NCBI RefSeq assembly: GCF_024609325.1
Contig: NZ_JANHMQ010000003.1
Span: forward strand, 1 to 64,000
Origin: Geothrix fuzhouensis
GTDB taxonomy: Bacteria; Acidobacteriota; Holophagae; Holophagales; Holophagaceae
Direction: 5' to 3'
Length of the DNA stretch: 64,000 nucleotides
Both the position numbers and the translations under genes were made by a program. The notes below the pieces were generated by a model. The model was not told the origin of the DNA. It made no database searches and saw only the letters and a list, made by a program, of their open reading frames with translations. Positions 1-64,000 of the stretch are shown here, in pieces (the first letter of the stretch is position 1; the number at the start of each line of letters is the position of its first letter).

Positions 1-39
1 GCCCCACAGGGAGCGAATCAGGCCTGGATGCGCTCCACC

Positions 40-336
40 CTAAGCCTTACCGGCCGCCACCAACTCCGCCACCAACAGGTCCCCATCCAGCCGCTGGGGC
101 AGTTCCTTGTGGTAGCCCCGGACCCAGCGCCTCCCGTTCACCAGCACGAACGGAATGGCCCGCTTCCCAGTCTCGGCCTCCAGCTTTTCCGCCGCCCCCG
201 GTTCAGCCTCGAGATCCACTTTGTGATGGGCGACACCATGGTCGGTCAGCCAGGCCTCCAGGCGGCGGCAATCCGGGCACCAGGTGGCGCTGTAGACCGC
301 CAGATCCAGGCCTTCGAGGGCAGCAATTCGGCTCAT
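40..336 (-). CDS. Glutaredoxin-family thiol protein
   Basis: Protein of 98 residues with a single thioredoxin-fold domain. The redox motif CPDC follows the first beta strand (YSATWCPDC, residues about 15-23), and the cis-proline segment IPFVLVNG lies near residue 62, as in glutaredoxin and mycoredoxin-type proteins. It has no signal peptide, so it is cytoplasmic. Likely roles are disulfide exchange or de-glutathionylation; the substrate is unknown. It is transcribed divergently from the lipoprotein gene at 392, with about 55 bases between the starts. Family call is firm; specific role is inference. Confidence 0.9.
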   Translation of the reverse strand: MSRIAALEGLDLAVYSATWCPDCRRLEAWLTDHGVAHHKVDLEAEPGAAEKLEAETGKRAIPFVLVNGRRWVRGYHKELPQRLDGDLLVAELVAAGKA

Positions 337-391
337 GAGATCCTCCTGGACCTGTCATTCTGGATCCTTTGATGCTTTGTTGGGGGGTTTC

Positions 392-1003
392 ATGTCCAAG
401 ATGACCATCCAGGCCGGGCTCGTCGCAGCGCCGGCCCTCTTTCTGGCGCTCGCCCTGGGTTGCGGCAAGAACGTCACACCCGACTCCAGCCGCGTCATCG
501 CCAATATCGGCGGCAGCAAGCTCACCGAGGCCGAGTTCCAGGACATCGTGAAGAGCCTGTCGCCGGATCCCAAGGAGGCCCAGGCCTTCCTCACCGACGC
601 GGGCGCCCGGAACGACCGTGCCCAGCTCGCCCAGCGCATTGCCATGTCCAGGGCTGTCACCACCTATGCCGCGCAGACCGGGCTCGACAAGGACCCGTCC
701 GTGAAGCGTCAGCTGGAGCAGCAGCAGGCCAACATCTACTTCCAGGCCCTCATGAAGAAGCGCATGGCGGGGCTCACCCCCACCGACGAGCAGCTCCAGA
801 CCTTCTACAAAGAGCGGGTCGAAGCCCTCAAGACCCAGGGTCATGCCCAGGGCATCCCCCCCTTCGAGACCGTCAAGGCCCAGCTGCCTGAGCTCTGGCG
901 GCAGCAGCACATGCAGACCCTCAGCGACCAGATCCAGAACGAGGTCAAGCAGAAGGTCCCCGTCACCCTGGCTGACGACTACCGGCCGGCGGGAGCGGAA
1001 TAG
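392..1003 (+). CDS. SurA_N-like lipoprotein without a PPIase domain
   Basis: Starts at ATG 392 rather than at upstream in-frame ATGs, because this start gives a clean lipoprotein signal: a hydrophobic segment ending ALALGCG, with the lipidated cysteine near residue 24. The mature part resembles the N-terminal helical region of SurA/PrsA-type periplasmic chaperones: a strand IANIGGSKLTEAEFQDIV, then charged helices and a PpiC-like tail (PPFETVKAQLPELW). No parvulin catalytic domain is present, and at 203 residues it is far shorter than SurA. A chaperone-like role in the periplasm is inferred. A strong hairpin follows 24 bases after the stop. Confidence 0.82.
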   Translation: MSKMTIQAGLVAAPALFLALALGCGKNVTPDSSRVIANIGGSKLTEAEFQDIVKSLSPDPKEAQAFLTDAGARNDRAQLAQRIAMSRAVTTYAAQTGLDKDPSVKRQLEQQQANIYFQALMKKRMAGLTPTDEQLQTFYKERVEALKTQGHAQGIPPFETVKAQLPELWRQQHMQTLSDQIQNEVKQKVPVTLADDYRPAGAE

Positions 1004-1026
1004 GCACCTTTTCGCGCGTTCACAGA

Positions 1027-1052
1027 CCAAGGCCCCCGGTTGGGGGCCTTGG
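1027..1052 (+). terminator. Hairpin terminator after the lipoprotein gene
   Basis: Perfect 11-bp stem (CCAAGGCCCCC / GGGGGCCTTGG) with a GGTT loop, 24 bases after the stop at 1003. No long T run follows. The hairpin abuts a 20-bp copy of the tRNA-Phe 3' end at 1056. Confidence 0.7.
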
Positions 1053-1055
1053 TGT

Positions 1056-1075
1056 TGGTGCCTGGAGACGGAATC
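1056..1075 (-). repeat. 20-bp direct copy of the tRNA-Phe 3' end
   Basis: This 20-bp stretch is identical to 1246-1265, the CCA end, acceptor 3' strand and part of the T arm of the tRNA-Phe gene. The copies are 190 bp apart in the same orientation, and each is preceded on the plus strand by a GC-rich hairpin. The rest of the tRNA is absent here, so this is a tRNA remnant or an attachment-site-like duplication. Confidence 0.8.
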
Positions 1076-1190
1076 CTCCGGGGCTGCGCTCGCGCACATC
1101 CCCTCCGCCGCACGCAGTCTATGGGCGCCTCCAGCCTCCAGACGCGATGCGTCTTCCGCCCTCCGAAACGCGCCCCGAGACTGCTGTGAT

Positions 1191-1245
1191 TTCGATCCCG
1201 TCTCTCCACAAGAACACAGCCCCCATGCCGGGGGCTGTGTTCTTG
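1191..1245 (-). terminator. Hairpin downstream of tRNA-Phe, with inverted tRNA-like arm
   Basis: A 16-bp perfect stem (1209-1224 with 1230-1245, loop ATGCC) lies directly after the tRNA CCA end on the minus strand and probably terminates its transcript. The pairing can extend outward: 1191-1204 (TTCGATCCCGTCTC) is an imperfect inverted copy of the tRNA T-loop and acceptor region at 1255-1268. This gives a long imperfect palindrome reaching into the tRNA gene. Confidence 0.7.
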
Positions 1246-1321
1246 TGGTGCCTGGAGACGGAATCGAACCGCCGACACATGGATTTTCAATCCATTGCTC
1301 TACCAACTGAGCTACCCAGGC
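1246..1321 (-). tRNA. tRNA-Phe (anticodon GAA)
   Basis: On the minus strand this folds as a canonical 76-nt tRNA with encoded CCA: acceptor GCCTGGG/TCCAGGC (last pair G-U), D arm GCTC-AGTTGGTA-GAGC, anticodon stem ATGGA/TCCAT around loop TTGAAAA (anticodon GAA), five-base variable loop GTGTC, and T arm GGCGG-TTCGATT-CCGTC. A hairpin follows directly. Partial copies of the 3' end lie at 1056-1075 (direct) and about 1191-1204 (inverted). Confidence 0.97.
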
Positions 1322-1426
1322 AGGAAGGGTAAGGATATCAGGCGGTGACGCATTTTCAAGTGCCGGAAACGAGTGGATTGGTGCATCCTCAATGGTTTGA
1401 GTGCTGCTCCGTCAGAGAGGTTTGTC

Positions 1427-2107
1427 ATGGCCCAGACCCCCAAGAATCGTGAAATCCAGGTTCAGAAACCCGCGCAGAGTCTCGCCCACTTCCAGACCAA
1501 GCTGAGCAAGGGCGAAGAAGAGGATGGCGGGCTGTTGAAATCCATCCTCATCGGGGTCGCGGCCCTGGTGCTCGTGGGCGTGGCCTACGGCGCCTGGGGT
1601 GCCTACCAGACCCAGGCCACGGAAAAGCACGAGGCGGCTCTTTCCGCCCTCCAGATGGAAGTGGAAGGCGACGGCGTGACGCCCGTGCCACCGGCCGACA
1701 TGGAGAAGCGCATGCGCGAACGGCTGGGGCGCCTGGAGGCCCTGGTGGCCGAGGCACCCTCGTCCCGCAAGGCCGCCACCGCCGGGCTGCTGGCCAGCTG
1801 GCGCTTGGCCTTGGATGGCAAAGAGCAGGCTCCCGCCGAAGCCAAGGATGCTTGGGGCAAGATCCGTCTTGCCCAGCGGGCCTTGGCTCTGGGCCAGGCC
1901 CAGGCCGCCCGCGCGCAACTTGACGGCTTGCGGGCCAAGGCCACCCCCGGGGTGTCCTGGGCCGAGGCTTTTTGGGCCAGCCAGATGGACACCGACCGCC
2001 TGGCCGGGGATCGCGCCCAGGCCTTGAAGGACCTGGCTGAGTACAAGGCCCGTTTCAAGGGCCGCAGCGACACCAGCGCCTTCGAAGGCCTGATCCAGAG
2101 CATCTGA
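1427..2107 (+). CDS. Membrane-anchored tetratricopeptide-like protein
   Basis: Start ATG 1427 is chosen over an upstream in-frame ATG because AGAGAGG lies just upstream and the protein then begins with a short cytoplasmic tail. There is one transmembrane helix (about residues 38-60, SILIGVAALVLVGVAYGAWGAY) followed by an alanine-rich helical domain with repeated helix pairs. The layout resembles YfgM-type single-span proteins with a periplasmic TPR-like domain, but sequence alone does not prove that family. The phosphorylase gene follows after 25 bases, so the two may be cotranscribed. Confidence 0.75.
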   Translation: MAQTPKNREIQVQKPAQSLAHFQTKLSKGEEEDGGLLKSILIGVAALVLVGVAYGAWGAYQTQATEKHEAALSALQMEVEGDGVTPVPPADMEKRMRERLGRLEALVAEAPSSRKAATAGLLASWRLALDGKEQAPAEAKDAWGKIRLAQRALALGQAQAARAQLDGLRAKATPGVSWAEAFWASQMDTDRLAGDRAQALKDLAEYKARFKGRSDTSAFEGLIQSI

Positions 2108-2132
2108 GCGACTTCAGGCAAGGAGTCATCCC

Positions 2133-3437
2133 ATGCGGATGTACGACCTGATCTATACGAAAAAACTGGGCGGCGCCCTGTCGCCCGAGCAGATCGCCTT
2201 CTGGGTCAAGGGGGCCGCCGACGGCAGCGTTCCCGATGAGCAGAGCGCCTCCCTGCTGATGGCCATCTGCTGGCGCGGCATGACCACCGAGGAAACCCTC
2301 GCCCTCACGCTGGCCATGCGGGATTCCGGCAAGCGGATGGATCTCTCCGCCGTGCCGGGCATCAAGGTCGACAAGCACAGCACCGGCGGCGTGGGCGACA
2401 AGACGACCCTCATCCTCGGCCCCATCGTGGCGGCCTGTGGCGTGCCCTGCCCCATGTTCAGCGGCCGCGGCCTGGGCCACACCGGCGGCACCGTGGACAA
2501 GTTCGCCGCCATTCCGGGGCTCAAAGTCGAGCTCACGGACGCTGAGTTCATCCGCAGTCTCAAGGAGACCCGCTTCGCCAACTCGGCGCCCACCGGCGAC
2601 ATCGCTCCGGCGGACAAGAAGCTCTACGCGCTGCGCGACATCACGGCCACGGTCGAGAGCATCCCCCTCATCACCGCCAGCATCATGTCCAAGAAACTGG
2701 CCGGTGGCGCCGACGCCCTGGTGCTGGACGTGAAATGCGGGCCTTCGGCGTTCATGAAGACTCCGGAAGATGCCCGCACCCTGGCTCAGAGCATGGTGGA
2801 CGTGGGCACAGCCCATGGCATGCAGATCCGGGCGCTCATCACCCGCATGGACGCCCCCCTGGGCTGGGCCATCGGCAACGCCCTGGAAGTCATGGAGTCC
2901 GTCGAGATCCTCCGCGGCGAGCATGGCGATTCCGAGCTGGCCCAGATGAGCTTCCGCCTCGCCGCGGAAATGCTGATCATGGGCGGCGCCGCGCAGACCC
3001 TCCCCGAGGCCGAGACCAAGGTGCAGAGCGCCATCCAGGACGGCTCGGCCCTGGAGACCCTGCGGCGCTTCACGGCCCTCAACGGCGGGGACGCCAAGGC
3101 CCTGGACGACTTCAGCCGCCTGCCCCAGGCCGGGCAGAAGGTCGACATCCTGGCCGATCAGCCCGGCTACGTCACCGCCATCGACGGCCGGGCCCTCGGC
3201 CTGCTGGCCATGGACCTGGGCGCCGGCCGCAAGGACCGAAACGATGTGCTCGACCTGGGCGTGGGGATCCGCGTGCACACGCGCGTCGGGCAAAGGATCG
3301 AGAAGGGGGACGTGGTGTTCACGGCCCACACCAAGGGCGGGTACCAGCTGAAGAAAGATGCCTACCTAGCCACCCTGGAGCTCAAGGCAGGCCGGCCCGG
3401 GCAGGAACCCTGGCTGTTGGATTCCATCGGCTGCTGA
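2133..3437 (+). CDS. pdp: Pyrimidine-nucleoside (thymidine) phosphorylase
   Basis: Protein of 434 residues, the usual length for the family. It reversibly phosphorolyses thymidine, deoxyuridine or uridine to the base and (deoxy)ribose-1-phosphate in cytoplasmic nucleoside salvage. Visible signatures are the phosphate-binding KHSTGGVGDKTTL (about residues 81-93), SGRGLGHTGGTVDK (about 110-123), a SIMSKKLAGG segment and a C-terminal pyrimidine-phosphorylase domain with KGGYQLKKD. AAGGAG sits eight bases before ATG 2133. The sequence does not distinguish thymidine-specific DeoA from the broader Pdp. Confidence 0.95.
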   Translation: MRMYDLIYTKKLGGALSPEQIAFWVKGAADGSVPDEQSASLLMAICWRGMTTEETLALTLAMRDSGKRMDLSAVPGIKVDKHSTGGVGDKTTLILGPIVAACGVPCPMFSGRGLGHTGGTVDKFAAIPGLKVELTDAEFIRSLKETRFANSAPTGDIAPADKKLYALRDITATVESIPLITASIMSKKLAGGADALVLDVKCGPSAFMKTPEDARTLAQSMVDVGTAHGMQIRALITRMDAPLGWAIGNALEVMESVEILRGEHGDSELAQMSFRLAAEMLIMGGAAQTLPEAETKVQSAIQDGSALETLRRFTALNGGDAKALDDFSRLPQAGQKVDILADQPGYVTAIDGRALGLLAMDLGAGRKDRNDVLDLGVGIRVHTRVGQRIEKGDVVFTAHTKGGYQLKKDAYLATLELKAGRPGQEPWLLDSIGC

Positions 3438-3486
3438 GTCTCAATAAGTCCAGAACATGCGCCCTTATTACCAAGGGTTCCCGATC

Positions 3487-3517
3487 TAGTCCAAAAAATT
3501 CCCTTTTTTTTGGACTT
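3487..3517 (+). terminator. Terminator-like hairpin after pdp
   Basis: Inverted repeat AGTCCAAAAAA / TTTTTTGGACT with a short TTCCC-type loop and eight consecutive T in the 3' arm, about 50 bases after the pdp stop. Confidence 0.6.
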
Positions 3518-3678
3518 CAACTACAATGCGACCCGAGACCCTCGATCTTTTCTAAGCAGATGTCTCAGAGGTCATGAATGCGAGCCCAGGCGGGCTCGAA
3601 GAATGCGGCTTCTGAGGGAGGACCCGTACTCACCCTCGGGACCTGGTGTGCATGGCCCCGATTTCTTTCGGAGGTTGT
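3518..3678 (+). promoter_or_regulatory. Leader of the first TonB receptor
   Basis: Non-coding stretch carrying a perfect 7-bp hairpin (CGAGCCC-AGGC-GGGCTCG, 3581-3598). A TACAAT hexamer at 3522-3527 is a possible -10 element. The ribosome site GGAGG at 3670-3674 precedes ATG 3679. The other two receptors have similar hairpin-bearing leaders. Promoter assignment is weak. Confidence 0.35.
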
Positions 3679-6600
3679 ATGCAGGGAACCATTTCTTCCA
3701 TCGGCCGTCTGACGGCCCTCATCGCCCTGGGCGGGGTGATGCTATGTGCCCAGGATTCCACCACGGGGGCCATTTCTGGCACCGTGACCGGTCCGAATGG
3801 CGCCCTGATCGCCGGGGCGAAGGTCATCCTCGACGGCGGCCGCGGGCAGGTGGTGCGCGTGACCGATGCCAACGGATCCTTCAAGGCCTCGGCCCTCATC
3901 CCCGGCCAGTACCTCCTCACGGTGACAGCGGCTGGCTTCGAGACCGCGACCAAACTCACCGCAACCGCCTCCATCAACACCCTGACCCCCGTCCGACTTG
4001 TCATGACACGGGCGGCCGGGGCCGTCGTCGAAGTGGTGGCCGCCTCCCAGACCCTGGACACCACAACCCAGACCTCGGGCTCCACCTACAACGCCGAGAC
4101 GATCTCCGCCCTTCCCCTGGGCCGGTCATTCTCCTCCGTGGTGAACCTCGCGCCTGGCGTGTCCAGCAGCGGCATCGATGCCAACAATCCCTCCGTGGGT
4201 GGCTCCTCCGGCTTGGAGAACCAGTACATCATCGACGGCGTCAACACCACCGGCGCCGGCTACGGGGCCAGCGGGTCGTATTCCATCGTCTACGGCTCCC
4301 TCGGCACTGGCATCAACACCGACTTCATCAGCGAGGTGCAGATCAAGAGCTTCGGCATGGACGCGGAGTTCGGCGGCGCCACCGGCGGTATGGTCAACGC
4401 CGTCACCAAGACGGGTGACAACTCGCTGCACGCCCAGGTGTTCGCCTACTTCGACATCGACAGTCTCCAGGCCAAGGACAAGGTTCCGCCCCGCATCGAC
4501 CCGAGCCTGCGCATTCCCCTGTCTTTCGATAGCAGGAACCGGTACGAGATCGGGTTCACGGTCGCCGGCCCGATCATCAAGGACCGCCTTTTCTACTTCA
4601 TCGGTTACAACCCGATCCGCACGTCAATCAAGCGGACGCAGGTGGATCCTGATCAGCCCTTCTACGGGCGCCAGGTCGAGCAGAAGACCGAGACGAACAC
4701 TTACTACGGAAAGTTGAACTGGATGATCACCACCACCCAGTCCTTGGAGTTCAGCGTTTTCGGGGATCCCGGCAAGCTGCCCTTCGGCCCCAACCTTAAC
4801 AACGCGCTATATGATCCTCCCGACTCCTGGGAAGAGGTGGAATTCGGCGGCCGCAATTGGACCTTGAAGTACAACGGCGTGTTCTTCAACGACTTCCTCG
4901 TGGAGGCCCGGGTTTCCCAGGCCAACAACAAGTTCCGGCGGAAGCTGGGGCCCACTACCCAGTCCCACTTCCAGGTTTTGGATGTCTACACCGGATTCGG
5001 CTATGCCCCAGGTCCCGGTTTTGTGGATGGCACCGATGACCGTAACCGCCAGTACGACCTGAAGCTGACCAAGACCTTTGGTCCGTTCGAATTGAAGGCT
5101 GGTTACTTCAAGGAGGACATTGAGCACAAGGGCGGCAACATCTACCAGGGCCCTCCCGGCTTCCTGGATCCTCACACAACCGCCACCGGCCAGCCGTATT
5201 CCAGCGGCGCGCAGGTCCGCCAGCGGTACTACATGCTCGATCCCAATCTCGTGGATGCCGACGGGCACACACCCCTGAGCAACATTGCCCCCTACTACCG
5301 CATTGTCCGTGCACGCACCTCACCGCCGCTCCTCACCACGAAGGCACCCTGGGAGGGCTACTTCATCCAGGGGAAATATTCCTGGAACAACCGCCTGTTC
5401 GTGAAGGCCGGGTTCCGCTGGGAAGAGGAGAATATGCAGGGCGCGCAGGAGACCTACAAGTTCAAGGCCGCCGATTCCATGGCCCCGCGCCTGTCCATCA
5501 CCTGGGATCCGGAAGGCGATGGCCGGAACAAGATCTACGCCTTCTACGGCAAGTACTTCGAAAAGGTCCCACTGGATTTGGCGGTCCGTTCCCTCAGCCG
5601 GGAGATTGGTGTCAGCCGCTCCGATTTCTACACCATCAACAGCGCCTATAATTCCCTCTCCAATCCCATCGAGAATGGTGTCTCCATTCGGGACGTCCGG
5701 CCATCCGGCGCCTATGGCGTGGCCGGTTCCACCACCGATCTTCACTTCGTCGGCAGTGCGGGCTTCCTGACTCCGGTGTTGCCCAACACTAAACTGCCCT
5801 ACACCACGGAATATGTGCTCGGATGGGACATGCGCCCAGCCGAGGGCCTTACGATCAGCAACCGGATCATCTACCGTTCCGTGGGCCGCGTCCTTGAGGA
5901 CCTCGGCGTTGACGGCGGCAACAACCTGCCCTACTTCATCGGCAATCCTGGTGAGAATACGGACGTGATCACCGCCATGGCGGCCGCGATTGATCCCACC
6001 TTGGGGAACAGCGTGACCCCCACGGCCTCTTGGCCAAAACCAAAGCGGGATTACTGGGCCTTCGAATTCGAGGCCACGAAGAATGCCAAGAATTGGATGG
6101 CCTTCTTCAACCTCAGACTCTCCAGGCTTGAGGGGAACTACGAAGGCTTGTTCCGCAACGACAACGGCCAGAGTGATCCGAACATCACATCGCTCTTTGA
6201 TTTCTCGCTGGAATACATGAAGAAGTATGAGGATCCGAACAACCCGGACTACCACCCCCGCGGGCTGACCGGTGAGGAGGCCTTTGCCTCCGGACCGCTC
6301 CCCAATGACCGCACCGTCGTGGCCAACGGCGGCGTGACCTACCAGTGGGACTTCGGGTTCTCGCTCACCACCCTGGTGAAGTTCCAGACGGGCACCCCCC
6401 TGAACAAGTTTTACGGCCTGATCGACTACGACAACAACGGCGAGCTTGCCGCCGGAGGCCGCGGATCCATGGGGCGCACCCCCAACACCCTGAACTTCGA
6501 CCTGAGCGGCCAGTACGTCTGGAAGCTGGCCAACAAGCACCAGATCTCCCTCCGCGCCGACATCTTCAACCTGTGGAACGTCCACAAGCCGGTCACCTAT

Positions 6601-6708
6601 GACCAGGACTTCGAGCAGGCCGTGGATGCCCCGAACGCCAACTTCATGAACGTGCTGACCTACCAGACGGCCCGCCGGGTACGGCTGGGCTTGAAGTACC
6701 AGTTCTGA
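3679..6708 (+). CDS. Oar-like TonB-dependent receptor 1
   Basis: Outer-membrane receptor of 1009 residues. Start ATG 3679 follows CGGAGG and gives a signal peptide (RLTALIALGGVMLCAQ); the longer reading frame from 3646 lacks these properties. Next come a carboxypeptidase-regulatory/CNA_B-like domain (about residues 25-105, GAISGTVTGPNGALIAGAKV), a plug domain (about 120-240, with ENQYIIDGVNTTG) and a long beta-barrel ending in the aromatic terminus KYQF expected for BAM-inserted proteins. This architecture is typical of the Acidobacteriota TonB-receptor expansions. The substrate is unknown; no TonB/ExbBD or periplasmic binding gene lies nearby. Two further receptors follow in the same orientation, separated by strong terminators, so they are separate transcription units. 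Confidence 0.93.
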   Translation: MQGTISSIGRLTALIALGGVMLCAQDSTTGAISGTVTGPNGALIAGAKVILDGGRGQVVRVTDANGSFKASALIPGQYLLTVTAAGFETATKLTATASINTLTPVRLVMTRAAGAVVEVVAASQTLDTTTQTSGSTYNAETISALPLGRSFSSVVNLAPGVSSSGIDANNPSVGGSSGLENQYIIDGVNTTGAGYGASGSYSIVYGSLGTGINTDFISEVQIKSFGMDAEFGGATGGMVNAVTKTGDNSLHAQVFAYFDIDSLQAKDKVPPRIDPSLRIPLSFDSRNRYEIGFTVAGPIIKDRLFYFIGYNPIRTSIKRTQVDPDQPFYGRQVEQKTETNTYYGKLNWMITTTQSLEFSVFGDPGKLPFGPNLNNALYDPPDSWEEVEFGGRNWTLKYNGVFFNDFLVEARVSQANNKFRRKLGPTTQSHFQVLDVYTGFGYAPGPGFVDGTDDRNRQYDLKLTKTFGPFELKAGYFKEDIEHKGGNIYQGPPGFLDPHTTATGQPYSSGAQVRQRYYMLDPNLVDADGHTPLSNIAPYYRIVRARTSPPLLTTKAPWEGYFIQGKYSWNNRLFVKAGFRWEEENMQGAQETYKFKAADSMAPRLSITWDPEGDGRNKIYAFYGKYFEKVPLDLAVRSLSREIGVSRSDFYTINSAYNSLSNPIENGVSIRDVRPSGAYGVAGSTTDLHFVGSAGFLTPVLPNTKLPYTTEYVLGWDMRPAEGLTISNRIIYRSVGRVLEDLGVDGGNNLPYFIGNPGENTDVITAMAAAIDPTLGNSVTPTASWPKPKRDYWAFEFEATKNAKNWMAFFNLRLSRLEGNYEGLFRNDNGQSDPNITSLFDFSLEYMKKYEDPNNPDYHPRGLTGEEAFASGPLPNDRTVVANGGVTYQWDFGFSLTTLVKFQTGTPLNKFYGLIDYDNNGELAAGGRGSMGRTPNTLNFDLSGQYVWKLANKHQISLRADIFNLWNVHKPVTYDQDFEQAVDAPNANFMNVLTYQTARRVRLGLKYQF

Positions 6709-6724
6709 TCCGCAGTCGGTCACC

Positions 6725-6758
6725 CATAAGAGCGGGCCCTTCGGGGCCCGTGCTTATG
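6725..6758 (+). terminator. Strong hairpin after receptor 1
   Basis: CATAAGAGCGGGCCC and GGGCCCGTGCTTATG form a 15-bp stem (with one mismatch) closed by a TTCG tetraloop, 16 bases after the stop. Confidence 0.85.
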
Positions 6759-7127
6759 TCCGTCGCAGTAGGTCAAAGTTTCCTTGTTAGGCCTGGTCCA
6801 CCCATCCGCTGGGACTTACTTGGATAAAATCGCCCACAATAGATTACACTCCAGAAATCACCCGGCATCGTAAGCCGATACACGCTGTTCGAAATTCAAG
6901 TTGTGATGCCGTCTCGACCGATTCGGTTCCCATCTTTCCGCAAGAATTCACAAAAATTAACACCCCTCGCAATACAATGGCTCCATCATCAATCTCGGAT
7001 CTTTCTCTTTCTACTGCCTTCTGTCACACCCTCTGCCCGGGCAAATCCCCGTGCTCCACGAGGGGTCACAGATGCTTTTTTCACCACGGGGCCGCACCTG
7101 TCCGGCTCTGGTTTCCTGGAGGATGCT
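6759..7127 (+). promoter_or_regulatory. Long leader of receptor 2
   Basis: About 370 bases with no convincing gene, although an in-frame extension to 6903 exists. The stretch 6930-6980 is AT-rich and contains TTCACA and TACAAT, a possible but poorly spaced promoter. A hairpin (CCCCGTG/CACGAGGGG, 7047-7065) is followed by a T6 run at 7075-7081, suggesting attenuation. CTGGAGGATG precedes ATG 7128. No known riboswitch motif was recognised. Confidence 0.35.
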
Positions 7128-10013
7128 ATGCATCTCTTGAACAACCGCCTGGGCCGCATTACGGCCCTCATCGCCCTGGGCGGGGCTGCTCTGTATTCAC
7201 AGGGCACGCAGACCGCGAACATCACCGGCACAGTCGTCGATGCCGCTGGCGCCCCCCTCGCCGGCGTGGTTGTGCGCCTCACTTCCCCCGCCCTGCAGGG
7301 CGTCCGCACCTACACCACGGATGCCACTGGCAAGTTCATCGCCCGCCTGCTGCCTCCCGGCTTCTACACCATCCAGTACACCAAGGATGGCCTGGAGACC
7401 CGCAAGATCACCGAGCAGCTCGGCATCGACCAGACCTACAGCCCCAGGGTCACCCTGGGTAAGGTCGGTGGCGCGGTCGTTGAAGTGGTCGCCGCGGCAC
7501 CCGCCGTCGACAAGACCGACGTGAAGACCGCCAGCAACTACCGCAACGACACCGTCGACCTCCTGCCCACCGCCCGCTCCATGGAAGGCGTCGCCCTCCT
7601 CACCCCCGGCGTCACCGTCGGCGTGGGTGGCCGCGTGCAGATCCGCGGCGCCATGACCTCCGGCAACCTCTTCCTGCTGGACGGCCAGAACATCTCCGAC
7701 AACGCCTACAACAACCGTGGCGTCCGCACCATTGATGATGCCATCGAAGAAACCCAGGTCGTCACGGGCGCCATGTCCGCCGAGTACGGCGATGTGGATG
7801 GCGGCGTCGTCAACTCCATCACCCGCTCCGGTGGCAACGAGTTCAGCGGCTCTCTGCGCTGGGAACTTAAGGATGCCGCCTGGAATGCCATGCAGCCCCT
7901 GCAGGACCGCACCAAGGTCAACAACGTCATGAACGAGGAGAAGACCCTCTACTTGAGCGGCCCCATCCTCAAGGACAAGCTCTGGTTCGCAGCCTCCTAC
8001 TTCTTCACGGATCAGAACACCGCGGGCGCCATCGGCATCAACCAGTCGGACGTCTATAGACTCTGGCCCGCCGGCACCAATCTGAACGGGCCCGAAGGCC
8101 TGAACGCCGGTTACATGGCCCGGAACAAGGAAATCCGCCGCCAGGCCAAGCTGACCTGGGCCATCAATCAGGATCACACCCTGATCGCCTCGTTCATGAA
8201 CGCGCGCATGGACCAGATCAACCGCAACTACTCCGCGGCTGAGCTGCGCTCGCTGGTCCCGCAGATCAACACCTCCGAGTTCGCCAACGTGACCTGGCGC
8301 GCCGCCTGGGCCACCAATTTCACCACTGAGTTCCGCGCCGGCAACAAGAAGCAGAACCTCTCCGCCGGCGGCCTCGCCAACGGCCAGAGCCCCTTCTACA
8401 CCTACGGGGTCGGCGGCTACAGCAACAACGGCATCTTCAACAGCACGGATGGCGGCGACGAGCGCGACAACCAGACCCTGAACCTCAAGGCCAGCCTCTT
8501 CTGGGATGCCGCCGGCAGCCACCAGACGGATTTCGGCATCGACTACTACCAGGGCAAGCGCCAGGCCAAGAACGAGCAGACGCCCACCGGTTACATCTTC
8601 GGCGTCTATGGCCTGAACCTGGCCACCCGCGAGGCCTATGGTGCCGACGTGTGGGTCTACCAGAGTGGTTCCGGCTCCGCCAAGAACTACTCCTACGGCC
8701 TCTACGTCAACGACAAGTGGAGCCTCAACCAACACTGGAACTTCCAGCTGGGCGTGCGCTTCGACAAGTACGACGCCAAGAACGAAGGCGGCACCTCCAC
8801 GGCCGGTGCCAACGGCATCTCCCCCCGCGTCGGCGTCAAGTACGACCTCTTCGGCGACAGCAAGCATATCTTTGGCCTGAGTGCCGCCCGCTACAACGCC
8901 AAGGTGCTGGAGGGCATCACCAACTCCGTCACCAGCCAGGGCAACCCCACCGAGATCGACTACGCCTACATCGGGCCTTTCCAGCCCATGAGCCTGACGG
9001 CCTTGCAGGACCTGTCCCTCTACGATATCGGCGGCGTTCCCACCTACTACAACGACCCCAAGCTGAACGTGAAGCTGAGCAACGACCTCAAGGCCCCCAC
9101 GGTGGATGAGCTGCAGGCGAGCTATGCCTACTCCTTCAACTTCGGGAGCTTCGGCGACGGCTACGTGAAGCTGACCGGCGTCTACAAGAAGTGGGAAAAC
9201 CTCATCGATTACAGCGTCGGCAACGTGGGCACAGTCACCGATCCCACGGGATCCGTGATCTACGTGCGCCAGTGGGACAACAACCCCAATGCCGAGCGCA
9301 AATATAAGGGCCTGGAACTCGAATCCCAGTTCAACCACAACCAGTGGAGCTTCCTCGGCAACATCAGCTGGAGCCAGCTGAAGGGCAACTACGAGGGTGA
9401 AGGCACCAGCAGCCCTGGTCGCGGTGAGGGCCTCAACAACTTCAATGTCCAGGACGGCGTGGCTCTCTACGATAACCAGTGGACGACCCCCAATGGCTAC
9501 CTGGCCGGCCACCAGCCCATCCGCATGCGCATCACCGGCAACCGCACCATGACCAATGTCTTCGGCAAGACTTCCGTCGGCCTGGTCTACAGCTTCGATT
9601 CCGGCTCGCACTACAGCCAGACCCGGAGCATCACCCGGGCCCGACTGGGTGGCCCCACCATCTCAAGCCAGTTCGGAACCTCCGGCGTCCAGTACATGGA
9701 CCAGACGCGCGGTGCCGGCGTCTTCAACGCCGCCTCCTACCTGGATCTGGCCATCACCCACGACTTCCCGCTCTTCAAGATTGTGAGCAAGGATGTAACG
9801 GCCTTCGCCAAGGTGATGATCACCAACGTCTTCAACCACCAGCAGCAGATCAGCTGGAACACCGCCTGGAACGCCGCGACGGGAACCTACGGCACGGCCA
9901 CGGGGGGCGTCAATTCTCCCTGGGTCCGGAACGCCAACTACGGGACGTACCCTTCGTCCACGTACTACGGTGCCGCCCGCGGCATCGCAATTTCTGCCGG
10001 CTTCCGCTTCTAG
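7128..10013 (+). CDS. Oar-like TonB-dependent receptor 2
   Basis: Outer-membrane receptor of 961 residues. ATG 7128 is chosen because GGAGG lies just upstream and the protein then begins with a signal peptide (RITALIALGGAALYSQ) almost identical to that of receptor 1. It has a carboxypeptidase-regulatory domain (about 25-105, NITGTVVDAAGAPLAGVVVR), then a plug with VQIRGAMTSGNLFLLDGQNI, which is closer to classical TonB receptors than the plugs of receptors 1 and 3, then a beta-barrel ending GFRF. Ligand unknown. A 25-bp stretch of the signal-peptide coding sequence is identical to that of receptor 1, pointing to duplication or gene conversion. Confidence 0.93.
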   Translation: MHLLNNRLGRITALIALGGAALYSQGTQTANITGTVVDAAGAPLAGVVVRLTSPALQGVRTYTTDATGKFIARLLPPGFYTIQYTKDGLETRKITEQLGIDQTYSPRVTLGKVGGAVVEVVAAAPAVDKTDVKTASNYRNDTVDLLPTARSMEGVALLTPGVTVGVGGRVQIRGAMTSGNLFLLDGQNISDNAYNNRGVRTIDDAIEETQVVTGAMSAEYGDVDGGVVNSITRSGGNEFSGSLRWELKDAAWNAMQPLQDRTKVNNVMNEEKTLYLSGPILKDKLWFAASYFFTDQNTAGAIGINQSDVYRLWPAGTNLNGPEGLNAGYMARNKEIRRQAKLTWAINQDHTLIASFMNARMDQINRNYSAAELRSLVPQINTSEFANVTWRAAWATNFTTEFRAGNKKQNLSAGGLANGQSPFYTYGVGGYSNNGIFNSTDGGDERDNQTLNLKASLFWDAAGSHQTDFGIDYYQGKRQAKNEQTPTGYIFGVYGLNLATREAYGADVWVYQSGSGSAKNYSYGLYVNDKWSLNQHWNFQLGVRFDKYDAKNEGGTSTAGANGISPRVGVKYDLFGDSKHIFGLSAARYNAKVLEGITNSVTSQGNPTEIDYAYIGPFQPMSLTALQDLSLYDIGGVPTYYNDPKLNVKLSNDLKAPTVDELQASYAYSFNFGSFGDGYVKLTGVYKKWENLIDYSVGNVGTVTDPTGSVIYVRQWDNNPNAERKYKGLELESQFNHNQWSFLGNISWSQLKGNYEGEGTSSPGRGEGLNNFNVQDGVALYDNQWTTPNGYLAGHQPIRMRITGNRTMTNVFGKTSVGLVYSFDSGSHYSQTRSITRARLGGPTISSQFGTSGVQYMDQTRGAGVFNAASYLDLAITHDFPLFKIVSKDVTAFAKVMITNVFNHQQQISWNTAWNAATGTYGTATGGVNSPWVRNANYGTYPSSTYYGAARGIAISAGFRF

Positions 10014-10026
10014 GAACTGCCGCTCC

Positions 10027-10058
10027 AAAGAAAGAGGCCCGCAAGGGCCTCTTTCTTT
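10027..10058 (+). terminator. Strong terminator after receptor 2
   Basis: Perfect 14-bp stem AAAGAAAGAGGCCC / GGGCCTCTTTCTTT with a GCAA tetraloop, 13 bases after the stop; the descending arm is T-rich. Confidence 0.9.
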
Positions 10059-10335
10059 ATGTACTAAGAAATATCGATCGAAAGGACTACCCCTGTTTAT
10101 GCCTCGCAACTTGAGGGCCTGTCTCAGCTCCAGAATCAAAATTGTTTGTAATGTTCTTGGAACCTGGCCTATGCTTTCGACACTCGTCCCCCCGATCTTT
10201 GGCTGTCCTCCGATGTCGCACCGCCACCGCCGCAGATTCTGCGGCGGGTTTGCTTTCCCCTTCCTGTACTCACATCTTGTCGATTTTACACTAGCACCCT
10301 GCGGCTCTGCCGCCTTCCCCCCAAAAGGAGTTTCT
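10059..10335 (+). promoter_or_regulatory. Leader of receptor 3 with attenuator-like hairpin
   Basis: No gene seen. TTGTAA and TATGCT about 18 bases apart (near 10145-10175) are a possible promoter. A perfect 9-bp hairpin (CCGCCGCAG-ATT-CTGCGGCGG, 10227-10247) followed by GTTTGCTTT looks like an attenuator or leader terminator. AAAAGGAG at 10323-10330 is the ribosome site for ATG 10336. Confidence 0.4.
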
Positions 10336-13300
10336 ATGAATCGAATCTTGACCCGGCTCGGCTTCACGGCCGCAGCCATCGTCGCTGGGAGCGGCATCGT
10401 CGCGCACGCGCAGACGGCCACCACTGGTGCCGTCAGCGGCTCCGTGACGGATGCCAAGGGCGCCCCGGTCGCTGGTGCGACCGTCCGCCTGACCTCCACC
10501 CAGACGACGCGTCAGGCGGTCACCGGCGCCGATGGCAACTTCCGCCTCGGCCTCATGAACCCCGGTGCCTGGACGGTTGAAGTCACCAAGAGCGGCTTCC
10601 AGAAGATCACCCAGAACATCACCGTGCTGGTGAACCAGACCCAGCCCGTGAACTTCAAGCTGGCTGGCGAGGCCGCCACCGTGGTCGAGGTGCTCGGCAC
10701 CACCGCCACCGTGGACACCACCACCACCCAGACGGGTCTCGTGACCTCCATGGACAACCTCTCGGCCATTCCCAAGGGCCGCGACATGAGCACCATCGCC
10801 ATGCTGGCCCCCGGCGTGGTCACCGGCGGCATGCCCGGCACCAACGATCCCTCCATCGGTGGCGGTTCCGCCGCTGAGAACAGCTACGTCGTGGACGGCC
10901 TGTCCACCACCAACACGGCCCGCGGCTACCAGGGCGCCTCCCTCGTCACCGATTTCATCGATCAGGTGGAAATCCAGACCGGCGGCTTCAAGCCCGAGTT
11001 CAGCGCCCTCGGCGGCGTGATCAACGCCATCACCAAGTCCGGCACCAACGCCTTCAAGGGTTCGGCCTGGGCCACCTGGGACGCCATCGGCATCCAGGCC
11101 GTGCCCAAGAGGAACGAGTACTTCAAGCAGGATCCCCCGAACAGCCGCTACGACCTCGGCGCCGAAGTGAGCGGTCCCATCATCAAGGACAAGCTCTTCT
11201 TCTTCCTGGGCGTCGACGGTGCCAAGACCGAAACCAACGAGAGCAACAACCTGCCCAACCTCAGCGGCCTCCGCAATGGCAAGCAGACGATCGACAACGT
11301 CCAGGTCATCGGCAAGATCAACTGGTACCTCACCCAGGACCAGCAGATCACCTTCTCGGCCAACATCAACGACGGGAAAGACGACTTCCCGAACCAGTAC
11401 CCCGGCACCCTGGGCAACGCGCAACTGGGCCGCAATCGCAAGGATACCGTCCAGAACTTCGTGCTGAACTACGACTGGAACATCAATCCCAGCCTGTTCC
11501 TCAGCGCCAAGGTCGGCACCACCGAGTACAAGACCACCATTGACCCCACGGATACCACGGATGTCCGCGTGACGGACTACCAGTGGGAGCAGAACGGCCC
11601 CGGCTTCAACAGCGGCGATCCCAATGCCCTCAGCGGCCTGCCCTTCGTCCGTGGCGGCGCGGGCTACTACGTGAGCGAGGACAAGACGAAGACCACCCAG
11701 GCCAAGGTTGACCTGAGCTGGTTCGTGGGCAACCACAACATGAAGTTCGGCCTGTCCCAGCTCGTGTCCAAGTATTCCGAGATCGCCGCCACCTCCGGCG
11801 GTGAGCGCGTGTCGATCAACTCTGGCGCGTCCTTCAGGGGACTGAACCGCCAGTTCCTCCACACCAACGCCACCGTGAAGGCCATCATCAACGCTGTCTA
11901 CGCCCAGGACACCTGGGATGTGGGCGCCGGCGTCAAGCTCATGTATGGTTTCCGCTTCGAGACCCAGGACCAGCGGGATCTTCACGACCGGTCCTTCATG
12001 AAGTTCGACAAGTTCAGCGACTACGTGCAGCCCCGCCTGGGCTTCACCTGGGACGTGAACCAGGACGGCAAGACCAAGATCAGCGGCAACTACGCCACCT
12101 ATTTCGAGCAGATCCCCCAGCGCATGGCCATCCGCGTCTACGCGAATGAGACCTACCTGCGCTACAACTACAGCGCCTCCAACTCCTCTTACAACAACAC
12201 CACGGGCGCCTACACCTATGGCGCGACCCCGAGCAGCATCGTGGACTACGGCACGCCCTTCAGCTTCGATCCCATTGCCGAGGGCACCAAGCTCCCCAAG
12301 CGCTCCGAGTACATCCTGGGCGTGGACCACACCTTCGCCAGCGGCTGGACCGCGGGCGTGCACGCCAAGTACCGCGAGTTGAAGGACCCCATGGAAGACA
12401 TGGTCTTCACCGACCAGTACGGCAACCCCTATGATGAGGGTCCGGCCATCGTGCTCGATGCCGCGGGGAACCCCCAGTACGGCGCGGGCGCCGCTGTCAT
12501 CGGCAACCCCGGGGCCTTCCAGCAGTGGCGTCCCAACTCCAGGAGCATGACCAACGTCCTGCTGGGCCAGGGCATCACCACCAACAACTACGGCATCAAC
12601 ATCCTGGACTACTACAACCCAGCCACCGGCCTCTTCACCGTCCAGAACACCGGGTACGAGAAGGCCGGCAACAAGTACTCCAGCGTGGACTTCACCCTGG
12701 ACAAGAAGACCGACCGCGAAACCTTCAGCTTCAGCTACACCTGGAGCCGCCTGGAAGGCAACTACGAGGGCGTGGTGTCCAGCTCCAATGGCCAGGCGGA
12801 CGGCAACATCACCGCCAGCTTCGACTACTTCCCCTACGTGGGCTACGGCCTGCTGCCCAACGACCGCACCCACGTGGTCAAGCTCTTCGCCAGCCACCGC
12901 TTCGACTTCTTCGGCGGCGATCTGAACGTGGGCTTCAACTGGACCTACCAGAGCGGCACCCCCAACAGCCTGTGGGATGACGGCTCCACCACCAACGGCT
13001 ACGCGCCCGGCTACGACACGGCTCACCAGTACTACGATGCCGCCGGGCATCCCGTTGTCGCCAACAGCGACACGGCGTTCAACACAGATTCCAACTGGTC
13101 CGGTGGATCGGTCGGCAGTGGTGACTTCAACGGCGCGGGCGGTTCACACAAGTTCCTGGACATCGGCTTCTACGGCGACGCCGTGGCCGCCAACGGGAAG
13201 CAGGGCGACGCCGGCCGTTCGCCCGCCCTCAACAACGTGGACATGCACCTCGACTGGGTTTACAAGATCGGCAAGCGCTACCGGCTGGTCCCCAGCGTGG

Positions 13301-13449
13301 ACGTGTTCAACCTCTTCAACGCACGCTACGCCACCAACCAGTACCAGCAGGCCACGGACCAGGGCGCCAATCCCGACGTCCGCTACGGGGCTGCCAGTGC
13401 CTGGCAGGTCGGCCGCCGCTACCGGTTCGGCGTGAAGTTCCAGTTCTAA
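10336..13449 (+). CDS. Oar-like TonB-dependent receptor 3
   Basis: Outer-membrane receptor of 1037 residues. ATG 10336 is fixed by AAAAGGAG six bases upstream and a typical signal peptide ending AHAQ. Domains: carboxypeptidase-regulatory (about 30-110, AVSGSVTDAKGAPVAGATVR), plug (about 130-240, ENSYVVDGLSTTN) and a beta-barrel ending FGVKFQF. The plug matches receptor 1 more than receptor 2 (both carry the NDPSIGG/NNPSVGG block before the VDG motif). It probably imports or binds large organic ligands through TonB; nothing nearby identifies the ligand. Confidence 0.93.
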   Translation: MNRILTRLGFTAAAIVAGSGIVAHAQTATTGAVSGSVTDAKGAPVAGATVRLTSTQTTRQAVTGADGNFRLGLMNPGAWTVEVTKSGFQKITQNITVLVNQTQPVNFKLAGEAATVVEVLGTTATVDTTTTQTGLVTSMDNLSAIPKGRDMSTIAMLAPGVVTGGMPGTNDPSIGGGSAAENSYVVDGLSTTNTARGYQGASLVTDFIDQVEIQTGGFKPEFSALGGVINAITKSGTNAFKGSAWATWDAIGIQAVPKRNEYFKQDPPNSRYDLGAEVSGPIIKDKLFFFLGVDGAKTETNESNNLPNLSGLRNGKQTIDNVQVIGKINWYLTQDQQITFSANINDGKDDFPNQYPGTLGNAQLGRNRKDTVQNFVLNYDWNINPSLFLSAKVGTTEYKTTIDPTDTTDVRVTDYQWEQNGPGFNSGDPNALSGLPFVRGGAGYYVSEDKTKTTQAKVDLSWFVGNHNMKFGLSQLVSKYSEIAATSGGERVSINSGASFRGLNRQFLHTNATVKAIINAVYAQDTWDVGAGVKLMYGFRFETQDQRDLHDRSFMKFDKFSDYVQPRLGFTWDVNQDGKTKISGNYATYFEQIPQRMAIRVYANETYLRYNYSASNSSYNNTTGAYTYGATPSSIVDYGTPFSFDPIAEGTKLPKRSEYILGVDHTFASGWTAGVHAKYRELKDPMEDMVFTDQYGNPYDEGPAIVLDAAGNPQYGAGAAVIGNPGAFQQWRPNSRSMTNVLLGQGITTNNYGINILDYYNPATGLFTVQNTGYEKAGNKYSSVDFTLDKKTDRETFSFSYTWSRLEGNYEGVVSSSNGQADGNITASFDYFPYVGYGLLPNDRTHVVKLFASHRFDFFGGDLNVGFNWTYQSGTPNSLWDDGSTTNGYAPGYDTAHQYYDAAGHPVVANSDTAFNTDSNWSGGSVGSGDFNGAGGSHKFLDIGFYGDAVAANGKQGDAGRSPALNNVDMHLDWVYKIGKRYRLVPSVDVFNLFNARYATNQYQQATDQGANPDVRYGAASAWQVGRRYRFGVKFQF

Positions 13450-13467
13450 TCGGAACCCACGACCGCA

Positions 13468-13499
13468 AAAAGAACGGGCCCGCAAGGGCCCGTTCTTTT
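13468..13499 (+). terminator. Strong terminator after receptor 3
   Basis: Perfect 14-bp stem AAAAGAACGGGCCC / GGGCCCGTTCTTTT with a GCAA loop, 18 bases after the stop. The A/T-rich ends allow it to serve both strands, including the convergent gene at 13530. Confidence 0.9.
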
Positions 13500-13529
13500 G
13501 TGTCTGAAGAAGAATGAAGTAGGGGGCGT

Positions 13530-14087
13530 TCAGTCCTTCGGCATCCACTGGATGTCGGCCACACCGGCGGTGGCGTTCTCGGCGCGGGCGAGGGCGAAGA
13601 GCCAGTCGCTGAGGCGATTCAGATAGGCCAGGACGGCGGGGTTCAGCGGTTCCTCGTGGGTGAGGGCCACCACCTCGCGCTCGGCCCGGCGGCAGACCGT
13701 GCGGGCCAGGTGCGCGTGGGCGGAGGCGGACGTGCCGCCCGGTAGCACGAAGGCGGTCATGGGCGGCGCCAGCGCCGTGAGGCGGTCGATGTCCGCCTCC
13801 ATGTCCGCCAGGGTCCAGGTGGGAGCGCTCATGCGGGCCCCCAGCAACTCTTGGCGGTTGGCGGGCGTGGCGAGGATGGCCCCCAGCACGAAGAGGTCGT
13901 GCTGGACGCGCTGCAGGGTCTCCTGCGTGGCGCAGGGAGCCGTGGCGTAGAGCAGCAGCAGGCCCATGACGCTGTTCAGCTCGTCCAGCGTGCCATAGGC
14001 CACCAGACGCAGGTGGGACTTGCTGACCCGGTCCCCGCCAAAGAGGCCCGAGGAACCGTCGTCACCGGTACGCGTGTAGAGCTTCAT
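13530..14087 (-). CDS. pduO: PduO-type cob(I)alamin adenosyltransferase
   Basis: Protein of 185 residues, full length for the PduO/MMAB family. It transfers the adenosyl group of ATP to cob(I)alamin to make coenzyme B12. The N-terminal ATP-binding signature YTRTGDDGSSGLFGG (residues 4-18), GTLDELNSVMG (about 32-42) and the C-terminal RAEREVVAL...LNRLSDWLFALAR helices are all present. It is cytoplasmic and is the last gene before the receptor cluster, converging on receptor 3. It is probably separate from the upstream leuS-cysK-pyrE operon because a repeat element lies between. Confidence 0.93.
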   Translation of the reverse strand: MKLYTRTGDDGSSGLFGGDRVSKSHLRLVAYGTLDELNSVMGLLLLYATAPCATQETLQRVQHDLFVLGAILATPANRQELLGARMSAPTWTLADMEADIDRLTALAPPMTAFVLPGGTSASAHAHLARTVCRRAEREVVALTHEEPLNPAVLAYLNRLSDWLFALARAENATAGVADIQWMPKD

Positions 14088-14107
14088 GATCGGACCTCGA
14101 AAAACAG

Positions 14108-14230
14108 GGACAGCATTAACAGGATTCTGAAGGATGAACAGGATTCAAAAACAAATGCCGAAAGCAAAATCAGAACTATTTTTCTTCTTTAATCCTGTTA
14201 ATCCATCTTTTCATCCTGTTAATCCTGTCC
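14108..14230 (-). repeat. Imperfect long inverted repeat (AACAGGATT element)
   Basis: The arms 14108-14146 and 14191-14230 are imperfect inverted copies built from tandem ACAGGATT/AATCCTGT units (GGACAGCATTAACAGGATT... against ...AATCCTGTTAATCCTGTCC), with an AT-rich centre. It fills the gap between the adenosyltransferase and pyrE. It could fold into a long hairpin and act as a terminator, or be a dispersed intergenic repeat. Confidence 0.7.
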
Positions 14231-14257
14231 ACGCCTTCCGCCGGTGTGGGTCGGCGC

Positions 14258-14899
14258 CTACGCCCCGCCGCGGGCGCGGCTCCAGGCGACGGTGTCGGTG
14301 CGCCAGTCTGCCAGGGCGGCCAGGCCGGCGGCGTCCAGGATGCCGCGATGGCCGGCCTCCTCGGCCAGCACCTGGAACGAGCCCAGCACCTCGAACGGGA
14401 TGTGCGCCGAGGCAAAGGCCTTTTCCGCTTGGGGCAGTCCGTAGCTGAAGAGGGCCAGCACCGCCGGCACCTCGGCACCCTCGGCCCGGAGCGCATCCGC
14501 GCACTTGAGGCTGGACATGCCCGTGGAGATCAAGTCCTCGATGAGCACCGCGCGGTGCCCCTTGGCCAGGGGACCCTCCACCTGGCGGCCCATGCCGTGG
14601 TTCTTGGGGGTGGGCCGCACGTAGGCCATGGGCAGGCCCAGGCGGTCGGCCACCATGGCCGCCCAGGGCACGCCCGCCGTGGCCGCCCCGGCGATGAGGG
14701 TGGGGGCGAAGGTGGCCGTCCGGGCCACCAGCGCTTCTACGATCAGGCCACGGGCCTCGGGGAAGCCCAGCAGCTGCCGGTTGTCGCAGTAGATGGGCGC
14801 CTTCAGGCCGCTGGCCCAGGTGAAGGGGTCCAGGGGCTGGAGGCGCACGGCGCCGGCGTCCAGCAGGCAGGCGGCGAGATCCCGGGGCGAGAGGGGCAT
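14258..14899 (-). CDS. pyrE: Orotate phosphoribosyltransferase
   Basis: Protein of 213 residues. It converts orotate and PRPP to orotidine-5'-phosphate in de novo pyrimidine synthesis. The 13-residue PRPP-binding motif appears as AVLIEDLISTGMSS, with the substrate-contact segment YVRPTPKNHGMGRQVEG before it and GLKAPIYCDNR near the N-terminus. The start at 14899 overlaps the cysK stop as ATGA, indicating translational coupling; the longer upstream reading frame is only a shadow of cysK. It is third in the leuS-cysK-pyrE operon. Confidence 0.94.
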   Translation of the reverse strand: MPLSPRDLAACLLDAGAVRLQPLDPFTWASGLKAPIYCDNRQLLGFPEARGLIVEALVARTATFAPTLIAGAATAGVPWAAMVADRLGLPMAYVRPTPKNHGMGRQVEGPLAKGHRAVLIEDLISTGMSSLKCADALRAEGAEVPAVLALFSYGLPQAEKAFASAHIPFEVLGSFQVLAEEAGHRGILDAAGLAALADWRTDTVAWSRARGGA

Positions 14900-15837
14900 C
14901 AGATCTCCAGGTCGGCCACGGGCTGCTTGGACATGTAGCGCTCGGCCCCGTCGGGGAAGAGCGTCACCACCCGGGAACCGGCGGGCAGGGTCTTCGCGAA
15001 CTCGCGGGCGGCCCAGGCGTTGGCGCCCGCGGAGGCCCCCACCAGGCAGCCCTCGGTGGCAATGAGCTCCCGGGCCGTGGCCAGGCTGTCGGCATCGGCC
15101 ACGTCCATGATGCGGTCCGCCAGGGAGAGGTCGAGGCTGGCGGGGATGAAGCCGTTGCCCACACCCTCCACCACCCATTCCTTCAGTGGGGCGCCGCAGT
15201 AGACAGACCCCACGGGCTGCACCACGACGGCCTTGAGGGCGGGGTTCTTCTCCTTCAGGTAGCGGGCGATGCCCGTGAAGGTGCCGCCGCTGCCCGCGCC
15301 CAGCACCACGGCATCTACGCGGCCTTCCATCTGCTGCCAGATCTCGGGGCCCGTGGTGGCGTAGTGGCTGTCGGGATTGCTGGGATTGTCGAACTGCTGG
15401 GGCACGAAGGCATGGGGGATGCTCGTCGCCAGCTCCTGGCACTTGGCGATGGCGCCCTTCATGCCCTGCTCCTTGGGGATGAGCACCAGCTCGGCCCCCA
15501 GGGCCTTCATGAGCATCATCTTCTCCCGGCTGTACTTCGTCGGCACGCAGAGGATGCAGCGGTAGCCCAGGGCCTTGGCGGCGATGGCGAGGCCCACGCC
15601 CGTGTTGCCGGCCGTGGGCTCGATGATGGTGCTCACGCCGGGCTTGATCTGGCCCAGGGCCTCGGCGACCTTGATCATGCCCACCCCGATGCGGTCCTTC
15701 ACGCTGCCGCCGGGATTCAGGTACTCAAGCTTGGAGAAGAGCTGGAAGCCCGGCGCGAAGCGAGTCAAGCGCAGCAGGGGTGTGTTCCCCACCAGGTCCA
15801 GGACCGAATCGACGACAGGGGGCATGGGCTTCGTCAT
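14899..15837 (-). CDS. cysK: Cysteine synthase (PLP-dependent)
   Basis: Protein of 312 residues. O-acetylserine sulfhydrylase of the fold-type II PLP family makes cysteine from O-acetylserine and sulfide. It contains LVGNTPLLRL, the PLP lysine in NPGGSVKDR (about residues 42-50), the substrate loop EPTAGNTG (alanine where serine is common), and the phosphate-binding GAGSGGTFTG. A cystathionine beta-synthase-like activity cannot be excluded because the length and core are shared and the loop is PTAGNTG. It lies four bases after leuS and overlaps pyrE by ATGA. Confidence 0.9.
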   Translation of the reverse strand: MTKPMPPVVDSVLDLVGNTPLLRLTRFAPGFQLFSKLEYLNPGGSVKDRIGVGMIKVAEALGQIKPGVSTIIEPTAGNTGVGLAIAAKALGYRCILCVPTKYSREKMMLMKALGAELVLIPKEQGMKGAIAKCQELATSIPHAFVPQQFDNPSNPDSHYATTGPEIWQQMEGRVDAVVLGAGSGGTFTGIARYLKEKNPALKAVVVQPVGSVYCGAPLKEWVVEGVGNGFIPASLDLSLADRIMDVADADSLATARELIATEGCLVGASAGANAWAAREFAKTLPAGSRVVTLFPDGAERYMSKQPVADLEI

Positions 15838-15841
15838 GTCA

Positions 15842-18280
15842 TCAGCCTTTCACCACGATGCTCACCAGCTTGCCGCCGGGAGGCAGGACCACTTTCACGA
15901 TCTCCTTGCCCGCCAGGTGGGGCTGGGCTTCGGCGCAGGCCAGGGCCGCCTCGCGGCGCTGTTCCTCGCCGGCGTGGACAGGCAGGGTGACACGGCCGCG
16001 GACCTTGCCGTTCACCTGCACCACCACCAGCACCTCGTCGGCCTCCAGGAAGGCGGGATCCGCTTCGGGCCACGCGGCCTGCATGCAGAGGCCCCGATCC
16101 TCAAGCTGGTTCCCGAGCTGGCTCCAAAGCTGCTCGGCCAGGTGGGGCGCCACGGGCGACATCATGCGCACAAAGGCGTCGAGCGCGTGCTGCAGCACCG
16201 CCCCGCGATGCGGCGCGTCCGCCGGCAGGTCGCCCAGCGCGTTGGAGAGCTCCATGAGGCCCGAGACCACGGTGTTGAACTGGTAGCGGCGCTCCAGGTC
16301 GTCCGTGAGCCGGGCGATGGTCTGGTTGAGCTTGATGAGGAGGGTCTTCTCCGCAGGCGTCAGCTGGTCCTTGGCGGGCAGCGCCTCGCCCGTGACCCCG
16401 TGATCTTCGACCATGCGGGTGACGCGCTTGAGGAAGCGGCTGGCGCCTTCGATGCCCTCGAAGCCCGTCCAGTCGATCTCCTTCTCGATGGGCGCGGCGA
16501 AGATCATGAAGAGTCGCAGCGCGTCGGCCCCGTATTTCGAGATCACCGCGTCGGGGTCCACGATGTTGCCCTTGGACTTGCTCATCTTCGAGCCGTCCTT
16601 CAGCACCATGCCCTGGCAGATGAGCTTCTGGAAAGGCTCGGGGCCGCTGGCTAGGCCCAGGTCGCGCAGCACCTTATAGAAGAAGCGCGCGTAGATGAGG
16701 TGCATGGTGGCGTGCTCGATGCCGCCCACATAAAGATCCACGGGCATCCAGGCGTCGCTTTCGGCCTTGGCGAAGGGCAGCTCGGTGTTCTTGGGATCCA
16801 GGTAGCGCAGCCAGTACCAACTGCTGTCCACGAAGGTGTCCATGGTGTCGGTCTCGCGCCGGGCGGGCTGGCCGCAGACGGGGCAGGCACAGTCCAGGAA
16901 GGATCTGGACGTGGTGAGGGGCGAGGGGCCCACGCCCGTGAAGGCCACATCCTCGGGCAGGCGCACGGGGAGGTGCTCGGGCTTCTCGGGGACGACCCCG
17001 CAGGCCTCGCAATGCACGGTGGGAATGGGCGTGCCCCAGTAGCGCTGGCGGCTGAGACCCCAGTCCTTGAGCTTGTAGGTCGTGGTCTTTTCGGCGCGGC
17101 CATTCAGTTTCGCCACCATGGCCGTGACGGCGTCTTCGCTCTTCAGGCCCGTGAATTCGCCGCTGTTCACCAGGGTGCCGAGATCCCACTCGCTTTCGGA
17201 TTCAATCACCTTGGGGATGGGCAGACCGTACTTCAGGGCGAACTCATGGTCGCGCTCGTCGTGGGCGGGCACGCCCATGACCGCGCCCGTGCCGTAGTCC
17301 ATGAGCACGTAGTTGGCGGCAAAGACCGGCACCTTCTCGCCCGTGAAGGGGTGGATCACGTGGAGCGCGGTGCGGTGGCCCAGCTTCACGTCGCTGGTGA
17401 GGCGCTCCTCACGGCTCACCGAGGCCACCTGGTCGCAGAAAGCCTTCAGCGCGGCATCCGTTTCCGCGGCCTTCTCGATGGCCGGATGCTCCGTGCTGAG
17501 GGCCATGAACGTGACGCCGAAGAGGGTGTCCAGGCGCGTGGTGAAGACCTCGATCTGGCCATCACCCTCAAGGTCGAAGGCCAGGCGCGCGCCCTCGGAG
17601 CGGCCGATCCAGTTGCGCTGCATGGTCTTCACGTTCTCGGGCCAGTCCAGGCCGTCGAGGCACTCCAGCAGCTCGTCGGCATACTTCGTGGTCTTGAAGA
17701 AATACTGCTCCAACGGCTTCTGGGTGACCGGGAAGCCCGTGCGCTCGTCCTTGCCGTCCACCACCTGCTCGTTGGCCAGCACCGTACCCAGCGCCTCGCA
17801 CCAGTTCACGGTGCGCATGGCGCGGAACACGTCGCCCTGCTCCCACATCTTGAGGAAGAGCCACTGGTTCCAGCGGTAGTAGTCGTCCTGGAAGCTGGCA
17901 ATCTCGCGGTCCCAGTCATAGCTGATGCCCATCTTCTGGATCTGGCCCTTCATCTCCTCGATGTTCTGGCGGGTCCAGATGGCGGGGTGGATGCCGTTCT
18001 TGATGGCGGCATTTTCGGCTGGCAGCCCAAAGCTGTCCCAGCCCAGCGGGTGCATCACCTCGTAGCCCTTCATGCGGCGGAAGCGGGCCGTGACATCGCC
18101 CAGGGTGTAGTTGCGCACATGCCCCATGTGGATGCGCCCGCTGGGGTAGGGCAGCATCACCAGCATGTAGAAGGTCTTCGACCCGGGCAGCAGCTCCGAG
18201 GCCCGCTTGGCGTGGAAGGCGCCGGACTCGAGCCAGCGGCGCTGGATCTCGGGTTCCTGGGTCAGGGGCTGGAAGGGCAT
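15842..18280 (-). CDS. leuS: Leucyl-tRNA synthetase
   Basis: Protein of 812 residues, the normal bacterial length. Class I synthetase charging tRNA-Leu. The HIGH-like motif is PYPSGRIHMGHVRNY (about 49-63), followed by HPLGWDSFGLPAENAA, a CP1 editing domain containing the threonine-rich region, and KMSKSKGN near residue 570, then the anticodon-binding and C-terminal domains. First gene of an operon with cysK and pyrE. It is divergent from the M20 amidohydrolase gene; the 148-bp gap should hold both promoters. Confidence 0.98.
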   Translation of the reverse strand: MPFQPLTQEPEIQRRWLESGAFHAKRASELLPGSKTFYMLVMLPYPSGRIHMGHVRNYTLGDVTARFRRMKGYEVMHPLGWDSFGLPAENAAIKNGIHPAIWTRQNIEEMKGQIQKMGISYDWDREIASFQDDYYRWNQWLFLKMWEQGDVFRAMRTVNWCEALGTVLANEQVVDGKDERTGFPVTQKPLEQYFFKTTKYADELLECLDGLDWPENVKTMQRNWIGRSEGARLAFDLEGDGQIEVFTTRLDTLFGVTFMALSTEHPAIEKAAETDAALKAFCDQVASVSREERLTSDVKLGHRTALHVIHPFTGEKVPVFAANYVLMDYGTGAVMGVPAHDERDHEFALKYGLPIPKVIESESEWDLGTLVNSGEFTGLKSEDAVTAMVAKLNGRAEKTTTYKLKDWGLSRQRYWGTPIPTVHCEACGVVPEKPEHLPVRLPEDVAFTGVGPSPLTTSRSFLDCACPVCGQPARRETDTMDTFVDSSWYWLRYLDPKNTELPFAKAESDAWMPVDLYVGGIEHATMHLIYARFFYKVLRDLGLASGPEPFQKLICQGMVLKDGSKMSKSKGNIVDPDAVISKYGADALRLFMIFAAPIEKEIDWTGFEGIEGASRFLKRVTRMVEDHGVTGEALPAKDQLTPAEKTLLIKLNQTIARLTDDLERRYQFNTVVSGLMELSNALGDLPADAPHRGAVLQHALDAFVRMMSPVAPHLAEQLWSQLGNQLEDRGLCMQAAWPEADPAFLEADEVLVVVQVNGKVRGRVTLPVHAGEEQRREAALACAEAQPHLAGKEIVKVVLPPGGKLVSIVVKG

Positions 18281-18428
18281 GGCGAAACTCCGGTAGAACC
18301 CTTGATTCTACAAGGAAACCGCCTTGCCTCCAGCCTCCGCATGGCGCCAGAAGCACTCATACGGCTCACCCCATGGAATTCCCACCCTGGCCTGGAATCA
18401 GCGCAAGATATCTGCCCACGGAGGACCC

Positions 18429-19703
18429 ATGGACCGGCTGGCCAAGGCGCTCGATCCCCACCTGGACGTCCTCCTGCCGGAGCTGGAGGCGATCTACAAG
18501 GACCTCCACAGCCACCCGGAGCTGTCCATGCAAGAAGTGCGCACCGCGAAGCTCGCGGCGGATCACCTGGCCCGGCACGGGTTCGAGGTGACGTCCGGCG
18601 TGGGCGGCACAGGCGTGGTGGGGCTCCTGCGCAACGGACCCGGACCCACGGTCATGCTGCGGGCGGACATGGACGCCCTGCCCGTCACGGAAGCCACCGG
18701 CCTGCCCTATGCGAGCACGACCCTGGCCACGAACGACGAGGGCGTGGAGGTGGGCGTGTCCCATGCCTGTGGCCACGACCTGCACGTGACCTGGCTCATG
18801 GGCGCGGCCCGGGTGTTGAGTGAGCACCGGGACCTCTGGAAGGGCACCCTCCTGGCCGTGTTCCAGCCGGGCGAGGAGGTCGCCCAGGGTGCCCAGGCCA
18901 TGGTGGACGACGGTATGACCACGCGCTTCCCCCGCCCTGACGTCATCCTAGGCCAGCACGTGATGGTGGGGGCGGCGGGCACGGTGGGCACCCGCAGCGG
19001 CACCATCCTGTCGGCCGGGGACAGCCTCAAGATCCGGCTCTTCGGGCGCGGCTCCCACGGCTCCCAGCCCCAGACTTCCATCGATCCCGTGGTGATGGCG
19101 GCCTCGACCGTCCTGCGGCTCCAGACCATCGTCTCCCGCGAGGTCGACCCCCTGGACAGCGCCGTGCTGACCATCGGCTCGCTCCAGGCCGGCACCAAGG
19201 AGAACATCATCCCCGAGGACGCCACCCTCAAGCTGAACATCCGCACCTATGACGAGGGTGTGCGCGACCACGTCCTGGCCGCGGTGAAGCGGATCTGCCG
19301 CGCCGAGTGCGCGGCCTCGAACGCCCCGCGGGAGCCCGAGTTCACGCCCCTGAACAGCTACCCCATGACCGTGAACGACACGGAAGCCACGGCGCGGGTG
19401 GCGGAGGCTTTCCGGGCCCAGTTCGGCGAGGGGGCCTACGAAACGGCACCCGCCGCGGCCAGTGAGGACTTCAGCCTCTTCGGCCGCGCCTGGAAGACGC
19501 CCTACGTGTTCTGGATCGTGGGGGGAACCGAGCCTGATGTCTTCGCCAAGGCCAAGGCCGACGGACAGATAAACCGCCTCCCCAGCAACCACTCGTCGAG
19601 GTTCGCCCCCGTGCTGCATCCCACCCTGAAGACCGGCCTCCAAGCCATGCTGGCCGCGGCCGGGGCCTGGCTCTGCAACGAGGGGTCCACCGGCCATGCC
19701 TGA
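18429..19703 (+). CDS. M20-family amidohydrolase/peptidase
   Basis: Protein of 424 residues. ATG 18429 is preceded by GGAGGACCC; an upstream in-frame ATG at 18324 would add an unrelated stretch. It belongs to the M20D metallo-amidohydrolases (hippurate hydrolase, N-acyl-amino-acid deacylase, IAA-amino acid hydrolase types), which cleave N-acyl amide bonds using two metal ions. Visible sites are MLRADMDALPV, the metal-binding HACGHDLH (about residues 114-121), FQPGEE, and the dimerisation domain with GRGSHGSQP. The natural substrate is unknown. It overlaps the next gene by eight bases. Confidence 0.9.
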   Translation: MDRLAKALDPHLDVLLPELEAIYKDLHSHPELSMQEVRTAKLAADHLARHGFEVTSGVGGTGVVGLLRNGPGPTVMLRADMDALPVTEATGLPYASTTLATNDEGVEVGVSHACGHDLHVTWLMGAARVLSEHRDLWKGTLLAVFQPGEEVAQGAQAMVDDGMTTRFPRPDVILGQHVMVGAAGTVGTRSGTILSAGDSLKIRLFGRGSHGSQPQTSIDPVVMAASTVLRLQTIVSREVDPLDSAVLTIGSLQAGTKENIIPEDATLKLNIRTYDEGVRDHVLAAVKRICRAECAASNAPREPEFTPLNSYPMTVNDTEATARVAEAFRAQFGEGAYETAPAAASEDFSLFGRAWKTPYVFWIVGGTEPDVFAKAKADGQINRLPSNHSSRFAPVLHPTLKTGLQAMLAAAGAWLCNEGSTGHA

Positions 19704-20331
19704 GCACGCGCTCTTCGAGTTCCTCGACCTAGCGGGCATCTTCGTCTTCGCCATCAGCGGCGCCGCGGCCGCCCGGGAGCGGGACCTGGACCTGTTCGGC
19801 ATCGTGGCCCTGGCCTTCGTCACCGCCTGCGGCGGCGGCATCGTGCGCGACCTCTGCCTGGGCGCCCTGCCCCCCGTGGGCCTGGCGGACTGGCGCTACC
19901 TGGCCTGCGCCACCCTGGGCGCCCTGGCCACCCTCGGCGCCTACGGGTGGGTGCGGCGCCTGCGCTACCCGGTGCTCCTCTTCGACGCGGTGGGGATGGC
20001 CATGTTCGCCGTGGCCGGCACCCAGAAGGCGCTGGGACTGGGCCGCAACGCCGAGACCGCCGTCCTCCTGGGGATGATGACCGCCGTGGGCGGCGGCATT
20101 CTCCGCGACATGCTGCTCAGCCGGGTGGCGGTGGTACTGGAGCGGGAGATCTACGCCTCCGCGGCCCTGCTGGGGTCGCTGCTGGTGGTGGTGGGCGATC
20201 GCTTCCATTGGGGCCCGGCCGGGACCACCTGGCCCGGTCTCCTGGCCTGCTTCGGGCTGCGCTACCTGTCGCTGCGGTTCGGCTGGAACATGCCCCGATT
20301 CGGGCGGCGCGAGGCAGGCTCCGGGAGCTGA
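19696..20331 (+). CDS. TRIC-like (UPF0126/YicG) membrane protein
   Basis: Protein of 211 residues with about six or seven transmembrane helices arranged as two related halves. Each half has a glycine-rich kink: FVTACGGGIVRDLCLG (about 45-60) and MTAVGGGILRDMLLS (about 131-145). This is the signature of the bacterial trimeric intracellular cation channel family, which conducts K+ or other monovalent cations. Its overlap with the amidohydrolase gene suggests coupled expression, though the functional link is unclear. It converges on aconitase with a four-base gap and no visible terminator. Confidence 0.9.
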   Translation: MPEHALFEFLDLAGIFVFAISGAAAARERDLDLFGIVALAFVTACGGGIVRDLCLGALPPVGLADWRYLACATLGALATLGAYGWVRRLRYPVLLFDAVGMAMFAVAGTQKALGLGRNAETAVLLGMMTAVGGGILRDMLLSRVAVVLEREIYASAALLGSLLVVVGDRFHWGPAGTTWPGLLACFGLRYLSLRFGWNMPRFGRREAGSGS

Positions 20332-20335
20332 ACAG

Positions 20336-22591
20336 CTACTGCTTCGCCGTGCGCCCCATGAGGTTCAGCGCCGAACCAGCCTTGAACCAGGCGATCTGGC
20401 CCGCGTTGAAGGTGTGGTTCAGGGTGATCCGGTCCTCGCGGCCATCCGCGTGCCTCGCCACCAGCGCGAGGGGCACGCCGGGTGCGAAGGCGGTCAACCC
20501 GAGGATGGAGAGGTGGTCGTCCTCCAGGAGCTTGTCGTAGTCCTTGGGGTCCGCGAAGGTGAGGGGCAGCATGCCCTGCTTCTTGAGGTTGGTCTCGTGG
20601 ATGCGGGCGAAACTCTTCACGATGATGGCGCGGCCGCCCAGGTGCCGGGGCTCCATAGCGGCATGCTCGCGGCTGGAGCCTTCGCCGTAGTTCTCGTCGC
20701 CGATGACCACCCAGTCGATGCCCGCGGCCTTGTAGGCCCGGGCCACCTTGGGCACCTCCTCATAGTCGCCCGTGAGCTGGTTCTTCACGCGGTTGACGGC
20801 GCCGTTGAAGGCGTTGGTGGCGCCGATGAGGAGGTTGTTGCTGATGTTGTCCAGGTGCCCGCGGAACCGCAGCCAGGGCCCGGCGGCGGAGATGTGGTCG
20901 GTGGTGCACTTGCCCTGGGCCTTGATGAGCAAGTACAGATCCGTGAGGTCCGTGCCCTCCCAGGCCTTGAAGGGCTCCAGCTTCTGGAGGCGCTGGCTGG
21001 CGGGATCGATCTTCACGTCGATGCGATGGCGGTCCTGGGGCGGGGCCTGGTAGGTGGCCTGGCCAGGGTCGTAGCCCTTCTTCGGCAGGCTGTCGCCGCT
21101 GGGTGGCACCAGCTTGAAGGGCTTGCCGTCGGCCCCCATGAGCGAATCCGTCTCGGGGTTGAAGGTGAGGCGGCCCGCCAGCACGAAGGCCGTGACGATC
21201 TCCGGCGAGGCCACGAAGGCGCAGGTCTCGGGGTTGGCGTCGTTCCGCGCGGCGAAGTTGCGGTTGAAGCTCGTGATGATGGAGTTCCGGTCGCCCTTCT
21301 GGATGTCGTGGCGCTTCCACTGCCCGATGCAGGGGCCGCAGGCGTTGGCGAGCACCATGCCACCCACCGCGGTGAAGGTCGCCATCTGCCCATCGCGCTC
21401 GATGGTGGCGCGGATTTGCTCGCTGCCCGGCGTGATGGTGAAGGTGGACTTGGCCTTCACGCCGTGGTCCAGGGCCTGCCTCGCCACGCTGGCGGCCCGC
21501 TCCATGTCCTCGTAGCTGGAGTTGGTGCAGCTGCCGATGAGGCCCACCTTCAGCTCCTCCGGATAGCCCTTCTCCCTCACGGCCGCGGCGAACTTTGAGA
21601 GGGGCCAGGCCAGGTCCGGCGTGAAGGGACCGTTGATGTGGGGTTCCAGCGTGCTGAGGTCGATCTCCACCACCTGGTCGTACGCGCAGCCCTCATCGGC
21701 CTTCAGCTGCTCGGCGAAGCCTTCGGCCAGCGCCGCGATCTCGCCGCGGCCCGTGGCCCGCAGGTAGTCCGCCATGCGGTGGTTGAAGGGGAAGAGGCTC
21801 GTGGTGGCGCCGATCTCCGCACCCATGTTGCAGATGGTGCCCATGCCCGTGCAGGAGATGGCGTCCACGCCGGGGCCGAAGTACTCCGCGATGGCGCCGG
21901 TGCCGCCCTTCACCGTGAGGATGCCCGCCAGCTTGAGGATGACGTCCTTGGGGGAGGTCCAGCCCCGGAAGGCGCCGGTGAGCTTCACGCCGATGAGCTT
22001 CGGCGCCTTCAGCTCCCAGGGCAGGCCCGCCATGACATCCACGGCGTCCGCCCCGCCCACGCCGATGGCCACCATGCCCAGGCCGCCCGCGTTGGGCGTG
22101 TGCGAGTCCGTGCCGATCATGAGGCCGCCGGGGAAGGCGTAGGTCTCCAGCACCACCTGGTGGATGATGCCGCTGCCGGGCCGCCAGAAGCCGAGGCCGT
22201 ACTTGTCACACACGGATGAAAGGAAGTCGTAGACCTCCTTGTTCTCGGTGTTGGCGCGGGCCAGGTCCGGGCTGGAGCCCACCTCGGCCTGGATGAGGTG
22301 GTCGCAGTGGACCGTGGAGGGCACGGCCACCTCGGGCAGGCCCGAGGTCATGAACTGGAGCAGGGCCATCTGGGCCGTGGCGTCCTGCATGGCCACGCGG
22401 TCCGGCCGCAGCTCCAGGTAGCTCTTCCCCCGCAGGAGCTCGGCCCGATCCGGGTGGTCCAGGTGGCCGTAGACGATCTTCTCGGCCAGGGAGAGGGGCC
22501 GGTTCAGGCGCGGGCGCACTACCTTTAGGTTGGCGGCCATGCGGTCGTAGACCGCTTTCACAAACGAGGGAGTGGATTCGATCTGCGCCAT
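20336..22591 (-). CDS. acn: Aconitate hydratase (mitochondrial-type)
   Basis: Protein of 751 residues. [4Fe-4S] enzyme interconverting citrate and isocitrate in the TCA cycle. Cluster cysteines are visible in [14 protein letters not shown] and [10 protein letters not shown]; the C-terminal swivel domain has [15 protein letters not shown]. Length and sequence ([22 protein letters not shown]) place it with the approximately 750-780-residue mitochondrial-type group rather than the larger AcnA or AcnB. It is expressed singly from the 276-bp gap upstream. Confidence 0.96.
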
Positions 22592-22778
22592 GGCGGAACC
22601 CTCCTGATTCCTGGGAGTGTAGTCCTGTTTTGCGGAGCCCTGGGTTTCCTGGGCCGCCTAGCCTGCTCGATTTTTTCCCATCAAAACCCCTGGCTTGTGA
22701 GACGTTTCGAGCGCAGGATCAAGGGAGGGATGTCCCGGTCAGGCGCGCGGGAACCTATGGCACACCCACCCTCATCCC

Positions 22779-22799
22779 AGCCCGGGAAATACCTGGGCT
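22779..22799. other. Hairpin in the aconitase/glycosyltransferase gap
   Basis: AGCCCGGG / CCTGGGCT forms an 8-bp stem with one G-U pair and loop AAATA, inside the 276-bp divergent gap (22592-22867). It could be an operator or a leader hairpin of the glycosyltransferase gene. Nothing else in the gap is recognised. Confidence 0.3.
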
Positions 22800-22867
22800 A
22801 GCTTCATGAATATCCATGTCAGGCCAGTCCGGGCGACGGTTCCTCCGTTTCCCTGAGAGAGATCGAG

Positions 22868-25150
22868 ATGCCGTCACCCTTGCCAGATCGCATCGCCTTC
22901 CTGGGCGGTTACCTGCCGCGGCTCTGCGGCATCGCGACCTTCACCCATGATCTGTGTGAAGCCGTGGCTCAGGCGGCCCCCGAGTCCCAGTGCTTCGCCG
23001 GGGCGGTGAATGACCGCATCGAAGGCTACGAGTACCCCCCCCGGGTGCGCTTCGAGCTGGATGAAAAGGACCTGGATTCCTACCGGCGGGCGGCGGATTT
23101 CCTGAACTTCAACAATGCGGGCGTGCTCTGCATCCAGCATGAGTTCGGCATCTTCGGAGGCGGAGCCGGAAGCCACCTGCTGGCCCTGCTCAGGGAAGTC
23201 CGGATGCCGGTGGTGACCACCCTGCACACGATCCTTCGCGAGCCGAATGCCACGCAGCGGCGGGTGATGGAGGAACTGCTCCGTCGCAGTGACCGTCTGG
23301 TGGTCATGGCCGATAAGGGCGCCGAGATCCTGCGCGAGACGTATCAGGTGTCGGACGACAAGGTGGACATCATCCCCCACGGCATTCCCGACATGCCCTT
23401 CATCGACTCCAGCTTCTACAAGGCCCAGCTAGGCGTGGAGGGCCGCATGGTGCTCCTCACCTTCGGTCTGCTCGGCCCGGGCAAGGGCATCGAGTACGCC
23501 ATCCAGGCGCTGCCGGAGATCGTAAAGCGGCATCCGAACGTGGTCTACCTCGTGCTTGGCGCCACCCACCCCCATCTGGTCGCCCGCGAAGGCGAAAGCT
23601 ATCGTCTCGGCCTGGAGCGGCTGGCCGAGGATCTTGGCGTCAAGGAACACGTGATCTTCTACAACCGCTTCGTGTCCCTCGACGACCTCAAGGAATTCAT
23701 CGGCGCCACGGACATCTACCTCACGCCCTATCTCAATGAGGCGCAGATCACTTCGGGCACCCTCGCCTATGTTTTCGGCGCCGGCAAGGCGGTGGTGTCC
23801 ACGCCCTACTGGCACGCGCAGGAACTGCTTGCCGAAGGTCGCGGCATCCTCGTGCCGTTTCGGGATCCGCAGGCCATTGCCGAGGGCGTGTGCACCTTCC
23901 TGGATGACCCGGACCGCTTGAAGGCGACGCGGAATGAGGCCTACCAGATGGGGCGGTCGATGATCTGGCCCGCCGTGGCAGTGCGATTCATCGAATCCTT
24001 CCAGCGAGCCCGGACGGAACGGAGAGCCGCACCCCGTTCGGCCTTCGCCGGCTGGACGCTCGCCAGCCGCCCCTACGAGCTCCCCCCGCTCCGGCTCGAT
24101 CATGTCGTGCGCATGAGCGACGGCACGGGCATCCTTCAGCACGCCACCTTCAACGTGCCGAATTTCAACGAAGGCTACTGCACGGATGACAACGCGCGGG
24201 CGTTCATCCTGTGCAACCTGCTGGATGAGCTCGGAGATCACCCTCCCTCAGAGAACATCGACCGCCTGGCCACGAGCTACCTCGCCTTCCTGGCCGCCGC
24301 CTTGAATCCCGGCATGGGCCGGTTCCGGAATTTCATGAGCCACGGGCGCCAATGGCTGGAGGAATCCGGCAGCGAGGATAGCCACGCGCGCGCCCTCTGG
24401 GCCGTTGGCGTGGGCGCGGGCCGTTCCCGCAATCCCGGCCATCAACGGCTGTCGACCCAGCTCTTCGAACGTGGCCTGGCCGTGGTGGAGGCCTTCTCGT
24501 CCCCGCGTGCCTGGTCGTTCACGCTGCTGGGACTCCAGGAGTTCCTGCGTCCCTTCCCGGAGCATCCGCAAGGAAGGGCCATGCGGGAAATCCTGACGGC
24601 CCGACTTGTCGGACTGTGGAAGGCCTATGCGACCGAGGACTGGCCCTGGTTCGAATGCAGCGCCACCTACGATAACGCCCGGCTCTGTCAGGCCCTGCTC
24701 ATCAGCGGCGAGACCACGGGTGATGCCGAAGCCCAGGAGATCGCCCTCAAGGCCCTGAGCTGGCTCGCTTCCGTGCAGAAGACCCAGGCTGGGCATTTCC
24801 GCCCCATCGGCAGCAACGGTTTCTATGTGAAAGGAGGCGCCCACGCCTACTTCGATCAACAACCGGTCGAGGCGCAAGCCATGGTCTCAGCCTGCCTGGA
24901 AGCCTTCCGTGTCACTCAGGATGCCGCCTGGCTGCGGGAAGCGAAGCGGGCCTTCGAATGGTTCCTCGGCCGCAACGACCTCGGTGTGCCCCTGTACGAT
25001 TCCAACAGCGGCGGCTGCAGCGACGGGCTGCATCCAGACCGGGTCAGCGAAAACCAGGGCGCGGAATCCACCTTGGCCTTCCACTTGGCCCTCGCCGAAA
25101 TGAATGTCGCCGAACACGCCATCACCCCAGGACCGACCCACGCCTCATGA
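22868..25150 (+). CDS. GT4 glycosyltransferase with alpha/alpha-type C-terminal domain
   Basis: Protein of 760 residues. Residues about 1-385 form a GT-B glycosyltransferase of family 4: N-terminal FLGGYLPRLCGIATFTHDL acceptor loop, QHEFGIFGGGAG, HGIPD, LLTFGLLGPGKG and the nucleotide-sugar EX7E-type region ITSGTLAYVFGAGKAVVSTPY. The remaining 370 residues are helix-rich with repeated W/F and acidic positions (CTDDNARAFIL, ECSATYDNARLCQALL, GGAHAYFDQQPVEAQAM), resembling an (alpha/alpha) barrel as in some glycoside hydrolases. It overlaps the GH130 gene by ATGA. Together they probably make or turn over a mannose-containing glycan or disaccharide; the sugar is inferred from the GH130 partner. 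Confidence 0.88.
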   Translation: MPSPLPDRIAFLGGYLPRLCGIATFTHDLCEAVAQAAPESQCFAGAVNDRIEGYEYPPRVRFELDEKDLDSYRRAADFLNFNNAGVLCIQHEFGIFGGGAGSHLLALLREVRMPVVTTLHTILREPNATQRRVMEELLRRSDRLVVMADKGAEILRETYQVSDDKVDIIPHGIPDMPFIDSSFYKAQLGVEGRMVLLTFGLLGPGKGIEYAIQALPEIVKRHPNVVYLVLGATHPHLVAREGESYRLGLERLAEDLGVKEHVIFYNRFVSLDDLKEFIGATDIYLTPYLNEAQITSGTLAYVFGAGKAVVSTPYWHAQELLAEGRGILVPFRDPQAIAEGVCTFLDDPDRLKATRNEAYQMGRSMIWPAVAVRFIESFQRARTERRAAPRSAFAGWTLASRPYELPPLRLDHVVRMSDGTGILQHATFNVPNFNEGYCTDDNARAFILCNLLDELGDHPPSENIDRLATSYLAFLAAALNPGMGRFRNFMSHGRQWLEESGSEDSHARALWAVGVGAGRSRNPGHQRLSTQLFERGLAVVEAFSSPRAWSFTLLGLQEFLRPFPEHPQGRAMREILTARLVGLWKAYATEDWPWFECSATYDNARLCQALLISGETTGDAEAQEIALKALSWLASVQKTQAGHFRPIGSNGFYVKGGAHAYFDQQPVEAQAMVSACLEAFRVTQDAAWLREAKRAFEWFLGRNDLGVPLYDSNSGGCSDGLHPDRVSENQGAESTLAFHLALAEMNVAEHAITPGPTHAS

Positions 25151-26604
25151 CTACCATCCCGATCCGCCGCCACGATGTGACCCTCGTTCCCCAGAGCGAC
25201 CGGGTCCTGATCCGTCCCTTCATCCCCTCCAGCGTGCACCGCATCACCACCATCCTCGGGCGGGTTCTCGCCCTGAGTGAAGAGGAGGCCCTGCACGATC
25301 TGGAATCGATGCTGGGAGAATTCGCCTCCCGGCACCTCGATATCGAATCGCCTTTGCTGGCGAATTACGAGCGGGTGCTTCCGCACATCTTCACGCACCG
25401 CCCTCTCACCCACGCGCGCAAACTGCTCATCGGTGCCATGTTCTCGGGGGAGTACGCGCTGGAATCCGCGGCTCTGTTCAACCCCTCGATCGTCCCCCAT
25501 CCCGACCAGGAGGGCGTTGCTGCTGGTGGCCTGCGGTTCATCATGAGCCTGCGCGCCACCGGAGAGGGGCACATCTCCTCCATCGAGTTCCGGACAGGCC
25601 TCATCGACCCGGAAGGAGCAGTCCAGCTGGATCCCATCTCCCGTTTCGTCACGTTGCCGCTGCTCAATCCCAATCCCAGCTACAAGAAGCTGCCGTTCAT
25701 CGTCAAGCTGCACGAAATGGGCTTCAACAACGGCAATGCGGCCTCGGTGATGGACTCCCTCGGGGACAGCTTCACGCGGAGCGATCTGAATCGTTGCGTC
25801 CTCCGCATCCGGCGCGAAACCCGACCCATCACCCAGGATCTCAACAACACGCTCCGCTGCATCCAGTGGCTCGCCGATTCCAACTACGAACTCCACTTCT
25901 CCCCGAAGCTCGCCATGAGCGAGCGGATCATCTTCCCGGTGTCGACGAACGAGAGCCACGGCATCGAGGATGCGCGCTTTGTCCGCCTCGTCGAGGACGA
26001 TGGCTCGGCCATGTACTACGCCACCTACACGGCCTACAACGGGCACGCCATCCTGCCCCAGCTCATCGAAACCAAGGACTTCCTCCACTACCGCATCCTC
26101 ACGCTCAACGGTTCCGCCGTGCAGAACAAAGGCATGGCGCTCTTCCCCCGGCGGATCGACGGCAACTACGTGATGCTGTCCCGCCAGGATGACGAGAACC
26201 TCTTCATCATGTTCTCGGACAACCCCCACCACTGGAGCGATTCGACCGTGCTCCTCCGGCCCGCCCAGATGTGGGAGTCCGTGAAGATCGGCAACTGCGG
26301 CTCGCCCATCGAGACCGAGGCCGGGTGGCTGGTGCTCACCCACGGTGTCGGCCCCATGCGCAGGTACTGCATCGGCGCCGCCCTGCTCGATCTGCATGAC
26401 CCCACCAAAGTCATCGGGCGCTTGCGCGAACCCCTCCTGGAGCCTGAGGGCACGGGACGGGAAGGCTACGTGCCCAATGTCGTCTACAGCTGTGGATCCC
26501 TCCTCCATGGGCGCGACCTCATTCTGCCCTTCGCCATGAGCGACAAAGTCTCGACCATCGCCAGCGTCCCCCTGGATGATCTGCTCGCCGCCTTGCAGGC
26601 CTGA
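25147..26604 (+). CDS. GH130-family mannoside phosphorylase/hydrolase
   Basis: Protein of 485 residues, five-bladed beta-propeller glycosidase of family GH130, whose characterised members phosphorolyse or hydrolyse beta-mannosidic bonds. The family motif ESHGIEDARFVRLV begins near residue 269 and contains the likely catalytic acid (GIEDAR). GNCGSPIETEAGWLVLTHGVG and VPNVVYSCGSLL form later blades. ATG 25147 overlaps the glycosyltransferase stop, so the two proteins are translationally coupled. No signal peptide is present, so it acts in the cytoplasm. Whether it is a phosphorylase or a hydrolase is not settled. Confidence 0.88.
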   Translation: MTTIPIRRHDVTLVPQSDRVLIRPFIPSSVHRITTILGRVLALSEEEALHDLESMLGEFASRHLDIESPLLANYERVLPHIFTHRPLTHARKLLIGAMFSGEYALESAALFNPSIVPHPDQEGVAAGGLRFIMSLRATGEGHISSIEFRTGLIDPEGAVQLDPISRFVTLPLLNPNPSYKKLPFIVKLHEMGFNNGNAASVMDSLGDSFTRSDLNRCVLRIRRETRPITQDLNNTLRCIQWLADSNYELHFSPKLAMSERIIFPVSTNESHGIEDARFVRLVEDDGSAMYYATYTAYNGHAILPQLIETKDFLHYRILTLNGSAVQNKGMALFPRRIDGNYVMLSRQDDENLFIMFSDNPHHWSDSTVLLRPAQMWESVKIGNCGSPIETEAGWLVLTHGVGPMRRYCIGAALLDLHDPTKVIGRLREPLLEPEGTGREGYVPNVVYSCGSLLHGRDLILPFAMSDKVSTIASVPLDDLLAALQA

Positions 26605-26652
26605 GCCCATCCACACCGGCCCGGCACTCCCACCATCCCGGACCTGAGGCAA

Positions 26653-26681
26653 GAAAGGGACTGGCCACGGCCACCCCTTTC
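26653..26681 (+). terminator. Hairpin after the GH130 gene
   Basis: GAAAGGGACTGGCC and GGCCACCCCTTTC can pair (imperfect stem of about 12 bp), 49 bases after the stop. No T run follows, so termination is only suggested. Confidence 0.4.
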
Positions 26682-26777
26682 CGTTCAACGGGGAAGGCTC
26701 CGCCCTGGAGAGGGGAGCCCTCGGCGCTTCCCATGGTGACAATCATTAACATTGACAATAATCAAGATAAATAAATT

Positions 26778-26818
26778 ACGAAGGTTTTCGTTGACAGCTA
26801 CGAAACCTGTCGTATCTT
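26778..26818 (+). promoter_or_regulatory. blaI-type promoter with overlapping dyads
   Basis: TTGACA (26791-26796) and TATCTT (26813-26818) are spaced 16 bases and form a good sigma-70 promoter. Two dyads overlap it: ACGAA-N4-TTCGT (26778-26791) and TACGA-N6-TCGTA (26799-26814). They are likely binding sites for the BlaI-type repressor encoded 30 bases downstream, giving autorepression. The region is unusually AT-rich for this chromosome. Confidence 0.65.
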
Positions 26819-26848
26819 TTCGGCATTCCTATCGCGGAGTCCGAGCCC

Positions 26849-27232
26849 ATGCAGCCTGCCCCTCGTCCCACCGATGCCGAACTCGCCATCCTCCGGGTGC
26901 TATGGGAGCGGGGACCGAGCACGGTCCGGCAGGTCTTTGAGGTGCTGTCGGCGGACCGCGAACTCGGCTACACGACCGCGCTGAAGATGCTCCAGATCAT
27001 GCATGAGAAGGGCCTGGTACAGCGGGATGTCACGGACCGCACCCATGTGTTTTCGGCCACCCAGACCCAGGTTCAGACCCAGCGGAACCTGCTTGGTGAC
27101 CTGCTGGACAAGGCATTCGGTGGCTCGTCCCTGAGCCTGGTGATGCAGGCCCTGGCCACGCGCAAGGCTAGCCGCGAAGACCTGGCGGAGATCCGGAGGA
27201 TGCTCGATCAGGCGGAAGGAGGGAAGCGATGA
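26849..27232 (+). CDS. blaI: BlaI/MecI/CopY-family repressor
   Basis: Protein of 127 residues with an N-terminal winged helix (TDAELAILRVLWERGPSTVRQVFEVL...YTTALKMLQIMHEKGLV) and a C-terminal dimerisation helix. BlaI-type repressors bind dyad operators and are inactivated by cleavage by the partner M56 metalloprotease. The partner gene follows with an ATGA overlap, and the promoter carries overlapping dyads. No beta-lactamase or penicillin-binding protein gene is adjacent, so the regulated target is elsewhere or is only this pair. Confidence 0.92.
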   Translation: MQPAPRPTDAELAILRVLWERGPSTVRQVFEVLSADRELGYTTALKMLQIMHEKGLVQRDVTDRTHVFSATQTQVQTQRNLLGDLLDKAFGGSSLSLVMQALATRKASREDLAEIRRMLDQAEGGKR

Positions 27233-29238
27233 ATCAGCTGTTGTCGCTTGTCCAGGAACCCTGGGCCCAGGCTTTGGGTTGGAGCCTGCTGCATTTCCTC
27301 TGGCAGGGCGCCGCCCTGGCGCTGCTGGCCTGGCTGCTGCTGGCCCTCCTGCGGGGTGCCCCTGCCCAGGCGCGCTACGGAGCCGCCTGCGCCTTCCTCC
27401 TGCTGATGGCGGCGGCCCCGGTGGCCACGTTCCTGCTCATCCAGCGGCAGACCCCCGCCCTGGCCCAACCCCCGCGTGTGACTGTGGCAGCGGCCGGATC
27501 CGCGGTGGCCCCCACCCTCGTCGATGCCCCGCTCGCCCTGCGCGTCAAGACCGCCCTGGATCCCGCCCTGCCCTGGCTGCTCGGCACCTGGGCCCTGGGC
27601 GTGCTGCTGCTGTCCACCAGGTTCCTCGGCAGTTGGGTCCGCGTGCAGCGCCTGCGTCGCCACAGCGCCTCCCCCGTCCCCGCCGAATGGCACCTGGTGC
27701 TGTCGCGGCTCTGCCGGGAATTGAAGCTCTCCCGCACGGTGCGCCTGCTCCAATCCGCCGCCGTGGAAGTGCCCACGGCCCTGGGCTGGCTGCGCCCCAT
27801 CATCCTGCTGCCGGCCTGCGCCCTCACGGGCCTGGCCCCCCTCCAGCTGGAGGCCGTGCTCGCCCATGAGCTGGCTCACATCCGGCGTGGCGACTTCCTG
27901 GTGAACCTGCTCCAGTCCCTGGTCGAAGTCGTGCTCTTCTACCACCCAGCCGTGTGGTGGCTCTCCGGCCGCATCCGCGCCGAGCGCGAGCTCTGCTGCG
28001 ACGACGTGGCAGCGGGCCTCTGCGGTGATCCCTTGATCCTGGCCCGCGCCCTCACCGACCTCGAGGCCCTGCGCGAGCCGGCCTCCTCTACTCCCACCCA
28101 TCTGGCCCTGGCCGCCAACGGAGGTTCCCTCATGCACCGCGTCCGCCACCTGCTGCAGCCCACCACCCCCACCACCAGCAGCGCTCGTACGGCCGCCCTG
28201 GCCCTGTTGACGGCCTCCCTCCTGGGCGCCGCGGGCGTGGCTTTTCAGGGCAAGGACAAGGAGCCCTCACCCAAGGCCGCCCAGACCACGCGCGTGAAGG
28301 TGATCGACGGCGACCGCCAGATGGATGTGCGCCTGGAGGGCGAGGTCAAGCTCGATCCCGCGGCGAAGGAGCCGGTGACGGTACCCGGCGCCGGCAGCTT
28401 CCGCGTCGAAGAGAAGAAGGCCGGGAAGGCCCGGACCTATACCGCCACCAAGGACAAGCGCACCTACACGGTGGACGGCCAGGAGCAGCCTCTCGACGCC
28501 GAGGGTGAGGCCTGGCTGCGGGAGACCGTTAAGGATGCAGCCAAGGCTCAAAAGGCCAAGGACAAGGCCCAGCGCATCGAGATCCGCACGCGGCGCATGG
28601 ACGCGCAGACCCGCGAACTTGACGCCCACCTGAAGGATCTGGACGCGCACCTGAAGGATCTCGATCGCCTCCCGGAGCTGAGCCCCGAGGAGCGCGCCAA
28701 GGTCCGCGCCGACCTGGACAAGGCGAGGGCGGACCTCGAGAAGGCCCGCGCCGAGCGCCGGAAGGTGCGGATGGAGGTGATCCGGAAGAAGGGCGAGGCC
28801 GGGAAGGATGTGGAAATCCTCACCGAGGACGTGGGCCCCGACATGGTCGTAATCCGCAAGAGGGTGGACGGCAAGGATGTCATCGAGAAGCGCGCGAGGG
28901 TGGCGGGCAAGGGCCATGGCGGCACCGGGACTTCCGTCAACCCCGAGGATGAGGAGGACATGGTCGTGGAAGTCCCTGGGGACATCACCGTCCCCCCCAT
29001 CCACATTCCCGAGATCCACATCGGTCACCCGGGCGTCGAAGCCGATCCCCAGGTGGAGATCCGCGCCCTCCAGTCCGCCATGAAGTCCATGCAGAAGCGC
29101 CTGGACCAGCTCCAGAAGCAGATGGCCGAAGCGCCGAGGGGCGTTGTCGTACCGCCGCCTCCTCCGGTGCCGCCAGCGCCGCCCGCTCCACCAGCGCCTC
29201 CAACACCACCGACAAATCCCGGACCTGACCGCCAATAG
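27229..29238 (+). CDS. M56-family (BlaR1-type) membrane metalloprotease
   Basis: Protein of 669 residues. About four N-terminal transmembrane helices flank a cytoplasmic gluzincin domain with HELAHIRRGD (zinc ligands H213 and H217, catalytic E214). A downstream helix (ALALLTASLLGAAGVAF, about 322-340) leads to an extracytoplasmic region. Instead of the penicillin-binding sensor of BlaR1, this region has a charged coiled coil (about 440-520, repeated HLKDLDAHLKDLD heptads) and a proline-rich tail of PP/PA/PT repeats. The sensor is therefore not a beta-lactam binder. Coupled by ATGA to the BlaI-type repressor that it presumably cleaves. Confidence 0.9.
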   Translation: MNQLLSLVQEPWAQALGWSLLHFLWQGAALALLAWLLLALLRGAPAQARYGAACAFLLLMAAAPVATFLLIQRQTPALAQPPRVTVAAAGSAVAPTLVDAPLALRVKTALDPALPWLLGTWALGVLLLSTRFLGSWVRVQRLRRHSASPVPAEWHLVLSRLCRELKLSRTVRLLQSAAVEVPTALGWLRPIILLPACALTGLAPLQLEAVLAHELAHIRRGDFLVNLLQSLVEVVLFYHPAVWWLSGRIRAERELCCDDVAAGLCGDPLILARALTDLEALREPASSTPTHLALAANGGSLMHRVRHLLQPTTPTTSSARTAALALLTASLLGAAGVAFQGKDKEPSPKAAQTTRVKVIDGDRQMDVRLEGEVKLDPAAKEPVTVPGAGSFRVEEKKAGKARTYTATKDKRTYTVDGQEQPLDAEGEAWLRETVKDAAKAQKAKDKAQRIEIRTRRMDAQTRELDAHLKDLDAHLKDLDRLPELSPEERAKVRADLDKARADLEKARAERRKVRMEVIRKKGEAGKDVEILTEDVGPDMVVIRKRVDGKDVIEKRARVAGKGHGGTGTSVNPEDEEDMVVEVPGDITVPPIHIPEIHIGHPGVEADPQVEIRALQSAMKSMQKRLDQLQKQMAEAPRGVVVPPPPPVPPAPPAPPAPPTPPTNPGPDRQ

Positions 29239-29296
29239 ATCCCAGAACCTTTTTGACGCCCCCGGCCTAGTCCTTGTAGCGGGAGGGAGCCCGCCC

Positions 29297-31276
29297 TCAG
29301 TCGGCGTGTGACAAGGCCACCCCATCCCGGTGGAGGCGGAGAACCTGAGCTCGATCCCTCTTCCACTCCGCCAACCCCTGTTCCCGTGCCTTGTCATCGA
29401 AGAAGGCCGGTCGAAGTTCCTGGGTGCACCTCAACGTCACCCTTGATGCGGGCCCTTCCCTTTGAACCTTCGCCGTCCAGTTGAGGGTCCGAAACGGGGA
29501 ATCGATGGTCAACCTGGGAAGCAGTGGTTCGACCACCCATGGAAGGTGATAGGTGGCCTGAAGCTCAAGCCTCCCCTGGAGGCGAACCAGGACAGGGAGT
29601 CGGCGGGCCACTCCCACCTTTTGAATGATCTGGGGTACGGGGGGCAGTCCCCAAGCGACAAGGGTCTCGCCGTTGGCTTCCGGCCGGAGCGCCCCCGGCT
29701 GTACGACCTTGGCGGTCACGGTGAAGGGCTGGGAAAGGTCTAGCGGGTCCCCGATTCGGTCGATCTCGAGCGTCGCGGCAGGAGAAAGATCCAACACAGC
29801 CGCCAGGCGCTGCTGGATGCCTTTGTCGCCCTCCTTGAGCATGCCATTCCTCAGTCCGAATAGATCGCCGGTCTCCACGACCCTCAGCTTGGCCGTGCAC
29901 TTTCGGGCGGTATCGACCTCCCCCTCCAGGGAGATCCAACCAGCGGGAACCTCGACGGCGGAGGTCGGAATGCGCACCCAGACGGCGCCTCTTGAGGTGC
30001 AGATCATCACCCGTTGGTCCCGGAGGTAGGCAGGCAATAGGCCGAGTGGCGTGAGGCGGCTGGTCGGGTCCACCAGGAGAAATCGGCCTTGGGGTGTGCC
30101 TATCTCTGCCGGGAACCCGAGACTCTTCTCCAGCTTGATGGCGCCGATGGCATGGTCGAAAACATTGGGACTCGGCACCTCATCTTCTTCGATGAGCCCG
30201 TGGCCGATGAGGGCCAATACCGGATGAACCTCAAGGTCCAGACCCTTCGCCTCGCTCAGCAGACAGCAGGTGAGATCCTTGCAGTCACCGTAGCGGTGAC
30301 GCACAACCTCGGGGCCCGGGTCGGGGAACCAGCCACGGTCCGGGCTGAGGTAGACCTGCTTGTAGGTGAGTTCCTTCGCCATCCAGCGAGAAATGGTCTT
30401 GAGGGCCTCCCGGATCTCCATGCCGCGGGTGTCCATTGGCTTCGATGGCTGGAACCGGGGCTGGTATTGCTGATCCACCCACTCGGCCAGCTTGTCCCAG
30501 TTCTCGGTGGAAGGGCCCTCGCGAAAATCCGGATCCAGGAACCGGATCGTCACGGATGGGAAGGTATTCCGGGGATGAGATGAGGCACCCTCATCCTTCG
30601 GGATGGCTGGGATGGCGTCCGCTTTCACGAATCGACCTGGCACCACCTGGGGGTTCTTGAGCCAGGGCTCTGCGTGGCGGACATCCAGCTGAATCGACAC
30701 GTTCTTGAGGTCGGTGAACCATCCTCCAGAAGCGGCGGCTTCGAGTTCCCATCTGCGAACCGGGTGCCTCTGCATGATCCCAGCGACGGCAGTCGGACCC
30801 ATCGGGTGTCGGAGGGACTCCAGCGATTCGAAAGCCAGGATGCTGCCCTTCATGGCTCTGGGCAACCGGAAGCCTGTGGCGACAGCCGTGGTGATCTCTC
30901 CACTGAGATCGCCGTCCAGTGTGACCACGGCGTCGGTATCCAGTTGGGTGAGATCCCCGTCCGGCCGCAGGTTCCACCCTTTCAGCCGCCGTACCTTGCT
31001 CTTGCCACCCCCCAACCCAAACAGGAAGTACGAAGCTTCTCCCAGGCCGCGATCATCCAGCACTTTGACAACCCGGTATCGATGGATCCGAATTTCTCCA
31101 TCGCCGACATAAGCAAATTCGGTGCGATCGAGAAGAACCCACGCATCGGCCTCAGCGGGTTCGGGGTCCCCCGAAGCGGCCATGGTGGCACGGGCAACCC
31201 ATGAAGGCAGGTCTCGAAGGTCATTCGCGAGAAGGCTGATCGACAGCGGAAGAAGGAAGAGGGCAAGCCGGTTCAT
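29297..31276 (-). CDS. DUF3857/transglutaminase-like secreted protein, active-site type
   Basis: Protein of 659 residues. The start at 31276 (signal peptide MNRLALFLLPLSISLLA) overlaps the stop of the upstream gene as ATGA and is preferred to an in-frame ATG at 31324. An N-terminal DUF3857 beta-sandwich (about 45-230) is followed by a transglutaminase-like domain with the catalytic cysteine in RYGDCKDLTCCLL (C332), a downstream histidine in NVFDHAIGAIKL and an aspartate in LLVDPTSRLTPLG. It is probably periplasmic. These proteins occur in pairs in Bacteroidota and Acidobacteriota; the natural reaction is unknown. Codon use and GC look lower than in flanking genes. Confidence 0.85.
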   Translation of the reverse strand: MNRLALFLLPLSISLLANDLRDLPSWVARATMAASGDPEPAEADAWVLLDRTEFAYVGDGEIRIHRYRVVKVLDDRGLGEASYFLFGLGGGKSKVRRLKGWNLRPDGDLTQLDTDAVVTLDGDLSGEITTAVATGFRLPRAMKGSILAFESLESLRHPMGPTAVAGIMQRHPVRRWELEAAASGGWFTDLKNVSIQLDVRHAEPWLKNPQVVPGRFVKADAIPAIPKDEGASSHPRNTFPSVTIRFLDPDFREGPSTENWDKLAEWVDQQYQPRFQPSKPMDTRGMEIREALKTISRWMAKELTYKQVYLSPDRGWFPDPGPEVVRHRYGDCKDLTCCLLSEAKGLDLEVHPVLALIGHGLIEEDEVPSPNVFDHAIGAIKLEKSLGFPAEIGTPQGRFLLVDPTSRLTPLGLLPAYLRDQRVMICTSRGAVWVRIPTSAVEVPAGWISLEGEVDTARKCTAKLRVVETGDLFGLRNGMLKEGDKGIQQRLAAVLDLSPAATLEIDRIGDPLDLSQPFTVTAKVVQPGALRPEANGETLVAWGLPPVPQIIQKVGVARRLPVLVRLQGRLELQATYHLPWVVEPLLPRLTIDSPFRTLNWTAKVQREGPASRVTLRCTQELRPAFFDDKAREQGLAEWKRDRAQVLRLHRDGVALSHAD

Positions 31277-33261
31277 CGAACCTGCTCCAGCCGGATCGTT
31301 TTCTCCAGCGATTCCTTGATCCAACCGCAGAAGGTCCGCAGATCATCGTACGCCTCTGCCTTCTCGAAGAACCCCGTCACGTCCAACCGCAGAACCACCC
31401 GCACGGAGCTCACACCACCCTGGGTTTCCAGTGCGGCGAGCCAATTCACCGAACCAAACCGGTTCTGGCGCAACAAGGGCGTGAGTGACGCGCAGCGGTA
31501 CCCGGAAGGAATCTTGAAACGCGAGACCGCGAGCAGGGTGCTCCGGTAGGGAAGGAGGATGGGTTCGGAACGCAAGCCGGGAAACGCACTGGGCATCTCC
31601 AGCGGCTCAGGCAAGGCCGGAAATGGACGAACGTCTCGTTCCCCTGCTGAATCGAATTCGCAGCGGCCTTCCACGCTCCAGGACAGGTTGTGGTAGGGGT
31701 CCTGGGCATGCAGAACTTCCGCCTTCGCGAGCGCCAGGTACTTACTCGCATGCTCGAGATCCTCCCTCAGCAGGCGGTTCTGGCCCGGACCATCAAGAGG
31801 ACGAAGCCGATTCCGAGCGAGGTAGTCGGGAAGCCCGGAGAATTCCGCGGTGGCCGAAAACGACTCCCCCTCATCGTCCAGGGATACCTGGTATTGGAAC
31901 TGCTGTTGATTGGCCAACGCAGACTGGACTGGCACGGTATAAGGCGTGGCCTTCCAGGTCCCAGTATCGATCAAGACGGCGTTCGTCCCTTGATATTCGG
32001 GGAGGATGAGCCCTGGTGATGCGAAGCGCAAGGTCGGATCCAGCCAGAGAATGCCCTTGCCGGATTCCTCTACTCCAATCAGGTAGTGGGAGTACTGATT
32101 TGTATCCAGAACGTTGTAGTCGAACAGAAGGAGGTTCCGATCGGCCACGAGGCAGAGCAATGGTTTGATCCCTGATTCCCGGAGTAGGTAGTAATACATG
32201 GACTGCATGCCGTATCGGGTGGTCACGCCCAGTTCAGCGATCACATTCAGGTTCCAGGATTTCCGCATGTTCCAGTAATCCAGCCAATCGCTGTAAGAAT
32301 GAATCCCCTTGTCAGCAGACATTTCCGCGAATGTGCTCTGGTCGATATTTCGGATGCGGGCGTTCAGGCGCATGAGGAGGGCGCTCGCACGGGCATGTGG
32401 TGTCGCGGGAAGATCCTTGAAGAGTGCCTCCTGGAGCGCGTGGTAGGCATCCCCCGTGTGCCACCCGCGCTCAAAGACCGGTCGCAGGTCTTGCGTGGCA
32501 TGCTCGTTCCAGAACAGAATCGCGCGCGCTCGCGGATCCTGTTCCTTTGCGGCGCCCTTCGTGAGGCCACGCACAACCTGCCGATCGAACACCACGATTC
32601 TGGGCAGATCCAGGACCGTTTTCAGTCCGAAGGGAACGTTCTGCTCCGGCAGAAGATCCGAGAGGACAAACCGTCTGAGCCGCGCCTCATCGATCACCTC
32701 GGAGCGGACTCCCTTGCCGGGCATGACCATATAGGAACGGCGAACATCCTTTGCAATCTCGATCACCGCCTTTCGAACGGGGAACTTGCTCCCGAGATAG
32801 TGAATGTAGCGGGACGAACGGAAGCCCAGCTGAGGCTCTTCCCAACGCGCCTCGAACACGCAATCACCATTGATTCCAGGCGGGATGACCACGGTCCGTT
32901 TGGCTTCCCATCTGCTGGTCTCAATCTTCGACTTCACTTGGAAGTCCTTCAGGCTATCAAACCCGATGGATTTGCCGTCCGGATAACAGGTTCGACCTTC
33001 GATGCTTGGAGCGTCGCCCAGGAAAAGAAGCAGGCTGGCCGCCTCCCTCCCCTGGTCTGCCAGGATTCTCACCCTGTACGTCCTGATCAATTTCGATTTC
33101 TCGATGCCGTACTTATCTTCGAGCACGATTGCACCCGAAGTGCCAGGTGCGGCGTTCTCTTTCATGGCCCAGACCTCGGCCGGGATGGGTTCCCAAGCTG
33201 CCGCCCTGATCCCACGGGCAGGCATCACCACGGCGAGCAGCAACAGAAGGTGTCGGATCAA
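31273..33261 (-). CDS. DUF3857/transglutaminase-like protein with degenerate active site
   Basis: Protein of 662 residues from a TTG start at 33261, chosen because AGGAGG lies five bases upstream and it yields a signal peptide (MIRHLLLLLAVVMPARGIRA); an in-frame ATG at 33369 would precede it with a charged stretch. Layout matches its downstream partner: DUF3857 then transglutaminase-like. Where the partner has RYGDCKD, this protein has TTRYGMQSMYYYL, so the catalytic cysteine is missing. The later SHYLIGVEE and WLDPTLRFASPG positions are retained. It may be a pseudoenzyme or scaffold for its neighbour, to which it is coupled by ATGA. Confidence 0.82.
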   Translation of the reverse strand: MIRHLLLLLAVVMPARGIRAAAWEPIPAEVWAMKENAAPGTSGAIVLEDKYGIEKSKLIRTYRVRILADQGREAASLLLFLGDAPSIEGRTCYPDGKSIGFDSLKDFQVKSKIETSRWEAKRTVVIPPGINGDCVFEARWEEPQLGFRSSRYIHYLGSKFPVRKAVIEIAKDVRRSYMVMPGKGVRSEVIDEARLRRFVLSDLLPEQNVPFGLKTVLDLPRIVVFDRQVVRGLTKGAAKEQDPRARAILFWNEHATQDLRPVFERGWHTGDAYHALQEALFKDLPATPHARASALLMRLNARIRNIDQSTFAEMSADKGIHSYSDWLDYWNMRKSWNLNVIAELGVTTRYGMQSMYYYLLRESGIKPLLCLVADRNLLLFDYNVLDTNQYSHYLIGVEESGKGILWLDPTLRFASPGLILPEYQGTNAVLIDTGTWKATPYTVPVQSALANQQQFQYQVSLDDEGESFSATAEFSGLPDYLARNRLRPLDGPGQNRLLREDLEHASKYLALAKAEVLHAQDPYHNLSWSVEGRCEFDSAGERDVRPFPALPEPLEMPSAFPGLRSEPILLPYRSTLLAVSRFKIPSGYRCASLTPLLRQNRFGSVNWLAALETQGGVSSVRVVLRLDVTGFFEKAEAYDDLRTFCGWIKESLEKTIRLEQVR

Positions 33262-33417
33262 TGAAGCCTCCTGCCAAGTCCTCCAGGGCTTGAACTCATT
33301 CGACGGCGATCGCCGAAGGATCTCCTGGGCCAACCTGGTTTTACGAAGTCTTGGGGGTTCCTCCCTCATGATCGCCGATGGCGACCCCGCGGGAAAGACT
33401 GCCGATTCACGCTGGAC

Positions 33418-35469
33418 TCACAACTGCCGCAGAAAGGCCTCCACCCGCTCCCAGTCCCGGGTCACCGGGAAGGGTGGGAGGGCGGCGCGGACCTGGGCGG
33501 CGTAGCGCTTTCCCAGGCGATCCTCGCTGGGCAGCATGAGGCGTGGGTCCAGCACCGCCACCACGCCGCGGTCGCCGCGGGTGCGGATGAGGCGGCCGAT
33601 GCCCTGCTTGAGCTTCAGCGTCATCTGGGGCACCTGGATGCCGATGAAGCCGAGACCGTCGCGCTGGGCATCCGCCTCGCGGATGCGGGCCTGGAGTACG
33701 GGATCGTCCGGGGGCGCGAAGGGCAGCGCCGAGACCACCACGAGGCTGAGGGCATCCCCGGGCAGGTCCACGCCCTGCCAGAAGCTGGCAAGGCCCAGCA
33801 GGGCGGCCTGGGGCGTGGCGCGGAAGCGATCCAGCAGCTGCGTGCGCGACAAACCATCGCCCTGCACAAAGAAGGTCATCTCCGGCAGGGCTTGCTCCAG
33901 GCGCGGCCGGAAGGCGGCCAGCATCTTGCGGCTGGTGAAGAGCAGCAGAGCCCGGCCCCGGCTGGCCCGCAGCATGCGTTCCATGGCCGAAAGCGAGGCT
34001 TCGATCCAAGCGGGATCGCCCACGCCACCGCCGCTGCCCGGGCGGCGTTCGGGCAGATCCGGCGGCACGAAGAGCAGACCCTGGGCTTCGAAATCGAAGG
34101 GGCTTTCCACGTGCTCGGAGGCCTCCACCTCGGCTTTCGAGAGGCCCAGCCGCAGGCCAAGGCCATTGAAGCCACGGCCATCGCGCAAGGTGGCGCTGGT
34201 GAGGATCACACTCTCGAAGCCGCGTCGCACATGCTGGTGGAAGAAGGGCCGCACGTCCACGGGGTTCGACTTGAAGTGGACGAGGTTCGGGCCTTCCCGG
34301 TTGAGCGTGGACACCCAGCCGTCGGGCTGGGCGAAGATCTGCTCCATGCGGGAGAAAGCCGTGCCTACGCGTTCGGCGAGGCGCATCCAGGCGGGGTTCT
34401 CAGGATCGGCGGCGCCGAGGCGGCGTGCCTCCATCCACAGGGGATGGCCCGCCTCCACCCAGGTGCCCACGGCGTCCGCCAGAGCCTTCATCTGCGGACC
34501 CGGCGCCAGCAAGGGCAGGACGCCGCCTTCCAACGGCACCCAGGACAGAATATCGGACCAGGCCCGCTCCCAGGGCTCCAGCAGGGCCGCGAGGCCCGCG
34601 CCCGAGCCCTTGGCGGCGTCGCGCAGATCCGTGAAGAGCAGGTTCATGGCGCGGCTGGACCAGGCTTCGGCGCAGCTTTCCGTGAGCTGCTCCTCCAGGT
34701 CGTGGGCCTCGTCGAGGATGAGCACCGGCGCGTCCGGCAGCACCTGGCCGAAGGCGGATTCGCGCAGCACCCGGTCCGCCAGCAGCAGCGCGTGGTTCAC
34801 GATGATGAGGTCGGCCTCGGCCACTTCGGCCCGCAGCTTCGTGAGGAAGCAGTCCTCGTAGCGGGGGCACTGGCGGCCCGTGCAGCGCTCGGCGCGGGCG
34901 TTGATCTTGTCCCACAGAGGCGATTCGCCCTCCCCGAAGCGCCCCAGGCCTTCGCGGTCGCCATCCTGGGTTTCCCGGGTCCAGCGCTGGAGGGCCAGCC
35001 AGAGCTGCTGATCCGCGCGGGTGAACTCCAGGTGGGCGTCCGACGACACGGCTTCCCAGGCGGTCCGGCAGAGGTAGTTGGCGCGGCCCTTGGCCAGGAC
35101 GGCCTTGACGGGGCGGCCCAGGATGCCCGCGGCCCGGGGAACATCCTCCTCCAGGAGCTGACGCTGGAGCTGCTTGGTGCGGGTGGCCACCAGGATGGGG
35201 TGGCGCCCTGCCGCCAGGGCCGGGACCAGGTAGCCCAGGCTCTTGCCGGTGCCCGTACCCGCCTCCACGGCCTGGATCACGGCCTCGGGCCGGGCGTCCG
35301 ACTCGCCGCCACCGTCGCGCCATTTCTGGAAGCGCGCCGTGCCGTCCACCACCGTGTTGTGTACCAATTCCGCCATGCGCCGCTGGCCGGGTCGGTCCTC
35401 GGCGCCCGGGAAGCAGGCGAAGATCCGTCCCTCCGGCGGGGCGAAGTAGCGGTCCATGGGGTGCGCCAT
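33418..35469 (-). CDS. DinG/Rad3-like ATP-dependent DNA helicase
   Basis: Protein of 683 residues, superfamily 2 helicase of the XPD/DinG type. Walker A is EAGTGTGKSLGYL (about residues 65-77), the DEAH box is LILDEAHDLEEQL, and the C-terminal helicase domain ends with the arginine-rich KQGIGRLIRTRGDRG. Cysteines in the DEAH-upstream segment (YLCRTAW, ERCTGRQCPRYEDC) fit the 4Fe-4S cluster of this family. It probably unwinds 5'-overhang or R-loop DNA in repair. Start is uncertain: ATG 35469 touches a GGGGAG, and ATG 35457 (MDRYFAPPEG) has better spacing from the same site. Confidence 0.92.
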   Translation of the reverse strand: MAHPMDRYFAPPEGRIFACFPGAEDRPGQRRMAELVHNTVVDGTARFQKWRDGGGESDARPEAVIQAVEAGTGTGKSLGYLVPALAAGRHPILVATRTKQLQRQLLEEDVPRAAGILGRPVKAVLAKGRANYLCRTAWEAVSSDAHLEFTRADQQLWLALQRWTRETQDGDREGLGRFGEGESPLWDKINARAERCTGRQCPRYEDCFLTKLRAEVAEADLIIVNHALLLADRVLRESAFGQVLPDAPVLILDEAHDLEEQLTESCAEAWSSRAMNLLFTDLRDAAKGSGAGLAALLEPWERAWSDILSWVPLEGGVLPLLAPGPQMKALADAVGTWVEAGHPLWMEARRLGAADPENPAWMRLAERVGTAFSRMEQIFAQPDGWVSTLNREGPNLVHFKSNPVDVRPFFHQHVRRGFESVILTSATLRDGRGFNGLGLRLGLSKAEVEASEHVESPFDFEAQGLLFVPPDLPERRPGSGGGVGDPAWIEASLSAMERMLRASRGRALLLFTSRKMLAAFRPRLEQALPEMTFFVQGDGLSRTQLLDRFRATPQAALLGLASFWQGVDLPGDALSLVVVSALPFAPPDDPVLQARIREADAQRDGLGFIGIQVPQMTLKLKQGIGRLIRTRGDRGVVAVLDPRLMLPSEDRLGKRYAAQVRAALPPFPVTRDWERVEAFLRQL

Positions 35470-35611
35470 CTCCCCAGTCTGGGGCAAAGGCGGAAAAAGG
35501 GCGAATGACCGGACGGTCCCGACCGGGTGGGTCGCGAGGATCAGCGACACCCAAGCCCAGGATTCAAGGGGGACGCAGAGGCGGCGCAGCTGCCGGGCGG
35601 GTCCCCCTTGA

Positions 35612-36070
35612 TTATTTGTGATAATCCTTGCCTCGCAGGATGGTGAACGCCCGGTACAGCTGTTCCAGGAGCATCACCCGGCTCAGCTCGTGGGGGAAGG
35701 TCAGGGGCGACAGGCTCAGCTGCTCGCGCACCTCGGCCTTGAGGGCCGGGTCGAAGCCATGGCTGCTGCCCAGGATGAAGGCCAGGCTCTCGCCCCGATC
35801 CATGTGCTCGCCCAGCCACTTCGCCAGCGCCGCGCTATCCCGGAGTTTTCCTTCCGGCGTGAGCAGGACAGGGCATGCCACGGCCTTCAGCTTCGGGCGC
35901 AGGCGCTCGGCCTCCTCTTTCAGCTGGCGGGCTGGGCTCCCTTTGCCTTCGGCCAATTCGGTCACCTCGATCCGGGCATAGGGGCGAAGCATGTCCAGGT
36001 AGTGGCGCTCCAGCCCCCGGCAGGGTTCCAGGCGCAGGCGGCCGAAGGCGATCAACCCGATGGGATACAT
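35612..36070 (-). CDS. rlmH: 23S rRNA pseudouridine(1915)-N3-methyltransferase
   Basis: Protein of 152 residues, full length for the SPOUT methyltransferase RlmH, which methylates pseudouridine 1915 in helix 69 of 23S rRNA. The SAM-binding knot carries FILGSSHGFDP, slightly divergent from the common GGADG form. The C-terminus LSRVMLLEQLYRAFTILRGK...YHK is diagnostic. ATG 36070 is the only start giving the usual N-terminus (MYPIGLIAFGRL). It is divergent from the lipoprotein gene at 36160. Confidence 0.95.
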   Translation of the reverse strand: MYPIGLIAFGRLRLEPCRGLERHYLDMLRPYARIEVTELAEGKGSPARQLKEEAERLRPKLKAVACPVLLTPEGKLRDSAALAKWLGEHMDRGESLAFILGSSHGFDPALKAEVREQLSLSPLTFPHELSRVMLLEQLYRAFTILRGKDYHK

Positions 36071-36159
36071 GATCCCATTGTGATGAATTTCCCTTGGCAG
36101 CGCAGCGGGAAGACTGCAACATCCAATCATCCCGACCATCCCGTTCCGGAGGTTATCTC

Positions 36160-36780
36160 GTGCGACGTACCCTGATGCTGCCCCTCGCAAGCCTGCTCCT
36201 CGTGCCCGCATTCATGGGCTGCGGTGGTGACGAGATTCCGACCACCCCGCCTGCTGCCGCCACCGAGCCCGCCGATATCCTCTACCATCTGCAGTACCTC
36301 GCCGTCCGCAAGGACTTCAAGCACATCGCCCTCATCGCCCCCATCACGCCCGACGTGGTGTTCCCTTCGGCCCGGCAGATGCACATGGACGCCAAGGCGC
36401 TGGGCCTCACCCTCACCCCCGAGGAACTGAAGGGCCTGGGCGTCGAGCAGATAGCATCCAAGCTCGACGAGCTGCCGGGGGGCCCTGATCCCGTCAACTT
36501 CCCCGACTACACCGTGAAGGAAGCCCGGTTGGCCTACAACGCCGGCATCTACCGCCTGACCAAGGGCCTCACCGCCAAGTCCTGGGGCAAGATGCGACAC
36601 ATGGGCATCACCGACAACGCGGCCGCCCGGCAGTTCGGCTCCCAGACCGTCGTGAAGGACATGACGCTGGGCTTCGACGGCACCAAGATCCTTTCCGTCA
36701 GCTGCCTCAAGAAGCCGGATGGCAATTATGGCGTCTCCTTCATGCGCTACCTGGTGTCCGTCAAGAGCCTGAAGCAGTAG
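36160..36780 (+). CDS. Hypothetical lipoprotein
   Basis: Protein of 206 residues from GTG 36160, chosen because GGAGG lies eight bases upstream and the sequence then starts with a lipoprotein signal (MRRTLMLPLASLLLVPAFMGC, lipidated cysteine about residue 21); an ATG at 36094 would place this signal internally. The mature protein is globular and helical, with no recognised domain. Conserved-looking segments are ILYHLQYLAVRKDFKHIALI and RHMGITDNAAARQFG. Function unknown; periplasmic face of a membrane is inferred. Confidence 0.8.
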   Translation: MRRTLMLPLASLLLVPAFMGCGGDEIPTTPPAAATEPADILYHLQYLAVRKDFKHIALIAPITPDVVFPSARQMHMDAKALGLTLTPEELKGLGVEQIASKLDELPGGPDPVNFPDYTVKEARLAYNAGIYRLTKGLTAKSWGKMRHMGITDNAAARQFGSQTVVKDMTLGFDGTKILSVSCLKKPDGNYGVSFMRYLVSVKSLKQ

Positions 36781-36798
36781 CAGCACCGCTTTCCCCCA

Positions 36799-36826
36799 GC
36801 GCAGCCCCGGGTAACCGGGGCTGCGC
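36799..36826 (+). terminator. Hairpin after the lipoprotein gene
   Basis: Perfect 12-bp stem GCGCAGCCCCGG / CCGGGGCTGCGC with a GTAA loop, 19 bases after the stop; no T run. Confidence 0.65.
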
Positions 36827-36972
36827 CATGCTTGGGCCGACCCTGCTGCAAGCCTTCCAGGATGTGGAGGAGAAGCTGAAGTGGCACTGGGAACCGGAGC
36901 CCTGGCCCTGGCGCTTCAGTGGGTGAGAAAGCTCAACGAGCTGCATGGCGGACACGCCACCCGTCACAACAC

Positions 36973-37003
36973 AGCCCCGCCCGGCTTTTGCGGGTGGCTT
37001 TTC
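36973..37003 (+). terminator. Possible terminator upstream of the type II GAPDH gene
   Basis: AGCCCCGC and GCGGGTGGCT pair imperfectly and are followed by TTTTCC. It lies about 70 bases before the GAPDH start, so it could also act as a leader attenuator. Confidence 0.45.
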
Positions 37004-37073
37004 CTTCTGACGCCTGGGAAAATCCCCTATTGGGCTGGCGGGGCGTCCCTAGACACCGGCCCGAGGAGGATTC

Positions 37074-38129
37074 ATGTCCAACAGGAATGTCGTCCATGTG
37101 GTCGGCACGGGCACCATCGGTGAACCGCTGATCGGTCTGCTGACGGAGTACAAGAAGGAACTGGGCATCGACGACGTGACGTTCCACAAGAACACCGTCA
37201 GTGAGCGCCCCAAGGTGAAGGCCCTGCTGCGCCGCGGCGCCAAGCTCGTGGTGGATCCCGACAAGCTGGAAGGCTTCAAGGCCTGGGGCATCGAGCCCGC
37301 CATGCTCCACGACCAGGCGCTCAACGAGGCCACGGTGGTCATCGACTGCAGCCCCAAGGGCCTGGACATGAAGGAGAAGCTCTACACGCACTACGAGCAC
37401 AACACCAAGGGCTTCATCGCCCAGGGCAGCGAGTTCGGCTTCGGCACCATGTACGCGCGGGGCATCAACGATGACGTGCTCAAGAAGAGCGGCCAGTACG
37501 TGCAGGTCGTGAGCTGCAACACCCACAACCTCTCCTGCATCATCGACACCCTGGCCCTGGCCGAGGGCGAGGACAACCTGCTTGAAGGCAGCTTCGTTTG
37601 CATGCGCCGCGCCAACGACATCAGCCAGGTGAAGGACTTCTGCCCCGCGCCCCAGGTGGGCTCCCACAAGGACGGCAAGTTCGGCACCCACCACGCCCGC
37701 GACGCCTACCACCTGTTCCAGACCCGGGGCCTGGAGCTGAACCTCTTCAGCAGCGCCATCAAGCTCTCCACCCAGTACATGCACAGCCTCTGGTTCGACC
37801 TGCGCCTCAAGCGCCCCACCGACCTGGAGACCCTCAAGGCTCGCATCAAGGCCAACGACCGCATCGCCGTCACCGAGAAGAAGGACGCCAACACCGTGTT
37901 CTCCTTCGGCCGCGACCAGGGCCACTACGGCCGCATCCTCAACCAGACCGTGATCCCCATCAGCACCATGACCATGCCCAACGAGAACCGCGTGGTGGGC
38001 TTCTGCTTCACCCCCCAGGACGGCAACAGCCTGCTCTCCAGCGTGGCCGCCGCCCTGCGCTTCATCCACCCCGAGGACTTCGAGGAGCGCATCCAGGTGC
38101 TGAAGCCGTACTTCTTCGACGAAGTGTGA
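37074..38129 (+). CDS. Type II (archaeal-type) glyceraldehyde-3-phosphate dehydrogenase homologue
   Basis: Protein of 351 residues. Family traits are a Rossmann start VVGTGTIGEPLIG (residues about 9-21), a VVIDCSPKGLDMKEKLY segment, an active-site cysteine in VVSCNTHNLSC (C148), and a later STQYMHSLWFDL segment matching the PTTLMHVH region of archaeal enzymes. These enzymes oxidise glyceraldehyde-3-phosphate with phosphate and NAD(P). Type II is standard in Archaea and rare in Bacteria, where type I (GapA) is usual. Several family positions differ (for example GSHKDGKFGTHH in the phosphate loop), so substrate specificity may have shifted. GAGGAGG precedes ATG 37074 and a strong terminator follows: a monocistronic, probably well-expressed gene. 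Confidence 0.8.
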   Translation: MSNRNVVHVVGTGTIGEPLIGLLTEYKKELGIDDVTFHKNTVSERPKVKALLRRGAKLVVDPDKLEGFKAWGIEPAMLHDQALNEATVVIDCSPKGLDMKEKLYTHYEHNTKGFIAQGSEFGFGTMYARGINDDVLKKSGQYVQVVSCNTHNLSCIIDTLALAEGEDNLLEGSFVCMRRANDISQVKDFCPAPQVGSHKDGKFGTHHARDAYHLFQTRGLELNLFSSAIKLSTQYMHSLWFDLRLKRPTDLETLKARIKANDRIAVTEKKDANTVFSFGRDQGHYGRILNQTVIPISTMTMPNENRVVGFCFTPQDGNSLLSSVAAALRFIHPEDFEERIQVLKPYFFDEV

Positions 38130-38158
38130 GGCAGGCTCGAATCGCTGCGCGATCTGAG

Positions 38159-38188
38159 AAAAGCGGGCCCGCGTTGCGGGCCCGTTTT
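38159..38188 (+). terminator. Strong terminator after type II GAPDH
   Basis: 9-bp GC stem CGGGCCCGC / GCGGGCCCG with loop GTT, flanked by AAAA and TTTT, 30 bases after the stop. Confidence 0.9.
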
Positions 38189-38217
38189 GATGGAATGCTT
38201 TTCCCAACCCCACAGGG

Positions 38218-38697
38218 ATGCCCATGCACATCACGGCCCACTACACCCTCACCGCCGACGAGGCCCTCCGGGGCGCGCGGAGCTTCAAGCGCATCTGGTA
38301 CCAGGTATCCGTGGGCGCGGGCGTGGGGCTGGTGCTGCTGGGCGCCTACAGCCTCGCCACGGGGCCGCAGCGGGTGCCGGGCGTGTTCCTGATCCTGAAC
38401 GGCCTGCTCTTCTCGCTGCTGCCGGAAGCCGTCCTGCGCCTGGCTCGGCGCCGGCGCGGCGTCGATGCCTACACCCCAGTGGAGGTGGTCTTCGACGACG
38501 AGGGGCTCACCCTCCGCACCGAAGCCAGCGAAGGCGGCCTGCCTTGGGCCGACTTCGCTAAGATCCAGCGCCAGAGCGGCTTCTGGATCTTCCGCACAGC
38601 CCCCTCCCGAGCCGTGCTCCTGCCCGAGCGGGCCCTGGATGCCGCCGCCGCCACGGAGCTGGAGGTCTTCCTCCGGGCCCGGAAGCTGATGCAGTGA
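38218..38697 (+). CDS. YcxB-like membrane protein
   Basis: Protein of 159 residues. It has two adjacent transmembrane helices (about 28-45 and 56-72) and a C-terminal domain of the YcxB type (VEVVFDDEGLTLRTEASEGGLPWADFAKIQRQSGFWIFRT). Function of the family is not established. The start is either ATG 38218 or ATG 38224. The stop shares one base with the start of the DNA glycosylase gene, so the two are cotranscribed. Confidence 0.78.
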   Translation: MPMHITAHYTLTADEALRGARSFKRIWYQVSVGAGVGLVLLGAYSLATGPQRVPGVFLILNGLLFSLLPEAVLRLARRRRGVDAYTPVEVVFDDEGLTLRTEASEGGLPWADFAKIQRQSGFWIFRTAPSRAVLLPERALDAAAATELEVFLRARKLMQ

Positions 38698-39275
38698 TGA
38701 ACCTCGAAGGCCCCGCAGACCTCGTCGCCCAGGCCCTGCTGGGCATGGAGCTGACGTGCGGGGAGGTCGTCCTCCGCATCACGGAGGTCGAGGCCTACGG
38801 CGGCCCGGAGGACAGTGCGAGCCACGCACGGCACCAACGCACGACCCGCAACGCGCCCATGTGGGGGCCGCCGGGGCACGCCTACCTCTACTTCTGTTAT
38901 GGCATGCACTGGATGCTGAACGTGGTGACGGGGCCCGGAGGTGAAGCGTCCGCCGTGCTCATCCGAGGCGCCGAGGTCGTGGCAGGGCTCGATACCGTGC
39001 TGCAACGACGGAAGACCGCGAAGCTCACACCCCAGCTCTGCGCGGGCCCCGGCAAGGTGGCCCAGGCCCTGGGCCTGGACCGGACGTTCACAGGCCACAA
39101 TTTGATGACCCCAGGAGGGCTCGAGCTGCGGCCCGGGACGCCGCCCACGGGCATCCTCGCAGGCCCCCGCCTAGGCATCGCTTTCGCCACCCCGGAGGAC
39201 CAGGCCCGCCCCTGGCGTTTCGCCGATGCCGGCAGCCGTGCCGTCCTGCAACGCAAGGCCCTCAGGCCCCTCTGA
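38697..39275 (+). CDS. mpg: AAG/MPG-type 3-methyladenine DNA glycosylase
   Basis: Protein of 192 residues, normal for bacterial AAG-family enzymes that excise alkylated purines and hypoxanthine during base-excision repair. It has the catalytic glutamate region ITEVEAYGGPEDSASHA (about 24-40), the intercalating-loop region YLYFCYGMHWMLNVV, and the C-terminal GPRLGI. The start ATG overlaps the previous stop by one base; a GTG one codon upstream is an alternative. Confidence 0.94.
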   Translation: MNLEGPADLVAQALLGMELTCGEVVLRITEVEAYGGPEDSASHARHQRTTRNAPMWGPPGHAYLYFCYGMHWMLNVVTGPGGEASAVLIRGAEVVAGLDTVLQRRKTAKLTPQLCAGPGKVAQALGLDRTFTGHNLMTPGGLELRPGTPPTGILAGPRLGIAFATPEDQARPWRFADAGSRAVLQRKALRPL

Positions 39276-39305
39276 ATCCGTCTATGCTTCCCCCGGGAGG
39301 TCGCC

Positions 39306-39509
39306 ATGCCCTACGTGAACATCCGCATCACCCGTGAGGGCGCCACCGCCGAACAGAAGGCCCGGCTCATCCAAGGCGCCACCCAGCTCCTGGTGGACGT
39401 GTTGGGCAAGAATCCCCAGACCACCGTGGTGACCATCGACGAGGTGGACCTGGACAACTGGGGCATCGGTGGGGAGACCATCACCGCGCGGCGGAAGCAG
39501 GGGAAGTAA
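39306..39509 (+). CDS. 4-oxalocrotonate tautomerase-family protein
   Basis: Protein of 67 residues. It has the catalytic proline directly after the initiator methionine (MPYVNIRI), an EQKARLIQGATQLLVDVLGK helix and the VDLDNWGIGG hairpin typical of this small tautomerase family. It probably acts as a hexamer or dimer on keto-enol substrates; the true substrate is unknown. It sits 30 bases after the DNA glycosylase gene. Confidence 0.9.
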   Translation: MPYVNIRITREGATAEQKARLIQGATQLLVDVLGKNPQTTVVTIDEVDLDNWGIGGETITARRKQGK

Positions 39510-39604
39510 CTCCCGTCCCTTGTGGATCCGGGGAGGAGTCCTCATACTCAGGATCCGCTTCAACTGAACCTTCGAGGGGGGGAAGAAGAAGCCGCTCGAC
39601 GCAT

Positions 39605-39996
39605 GGGGGTGACCGGTTTCGACAGGTCGTGATCCAGGTGTTCGGTGCAGGCGGGGGTTGGACGGCTGGCCCCCTTATCAAGCCGCCCAAATCAAACTGC
39701 CAACGATAACTTCGAACTGGCTCTCGCTGCCTAGGGCAACCTAGGCTCCGAGCGAGTCCTCGGGATCTCTGGGTACCGAGCTCGTTAAACCTCCGAAAGG
39801 GTGGCTTCGGCCTGCCGGACGGAGGTACCAGATAGGCCGCCGCGACGCCCCCTGACAGCGGCCGAGATAAGGGGGCACACGTCCCGAGCGGCTCGTCCGT
39901 TCCCCGCCGGGAGGTTTCAAGAGCGGACCAAGCCTGTGGAAGAGCCGCCATCCGGCATGTCTTGGACGTGGGTTCGAGTCCCACCACCTCCACCAA
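39605..39996 (+). ncRNA. ssrA: tmRNA (ssrA)
   Basis: The 392-nt gene starts with GGGGGTGACCGGTTTCGACA and ends with a T arm (GTGGGTTCGAGTCCCAC) and CACCTCC-A-CCA; the ends pair as an alanyl acceptor stem. The tag reading frame at 39699-39734 encodes ANDNFELALAA and a TAG stop. tmRNA rescues stalled ribosomes and tags the nascent protein for proteolysis with SmpB. Encoded CCA and a strong terminator directly follow. It is a one-piece, non-permuted tmRNA. Confidence 0.97.
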
Positions 39997-40029
39997 AGAA
40001 AAGCCCCCGCCCGCGGGGGTTTTTCTTTG
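39996..40029 (+). terminator. tmRNA terminator
   Basis: AAAGAAAAGCCCCCG / CGGGGGTTTTTCTTT forms a stem of about 14 bp ending in a T run, immediately after the CCA end. Confidence 0.92.
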
Positions 40030-40060
40030 GTGGAATTGCCGCTGCGGGCAGGTAGGCGCC

Positions 40061-40093
40061 CTCCGGGCAGGACTTGATGTCCTGCCCGGAGGA
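40061..40093. other. Perfect 14-bp hairpin between tmRNA and the Met-rich lipoprotein
   Basis: CCTCCGGGCAGGAC / GTCCTGCCCGGAGG with loop TTGAT. It lies in the 250-bp gap between two convergent units. No gene is seen there. Confidence 0.5.
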
Positions 40094-40223
40094 TCAGCGC
40101 CGTGCCCAGCAGCGACACGCCAAGTGCCTCCCAATCGGGGCCTTATTTTGTGGTGGAAATAAGAAAGGCGGGAGTCGAAATCGCAGAAGGGCTGGCAGGC
40201 TGACTCGGGCCCATCCTGGGCGC

Positions 40224-40257
40224 CGGCCCCATTCGCCAGTCCTGGCGAATGGGGCCG
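40224..40257 (-). terminator. Hairpin after the Met-rich lipoprotein gene
   Basis: A 16-bp near-perfect palindromic stem (CGGCCCCATTCGCCAG / CTGGCGAATGGGGCCG) with a two-base loop, 22 bases after the stop at 40280. Confidence 0.6.
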
Positions 40258-40279
40258 AACCATCCCTTGAGGACTGCCG

Positions 40280-43033
40280 TCAGTGGACGGTCACCCAACT
40301 TGAAACGAGCTTGTAGGTGCCGGCGTCATAGAACAGCAATCCTCGGACCTGGACATCGCTGCCGTTGGTGATGGCTCCGAGGCCCTGCAGCTGAGTCCCC
40401 GCCTGCTGGTAGACCTGGATGGTGGTGGTCCCGGCGAAGGAGGCAAACGCCGAATCGGAAGGCAGGGTCAGGGTGAAGGTCGCCTGGGAGCCGCTGGCGG
40501 CGTAGGCCGACACCACGCCGTGGAGTCCCTGCTGTTCAAGGCGGACTTGGCTGGCGGTGAGGGTGCCGAGGCCGGAACCACCACTCATCATGCCGCCGCC
40601 CATCATGCTGCTGGTGCTGACCACTGCGAGCTTCTGGCCCTTGACGAGGCTGGTGGGGCCGAAGGCGGGGGTGAAGGGCAGGTTGGTGAGGTCGACGTCA
40701 TCCGCATCGTAGCTGTAGGGAACGGAAGCAGGCAGGGCGACGGTGATGGTGCCGCCGATGGAGGACGCCATCATGCCGCCGCCCATGCCGCCATTGGCCA
40801 CCAGAGTCAGCTGGGTCGGGGGATTCCCGGTGATGGAAGTGACGAGGCCACTCCCCATCATGCCGGTCGAGTCCGTGCCCATGTATTCCACGCGCTGCGC
40901 TAGGTAGGAACCATCAGCCTGAAGCGTCGCATCCACGGCCACCATCATGCCGGTGCTCAGCATGCCCATCCCGGTCAGGCCGGCACTGGGGAACTGGGTG
41001 GCGCTGGTCGTGGTGAAGGTCGTCGCCTGGACGCCCATCATGGACCCCATCGTGAACTGCGGCCCGGCCATGCTGGACACCAGACCCACCTGCTGCTGCA
41101 TGCCCCCTTGCCAGGGATTCGCCCCGTTCGCCGCCACGGCAGAGGTCATGGCCGTCAGGGTGGGCGTGAAGGCGACGTTGCCGGAAGCATCGATGGAAAC
41201 CGATGAGGCCATGTTCATGTCGAAGTTCAGGGCCATGGGCGAGGTTCCCACGGTCAGCGTCGGGCTGAAGGGAACCATCGCCGTGAAGGGCCCGGCCATC
41301 GTCTTCTGCGTATAGGTGTGAGTCGTTGGGTCCACGTAACCCATGGACACCCCTGAAAGGGTGATGGCGGCCTGAGTGTAGGAGCCCTGGGGCACGTTCA
41401 GGGCGGAGATCGGCTGCATCGTGCCCATGGTCTGCATCATCTCCACCGGCGCGGCCGTGGGCATCACGTTCACGGTGCTGCCATCGGTCTTCGTGAGTAG
41501 GATCGAGTTGACGGTGTTCCCGAAGGCCATGATCCAGTCAGCGGGCGCGTCGCCCAGGCCCACCTGCATGGCCGTGGAACCTGCGACTGGAGGTGCCACG
41601 GTCACGGCGGCACCCGGTTCAATGACCGTTGCGACGAGTTTGTAGGTTCCGGCGTCATAGAAGAGCAGGCCACGGGTCTGGATGTTGGTTCCATTCGAGA
41701 CGGTCGTGAGTCCGCGAAGGTCGGTCCCCGCCTGCTGGTAGACCTGGATGGAGGCGGCGCCCGTGAGGGTGGTGAAGGCCGAATCGGTCGGCAGGGTCAG
41801 GGTAAAGGAGGCCTGGGAACCGCTGGAAGTGTAGGCCGACACGGAGCCGTGGAGGCCCTGCTGTTCAAGGCGCACCTGGCTGGCCGTCACGGTCCCAAGG
41901 CCGCCCATCATGCCACCCGCCATCATGCCGCTGCCGCTCACCACTTCCACCTTCTGGCCCTTCACCAGATGGGTGGCATCGAAGGTGGGCGCGAAGGAAA
42001 GCCCCGTGAGATCAACCCCATCCGAATCGATGTTGTAGGGGACCGAGGACGGCAGCGAGACGGTGATCGTCCCAGCGATGGAAGAGGCCATCATGCCGCT
42101 GCCCATGCCGCTGTTGGTGACCAGCGTGAGTTGGGTCGGGGGATTCCCGGTGATCGAGGAGACCAGGCCGCCGCCCATCATGCCCGTCGATCCTGTGCCC
42201 ATGTACTCAACCCGCTGGGCCAGGTACGAGCCATCCGCCTGCATCATGGCATCCACCGCCACCATCATGCCGCTGCCCATCATCCCCATGCTGGTCATGC
42301 CCGAGCTGGGGAACTGAGTGCTGCTGTTGGTCGTGAAGGTGGAGGTCTGCATCCCCATCAGCGAACTCATGGTGAATTGGGAACTGGACTGGCTGGTGAC
42401 GCTGCCCACCATGTGCTGCACGCCGCCCTGGAAGGGGTTGAGCGCGGTGCCGGACACGGACCCCATGGCGGCCGTCATGACCGGGCTGAAGGTGACGTTC
42501 CCGAGGCCATCAATGGACACCGAAGAGGCCATGTTCATGTCGAAGTTCAGGGCCATGGGCGAGGTCCCCACGGTCATGGAAGGACTGAACGGCACCGTGG
42601 CCGTGAATGGGCCCGCCATCGTCTTCTGGGTGTAGCTGTGCGAGACAGGATCCATGTAGCCCATGGACACGGATGCAACCGTGACCGTGGCCTGGGTGTA
42701 GGTCCCCTGGGGCACCTTCATGGCCGAGACCGGCTGCACAGTGGCCATCAACTGCATCATTTCCATCGGGGTGGACGTGGGCACCACATTCACCGAAGTC
42801 CCATTGGAATTCATGAGCGAGATCGAGTTCACGGTCATTCCGAAGGCCATGATCCAATCCGCCGGAGCATCACCCAGGCTCACCTGGATGGTTGTGGCCG
42901 TGGGCGTCGGGGCAGGAGAAGACGTCCCGGATGAGGCGGATGAGGAACTTCCGCCGCCACAACCCATCAAGCCGAAACCGCCGACCAGGAGAAGTGCTCC
43001 TGCGGCCAACCGGGTCCTGTTTCGAAGCAACAT
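40280..43033 (-). CDS. Methionine-rich, internally duplicated lipoprotein (DUF4382-DUF5666-like, two copies)
   Basis: Protein of 917 residues. Start 43033 follows AGGAGG and gives a lipoprotein signal (LLLVGGFGLMGC, cysteine about residue 25), so it is probably anchored in the outer membrane or periplasm. The mature part has a Ser-rich linker and then two approximately 435-residue copies, each beginning SLGDAPADWIMAFG (DUF4382-like) followed by DUF5666-like beta strands ending RGLLFYDAGTYKLV. About 74 methionines (8%) lie in GMM, MGM and SMM clusters, in both copies. Function unknown; methionine clusters suggest soft-metal binding or oxidant scavenging. A sigma-54-type promoter lies upstream. 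Homology is inferred by eye. Confidence 0.82.
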   Translation of the reverse strand: MLLRNRTRLAAGALLLVGGFGLMGCGGGSSSSASSGTSSPAPTPTATTIQVSLGDAPADWIMAFGMTVNSISLMNSNGTSVNVVPTSTPMEMMQLMATVQPVSAMKVPQGTYTQATVTVASVSMGYMDPVSHSYTQKTMAGPFTATVPFSPSMTVGTSPMALNFDMNMASSVSIDGLGNVTFSPVMTAAMGSVSGTALNPFQGGVQHMVGSVTSQSSSQFTMSSLMGMQTSTFTTNSSTQFPSSGMTSMGMMGSGMMVAVDAMMQADGSYLAQRVEYMGTGSTGMMGGGLVSSITGNPPTQLTLVTNSGMGSGMMASSIAGTITVSLPSSVPYNIDSDGVDLTGLSFAPTFDATHLVKGQKVEVVSGSGMMAGGMMGGLGTVTASQVRLEQQGLHGSVSAYTSSGSQASFTLTLPTDSAFTTLTGAASIQVYQQAGTDLRGLTTVSNGTNIQTRGLLFYDAGTYKLVATVIEPGAAVTVAPPVAGSTAMQVGLGDAPADWIMAFGNTVNSILLTKTDGSTVNVMPTAAPVEMMQTMGTMQPISALNVPQGSYTQAAITLSGVSMGYVDPTTHTYTQKTMAGPFTAMVPFSPTLTVGTSPMALNFDMNMASSVSIDASGNVAFTPTLTAMTSAVAANGANPWQGGMQQQVGLVSSMAGPQFTMGSMMGVQATTFTTTSATQFPSAGLTGMGMLSTGMMVAVDATLQADGSYLAQRVEYMGTDSTGMMGSGLVTSITGNPPTQLTLVANGGMGGGMMASSIGGTITVALPASVPYSYDADDVDLTNLPFTPAFGPTSLVKGQKLAVVSTSSMMGGGMMSGGSGLGTLTASQVRLEQQGLHGVVSAYAASGSQATFTLTLPSDSAFASFAGTTTIQVYQQAGTQLQGLGAITNGSDVQVRGLLFYDAGTYKLVSSWVTVH

Positions 43034-43111
43034 GTCTTCCTCCTGGGTCGAATGGGGAACGCATCTCTTGGATGCCGTGAAGGCCAGCCCTGGTACGTCA
43101 ATCAAGGACAG

Positions 43112-43127
43112 TTCAAGAGGCGTGCCA
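43112..43127 (-). promoter_or_regulatory. Sigma-54-type promoter of the Met-rich lipoprotein
   Basis: On the minus strand the sequence is TGGCACGCCTCTTGAA: a perfect -24 box (TGGCACG), four-base spacer, and TTGAA where the consensus -12 is TTGCA. It is about 80 bases upstream of ATG 43033 and nearly identical to the site at 50173-50188. Confidence 0.7.
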
Positions 43128-43161
43128 ACTGTATCTAAACGGGTTACGCCAATGGCTGGGG

Positions 43162-43200
43162 CAATCTGACCCGAACATTCCACCGCTTCGGGTCAGATTG
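43162..43200. repeat. 14-bp perfect inverted repeat between lgt and the Met-rich lipoprotein
   Basis: CAATCTGACCCGAA / TTCGGGTCAGATTG with an 11-base loop. It lies 35-75 bases upstream of the sigma-54-type promoter and 69 bases after the lgt stop. It could terminate lgt or be an enhancer site for the NtrC-type regulator. Confidence 0.6.
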
Positions 43201-43268
43201 TCCCGGTGCTGGAAGCCCACCTGGCCCCTTGGTCCCACCTTCAGCGGGTGGCAGCGCACCGAGGCGAC

Positions 43269-44138
43269 TCATGGGCGATGAGCCCCGGTGTGATCCATCG
43301 CTCTTGCATACATCGCACCGCTCACCATTCCGAACGCGATCAGCCCCAGCTGAAGCGCGGTCATCCCAGCCCAGACGGTGACATCCCGATCACCGTGGAG
43401 AAATTCAAGACCAAACCGAAGGAAGGAATAGCCACCAAGATGGAGCCAGAACACCCTCGACCAAGGGCCATTCTTGGCGGTCAGAGTACGCATCAAGAGG
43501 ATGACCAGACCCGCCAGTGCCAGGTCTCCAAGAGCTTCGTAAAGCTGGACGGGGTGAAGCGGGACGGTGCGCAATGCTGAAGGGTCGGTGAAGCCTTTGG
43601 CGACACTCCAGATCCAGGCCTCGCTATCGACCTGGTGGTTGGCCACAAAGCTTGGAAGGGTGACCCCGAATCTGGGCAGGGATATTCCCCAGGGCAAGCT
43701 GGTAGGGGTGCCCCAGGCATCCCCATTCAAGAAACAGCCAACCCGTCCAAGGGCCTGACCGATGAGCACCGCTGGACTGGCCACGGCGAAGTAGTGCCAG
43801 AAATCCACCCGCTCCTTTTTGAAGCGAATGAAGGCCGCCAGGACTCCGCCTGCGATGCCCCCCGTGATCGATAAACCCCCCTCCCAGAACCTGAAGAAGC
43901 TCAAAGGATCAGCAGGGATGGCCTTGAAGTCCCAAAACAGAAAATGAGAAATCCTGGCCCCAAGGATGGCCCCCACAAGAATCCATATGAGGTTGTCCAG
44001 GAAGAGTTGGGGACTGAGCCTTGCCTTCCTTAACCGGAGGCTGACCAGCCAAGAGCCCCCCAGGATGCTGAGCAGGAAATAGAATCCTTCGTAGAAATAG
44101 AAGACTTTGAAACCAAGGTTCAGATGGATGGGGAACAT
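43269..44138 (-). CDS. lgt: Prolipoprotein diacylglyceryl transferase
   Basis: Protein of 289 residues. Inner-membrane enzyme that attaches diacylglycerol to the lipobox cysteine. Signatures are GARISHFLFW, the GGLSITGGIAGG loop, the invariant LGRVGCFLNGDAWG (about residues 130-143) and HPVQLYEAL, with about seven transmembrane helices. Start 44138 (MFPIHLNLG) is the usual family N-terminus; upstream in-frame sequence is a shadow. It sits between a secreted DsrE-like protein and a large lipoprotein, which may be its client. Whether this is the only lgt in the genome cannot be told from the window. Confidence 0.93.
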   Translation of the reverse strand: MFPIHLNLGFKVFYFYEGFYFLLSILGGSWLVSLRLRKARLSPQLFLDNLIWILVGAILGARISHFLFWDFKAIPADPLSFFRFWEGGLSITGGIAGGVLAAFIRFKKERVDFWHYFAVASPAVLIGQALGRVGCFLNGDAWGTPTSLPWGISLPRFGVTLPSFVANHQVDSEAWIWSVAKGFTDPSALRTVPLHPVQLYEALGDLALAGLVILLMRTLTAKNGPWSRVFWLHLGGYSFLRFGLEFLHGDRDVTVWAGMTALQLGLIAFGMVSGAMYARAMDHTGAHRP

Positions 44139-44227
44139 GCAGGTTGCCCTCGCAGCAGCTGGCAAGATCGACTTTGAACCCATTCGACCTGGGCACGGGA
44201 AGCCTGGAAGCAACGTGGAAATGCGGG

Positions 44228-44761
44228 TCAGGGTTGGATCTGGACGTAGCCCTGTTGTACGAGATCGATGAGGCGCCCCACGGCCCCCGTATTCACCTTC
44301 ACGCCTGGCAAAAGATCCTCGTTGCCCCAGTTGTGGGCTTTCATGGAAACGGCGCACTCCTCGATCTGGACCCCCTGCTTCTGCAGCTCCAGCACAAGTC
44401 CCTTGTAGGGGTTGCCCGTATTGACTTGCCGGTAACCGTTGTACGCCTGGTCATTGAGGATCAGGTAGGCAGCATCTCCATGAAAAAGCCCGATGATGTC
44501 CCCTTCCGTATGGAGTTCCTTGAACCGCTTGGCCAACAAACCCATGTATTTCATGCCGACCGGCATGTCTCCGCTGAAGGCCAGGTGGTCCAGATTGAAG
44601 ACCACGTGGGCCTTCTTCAAAGTGATCGGAACATCAATGTGGATCGCGTGAGGAGCCTTGGCATCCACCTTCTCCTCCGCTCGAAGAAATGCCCCTCCAG
44701 TCGACAAGACGACAAGAAGAGAGGAAGCGAGCAGCCTGGTTATGAATGCAGGGTGTCTCAT
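44228..44761 (-). CDS. Secreted DsrE-family protein
   Basis: Protein of 177 residues with a signal peptide (LLASSLLVVLSTGGAFLRAEE) and one DsrE/DsrF-like domain (KAHVVFNLDHLAFSGDMPVGMKYM...FHGDAAYLILND...GVQIEECAVSMKAH...VNTGAVGRLIDLVQQGYVQIQP). The cysteine in IEECAVSM is at the position used for sulfur transfer in DsrE-like proteins. GAGGAG precedes ATG 44761. A periplasmic thiol or sulfur-handling role is plausible. It lies 90 bases before lgt in the same direction. Confidence 0.85.
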   Translation of the reverse strand: MRHPAFITRLLASSLLVVLSTGGAFLRAEEKVDAKAPHAIHIDVPITLKKAHVVFNLDHLAFSGDMPVGMKYMGLLAKRFKELHTEGDIIGLFHGDAAYLILNDQAYNGYRQVNTGNPYKGLVLELQKQGVQIEECAVSMKAHNWGNEDLLPGVKVNTGAVGRLIDLVQQGYVQIQP

Positions 44762-44787
44762 GATGAGTCTCCTCAGGCAGGACGCAC

Positions 44788-44804
44788 CGCAGGGTGGTAC
44801 CCAA
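44788..44804 (-). promoter_or_regulatory. Possible sigma-54 -24/-12 element before the DsrE gene
   Basis: TTGGGTACCACCCTGCG on the minus strand fits the GG-N10-GC core of sigma-54 promoters, with the predicted start about 16 bases before ATG 44761. The outer bases are non-consensus, so this may be chance. The 44850-44890 stretch further upstream is very AT-rich. Confidence 0.3.
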
Positions 44805-44905
44805 GGATGCTGTTCAGGCATTGGATGTTCTGAAAGATTCTTTTGTTCCAAAATGGTTATATTATTATAAATACCTATTTTGATTGCACCTCTGGATACC
44901 GAGGA

Positions 44906-45604
44906 TCAGTGATGCATGGGCCCGGATCCGGAAGGCATCCCCTTCGGCATGGACCCGGGTGACATGGCCCCAGGACCCATGGTTCCATCCGGGAGCATCC
45001 CCTGGGTCCAGGCCTTCTCGTCGAAGCCTCGCATGGAGATGGGCTGGATCTGAGGCAGCAGGTCGGGTCCGAACCTAGCCCATTCACCGGCCTTGACCCG
45101 GACCGGCTCCGCATGGACAGCCTTGGGAAGGACTTCCACCACCCCCTCGAAGACGACCAGCGTGGACTTCCCTTCCTTGCCCACTTCGACCCCGTACCGG
45201 GTCCCGCGCACGGCCAGGAGGGCACCCGGAACTGCGACCTGCCGCTCCTGCCGGTTGCCAGCGACGAGGGCCTGGAAGAAGGCCTTGATCCGCCCCTTCT
45301 CGACGACGAGCAGAACGCCGGGTTCTCCGCCCGCGAGCTTGACCTGGGTGTTCGCATACACCTCGAATCGCGACATGCGTTCGGGGACGGCGATCACCGC
45401 CCGAGCCCACCAGCCCGTCGTCACCCCATCCCCGGACCGGGCTGAATCACCCTTGGCGACCTTGACCGCTTTACCCTTCTCACCTCCCGGCAAGCGGTAG
45501 ACAGACCGCTTGGTCTCTTCGAACCGGTAGGTGAGCGTGTCGGGCACGGGTGCTGGAACCTGGAGCAGAGTGAACATCAGCGGGGCAAGCATGGGAATCA
45601 TCAT
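44906..45604 (-). CDS. FecR-domain protein with Met-rich C-terminal tail
   Basis: Protein of 232 residues. It begins with a hydrophobic export segment (MLAPLMFTLLQVPAPV) and then a FecR domain (about 45-170: VKVAKGDSARSGDGVTTGWWARAV...VAVPGALLAVRGTRYGVEV...VVFEGVVEVLP). The last 35 residues carry a Met/Gly/Pro tail (GMLPDGTMGPGAMSPGSMPK...), with methionine every 3-6 residues, like the other proteins of this cluster. The start overlaps the response-regulator stop by ATGA. It is probably periplasmic; no FecI-type sigma factor is present, so it is not a standard FecIR pair. Confidence 0.85.
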   Translation of the reverse strand: MMIPMLAPLMFTLLQVPAPVPDTLTYRFEETKRSVYRLPGGEKGKAVKVAKGDSARSGDGVTTGWWARAVIAVPERMSRFEVYANTQVKLAGGEPGVLLVVEKGRIKAFFQALVAGNRQERQVAVPGALLAVRGTRYGVEVGKEGKSTLVVFEGVVEVLPKAVHAEPVRVKAGEWARFGPDLLPQIQPISMRGFDEKAWTQGMLPDGTMGPGAMSPGSMPKGMPSGSGPMHH

Positions 45605-46980
45605 TCACCTCCCTCAAGATCTTCCATAGCGTCACCTTCAGTCCGCCTGAGCTTGCGGGAAAGGGTCTTGCGCTCGATGCCCAGGATCCGGGCGGCTTCG
45701 GTCTTATTGCCCTTGGTGTGAGTCAGCACCGAAAGGATGTAGGTCCGCTCCATCTCTTCCAGGGAGACGAAGGGCTCCTGGAAGCTCATGTGAGTGAACA
45801 TCGCGGGGGACCCATGTGGCTCCACTGAGGTCACGGCCCCCAGGATCTTCCGGAGCACCACCGCATCTTCAAGCGCCCCGGTCTCGATGATCATCCGCCG
45901 GATCACATGCCCAAGTTCCCGGATATTCCCTGGCCACGGGTGCGCCGCCAGAAGGGCAAGCACGTCCTTCGTCGCAGGCCCCGACTCTGGCTGGCCGAGT
46001 TCGCGATGGAAGCGCTGCTGGAAATGGGTGACCAAGGTCGGGAGGTCGGAGATGCGGTCCTGCAAAGCCGGGATGGAAATTTCGTAACCGGCCAGGCGGT
46101 AGTAGAGATCCTGCCTGAACGTCCCCGAAGCGACCATGGCTTTCAGGTCCCGATGGGTTGCGGCGACCACCCGAACGTCCACAGACTCTGGCTTCTCCGC
46201 GCCGAGGGGCAGGACCAGCCCGTCCTCCAGGAACCGGAGGAGCTTGACCTGAAACGTCGGAGAGATCTCCCCGATCTCATCCAGGAAGACTGTGCCGCCA
46301 TTCGCCTGAGCCAGGGCACCGCGCCGGTCTGTCTTGGCATCGGTATAGGCCCCTCGCCGATGGCCGAACAGTTCACTTTCGATCAGCGTGTCGGGGATGG
46401 CCCCGCAATGAACGGGAACAAAGGGCCCGTTCGGGTGGGGACCGAACCGGTGGAGCCCCTGGGCCACGAGCTCCTTGCCCGTTCCGGTTTCGCCATAGAT
46501 CAGCACCGGCACTTTCATGGGGGCCACCCGCCCGATGGACTTGTAGACCTCCACAATGCTGGGATGGGAGCCGACGATCATGCTTCCAGGTCCGTCCTCA
46601 GCGCCGGGCAGGACGGAAGGCTGTTCCTTGAGTGCGGCCCGTACCCGCTCCAGCATGACCTCAAGGTCGAAGGGCTTCGCCAGGTAGTCGAACACACCGT
46701 CCTTCATCGCCTCCGCGGCCGATTCGATGCTGCCCTTGGCCGTCATCAGGATCAGGGGAGGCGGATCCGCTTGTTCCCGGACTTCCTTCAGCAGATCCAG
46801 GCCGTTCCCCCCGGGCATGTAGATATCACTGAGGATGAGATCCGGCCGGAACTTGCGGAGTGCCGCACGGGCGGCGGCGTAGCCGTCGGCCCGTTCCACC
46901 CGGTACCCACTCTTCTCCAAGGCCATGGCGACCATCTCTCGAATCGCCAGGTCGTCATCCACGACGAGAATGTGTTTCAT
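45601..46980 (-). CDS. NtrC-family sigma-54 response regulator (GAYTDA variant)
   Basis: Protein of 459 residues: receiver (about 1-120, phospho-acceptor D52 in LSDIYMPGG), AAA+ central domain (about 140-380, Walker A YGETGTGKELVAQ, Walker B GGTVFLDEIGE, arginine finger FRQDLYYRLAG) and a C-terminal Fis-type helix-turn-helix (KTEAARILGIERKTLSRKLR). The sigma-54-contact loop reads GAYTDA (residues 210-215) instead of GAFTGA. It probably activates the sigma-54-type promoters at 50173 and 43112. Its gene lies 7 bases after the CHASE2 kinase and overlaps the FecR gene. Confidence 0.93.
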   Translation of the reverse strand: MKHILVVDDDLAIREMVAMALEKSGYRVERADGYAAARAALRKFRPDLILSDIYMPGGNGLDLLKEVREQADPPPLILMTAKGSIESAAEAMKDGVFDYLAKPFDLEVMLERVRAALKEQPSVLPGAEDGPGSMIVGSHPSIVEVYKSIGRVAPMKVPVLIYGETGTGKELVAQGLHRFGPHPNGPFVPVHCGAIPDTLIESELFGHRRGAYTDAKTDRRGALAQANGGTVFLDEIGEISPTFQVKLLRFLEDGLVLPLGAEKPESVDVRVVAATHRDLKAMVASGTFRQDLYYRLAGYEISIPALQDRISDLPTLVTHFQQRFHRELGQPESGPATKDVLALLAAHPWPGNIRELGHVIRRMIIETGALEDAVVLRKILGAVTSVEPHGSPAMFTHMSFQEPFVSLEEMERTYILSVLTHTKGNKTEAARILGIERKTLSRKLRRTEGDAMEDLEGGE

Positions 46981-46987
46981 GCCAGCC

Positions 46988-48763
46988 TCATTCGGCTTTT
47001 CGGGACAAGTTCAACGGAAGCCGAATCCGAAAAACACTACCACCCCCGGCTCTTTCATCAGCTTCCACGGTCCCACCGTGCCAGTTGACCACTTCTGCCA
47101 CCAAAGCCAGCCCCAGGCCAAGGCCCGGCGCAAGACCCTGGGTGCTTCCACGGGCAAAACGCCCGAAGATCTTCTGCCGTTCCTGAGCGGGAATGCCTGG
47201 TCCCTGGTCTTCGACGTCCAGACACGCGGAATGCTCATCTGCCTTCAAGCGGATCAGAATCGGTGTTTCATCCGGGGAGAATTTGAGGGCGTTGGCCACC
47301 AGGTTTTCGATGACCCTTTCCAGAAGACCCTTGTCCCCCAGAACGTGCAGGTCGGGCTGGATCTCCGTGAAAATCTCGCGCCTGGTGCCAGCCCGCAGGA
47401 GAGCAGCCCGCTCGGTGCAGATGGACGATAGCTCCAACGGCCTGGCATCCCGCGCGAAGACTCTCAGGCGCAGCCGCTCCAGATCGAGCAGGGCATCCAC
47501 CATCTCTGCGAGGCGGGAGGTCTCTGACACCACCATCTGGGCCACCCGGTTCCGTTCGGGGGCGGAGAGGTCGAACTGAGCCAAAAGCTGGGCCAACCCT
47601 TTCACGGAAGTCAGGGGTGTCTTAAGTTCGTGGGCCACCACGCGGCGGGCTTCCGCATCCTGTTTCCGGATCTCGGAGAGGCTCTCTTGAAGCCCTTCCA
47701 ACTCGGCAATGCGTGTCTGGGCGTTGCCCATGGCCAGCTGGGTGCGGCGGGATCTGAGGAATCCCATCAAGGCCCCGACAAGAGCCAGCGCCATCAGGAT
47801 CGTCACGGGGGCCCACTCCAGATGGAGGAATCGGAGCGATAGCACAGCAATCAGGAGCGGCGCCAGGATGACGCCAGGGGCCAGCAGGGGAATCGTGCGA
47901 CCGGGGCGGGCCAGCATGAAGGTTCCCAGCCAGCCCAGGGCCAAGGCCAGCAAGGCATTGGCGAGTGGAGAGGCCAGGTGAAGCAGATCCTTCGACAGGA
48001 TGGCCTCGGCTGAGATCGCCTCCACCATGACACCGGGCTCCGGTGACCCGCCCTGGGAGATGGGAGAGACAAACCGGTCACCCACGCCCGCGGCACTGGT
48101 GCCGATGAAGACGATTCGGCCCTGAAGGATCTCTGTTCCATGAGATTCAAGGACGGCTGCAGCGCTGATCTGCGGGATCGGCCGTGTCTGGAATCCGGGC
48201 CGAAGCATCAGGCCCACCGGGATGGGAAGCCTGGCATCCGCGAGCCGCGCTGCCGCCACGGGCATCGCGGGCAGCACCCTGTCGCCCAGTTGCTTCATGG
48301 AGGCGAACCTCCTGACCACGCCATCCCGATCCAGATCAAAGCTCACATGCCCCGTCGCCGTGGCGCCCAGGACGCGATTCGGTGACAGCCAATGGCCCGT
48401 CTCGTCCAGGCCCGTTGCGATCACGGAGGGCCCTTTCTTCAACGCCTGCGCCAGAAGGTCGTCTCCCTCTCGCGCCTCGGGGAACAAGAGATCCACCGCA
48501 ATGCCCTTCGCTCCAGCGGAAAACACTTGATCCACCAATCGCGCAAGCTGAGCCCGGTCCCAGGGCCAACGGCCCGCCAACCGGATGGCCTCTTCATCAA
48601 TGAGCACCACCGCGACTTTGGAAGCGGGCCTGGAGGGAAGGTTCCTGAGCATGGCATCGCGAACGAGCAGCTCGACCGGAGACAAGGCCCCCGATAATTG
48701 CAGCATGAGCACAAGGGCGGCAGCCAATGCGGGCCAGAGAGACCTCAGAGCACTACCTCCCAT
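46988..48763 (-). CDS. CHASE2-domain sensor histidine kinase
   Basis: Protein of 591 residues. An N-terminal membrane anchor leads into a CHASE2 extracytoplasmic sensor domain (about 25-270, VAVVLIDEEAIRLAGRWPWDRAQLARLVD...GAKGIAVDLLFPEA). Three membrane helices follow (about 275-345), then a HisKA domain with phospho-acceptor H378 in VVAHELKTPLTSVKG and an HATPase domain (NLVANALKFS, DQGPGIP, GLGLGLALVAEVV). It should phosphorylate the adjacent NtrC-type regulator. The signal is periplasmic and unknown. It is 30 bases downstream of the outer-membrane barrel gene. Confidence 0.93.
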   Translation of the reverse strand: MGGSALRSLWPALAAALVLMLQLSGALSPVELLVRDAMLRNLPSRPASKVAVVLIDEEAIRLAGRWPWDRAQLARLVDQVFSAGAKGIAVDLLFPEAREGDDLLAQALKKGPSVIATGLDETGHWLSPNRVLGATATGHVSFDLDRDGVVRRFASMKQLGDRVLPAMPVAAARLADARLPIPVGLMLRPGFQTRPIPQISAAAVLESHGTEILQGRIVFIGTSAAGVGDRFVSPISQGGSPEPGVMVEAISAEAILSKDLLHLASPLANALLALALGWLGTFMLARPGRTIPLLAPGVILAPLLIAVLSLRFLHLEWAPVTILMALALVGALMGFLRSRRTQLAMGNAQTRIAELEGLQESLSEIRKQDAEARRVVAHELKTPLTSVKGLAQLLAQFDLSAPERNRVAQMVVSETSRLAEMVDALLDLERLRLRVFARDARPLELSSICTERAALLRAGTRREIFTEIQPDLHVLGDKGLLERVIENLVANALKFSPDETPILIRLKADEHSACLDVEDQGPGIPAQERQKIFGRFARGSTQGLAPGLGLGLALVAEVVNWHGGTVEADERAGGGSVFRIRLPLNLSRKAE

Positions 48764-48793
48764 GGAACAGTTGTCGAGGTGGAATGGGGAGAT

Positions 48794-49582
48794 TCACGGC
48801 CAGTACACGAAGCCAAGGCCCACGCTGGTTTTCGGGGATCCATCCGTGAGCCCGGCAATGAGGGATGCTTTCATCGCCAGCTTGGGGCTGAGCATCTTGA
48901 ATACATCCAGCGAGAGGTCTCTCGGAGCCTGGGTACCCTCGTAAAGCGCCCCCCGGGCCTCGTATCCGAGGGAGAATTTCGCGGTACTCGTGTAGTAGGA
49001 GAGCCCAACGCCGGCGGTATAGATTCCGTCGCGGGTCGCCGGGGTGCTGGTTCCACTCGCAGACCCACTCTGGATCCACCCCCCGAGCAGATTCAGCTGG
49101 ATCCGATCCCAGCGCTGGTGGATCGCCAGAAATCCTCCCACATCGGCTTTGCCCGTTCCCAGTCCCTTGTCGCTGTTCGCCGTGGGAAGCTTCAAGGCCA
49201 GTCCGCCATCCAGCGCATAGCCGGTGGCCGTCTCAGGGATGAAGCGATGCACGCCCCGGAGCAGGACGTCTCCCACGCCCGAAGCGGAGGCATCCACCCC
49301 GCCGCCCTGGGCGGTGAGGTGGAGCACGGGAACCGTCACATTCAGGTCGAAGGTGGAGGAGGCATAACCGACTGTGCCGTAGGCCAAGTTCAGCTTGCTC
49401 AAGGTGGACGTTCCGAAATCGCCTTGTTTGTGGCCGACGCCACCCTCCAGGTAAAGCGCGGGGTCCTGCGCTGAAAGACAAGTCGAGGCCAGCACCAGGG
49501 CGATCACGCCGCCCACGATCCAGACGGTCCGCCAAAGTGCCCGCTTGCGGGCCTTGACACTGGGTTCACAGCAGTCGTTCAC
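48794..49582 (-). CDS. Outer-membrane beta-barrel protein
   Basis: Protein of 262 residues from GTG 49582, with AGGAG six bases upstream. An uncleaved-looking basic N-terminus (NDCCEPSVKARKRALWR) precedes a hydrophobic signal ending STCLSAQ. The mature part is a run of alternating amphipathic strands (YLEGGVGHKQGDF, LNLAYGTVGYASSTFDLNV, GGLALKLPTANSD, FSLGYEARGALYEG) ending in GLGFVYWP, typical of a 10-12-strand outer-membrane barrel of the phenol-degradation/MetA-like transporter type. Substrate unknown. It lies between the small Met-rich gene and the sensor kinase. Confidence 0.8.
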   Translation of the reverse strand: MNDCCEPSVKARKRALWRTVWIVGGVIALVLASTCLSAQDPALYLEGGVGHKQGDFGTSTLSKLNLAYGTVGYASSTFDLNVTVPVLHLTAQGGGVDASASGVGDVLLRGVHRFIPETATGYALDGGLALKLPTANSDKGLGTGKADVGGFLAIHQRWDRIQLNLLGGWIQSGSASGTSTPATRDGIYTAGVGLSYYTSTAKFSLGYEARGALYEGTQAPRDLSLDVFKMLSPKLAMKASLIAGLTDGSPKTSVGLGFVYWP

Positions 49583-49633
49583 GAGGTGCTCCTACACGGA
49601 TGCGCTTGGCGTTCGTCCAGGACAGGTGAACGT

Positions 49634-50077
49634 TCAGGATTTGACACTGGGCTTGGGTTCCATGGCGGCCAGGGATTTGCCCATGGCCTCCAGTCGCTCG
49701 TTCGTGGTCTTCAGCAGGGCCGCATCCATCCGGCCGTCCCGCATCCGAGCCGCCATGGTCTTCATCATTCCGGCCATGGCGTCCATCATCCTGGACATCT
49801 CGGCCATCGTTTTCGGGTCCCTACCCTGGCTACGCTCCATGGTGCCAGCCATCTTCTCCATCATCTGGTGCATCTGGTTCATCGTGCCGACCATCCCGCG
49901 CATCATCTCGGCCTTCATCATCTGACCGCCCATCATCTGGGAGGCCATCTGGCCACTCATCGACGTGGGTTTCGTGCTCCCTCCCGTCATGCCGCCGCCG
50001 GACATCTGGGCCATGGCGAAACCCGTGCTGAGCAAGCTGAGGGCGAGGGTGAAGGCCGTGCGCGGTGTCCGGATCAT
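49634..50077 (-). CDS. Small secreted methionine-rich protein
   Basis: Protein of 147 residues with a signal peptide (FTLALSLLSTGFAMAQ). About 31 of its residues (21%) are methionine, arranged as MM pairs and MxxM spacings (GQMASQMMGGQMMKAEMM, HQMMEKMAG) in a predicted helical region about 45-115. Such proteins are candidates for Cu(I)/Ag(I) binding or for scavenging hypochlorite and other oxidants. No histidine- or cysteine-based site is visible. First gene downstream of the sigma-54-type promoter at 50173, and likely head of the operon through the barrel, kinase, regulator and FecR genes. Confidence 0.85.
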   Translation of the reverse strand: MIRTPRTAFTLALSLLSTGFAMAQMSGGGMTGGSTKPTSMSGQMASQMMGGQMMKAEMMRGMVGTMNQMHQMMEKMAGTMERSQGRDPKTMAEMSRMMDAMAGMMKTMAARMRDGRMDAALLKTTNERLEAMGKSLAAMEPKPSVKS

Positions 50078-50172
50078 GGGGTGCTCCCAGGGCAGATGGT
50101 GATGGATGGATTTGGAGAGGCGGGAGTCGAACGCCGTGAGTCGCGTTCGGCTGTCTACTCCGAGGTCGGTAG

Positions 50173-50188
50173 TTCAAGGACCGTGCCA
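50173..50188 (-). promoter_or_regulatory. Sigma-54-type promoter of the Met-rich/two-component operon
   Basis: Minus-strand TGGCACGGTCCTTGAA: perfect -24 box, four-base spacer, TTGAA at -12, about 100 bases upstream of ATG 50077. The same arrangement, extended to TTGAAC, occurs at 43112-43127. A dyad GAGTC-N5-GACTC (50220-50234) lies 32-46 bases further upstream and could be an enhancer site. The rest of the 50078-50436 gap holds nothing recognised. Confidence 0.72.
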
Positions 50189-50436
50189 CCTGATTGCACA
50201 GGGGTTATCGACAGCAAGTGAGTCTTGCCGACTCGTTTCCATGATTGAGCGCGTCAGAATGACCCGGACCGAGTCCTTCGTCTATTGTACGAGCCGGTGC
50301 TACAGGCGCCCTGGTCATCGGATATGGATCTCGCCGAAGAGGTGGCCGCCCACCCTGACCCCCACGGGGGCTCTCGGAGAGGGGCACCCGAATCACCTTC
50401 GCTGATGGACCGCTCCATGCCGACCCTGATGCGGCC

Positions 50437-52515
50437 TCAGCTTGATTCGAAGGTGCGGATTTCGAGCAGCGCCTCACCCAGAGTCATCTCATGCTTTTCC
50501 AGCAGCTTGCCAACCAGGTGCTCGGTCAGGGGCATGAGCCCGGCCAGGATGGCCTTCGTTTCGCCATACAGGCGCTCGCTCTGCCCTTCCATGATGCTGC
50601 GGGTTTCCTCGTCCAGGTCAGGGGTGCCCTCGGATCGGTTCTGACTGAGCGCGCCAAAATTGAGGCGGGTCTTGCGGTACATGCCCATCTCACCCACGGC
50701 GTGGTGAAGCAGCTTCGTCACGCGGGTGATGTCGTTGTGGGCGCCGTTGGTGGTGCCCTCCTCGCCGAAGAACAGCTCCTCGTTGGCCATGCCGCCCAGG
50801 AGCACGTGCACCTCATGTTCGATGTCGCCCTTGGTCTTGAGCAGGTTGACCCCCTGCTTGTGGAAGACGAACCCCAGCGCGTTGGTGCGGGGGTTGGCCT
50901 TGAGCGAAATCTTGATGGTCTTCACCTCGGCCAGCATCTGCTCCCAGTTGTCGTGGGTCAGCTTGCGTTCGTGGTCGAGGTCCACCAGGAAGTGACCCCA
51001 CTCATGGGTGGCGATGATGCGGCGGTCGCGCTGGCGTTCCAGGGTGGTTTCGATATTGACGTTGCCCACAAGCACCCGCTCGGCGGCCTGCATCAGGGTG
51101 TCTTCCCCGATCATGCTGCCCGCTTGCACCGCGGTGATGCCGGCTTGATTGACGATGGTCTCCAGGTCCGCGGGGCTGCGGCCCTCGGTCACGGCGACCA
51201 GGTGGCGAAGGTCCAGGTCCGGCAGCACCTTGTCGGCGCGTCGCCCCAGGTAGTGGGTGATGATCGCCAGGCGCTCTTCCTGGTTTGGCATGCGAAAGTC
51301 CACCTTCATCTGGAAGCGGCGCAGCATGGCTTCATCCATCGGCATGGTTTCGCTACTGAAGTTGCTGGCTACGATCCAGATGATCTCGGCTCCGTTTTTG
51401 CTTTGCACACCGTCCAGCACAGACAGGAAGGTGTTCGAGGTATCGTCGTCGAATTTGCGGCGCCCCCCGCGCTTCATGAAAAGATCCTGGGCCTCGTCCA
51501 GGAAGACGATGCAGCGCTTGCGCTTCGTCGCCTGCGCCAGGATGCGAGTCAGCGTGTTCGACCCCCCGGCGACGAGGCCGGTCTCCAGGTTGGCCGCGGA
51601 GTGGAACAGGATCGGCAGTCGAAGCTCCTTGGCCAGGTAGCTGGCCAGCTTGGTCTTCCCGGTACCTGCCGGACCACTGAACATCACATTGAAGGGCTTC
51701 ACGATGCCGTACTCGGCATACTCCGCCCGGCGCTCGTATTGGTCCTTGATCTGGGCCACTTCGGCCTTGATGTCGTCCATGCCGACCAGGTCGTCGATGG
51801 AGCCATGCACCTGCGATGGCTCGATGAATTTGAGCGCCTTGAAGTGGCCCTTGAGCTGCAGGTAGACGAACCCCAGCATGCCCAGTACCAGCACCCCCGA
51901 CAACAGGCCACTGGCGACGGTCAGCCAGGCGTATTTCTCGGACCGCGGACGGGCCCCGGAAAAGCGCACGTCCAGGCGCTCGATCAATCTGAGGTCGCCG
52001 GCGCTGAGCTCGCTGCGCGGGATGAAGACCAGCTTGCCACCCCAGGGCGCGGTGACGGCCTTGTCGGTGAAGATCTTGGTCTCCAGGTCGCTCGGGTAGT
52101 ACGCGTAATACTTGCCGCGCGATTCGATCAGGACCATGCGCTCGGAGACATCCCACGTCAGTGGCTTATAGATCACATTGACCCGCTCGACCGGGTTGGT
52201 TTCCAGAAAGCTCAGCAGCGAGCTGGGGCCAACGACCACGGGCAGGTTGTCCTTGAGCGACCCCACCCCGCCGCCCGCCTGGCCCTCGGCGACCATGGCC
52301 TCGACCTGCCCGGCGAGCGCGGCCCGTTTCTGGGTCAGACTGGAAGAATACAAACCGGCGGCCGTGATCAGGACGACCAAGGCCAGCAGGATGAACATGA
52401 CCACCGGTGGCTGGCCTTCCAACCAGACCAATAGCCGCCCCGCGGACCTTATGACCGCAGACCACAGGCCGGTCGCACCCCGTCCTGTGCCGCCGGGTTT
52501 GGGCGGATGGGACAT
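50437..52515 (-). CDS. FtsH-like membrane AAA+ metalloprotease (divergent, HEWGH)
   Basis: Protein of 692 residues. Two transmembrane helices (about 38-56 and 201-219) bracket a periplasmic FtsH_ext-like domain (about 57-200, KDNLPVVVGPSSLLSFLETNPVERVNVIY). The AAA domain has Walker A GPAGTGKT (K287), Walker B CIVFLDEAQD and a second region of homology ending MLRRFQMKVDF. The M41 domain carries HEWGH (504-508) in place of the usual HEAGH, and GAHNDITRVTKL supplying the third zinc ligand. Start 52515 has a weak AGGT site and follows the small membrane-protein gene by seven bases. It is too divergent to be the housekeeping FtsH; more likely a stress-specific paralogue. Confidence 0.87.
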   Translation of the reverse strand: MSHPPKPGGTGRGATGLWSAVIRSAGRLLVWLEGQPPVVMFILLALVVLITAAGLYSSSLTQKRAALAGQVEAMVAEGQAGGGVGSLKDNLPVVVGPSSLLSFLETNPVERVNVIYKPLTWDVSERMVLIESRGKYYAYYPSDLETKIFTDKAVTAPWGGKLVFIPRSELSAGDLRLIERLDVRFSGARPRSEKYAWLTVASGLLSGVLVLGMLGFVYLQLKGHFKALKFIEPSQVHGSIDDLVGMDDIKAEVAQIKDQYERRAEYAEYGIVKPFNVMFSGPAGTGKTKLASYLAKELRLPILFHSAANLETGLVAGGSNTLTRILAQATKRKRCIVFLDEAQDLFMKRGGRRKFDDDTSNTFLSVLDGVQSKNGAEIIWIVASNFSSETMPMDEAMLRRFQMKVDFRMPNQEERLAIITHYLGRRADKVLPDLDLRHLVAVTEGRSPADLETIVNQAGITAVQAGSMIGEDTLMQAAERVLVGNVNIETTLERQRDRRIIATHEWGHFLVDLDHERKLTHDNWEQMLAEVKTIKISLKANPRTNALGFVFHKQGVNLLKTKGDIEHEVHVLLGGMANEELFFGEEGTTNGAHNDITRVTKLLHHAVGEMGMYRKTRLNFGALSQNRSEGTPDLDEETRSIMEGQSERLYGETKAILAGLMPLTEHLVGKLLEKHEMTLGEALLEIRTFESS

Positions 52516-52522
52516 GGCTGAC

Positions 52523-52672
52523 CTAGAGCAACCGTCGTCCCTGAATGACCTGGACGATGATGGCAATGACGGCGAGCACCAGCAGCACGTGAATGAGCCC
52601 GCCCATGGTGTAGGCGGTCACGAGCCCCAGGACCCAGAGGACGACAAGGATGACGGCGATGGTCCACAACAT
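52523..52672 (-). CDS. 49-residue membrane protein (DUF5670/lmo0937-like)
   Basis: Short frame reading MLWTIAVILVVLWVLGLV and continuing to QGRRLL. It has two closely spaced hydrophobic helices split by TAYTMGGLIHV, matching the small lmo0937-type membrane proteins. AAAGGAAC lies upstream of ATG 52672. It ends seven bases before the FtsH-like gene, so the two are cotranscribed; it may be a substrate, adaptor or stress-induced membrane peptide. Confidence 0.85.
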   Translation of the reverse strand: MLWTIAVILVVLWVLGLVTAYTMGGLIHVLLVLAVIAIIVQVIQGRRLL

Positions 52673-53041
52673 GATGTGTTCCTTTCAGATGGGGCTCCCG
52701 TTCAGGAGGCCTCGACCACAGGGGTTGTCTACCTGCCTAGACCACAACAGGGCGCACCAAAGCGGTGGCCCTGGCAACAAAGCATCTTTCGGACCACTAA
52801 ATAACACGTTCTTTTTCTTGTATTTATGAATACGATTCTAGAGCAAGCCCCGTTCGTCGATCATTCTGAAACAGCACCAGGTCAAGACGGATGGGCCCAA
52901 GCACCGGTCTGGCGCTTGTCGGAGGCATGGCCCGCCACCGGGAGCGGATCGAGGCCGTCTGAATTTGGCATTCCATGATTGTCCGTGCCAAGGGCGACGG
53001 GAAACCTGAAGCCGCCACCTTCTGGCCAAGTGGCTAGCCGG
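52673..53041 (-). promoter_or_regulatory. Promoter region of the FtsH-like operon
   Basis: A 369-bp gap with no gene. It has an AT-rich segment (52800-52840) carrying the perfect dyad GTATT-TATG-AATAC (52820-52833), a likely operator or promoter component. A CACAGGGGTTGTC motif near 52718 resembles CACAGGGGTTATC at 50196, but no matching sigma-54 box is present here. Confidence 0.35.
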
Positions 53042-54010
53042 TCACTCCGCAGGAACGGGCCGAGCCGATCCCGCCTCCTCCCGCAACCGCGCCACGTCCT
53101 TGGTCGGCGCGCTGCCGAAGTACCGCCCGTATTCCCGGGCGAACTGCGAGGGGCTCTGGTAGCCGACACGGCGGCCGGCGGTTCCGGCGTCGAGGCGGGT
53201 GAGCAGCATGAGGCGCCGCGCCTCCTGGAGGCGGATGGCCTTCTGGTACTGCAGGGGGCTCATGGCGGTGACGGCCTTGAAGTGCTGGTGGAAGGAGGAG
53301 GGGCTCATGTGCACCAGCGTGGCCAGGCGCTCCACATCCAGCGGCTGGTCGAAGTGGGTGCGGACCCAGGACACGGCCTTGGCCACCCGGTGGAGCTGGC
53401 TCTCCTCCTGGCCGATCAGCGCCACCCGCGGGCCCAGCGGACTTCGCAGGAGCCGGATGAGGATCTCGTCAAGGACCAGGGGCGCCAGGAGCTCCGCCTC
53501 GTCCGGCCGGGAGGCCAACTCCAGGAGCCGGACCACCGCGTTGATCACCGGCGCGTCCAGCTGGTCCACGCAGATGGCGCGCCCCTCGCCCCGGCGGGGC
53601 AGGCCAAGGGGGTAGACTTTGGCCGTCAGGTCGGCGATCCGCGCCGGATCCAGGTCGATGCGGACGCCGAGGTAGGGCGCCTCCAGGCTGGCCTGGGTGA
53701 CCTGGGCGGACACGGGCACATCCACGGAATAGACCAGCACCCGCGAGGCGTCGTACTCGTAGAGCTCCGGGCCCAGCAGTACCCGCTTCGCGCCCTGGGC
53801 CACCAGGCAGAGCGCCGGCCGCTGCACGGCATGGTGGAAGTCCTTGTGGGCGCGCGAGGCCCGGGAGACGTGGACGCCCGGAAGCCGCAGCTCGAAGGTG
53901 CCGTCATAGGGAGCGTGGGCCAGCAGCAGATCCGCGAGCCGGGCCAGGTCGGGCCGAAGGGGTTCCGGTTCGGGACCTGGGGGGAGGGGTGGCGTCGAGA
54001 TGCGGGCCAT
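53042..54010 (-). CDS. AraC-family transcriptional regulator
   Basis: Protein of 322 residues. An N-terminal AraC_N-type cupin domain (about 30-200, [22 protein letters not shown]...[15 protein letters not shown]) is followed by a double helix-turn-helix (about 215-315, [24 protein letters not shown]...[20 protein letters not shown]). It probably controls the adjacent redox enzyme genes, which all read in the same direction. The ligand is likely an aldehyde, quinone or related toxic compound (inference from neighbours). Confidence 0.93.
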
Positions 54011-54084
54011 GAGCCATTGTCTCCTTTCAGGCCAGTCCGGCGAGCCGGTTCACGGGCTGCTCCACGTTCAGGGCCGACCCGTGC

Positions 54085-54843
54085 CTACTCGGAGGCGGGC
54101 AGGACCTCATTCAGGGCCTGCAGGGCATTGAGGGTCCTCGGATAGCCGAGGTAGGGCAGCAGCTGCGTGATGACACTCAGCAGGGTGGCCCGGTCGTTGC
54201 CGACCTGGAGGTTGCCCCGGACGTGCCCCTTCACCTGGGCTTCACAGCCCCGCAGCGCGAGCAGCATCGAGAACGTGAGCAGCTCGCGCTGGCGCAGGTC
54301 CAGGCCCGTCCGGGTGTAGTAGTCCCCGAAGCAGTTGCCAGACAGGTGGTCCTGGATGTGCAGCTGGTCGGCCGGCGAGGCCTCGCGCATGCGGTCGATC
54401 GCCTCGCCGAAGATCGCCTTCTGGATCGCCAGTCCCCGCTCGACCCGGGTCGCGGGCGTGGTCGAGGACTGGCCCTCCAGCGGCAGCTTCACCCCGGCGT
54501 CCGTCAGGAGCTCGTTGGTGGCGTGGAGGAAGTCGAAGACAACGGCGATGCCGCAATAAGGCACCGCCTGGTAGACGAGCTCCTTCAACTCGACCGGCGT
54601 GACGCCCACGGTCAGGGCGGCCCGGAGCATGACCTTGTACTCTCCGAGCGCCTGGCTCGCGATCAGGGCCGCCAGGATGACCATCAGGCGGGTCCGGTCG
54701 TCCAGGTGAACCTGGGAATCCGCCTCGTCGAAAGCGAAGGTGTCGAACAGCTCGATGAACTCCGGATCGGTGACCTTCAGGGTGGACGTGTGGCCCGGGA
54801 ACCAGCGGTCGTGGTTCCGGTGGGCGGTTTCAGACAGGACCAT
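54085..54843 (-). CDS. Carboxymuconolactone decarboxylase (CMD)-family protein
   Basis: Protein of 252 residues containing two CMD/AhpD-like helical domains (about 30-120 and 150-245). The second contains LTFSMLLALRGCEAQVKGHVRGNLQVGND, with the family's typical His region but a single cysteine instead of CxxC. The function may be a thiol-disulfide or lactone-related reaction. It is in line with the quinone reductase and aldo-keto reductase genes upstream. Confidence 0.9.
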   Translation of the reverse strand: MVLSETAHRNHDRWFPGHTSTLKVTDPEFIELFDTFAFDEADSQVHLDDRTRLMVILAALIASQALGEYKVMLRAALTVGVTPVELKELVYQAVPYCGIAVVFDFLHATNELLTDAGVKLPLEGQSSTTPATRVERGLAIQKAIFGEAIDRMREASPADQLHIQDHLSGNCFGDYYTRTGLDLRQRELLTFSMLLALRGCEAQVKGHVRGNLQVGNDRATLLSVITQLLPYLGYPRTLNALQALNEVLPASE

Positions 54844-54972
54844 CGGCGCCTCTCTCTGGTTCGTGATTCCTCAAACTGGCGACGGAGTTAATGGACGTTT
54901 CCACGTGGCAGGCACGCCATCAAACCTCCGCTGGGTGGCTCTTGGGGATCTGCGGGAGGGATCGCTGCCTCG

Positions 54973-56630
<1,658 letters not shown>

Positions 56631-57692
56631 TCAGTTCTTCGCCTTCAGCGAGGCCATGTCGATGACGAAGCGGTACTTCACGTCGCTCTTCAGCAGGCGC
56701 TCGTAGGCCCCATTGATGTCCTGCATGCGGATCACCTCCACGTCGGACGTGATGCCGTGCTCGCCGCAGAAGTCGAGCATCTCCTGGGTCTCCGGGATGC
56801 CGCCGATGAGGGAGCCCGCCACGGACTTGCGGCCGAGGACCATGGGCACGGTGTTGAGCATGGGTTCCAGACCGCCCAGGTAGCCCACCAGCACGAGGGT
56901 GCCGTTCGTGGCCAGGGTGGGGAGGTAGGGGTTCAGGTCGTGGACGTAGGGCACGGTGTCGACGATGAGGTCGAAGCGGCCCGCGACCGAGGCCATCTGG
57001 GCGGGGTCCGTGGACAGCACCACGCGGTCCGCGCCCAGGCGTCGGGCATCGACCTCCTTGCCCTGGGAGCGCGTGAAGAGGGTCACCTCGGCGCCCAGGG
57101 CCTTGGCCAGCTTCAGCCCCATGTGGCCCAGGCCGCCGAGGCCCACCACGGCCACCTGGCTGTCCTGCCCGACCTTCCAGTGGCGCAGGGGCGACCAGGT
57201 GGTGATCCCGGCGCAGAGGAGCGGCGCGGCGCCCTGGAGATCCAGGCTGTCCGGCACCTTCAGCACGAAGCGGTCGGAGACCACGATCTGGTCCGAGTAG
57301 CCGCCCTGGGTAGGCCGGCCGTCGTGGCGGTCCGTGCCGCCGTAGGTGCCGGTGAAGCCGTTCTGGCAGTACTGCTCCTCGCCGTGCTCGCAGGGCTGGC
57401 AGTGGCGGCAGGAGTCCACCAGGCAGCCCACACCCACGGCGTCGCCGGCCTTGAAGCGGGTCACGGCGGCGCCCACGGCGCGCACGCGGCCGATGATCTC
57501 GTGGCCGGGGACGATGGGGTACGTGGTCCAGCCCCAGTCGTTGCGGGCCGTGTGCAGGTCCGAGTGGCAGACGCCGCAGTAGAGGATATCGATCACCACA
57601 TCGTCGGGCCGGGGGTCACGCCGCTCGAAGGGGAAGGGCGCCAGCGCCGAGGTGGGAGATTGGGCGGCGTAGCCAAGAACGTTCAGGGTCAT
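56631..57692 (-). CDS. Zinc-dependent NAD(P)-alcohol dehydrogenase
   Basis: Protein of 353 residues. Catalytic zinc ligands are in CGVCHSDLH and GHEIIGRV, and the structural zinc site is CLVDSCRHCQPCEHGEEQYC. The cofactor motif is GLGGLGHMGLKLAKA. It matches the YahK/AdhC cinnamyl-alcohol-type aldehyde reductases, usually NADPH-dependent. Start 57692 (MTLNVLGYAAQ) is used; a longer frame to 57776 has no support. First gene of the redox series; no regulator site was confirmed. Confidence 0.93.
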   Translation of the reverse strand: MTLNVLGYAAQSPTSALAPFPFERRDPRPDDVVIDILYCGVCHSDLHTARNDWGWTTYPIVPGHEIIGRVRAVGAAVTRFKAGDAVGVGCLVDSCRHCQPCEHGEEQYCQNGFTGTYGGTDRHDGRPTQGGYSDQIVVSDRFVLKVPDSLDLQGAAPLLCAGITTWSPLRHWKVGQDSQVAVVGLGGLGHMGLKLAKALGAEVTLFTRSQGKEVDARRLGADRVVLSTDPAQMASVAGRFDLIVDTVPYVHDLNPYLPTLATNGTLVLVGYLGGLEPMLNTVPMVLGRKSVAGSLIGGIPETQEMLDFCGEHGITSDVEVIRMQDINGAYERLLKSDVKYRFVIDMASLKAKN

Positions 57693-57884
57693 TGTTTTCT
57701 CCAGAATCGGTGAAATTTGATTTCGGCCATATCTGCGAGTTCTTCCCACCCACAGGGTTCGAGACCAACGTGCCAACAGGAAGAAGTCTAGGGATCCGCG
57801 AGTCTTCGGGCTTGCCTAATGCTCCGAACTTCTAGCTCAAAGCTCCAGGTGGGCCCTGAGCACCCCGTCTCCACCACCCCTGAT

Positions 57885-57923
57885 CACAGAAAAGCCCCCG
57901 CGTCGCGGGGGCTTTTCTGTGAT
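57885..57923. terminator. Bidirectional strong terminator
   Basis: Perfect 18-bp stem TCACAGAAAAGCCCCCGC / GCGGGGGCTTTTCTGTGA with a GTC loop, lying just after the dctA stop. Confidence 0.92.
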
Positions 57924-57955
57924 GAAGAACGAATGCTTCTGTTCGTGCCCGGGCT

Positions 57956-59263
57956 TCACTCCATCTCGTTCGCCAGCACCGGCACCTCGACCACGGGAGT
58001 GACGTCTTTCGCCTTTCCCAGAACGGCGTGGAACGTATCCCAGTCCAGTTCCTTCTCCCAGCTGGCCATCACCACGGCGGCAATGCAATTGCCGATGTGG
58101 TTGGTGATGGCGCGGGCTTCGGACATGAACTTGTCGATGCCGAGGATGAGGGCCATGCCCGCCACGGGGATCGTGGGCACCACCGCCAGCGTGGCGGCCA
58201 GGGTGATGAAGCCGGACCCGGTGACGCCGGCGGCGCCCTTGCTGGTGATCATCGCCACCACCAGGATGCCGAGCTGCTGACCCAGGGTGAGCTCGATGCC
58301 CAGGGCCTGGGCGATGAAGAGCGAGGCCAGGGTCATGTAGATGTTGGTCCCATCCAGGTTGAAGGAGTAGCCGGTGGGGATCACCAGGCCGACCACGGAC
58401 TTGGATAGGCCCAGCTTCTCCATCTTCTCCATGAGGGGAATCAGCGCGGATTCGGAGGAACTGGTGGCCATGACCAGCAGAAGCTCATCCTTGATGTAGC
58501 CCACCACCTTGAAGATGTTGAAGCCCGCCAACCGAGCGATGGTCCCCAACACGACGAAGACGAACACGGCGCAGGTCGCGTAAAAGAGGAAGATCAGTTG
58601 CGCCATGGGGATCAGTGACTTCAGGCCGAACTTGCCGATGGTGTAGGCAATGGCCGCACCGGCGCCCAGAGGGGCGAGGTAGAGGATCTGGCGCATGACG
58701 CCGAAGAACATCTTGCTGAGGTTCTCCAGGAAGCCGATGAGGGGCGCCTTGTGCTTCTCATTCAGGGCCGCCACGGCGAAGCCGAGCAGCACGGAAATGA
58801 GCAGCACCTGGAGGATGTCGCCATCCGTGAAGGCGCTGAACATGGTCTTGGGGATCATCTTCAGCAGGTGATCCGTGATGGTCAGATGCTGGGCCTGGGT
58901 GACGTAGTTGGCCACGAGCTTGGGGTCGAGCTTCGCGGGATCCGCGTGGAAGCTGCGCCCGGGCCCGAACACGTTGGCCATGACGAGGCCGACCACCAGG
59001 GCCAGGGTGCTGACGATCTCAAAGTAGAGGATGGCCTTCCCGCCCACGCGACCGGCCTTCTTGATGCTGCCGGAGCCCGCGATGCCCAGCACCACACTGC
59101 AAAGGATCACCGGTGGGATGAGCATCTTGATCAAGTTGATGAACCCGTCGGCCAGGGGTTGCATCTTCACCGCCACGCCGGGATAGAAGTGGCCCAGCAG
59201 CGCGCCGAGGACGATCATGAACGCGACCCAGTTGTACAGCTTTGATGCAGCTCGCTTGATCAT
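57956..59263 (-). CDS. dctA: Dicarboxylate/amino acid:cation symporter (DctA-like)
   Basis: Protein of 435 residues, DAACS family with eight transmembrane helices and two re-entrant hairpins. Signatures are [21 protein letters not shown] (HP1), [16 protein letters not shown] (TM7) and [21 protein letters not shown] (HP2). It imports C4-dicarboxylates (or glutamate/aspartate) with protons or Na+. The upstream CitA/CitB-type two-component system suggests that C4-dicarboxylates or citrate are sensed and that DctA is the target. A terminator follows at 57885. Confidence 0.93.
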
Positions 59264-59456
59264 GCGGTTGGTCCTTTCAGAAACTCCAGCCAGGAGAGGC
59301 TGGCGGCCCTGGAAGGGCCGGAGGTGAACGCGGTGGAAAAGATGCCGGTGTGGGAGGTGCGCGGCGGGGAAGGTCCCCGTTGCCGAGCGGGCGTCGTACT
59401 CACGCGACCTACCGGTGGTTTTCCTTATGCTGCGTCACCCGGCCAGAGGATGGTCG

Positions 59457-59476
59457 TTCTGGAAGTTGATTCCAGG
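59457..59476. promoter_or_regulatory. Dyad upstream of dctA, candidate DcuR/CitB-type operator
   Basis: Perfect dyad CTGGAA-GTTGA-TTCCAG (59459-59475), extended outward by TT and by a partly matching base. It lies about 200 bases upstream of dctA in the 382-bp gap between dctA and the response regulator. Confidence 0.45.
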
Positions 59477-59523
59477 ATTTGAAACTTTTGTAAGCAGACC
59501 TGTCTCGCGGGCGCGACGCGGAG

Positions 59524-59647
59524 CCCCCGGGAGAATCGAAGCGAGCCCCAGCTCAGCTGGGTTGAGCGCGGGGGTCCGGGGGTGTGCGCGCAGCGTGCCC
59601 TTAGATCCCGGCCACGCATGCGTGGCAGGGAGAACCCCCGGAGAATC
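59524..59647. repeat. Palindrome-rich element at the 3' end of the response regulator
   Basis: Near-copies of CCCCCGGGAGAATC (59524-59537) and CCCCCGGAGAATC (59635-59647) flank the palindromes CCCAGC-TCA-GCTGGG (59547-59561) and the perfect 16-mer GCCACGCATGCGTGGC (59611-59626). It may be a terminator or a REP-like intergenic repeat. Confidence 0.5.
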
Positions 59648-60362
59648 ATAAATACCGCTTGGCCTCACGCAGATAGGCTTTCTGCAGCAGGAAGCGGTGG
59701 ACTGGCCGTCCGCCCGTGCCGTACCCGGGCTCCATGCGAAGGACCTTGAGGGTGCTGAGGAACTCGAAGTATTTCCGGACCGAGACCCGCGAGATGCCCA
59801 CCAACTGGCCGATCTCCTCGCTGGTGAACCACGGCGTCGTCTCCGGCCACGCCGAGATGGCCTGCAACACCTTGTCCAGCGTGTTCCGATCGAGGCCTTT
59901 GGGCAGCCCCTCCGCCCTCCGGCCTTCGGGGGTCCGGCGGGCCAGGCGCTTGTCGAGCTCAGCCTGGTCGAGCGTCTGGCCATCCCGGATCAGGCGGCGG
60001 GTCTCGCCGTAGCGATCCAAGGCCTGCTTGAGCCGCTCGAACTCGAAGGGCTTGATGAGGTAGTCCACCGCGCCCAGCTTCAGGGCCCGGTCGATGGTCG
60101 CCGCATCCCGGGCGGCGGTCACGAAGATGACGTCCACATCCAGGCCCTGTCGCCGGATCGATTCCATGAGCTCGATGCCGCTCTGGCCGGGCATGAAGAT
60201 GTCCAGCAGCAGGAGGTCCACGGTGTGGCTTCGCAGCAGCTCCAAGGCCTCGGCGGTGCTGCGTGCGGAAGCCACCGTCTCGAAGCCTGGCACACGACTC
60301 AGATACATCCGGTTGAGCTCGGCCACCATGGGATCGTCTTCGACCAGCAGCACGCGGATCAT
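59646..60362 (-). CDS. CitB/DcuR-family response regulator
   Basis: Protein of 238 residues: receiver (about 1-120, D54 in LLLLDIFMPG, K in LIKPFEFERL) followed by a linker and a C-terminal winged/helix-turn-helix domain (WFTSEEIGQLVGISRVSVRKYFEFLSTL). This matches the CitB/DcuR/DpiA type that responds to citrate or C4-dicarboxylates. It overlaps the kinase gene by ATGA and probably activates dctA just downstream. Confidence 0.93.
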   Translation of the reverse strand: MIRVLLVEDDPMVAELNRMYLSRVPGFETVASARSTAEALELLRSHTVDLLLLDIFMPGQSGIELMESIRRQGLDVDVIFVTAARDAATIDRALKLGAVDYLIKPFEFERLKQALDRYGETRRLIRDGQTLDQAELDKRLARRTPEGRRAEGLPKGLDRNTLDKVLQAISAWPETTPWFTSEEIGQLVGISRVSVRKYFEFLSTLKVLRMEPGYGTGGRPVHRFLLQKAYLREAKRYL

Positions 60363-61972
60363 GGCTCCTCCGCCGGAAACAGCGTGAACGCAGTCGTGAA
60401 GACGGCGCCCCCACCCTCCCGGTTCCTCGCGACCAGCCGCCCCCCCCGGGCCTCGATGGCCCGGGCGGCCTGCCAGAGCCCGAAACCGCGGTTCTCACCC
60501 TTCGTGGAGAAGCCCAGGGTGAAGGTCTGGGCCAGGACCTCCTCGGGCAGCCCTGGACCGCTGTCCGCGACCGACACATGCAGGAGCGCTCCCTCGGGCC
60601 GGAGGGACACGTGGATCTCGCGGCGGACGCCTTCACCGATGGCTTCGACGGCATTTTCCAGCAGGTTGCCGAGCACCGTGACGAGGTCGTGGGAGGCCGC
60701 GTCATCGGGACACGGGGGCAGCGAGGCGTCCTGGTCCAGTTCCATGAGGATGTTCTGTTCCCGCGCCGACGCGAACCGGGCAAGCAGGAACCCCGCGATG
60801 ACCGGGTCCTTGATGCGCTGGACCACGAAGCCCACTTCGTCGTCCAGCCTGCCGACCACGCCGGTGATGTAGGTCTTGAGGCGCTCGTACTCCTCCAGCC
60901 GGACCAGCCCGAGGATCACGTGGAGCTTGTTCATGAACTCGTGGGCCTGGGCCCGGAGGGCGTTGGCATACAAGCGCACGCCCGTGAGCTGTTCGGCCAG
61001 CCGGTTCATCTCGGTGATGTCGCGGAAGGTGGCCAGCGCCCCGGTGATGCGGCCATCGACCAGCACGGGCACCCGGTTCGTGAGGATCTTCAGGCCCAGG
61101 ATGTCGCCCTCCTGGTCATACTCCGCCTGGCCCGTCTCCATCACCGTCCCAAGCCTGGAGCTGGGCAGCACCTCCTCCACCGGATGACCCACCAGCTCGC
61201 CGTGGCTTCCCGCCAGCGCGAACAGGCGCAGGGCCTCCTCGTTGACGATGGTGACCACCAGCTCCCGATTCACCCCGATGATGCCCTCACGCACCGAATG
61301 CAGCATCGCGTTGCGCTGCTGGAGCACGGTGGAGATCTCCTGGGGCTCCATGCCCATCAGGATCCGCTTGATGCGGCCGGCCAGGTAGGCGGCCCCGAGA
61401 ATCCCGGCCGCGAAGCCGATGACGCCCCCGAACACGATGCGTCTCTGCACACTCACGATGGCCCGGTCCACGCCCGATTGGAGCAGACCCACGGCCACAG
61501 CCCCCACCTGCCGATCCCCCTGCCACACGGGGGTGAAAGCGCGCAGGGACACGCCGAGTGTGCCCTTGGCCACCGAGAGGTAGGACTGGCCGCGGTAGAC
61601 GTTCGCATCATCCCCACCCACGAATCGGGCCCCGATCAGGGCCGGATTGGGATGCGAAAGCCGGAGGCCGTTCATGTTCATCACCACGACATAATCCACG
61701 CCCGCCTCGACCCGGATCCGTTCGGCGAGGTCCTGGATCTGTTCAGGCGGCCGCTGACCCATCAGGCCCTCGCGCACCGTCTCAGCCTCGGCCACGAGCC
61801 GGGACAGCAGCATCACCTTATTGCTCAGGGCCTCGCGGGCCTGCTGTTCCATCTTCCAGTCGACCAGGACACCTGTCACCAGCAGGGCCAGACCCAGGAT
61901 CAGGCTGACCAGGAGGGTGATCCTGGCCCTTAGGCGGAGAAGGGGGCGCATCCGGGACATGGTAAGGACCAT
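60359..61972 (-). CDS. CitA/DcuS-family sensor histidine kinase
   Basis: Protein of 537 residues: two transmembrane helices (about 17-36 and 175-195) enclosing a periplasmic sCACHE/PAS-like domain (EQIQDLAERIRVEAGVDYVVVMNMNGLRLSHP...), a cytoplasmic PAS domain (about 215-320), a SpoOB-like dimerisation helix with the phospho-acceptor in RAQAHEFMNKLHVILGL, and an HATPase domain (LGNLLENAVEAIGEG, DSGPGLPEEV, RGFGLWQAARAIEARGG). The layout is diagnostic of CitA/DcuS sensors of carboxylates. ATG 61960 (MSRMRP) is an alternative start. Confidence 0.93.
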   Translation of the reverse strand: MVLTMSRMRPLLRLRARITLLVSLILGLALLVTGVLVDWKMEQQAREALSNKVMLLSRLVAEAETVREGLMGQRPPEQIQDLAERIRVEAGVDYVVVMNMNGLRLSHPNPALIGARFVGGDDANVYRGQSYLSVAKGTLGVSLRAFTPVWQGDRQVGAVAVGLLQSGVDRAIVSVQRRIVFGGVIGFAAGILGAAYLAGRIKRILMGMEPQEISTVLQQRNAMLHSVREGIIGVNRELVVTIVNEEALRLFALAGSHGELVGHPVEEVLPSSRLGTVMETGQAEYDQEGDILGLKILTNRVPVLVDGRITGALATFRDITEMNRLAEQLTGVRLYANALRAQAHEFMNKLHVILGLVRLEEYERLKTYITGVVGRLDDEVGFVVQRIKDPVIAGFLLARFASAREQNILMELDQDASLPPCPDDAASHDLVTVLGNLLENAVEAIGEGVRREIHVSLRPEGALLHVSVADSGPGLPEEVLAQTFTLGFSTKGENRGFGLWQAARAIEARGGRLVARNREGGGAVFTTAFTLFPAEEP

Positions 61973-62039
61973 CCTAGGGTGGAAGCCCCTGGGCCGGCGC
62001 CGGAACGTTCGCGGCGCAAGTGTCCCGGACCGGGCTCGC

Positions 62040-63323
62040 TCAGAATCCCGCCATCAGGCGGTCCAAGTAGCGTGACTTCACCTGCCTGGAGGCGAGGGCT
62101 TGCTTGAGGGGCGGGAGCTTGAGCACGGCACCGAGGATGGCGGCGGTGGCCCGGTGCCCGTAGCCCGACTGACCGTCCACCAGCAGCTCCGCCAGCTGGC
62201 CCCGCTCGATGGCCATCATCACCGTGCGATGAGCGGTGTTGGCAGGGGTGAGCACGCGCGCCCGGCGCGACTTCAACCGGAGCGCATTCTTCGTGCAGGC
62301 CCGGACACACACGCCGCAGCCCAGGCAGCGCTCTTCGTCCAACTGCGCACGCTTCGCCGCCGCATGGTGGGGGTCATGGGCCGAGACGAGACTGAGGGCC
62401 TCCACGGGACAGGCGTTGACGCACTTGCCGCACCCGTTGCAGCGGTCGAGGTCCAACTCCGGTAGGTAGTTGGTGGTGTGGACGGGCTTCATGAAGGAGA
62501 ACCGCCGCGCGGCGATCATGGCCTCGCAGCAGCAGCCGCAGCAGTTGCAGATGAAGCTCACCTTCTCCCGGACGTTCTCCCCGAACTGCACGAGGCCCCG
62601 CTCCCGCGCCAGCTGCAGGAGGTCGAGGCATTCCGCGGCCTCCACTCGCCGCGCCACGTGGTGCCGCGTCAGGGAATCCGCGCAGGTGCCGAAGGTCATG
62701 CAGATGTCCATGGGCGCGTCGCAAGCTTTCCCCATATGGGCCATCTTGTGGCGGCAGTAGCAGGTGCCGATGCCGATGGCCTTGGCCGACCGCACCACCT
62801 CGCTGGCCCGTTCATGGTCCAGGACCACCAGGCTGTCCTCCCGGGGCAACGCCGTCTCGTCCACGAACACGCGGCCCAGCTGCGTTTGGCCGTTGGCGAA
62901 CAGGGCCCGGACGAAGTCCTCCTCCACGTTGAGGTACTGGTGAAACAGCTCGGCCAGGGCCTTCTGGTCCACGTCCCCCCGCACCCGCATCATGGAGAAC
63001 TCGAAGAAGCCCGCCATGGGTGGGGGCAGCACGTACCGCGTCTCCCCGTCGTGGACGAGGTCCAGCAGCATGGCCCGCTCGGCCAAGGCATCAAGCACGG
63101 CGCGGGCCTTGGCCTCCGGGAGCCTCCAGAGGGCGGCCGCGCGGCGGGCCGTGAAGGGGCGGATGGGCACCTGGGCCAGCAGGCCGGCCTCCTCCTCGCT
63201 CACCAGCAGGCGGAGGATCTGGAACAGGCGCTCCGAGGGCGGGGCACCCTGGGGGAAGCGGTTCAGACGGGCCACCAGGCGCTCGTAGGCGCCGTGTCCG
63301 GGGCGGAGGGTGGCATAGGCCAT
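62040..63323 (-). CDS. Ferredoxin-type protein with two 4Fe-4S clusters and N-terminal winged-helix-like region
   Basis: Protein of 427 residues from ATG 63323; a longer frame to 63962 runs antisense through the oxidoreductase gene and is not used. The N-terminal approximately 110 residues look like a helix-turn-helix (IRPFTARRAAALWRLPEAKARAVLDALAERAML). The middle has cysteine clusters CYCRHK and CNCCGCCCEAM. Then come two ferredoxin motifs, CNGCGKCVNACPVEA and CLGCGVCVRACTKNA, each with four cysteines (last as CP or CT). It is probably an electron carrier or an iron-sulfur regulatory protein. It is divergent from the molybdopterin oxidoreductase, likely sharing its pathway. Confidence 0.87.
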   Translation of the reverse strand: MAYATLRPGHGAYERLVARLNRFPQGAPPSERLFQILRLLVSEEEAGLLAQVPIRPFTARRAAALWRLPEAKARAVLDALAERAMLLDLVHDGETRYVLPPPMAGFFEFSMMRVRGDVDQKALAELFHQYLNVEEDFVRALFANGQTQLGRVFVDETALPREDSLVVLDHERASEVVRSAKAIGIGTCYCRHKMAHMGKACDAPMDICMTFGTCADSLTRHHVARRVEAAECLDLLQLARERGLVQFGENVREKVSFICNCCGCCCEAMIAARRFSFMKPVHTTNYLPELDLDRCNGCGKCVNACPVEALSLVSAHDPHHAAAKRAQLDEERCLGCGVCVRACTKNALRLKSRRARVLTPANTAHRTVMMAIERGQLAELLVDGQSGYGHRATAAILGAVLKLPPLKQALASRQVKSRYLDRLMAGF

Positions 63324-63488
63324 GGGGGCTTCCTGCCGCCAGGATAGTCCCGGGAGTCGGCCGGCCCAGAGAATAACATCCGAGGCGCCGCGGCGACCCG
63401 AGGGTGGAGGAGGCCCCCGGGACCTCCGGCCCCGGGACTGGGATTCTTCCCAAAAATGGTGACAATGGAGCCTTCCGACGGAGGGCCC

Positions 63489-64000
63489 ATGCCGACCAGC
63501 CTCCACCGCTCTGTCTGCCCCTACGACTGCCCCGACACCTGCGGCCTCCTGGTGACGGTGGAGGACGGCCGCGCCGTGGCCGTGGCGGGCGATCCCGAGC
63601 ACCCGCTCACCCGGGGTGCCCTCTGCCCCAAGATGAACCGCTACCAGGACACGGTGCACCATCCCGAGCGGCTGACGATGCCCCTGCGCCGCACTGGCGC
63701 CAAGGGCGAGGGCGTGTTCGCACCCATCTCCTGGGACGAGGCCATCGGGGAAATTGCCGAGCGCTGGCGGCGGATCATCGCCATCCACGGCGCCGAGGCC
63801 ATCCTGCCCTACTCCTACGCGGGCACCATGGGCCTGGTCCAGCGCAACGCCGGGCACGCCTTCTTCCATCGCCTGGGGGCCTCGAAGCTGGACCGCACCA
63901 TCTGCTCGCCCGCCAAGAACGAGGGCTGGGCCCTGGTGCTGGGCGGCACGCCCGCGCCGCATCCGGACGCCTGCGCCGCCAGCGACCTCATCCTGCTCTG
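63489..64000 (+). CDS. Molybdopterin oxidoreductase, N-terminal part (runs off the window)
   Basis: Open frame of 170 codons to the window end, starting ATG 63489 after GGAGGGCCC. The N-terminus carries a molybdopterin Fe4S4 domain (SVCPYDCPDTCGL...GALCPKMNRY, with cysteines at residues 10, 14, 18 and 48) and the start of the Mo/W-bis-MGD fold (ISWDEAIGEIAERWRRI...YSYAGTMGLVQRN). It belongs to the DMSO-reductase superfamily (formate dehydrogenase, nitrate reductase and related). The missing C-terminus prevents a substrate call. Confidence 0.9.
   Translation, partial: MPTSLHRSVCPYDCPDTCGLLVTVEDGRAVAVAGDPEHPLTRGALCPKMNRYQDTVHHPERLTMPLRRTGAKGEGVFAPISWDEAIGEIAERWRRIIAIHGAEAILPYSYAGTMGLVQRNAGHAFFHRLGASKLDRTICSPAKNEGWALVLGGTPAPHPDACAASDLILL

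Follow-up and report, generated by a model that had tools for sequence, protein, structure and literature searches.

CorSR is a copper-responsive system of Myxococcus xanthus that consists of a histidine kinase and a sigma-54-dependent response regulator and is associated with putative sigma-54 promoters (PMC3707914). The curA operon described with it holds a multicopper oxidase, PQQ_2 and other lipoproteins, CopA and a PF13442 cytochrome c (PMC3707914). The BiofilmReg operon of Burkholderia encodes a CHASE2 kinase, a secreted protein with a FecR domain and a response regulator, and for CHASE2 sensor domains the same paper gives no known signal (PMC5192318). The BiofilmReg regulator is of the CreB/OmpR type, so that sigma-54 is not involved. 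SilE is a small periplasmic, silver-binding sponge of a resistance locus that binds its metal via histidine and methionine motifs (PMC5008109). Our literature search found no paper joining sigma-54, copper, two-component, methionine-rich and response regulator.

The locus analysed here lies in a stretch of 64,000 nucleotides (the window) from Geothrix fuzhouensis, a member of a group of soil and sediment bacteria. Every gene that a preliminary description of this DNA had named was present, namely those for a methionine-rich lipoprotein, a 147-aa protein, a FecR protein, a regulator, a kinase, a DsrE-like protein, Lgt and a beta-barrel. The features are, in the order of transcription:

50251..50265, minus strand: distal upstream activator site of the Met-rich gene, GGGTC ATTCT GACGC, at -77 from the promoter start (predicted)
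50220..50234, minus strand: proximal upstream activator site of the Met-rich gene, GAGTC GGCAA GACTC, at -46 (predicted)
50172..50188, minus strand: sigma-54-type promoter TGGCACGGTCCTTGAAC, 111 bp before the ATG of the Met-rich gene
49634..50077, minus strand: 147-aa secreted Met-rich protein, 31 Met (21%)
48794..49582, minus strand: outer-membrane beta-barrel, FapF/COG4313 fold, 12-13 strands predicted
46988..48763, minus strand: CHASE2 sensor histidine kinase
45601..46980, minus strand: NtrC-type response regulator with receiver, sigma-54 AAA+ and Fis-type HTH domains
44906..45604, minus strand: secreted FecR-domain protein with a Met/His-rich C-terminal tail; its FecR Pfam score of 23.9 is just below the cut-off of 24
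44228..44761, minus strand: secreted DsrE-like protein, start codon uncertain
43269..44138, minus strand: second Lgt (prolipoprotein diacylglyceryl transferase); the other copy is on contig C2
43190..43204, minus strand: distal upstream activator site of the lipoprotein gene, GGGAC AATCT GACCC, at -77 (predicted)
43158..43172, minus strand: proximal upstream activator site of the lipoprotein gene, GGGTC AGATT GCCCC, at -45 (predicted)
43111..43127, minus strand: sigma-54-type promoter TGGCACGCCTCTTGAAC, 94 bp before the lipoprotein ATG
40280..43033, minus strand: 917-aa Met-rich lipoprotein, DUF4382 and DUF5666, internally duplicated, 8.1% Met, lipobox LMGC

Relatives of this locus are repeatedly found beside copper-resistance genes, and the cassette therefore most likely serves to sense toxic copper or silver at the envelope and to sequester it. 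The locus is probably a self-contained response cassette of the cell envelope for soft metals, most likely Cu(I)/Ag(I), and there is a reasonable likelihood that copper or silver is both its signal and its target. In the proposed mechanism, the CHASE2 kinase would sense periplasmic metal jointly with the FecR protein, which may bind the metal through its Met/His tail. The domains suggest that the kinase phosphorylates the NtrC-type regulator, which would then bind conserved GGGTC-N5-GACCC sites 45 and 77 bp upstream of the promoter. The regulator would open one operon coding for the small Met-rich protein, the barrel, the kinase, the regulator itself and the FecR protein, giving positive feedback, and a second one coding for the 917-aa lipoprotein. 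Both Met-rich proteins would serve as thioether sponges that take up metal in the periplasm and at the outer membrane, the second Lgt may support lipoprotein anchoring, and the barrel is possibly an exit route.

As judged from its genes, the cassette would work like CorSR but with a different sensor and different cargo, and we do not class it as a CorSR member. The domains listed for CorS are HAMP and kinase, without CHASE2, whereas the cassette kinase carries CHASE2. CorSR also lacks the FecR partner, small Met-rich protein, DUF4382 lipoprotein, barrel and Lgt that are all present here, and its copper response has been shown in Myxococcus, whereas the cassette is known from sequence. Distant loci resemble the curA operon in having a multicopper oxidase, weakly PQQ_2-like Met-rich proteins and the same cytochrome c family. 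The BiofilmReg operon has the same three signalling components, but its regulator is not of the NtrC type, its FecR protein carries LysM, for which the FecR protein of the window gave no Pfam match, and its outputs differ. The small protein of the window resembles SilE in its proposed action as a Met-containing metal sponge, but it has 31 methionines and a single histidine.

The two Met-rich genes had been described as having near-identical promoters, and TGGCACG-N4-TTGAAC is indeed exact in both, on the minus strand in each case. A search of the genome for this sequence, as proposed earlier, gave three matches compared to none for a reversed control. The third match (C3:246648) was taken as a chance match because it overlaps the start of an mglA-like gene in antisense orientation. 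Across genomes, promoters of this kind precede the effector genes in 16 upstream regions from 15 genomes. The -24 TGGCACG is near-invariant, the N4 spacing and TTG are invariant, and the distance between the -24 and -12 elements is correct for sigma-54. At -12, the textbook dinucleotide GC is replaced in all 16 regions, by GA in 15 and by GT in one. Most pilA promoters of the genus also read TGGCACG-N4-TTGA, with A as the -12 letter in 26 of 37 scored sites, and GA therefore looks like a lineage trait. This suggests that sigma-54 genes of this group are missed when promoters are sought with the standard GC consensus. A count of TTGA versus TTGC behind TGGCAC-N5 over the whole genome was set aside, since most matches fall in coding sequence. 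The cassette promoters thus look like sigma-54-type promoters, and rpoN is present and intact in the genome. In three genomes that lack the kinase (G001, G002 and G021), the lipoprotein gene also lacks the TGGCACG-N4-TTGA promoter.

Upstream of the promoter, GGGTC-N5-GACCC palindromes matching at least 8 of 10 positions occur at all 16 loci, typically as two sites and usually at about -45 and -77. In total, 33 such sites were observed, compared to a mean of 3.8 (maximum 11) in 1000 dinucleotide shuffles. The Pfam domains of the regulator (PF00072, PF00158 and PF02954) correspond to the architecture of an enhancer-binding response regulator. The proposal of a single sigma-54/NtrC-type regulon for both Met-rich genes is borne out by the conserved promoter and palindromes, and the two genes very probably share one sigma-54/enhancer regulon. 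The cassette hence predicts a concrete regulon in Geothrix, where G. paludis SG195 carries it as well. Used alone as a genome-wide scan, the paired-site pattern was rejected as unspecific; with up to three mismatches allowed it gave matches in all genomes, for the most part no more often than the reversed control. Among the matches listed, those that had at most one mismatch, in G068 and G000, were located at the cluster.

The 147-aa protein matched no Pfam or NCBIfam family. Methionine is its best-conserved residue (82% versus 55% overall), and the methionines are spaced helically (i,i+3/i+4; P 0.0005). A PDB search returned weak matches to designed coiled coils and P450s only. The gene was found in 8 of 77 family genomes. 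It adjoins the barrel gene in all eight and the lipoprotein gene, the kinase or both in seven, and metal genes are nearby in six. The 917-aa lipoprotein is a head-to-tail duplication of a protein of about 470 aa that is single in most relatives. Its methionines are no better conserved than average (0.72 versus 0.70), which counts against a metal response. The structure prediction of this protein was too poor for use (pLDDT 51), a sequence search gave no relative with a solved structure, and the literature search met DUF4382 in a single paper, which deals with archaeal glycoproteins.

The shared methionine bias noted earlier extends to the sensor side. The FecR tail of the window has 7 methionines in its last 60 aa and ends in GPMHH. 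Across genomes, the tail contains 5-10 methionines where the cargo is Met-rich and none where the cargo has at most 2.1% Met (Spearman 0.61, P 0.016), whereas methionine in the FecR body showed no correlation with that of the cargo. This joint gain and loss offers a handle on the CHASE2 signal. An unlikely extension of the metal reading is a sigma-54-switched trap at the surface, in which the barrel would export the small protein and perhaps display the lipoprotein, so that Cu/Ag is caught outside the cell, and the FecR tail would be the metal sensor of the kinase, evolving with the cargo. If true, this would be the first defined type of signal for CHASE2.

Metal genes (CopA-type ATPase, CusA/CusB, CusF-like, YHS and Cu-associated cytochrome c) were found near 9 of 20 kinase loci (3 of 9 distant) and near none of 40 random 20-kb regions (Fisher P 1e-5), in a comparison that drew several queries from this same set of loci, whose loci lack phylogenetic independence and whose random regions were partly taken from genomes without the cluster. 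After dropping the same-locus queries, the count was 6 of 20 versus 0 of 40 (P 8e-4). The kinase and sigma-54 response regulator are accompanied by copper-handling genes at G017, G026, G035, L162, L164 and other loci, and distant kinases (39-48% identity) adjoin RND efflux pumps. At L162, the promoter and palindromic sites precede a Met-rich protein gene, which is followed by a multicopper oxidase. The earlier suggestion of copper or silver capture is thus supported by genome context, including that of distant relatives, but not by the surroundings of the window's own locus, where no metal gene lies within 8 kb. Geothrix, an acidobacterial genus of metal reducers, came to dominate an enrichment that originated from a former copper mine and had been amended with copper (PMC10946571). 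A CusF-like gene was rejected as a part of the cassette because it adjoins the cassette in only 4 of 11 family copies and the window genome has no copy.

Synteny, which the preliminary description had taken as a measure of its proposal, agrees with it in the metal genes near kinase loci but not throughout. In one genus (g23; G089, G090 and G093), the same signalling core lies beside minor pilins or has Met-poor cargo, and metal is therefore not the sole associate. With some, though clearly a lesser, probability the core of CHASE2 kinase, FecR protein and NtrC-type regulator instead senses the state of the envelope and switches on barrel, lipoprotein and pilins as a surface/biofilm or secretion system, the methionine richness being a lineage quirk. 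In G093, the conserved promoter and both sites lie upstream of FimT-like pilin genes, and in Burkholderia an operon that regulates biofilm encodes both a CHASE2 kinase and a FecR protein (PMC5192318). Also, the nearest solved fold of the barrel model (pLDDT 83) is FapF, a functional-amyloid exporter (Z 23.0), followed by a COG4313 channel (Z 21.6). The model has the 12-stranded fold of these channels over residues 39-262, and 8 of 13 barrel orthologues matched PF13557 weakly, but identity is 16-19% and no other fap gene was noticed among the scanned neighbours. A surface system leaves the enrichment of copper and RND genes, the multicopper oxidase behind the promoter at L162 and the joint rise and fall of FecR-tail and cargo methionine unexplained, and the Burkholderia regulator is CreB-type.

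Oxidant scavenging, which had been suggested alongside copper, would make the methionines sacrificial targets of hypochlorite or peroxide that are recycled by an MrpX/MsrP-like reductase. A small secreted Met-rich protein under an inducible alternative sigma factor would suit this role, and periplasmic methionine oxidation and its repair are reported to be important in E. coli under copper stress (PMC9302797). However, a Pfam scan of roughly 40 cluster and neighbour proteins gave no methionine sulfoxide reductase or related domain and thus no support, the neighbours being metal genes instead, and we regard scavenging as quite improbable. Copper or silver is favoured over oxidants because of the metal-gene neighbours, the multicopper oxidase at L162 and the loss of methionine from the FecR tail where the cargo is Met-poor. 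That two unrelated Met-rich genes carry sigma-54-like sequences by chance is hardly credible: loose motif matches (up to three mismatches) within the window alone do occur at the chance rate, but 15 genomes share this promoter and its upstream sites at corresponding genes, which in practice refutes it.

The DsrE-like protein, present as described, has no counterpart in related clusters and was rejected as a conserved part of the cassette. Lgt is likewise present, though not as the generic neighbour it might seem. Among 14 same-genus genomes, the window genome and G011 have a second, cluster-borne lgt and the other 12 have one copy, and these counts led us to reject a chance neighbour.

The cassette in the window (40280-50188, minus strand) is transcribed in the order 147-aa Met-rich protein, barrel, CHASE2 kinase, NtrC-type regulator, FecR, DsrE, Lgt and 917-aa lipoprotein. 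The two Met-rich genes stand at its ends:

Small Met-rich protein, minus strand, 147 aa, secreted; first gene in transcription order
Met-rich lipoprotein, minus strand, 917 aa, DUF4382/DUF5666; last gene in transcription order

The sigma-54-type promoter that the preliminary description assigned to both genes, TGGCACG-N4-TTGAAC, was located 94 bp before the lipoprotein start codon and 111 bp before that of the small gene. Searching the genome for further copies gave three occurrences, two of them these promoters, whereas the third lies antisense in an mglA-like gene. No sigma-70-type promoter was found in a simple scan of 39500-50600. Since the first five genes (Met-rich to FecR) are separated by only 51, 30, 7 and -4 bp, these coordinates indicate that the promoter before the Met-rich gene probably drives the kinase and regulator genes too, which would result in positive feedback. 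When related clusters from the same family were compared, a promoter of this shape preceded the effector operon in most loci having kinase and regulator. The first gene behind it was a Met-rich, DUF4382 or DUF5666 gene, or a pilin-like gene (genome G093). In three kinase-free genomes (G001, G002, G021), the DUF4382 orthologue lacks such a promoter, and these genomes serve as a natural negative control.

Upstream of each promoter we observed GGGTC-N5-GACCC palindromes. Counted from the start of TGGCACG, they stand at -45/-46 and -77 to -79 in most loci, a distance of about 32 bp (three turns of the helix); G011, G026, G093 and G090 show deviating spacing or additional sites. Sites with at least 8/10 consensus bases occur at least once in 16/16 loci, 33 in total, whereas 1000 dinucleotide shuffles gave a mean of 3.8 (sd 1.9, max 11). 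The excess is somewhat flattered because the consensus was derived from the same 16 loci, although the fixed positions played no part in choosing it. The arrangement matches the expected NtrC-family enhancer anatomy, and we infer that the regulator binds these sites. The cassette genes, both promoters, the paired sites and their conservation are established at the sequence level, and the proposal of one regulon over both Met-rich genes is strongly supported: promoters and paired sites are conserved among relatives, and the promoter is missing in the kinase-free genomes. In G068 (locus L067, 13241-13287), a perfect-scoring site pair follows FecR, but a tRNA-like stretch comes next and the cargo has been lost; this pair is likely a relic. 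In G035 (contig C503, locus L236), an additional promoter (TGGCACGCTCCTTGATGT, at 3319, minus strand, paired sites at -77 and -45) precedes an operon of PqqD-like, ATP-grasp (ATPgrasp_Ter) and Orn-DAP decarboxylase genes, which may belong to the regulon as well and produce a small molecule.

The sigma-54 consensus carries GC at -12 (PMC2725144). Including the additional G035 promoter, cassette-type promoters carry GA in 15/16 upstream regions and GT in one. Sites scored at pilA-like genes, the majority from within the genus, have A as their -12 letter in 26/37 cases; sigma-54-type promoters of the genus (upstream of pilA-like genes in L097-L126, and in the window) mostly read TGGCACG-N4-TTGA, not TTGC, and the few with GC have weaker -24 elements. 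At distant loci both TTGC (L162) and TTGA (L164) occur. Because the pilA-like sites mostly carry A, and because the intact rpoN still encodes a recognisable RpoN box, GA appears to be a lineage habit and no argument against sigma-54, on which the cassette promoters presumably depend.

In relatives, genes near the cluster encode a YHS protein and CopA-type ATPase (G017), CusB (G035), a cation efflux RND protein and P-type ATPase (G075), and CusF-like and cytochrome c proteins (G011, G017, G026, G034). With a fixed reference set of queries, a metal-type gene was found near 9/20 kinase loci, whereas 0/40 regions of 20 kb drawn at random from related genomes had one (Fisher P 1e-5); leaving out each query's own locus, the counts were 6/20 and 0/40 (P 8e-4). 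In other Acidobacteriota, distantly related kinases (39-48% identity) likewise adjoin RND pumps, and in L162 promoter and sites are followed by a gene for a Met-rich protein and one for a multicopper oxidase. By sequence, the association with metal genes across relatives is established. The proposed copper/silver capture is the best supported reading of the cassette, although the window's own cluster has no metal gene within 8 kb and metal binding, like the phosphorelay and a benefit to the cell, is something we infer. In L048 and L050 (G001, G021), genes for a DsrE protein and for a zf_CopZ protein (by Pfam in L048) come after the kinase-free DUF4382 orthologue, which gives the lipoprotein a second hint of copper.

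In how it works, the cassette comes closest to CorSR/curA of Myxococcus xanthus, where a kinase and a sigma-54 regulator respond to copper and control a multicopper oxidase, PQQ_2 and other lipoproteins, CopA and a PF13442 cytochrome c (PMC3707914). Because its sensor is of another type and its FecR partner and Met-rich cargo set it apart, we do not count the window cassette as a member of CorSR. For a metal sponge in the periplasm, SilE is the model (PMC5008109). The main rival reading is that the CHASE2-FecR-NtrC core senses envelope state and switches on surface material. A Burkholderia biofilm-regulating operon likewise encodes a FecR protein alongside a CHASE2 kinase, but its regulator is CreB-type (PMC5192318) and that of the window NtrC-type. 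The predicted structure of the barrel (pLDDT 83) shows the FapF/COG4313 fold, matching FapF (Z 23.0, rmsd 2.5, 219 residues) and a COG4313 channel (Z 21.6). FapF exports functional-amyloid subunits, whereas other COG4313 channels do not; the modelled fold by itself would fit either kind of channel. In L066 and L070, from genus g23 (G089, G090, G093), the same kinase-regulator-FecR core neighbours genes of minor pilin-like type and one for a large PilY1-like protein (by eye), and the FecR tails have 0-1 Met.

The shared methionine bias is supported. No residue of the small protein is better conserved than Met (82% vs 55% overall), whose i, i+3/i+4 spacing is commoner than in shuffles (P 0.0005) and gives a helix with a Met face; simple MxxM counts were not significant. 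With a cargo of 3.7-8.9% Met, FecR tails contain 5-10 Met; in G029, G089 and G090, whose cargo is 1.3-2.1% Met, they contain none. Without kinship correction, tail Met follows cargo Met (Spearman 0.61), and the FecR body shows no such trend (-0.02). Tails of the distant FecR proteins are rich in Met and His alike. In the lipoprotein, Met conservation is no higher than that of the average residue.

The kinase is present in 17/77 family genomes from four genera. The kinase-regulator-FecR core is constant wherever the contig permits, usually accompanied by barrel and secreted lipoprotein; the small Met-rich gene (8/77 genomes) adjoins the barrel gene every time. This patchy distribution and integrase-like genes close to the cluster in G011 and G078 (identified by eye) suggest mobility; two queries found no integrase in the window. 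A tmRNA gene (39605-39995), of a kind into which islands commonly insert, lies 285 bp from the lipoprotein gene 3′ end. The 917-aa lipoprotein consists of two tandem copies of a ~470-aa protein, which is single in most relatives. The window genome and G011 each have two Lgt copies, the extra one lying inside the cluster in both, and the other same-genus genomes examined have one. Over the Lgt/DsrE genes (43000-45000) G+C is 55-59%, compared to about 62-65% in the surroundings, consistent with later acquisition. Elsewhere in the window, 3679-13449 encodes three tandem ~1000-aa carboxypeptidase-regulatory/outer-membrane-receptor-like proteins (by eye).
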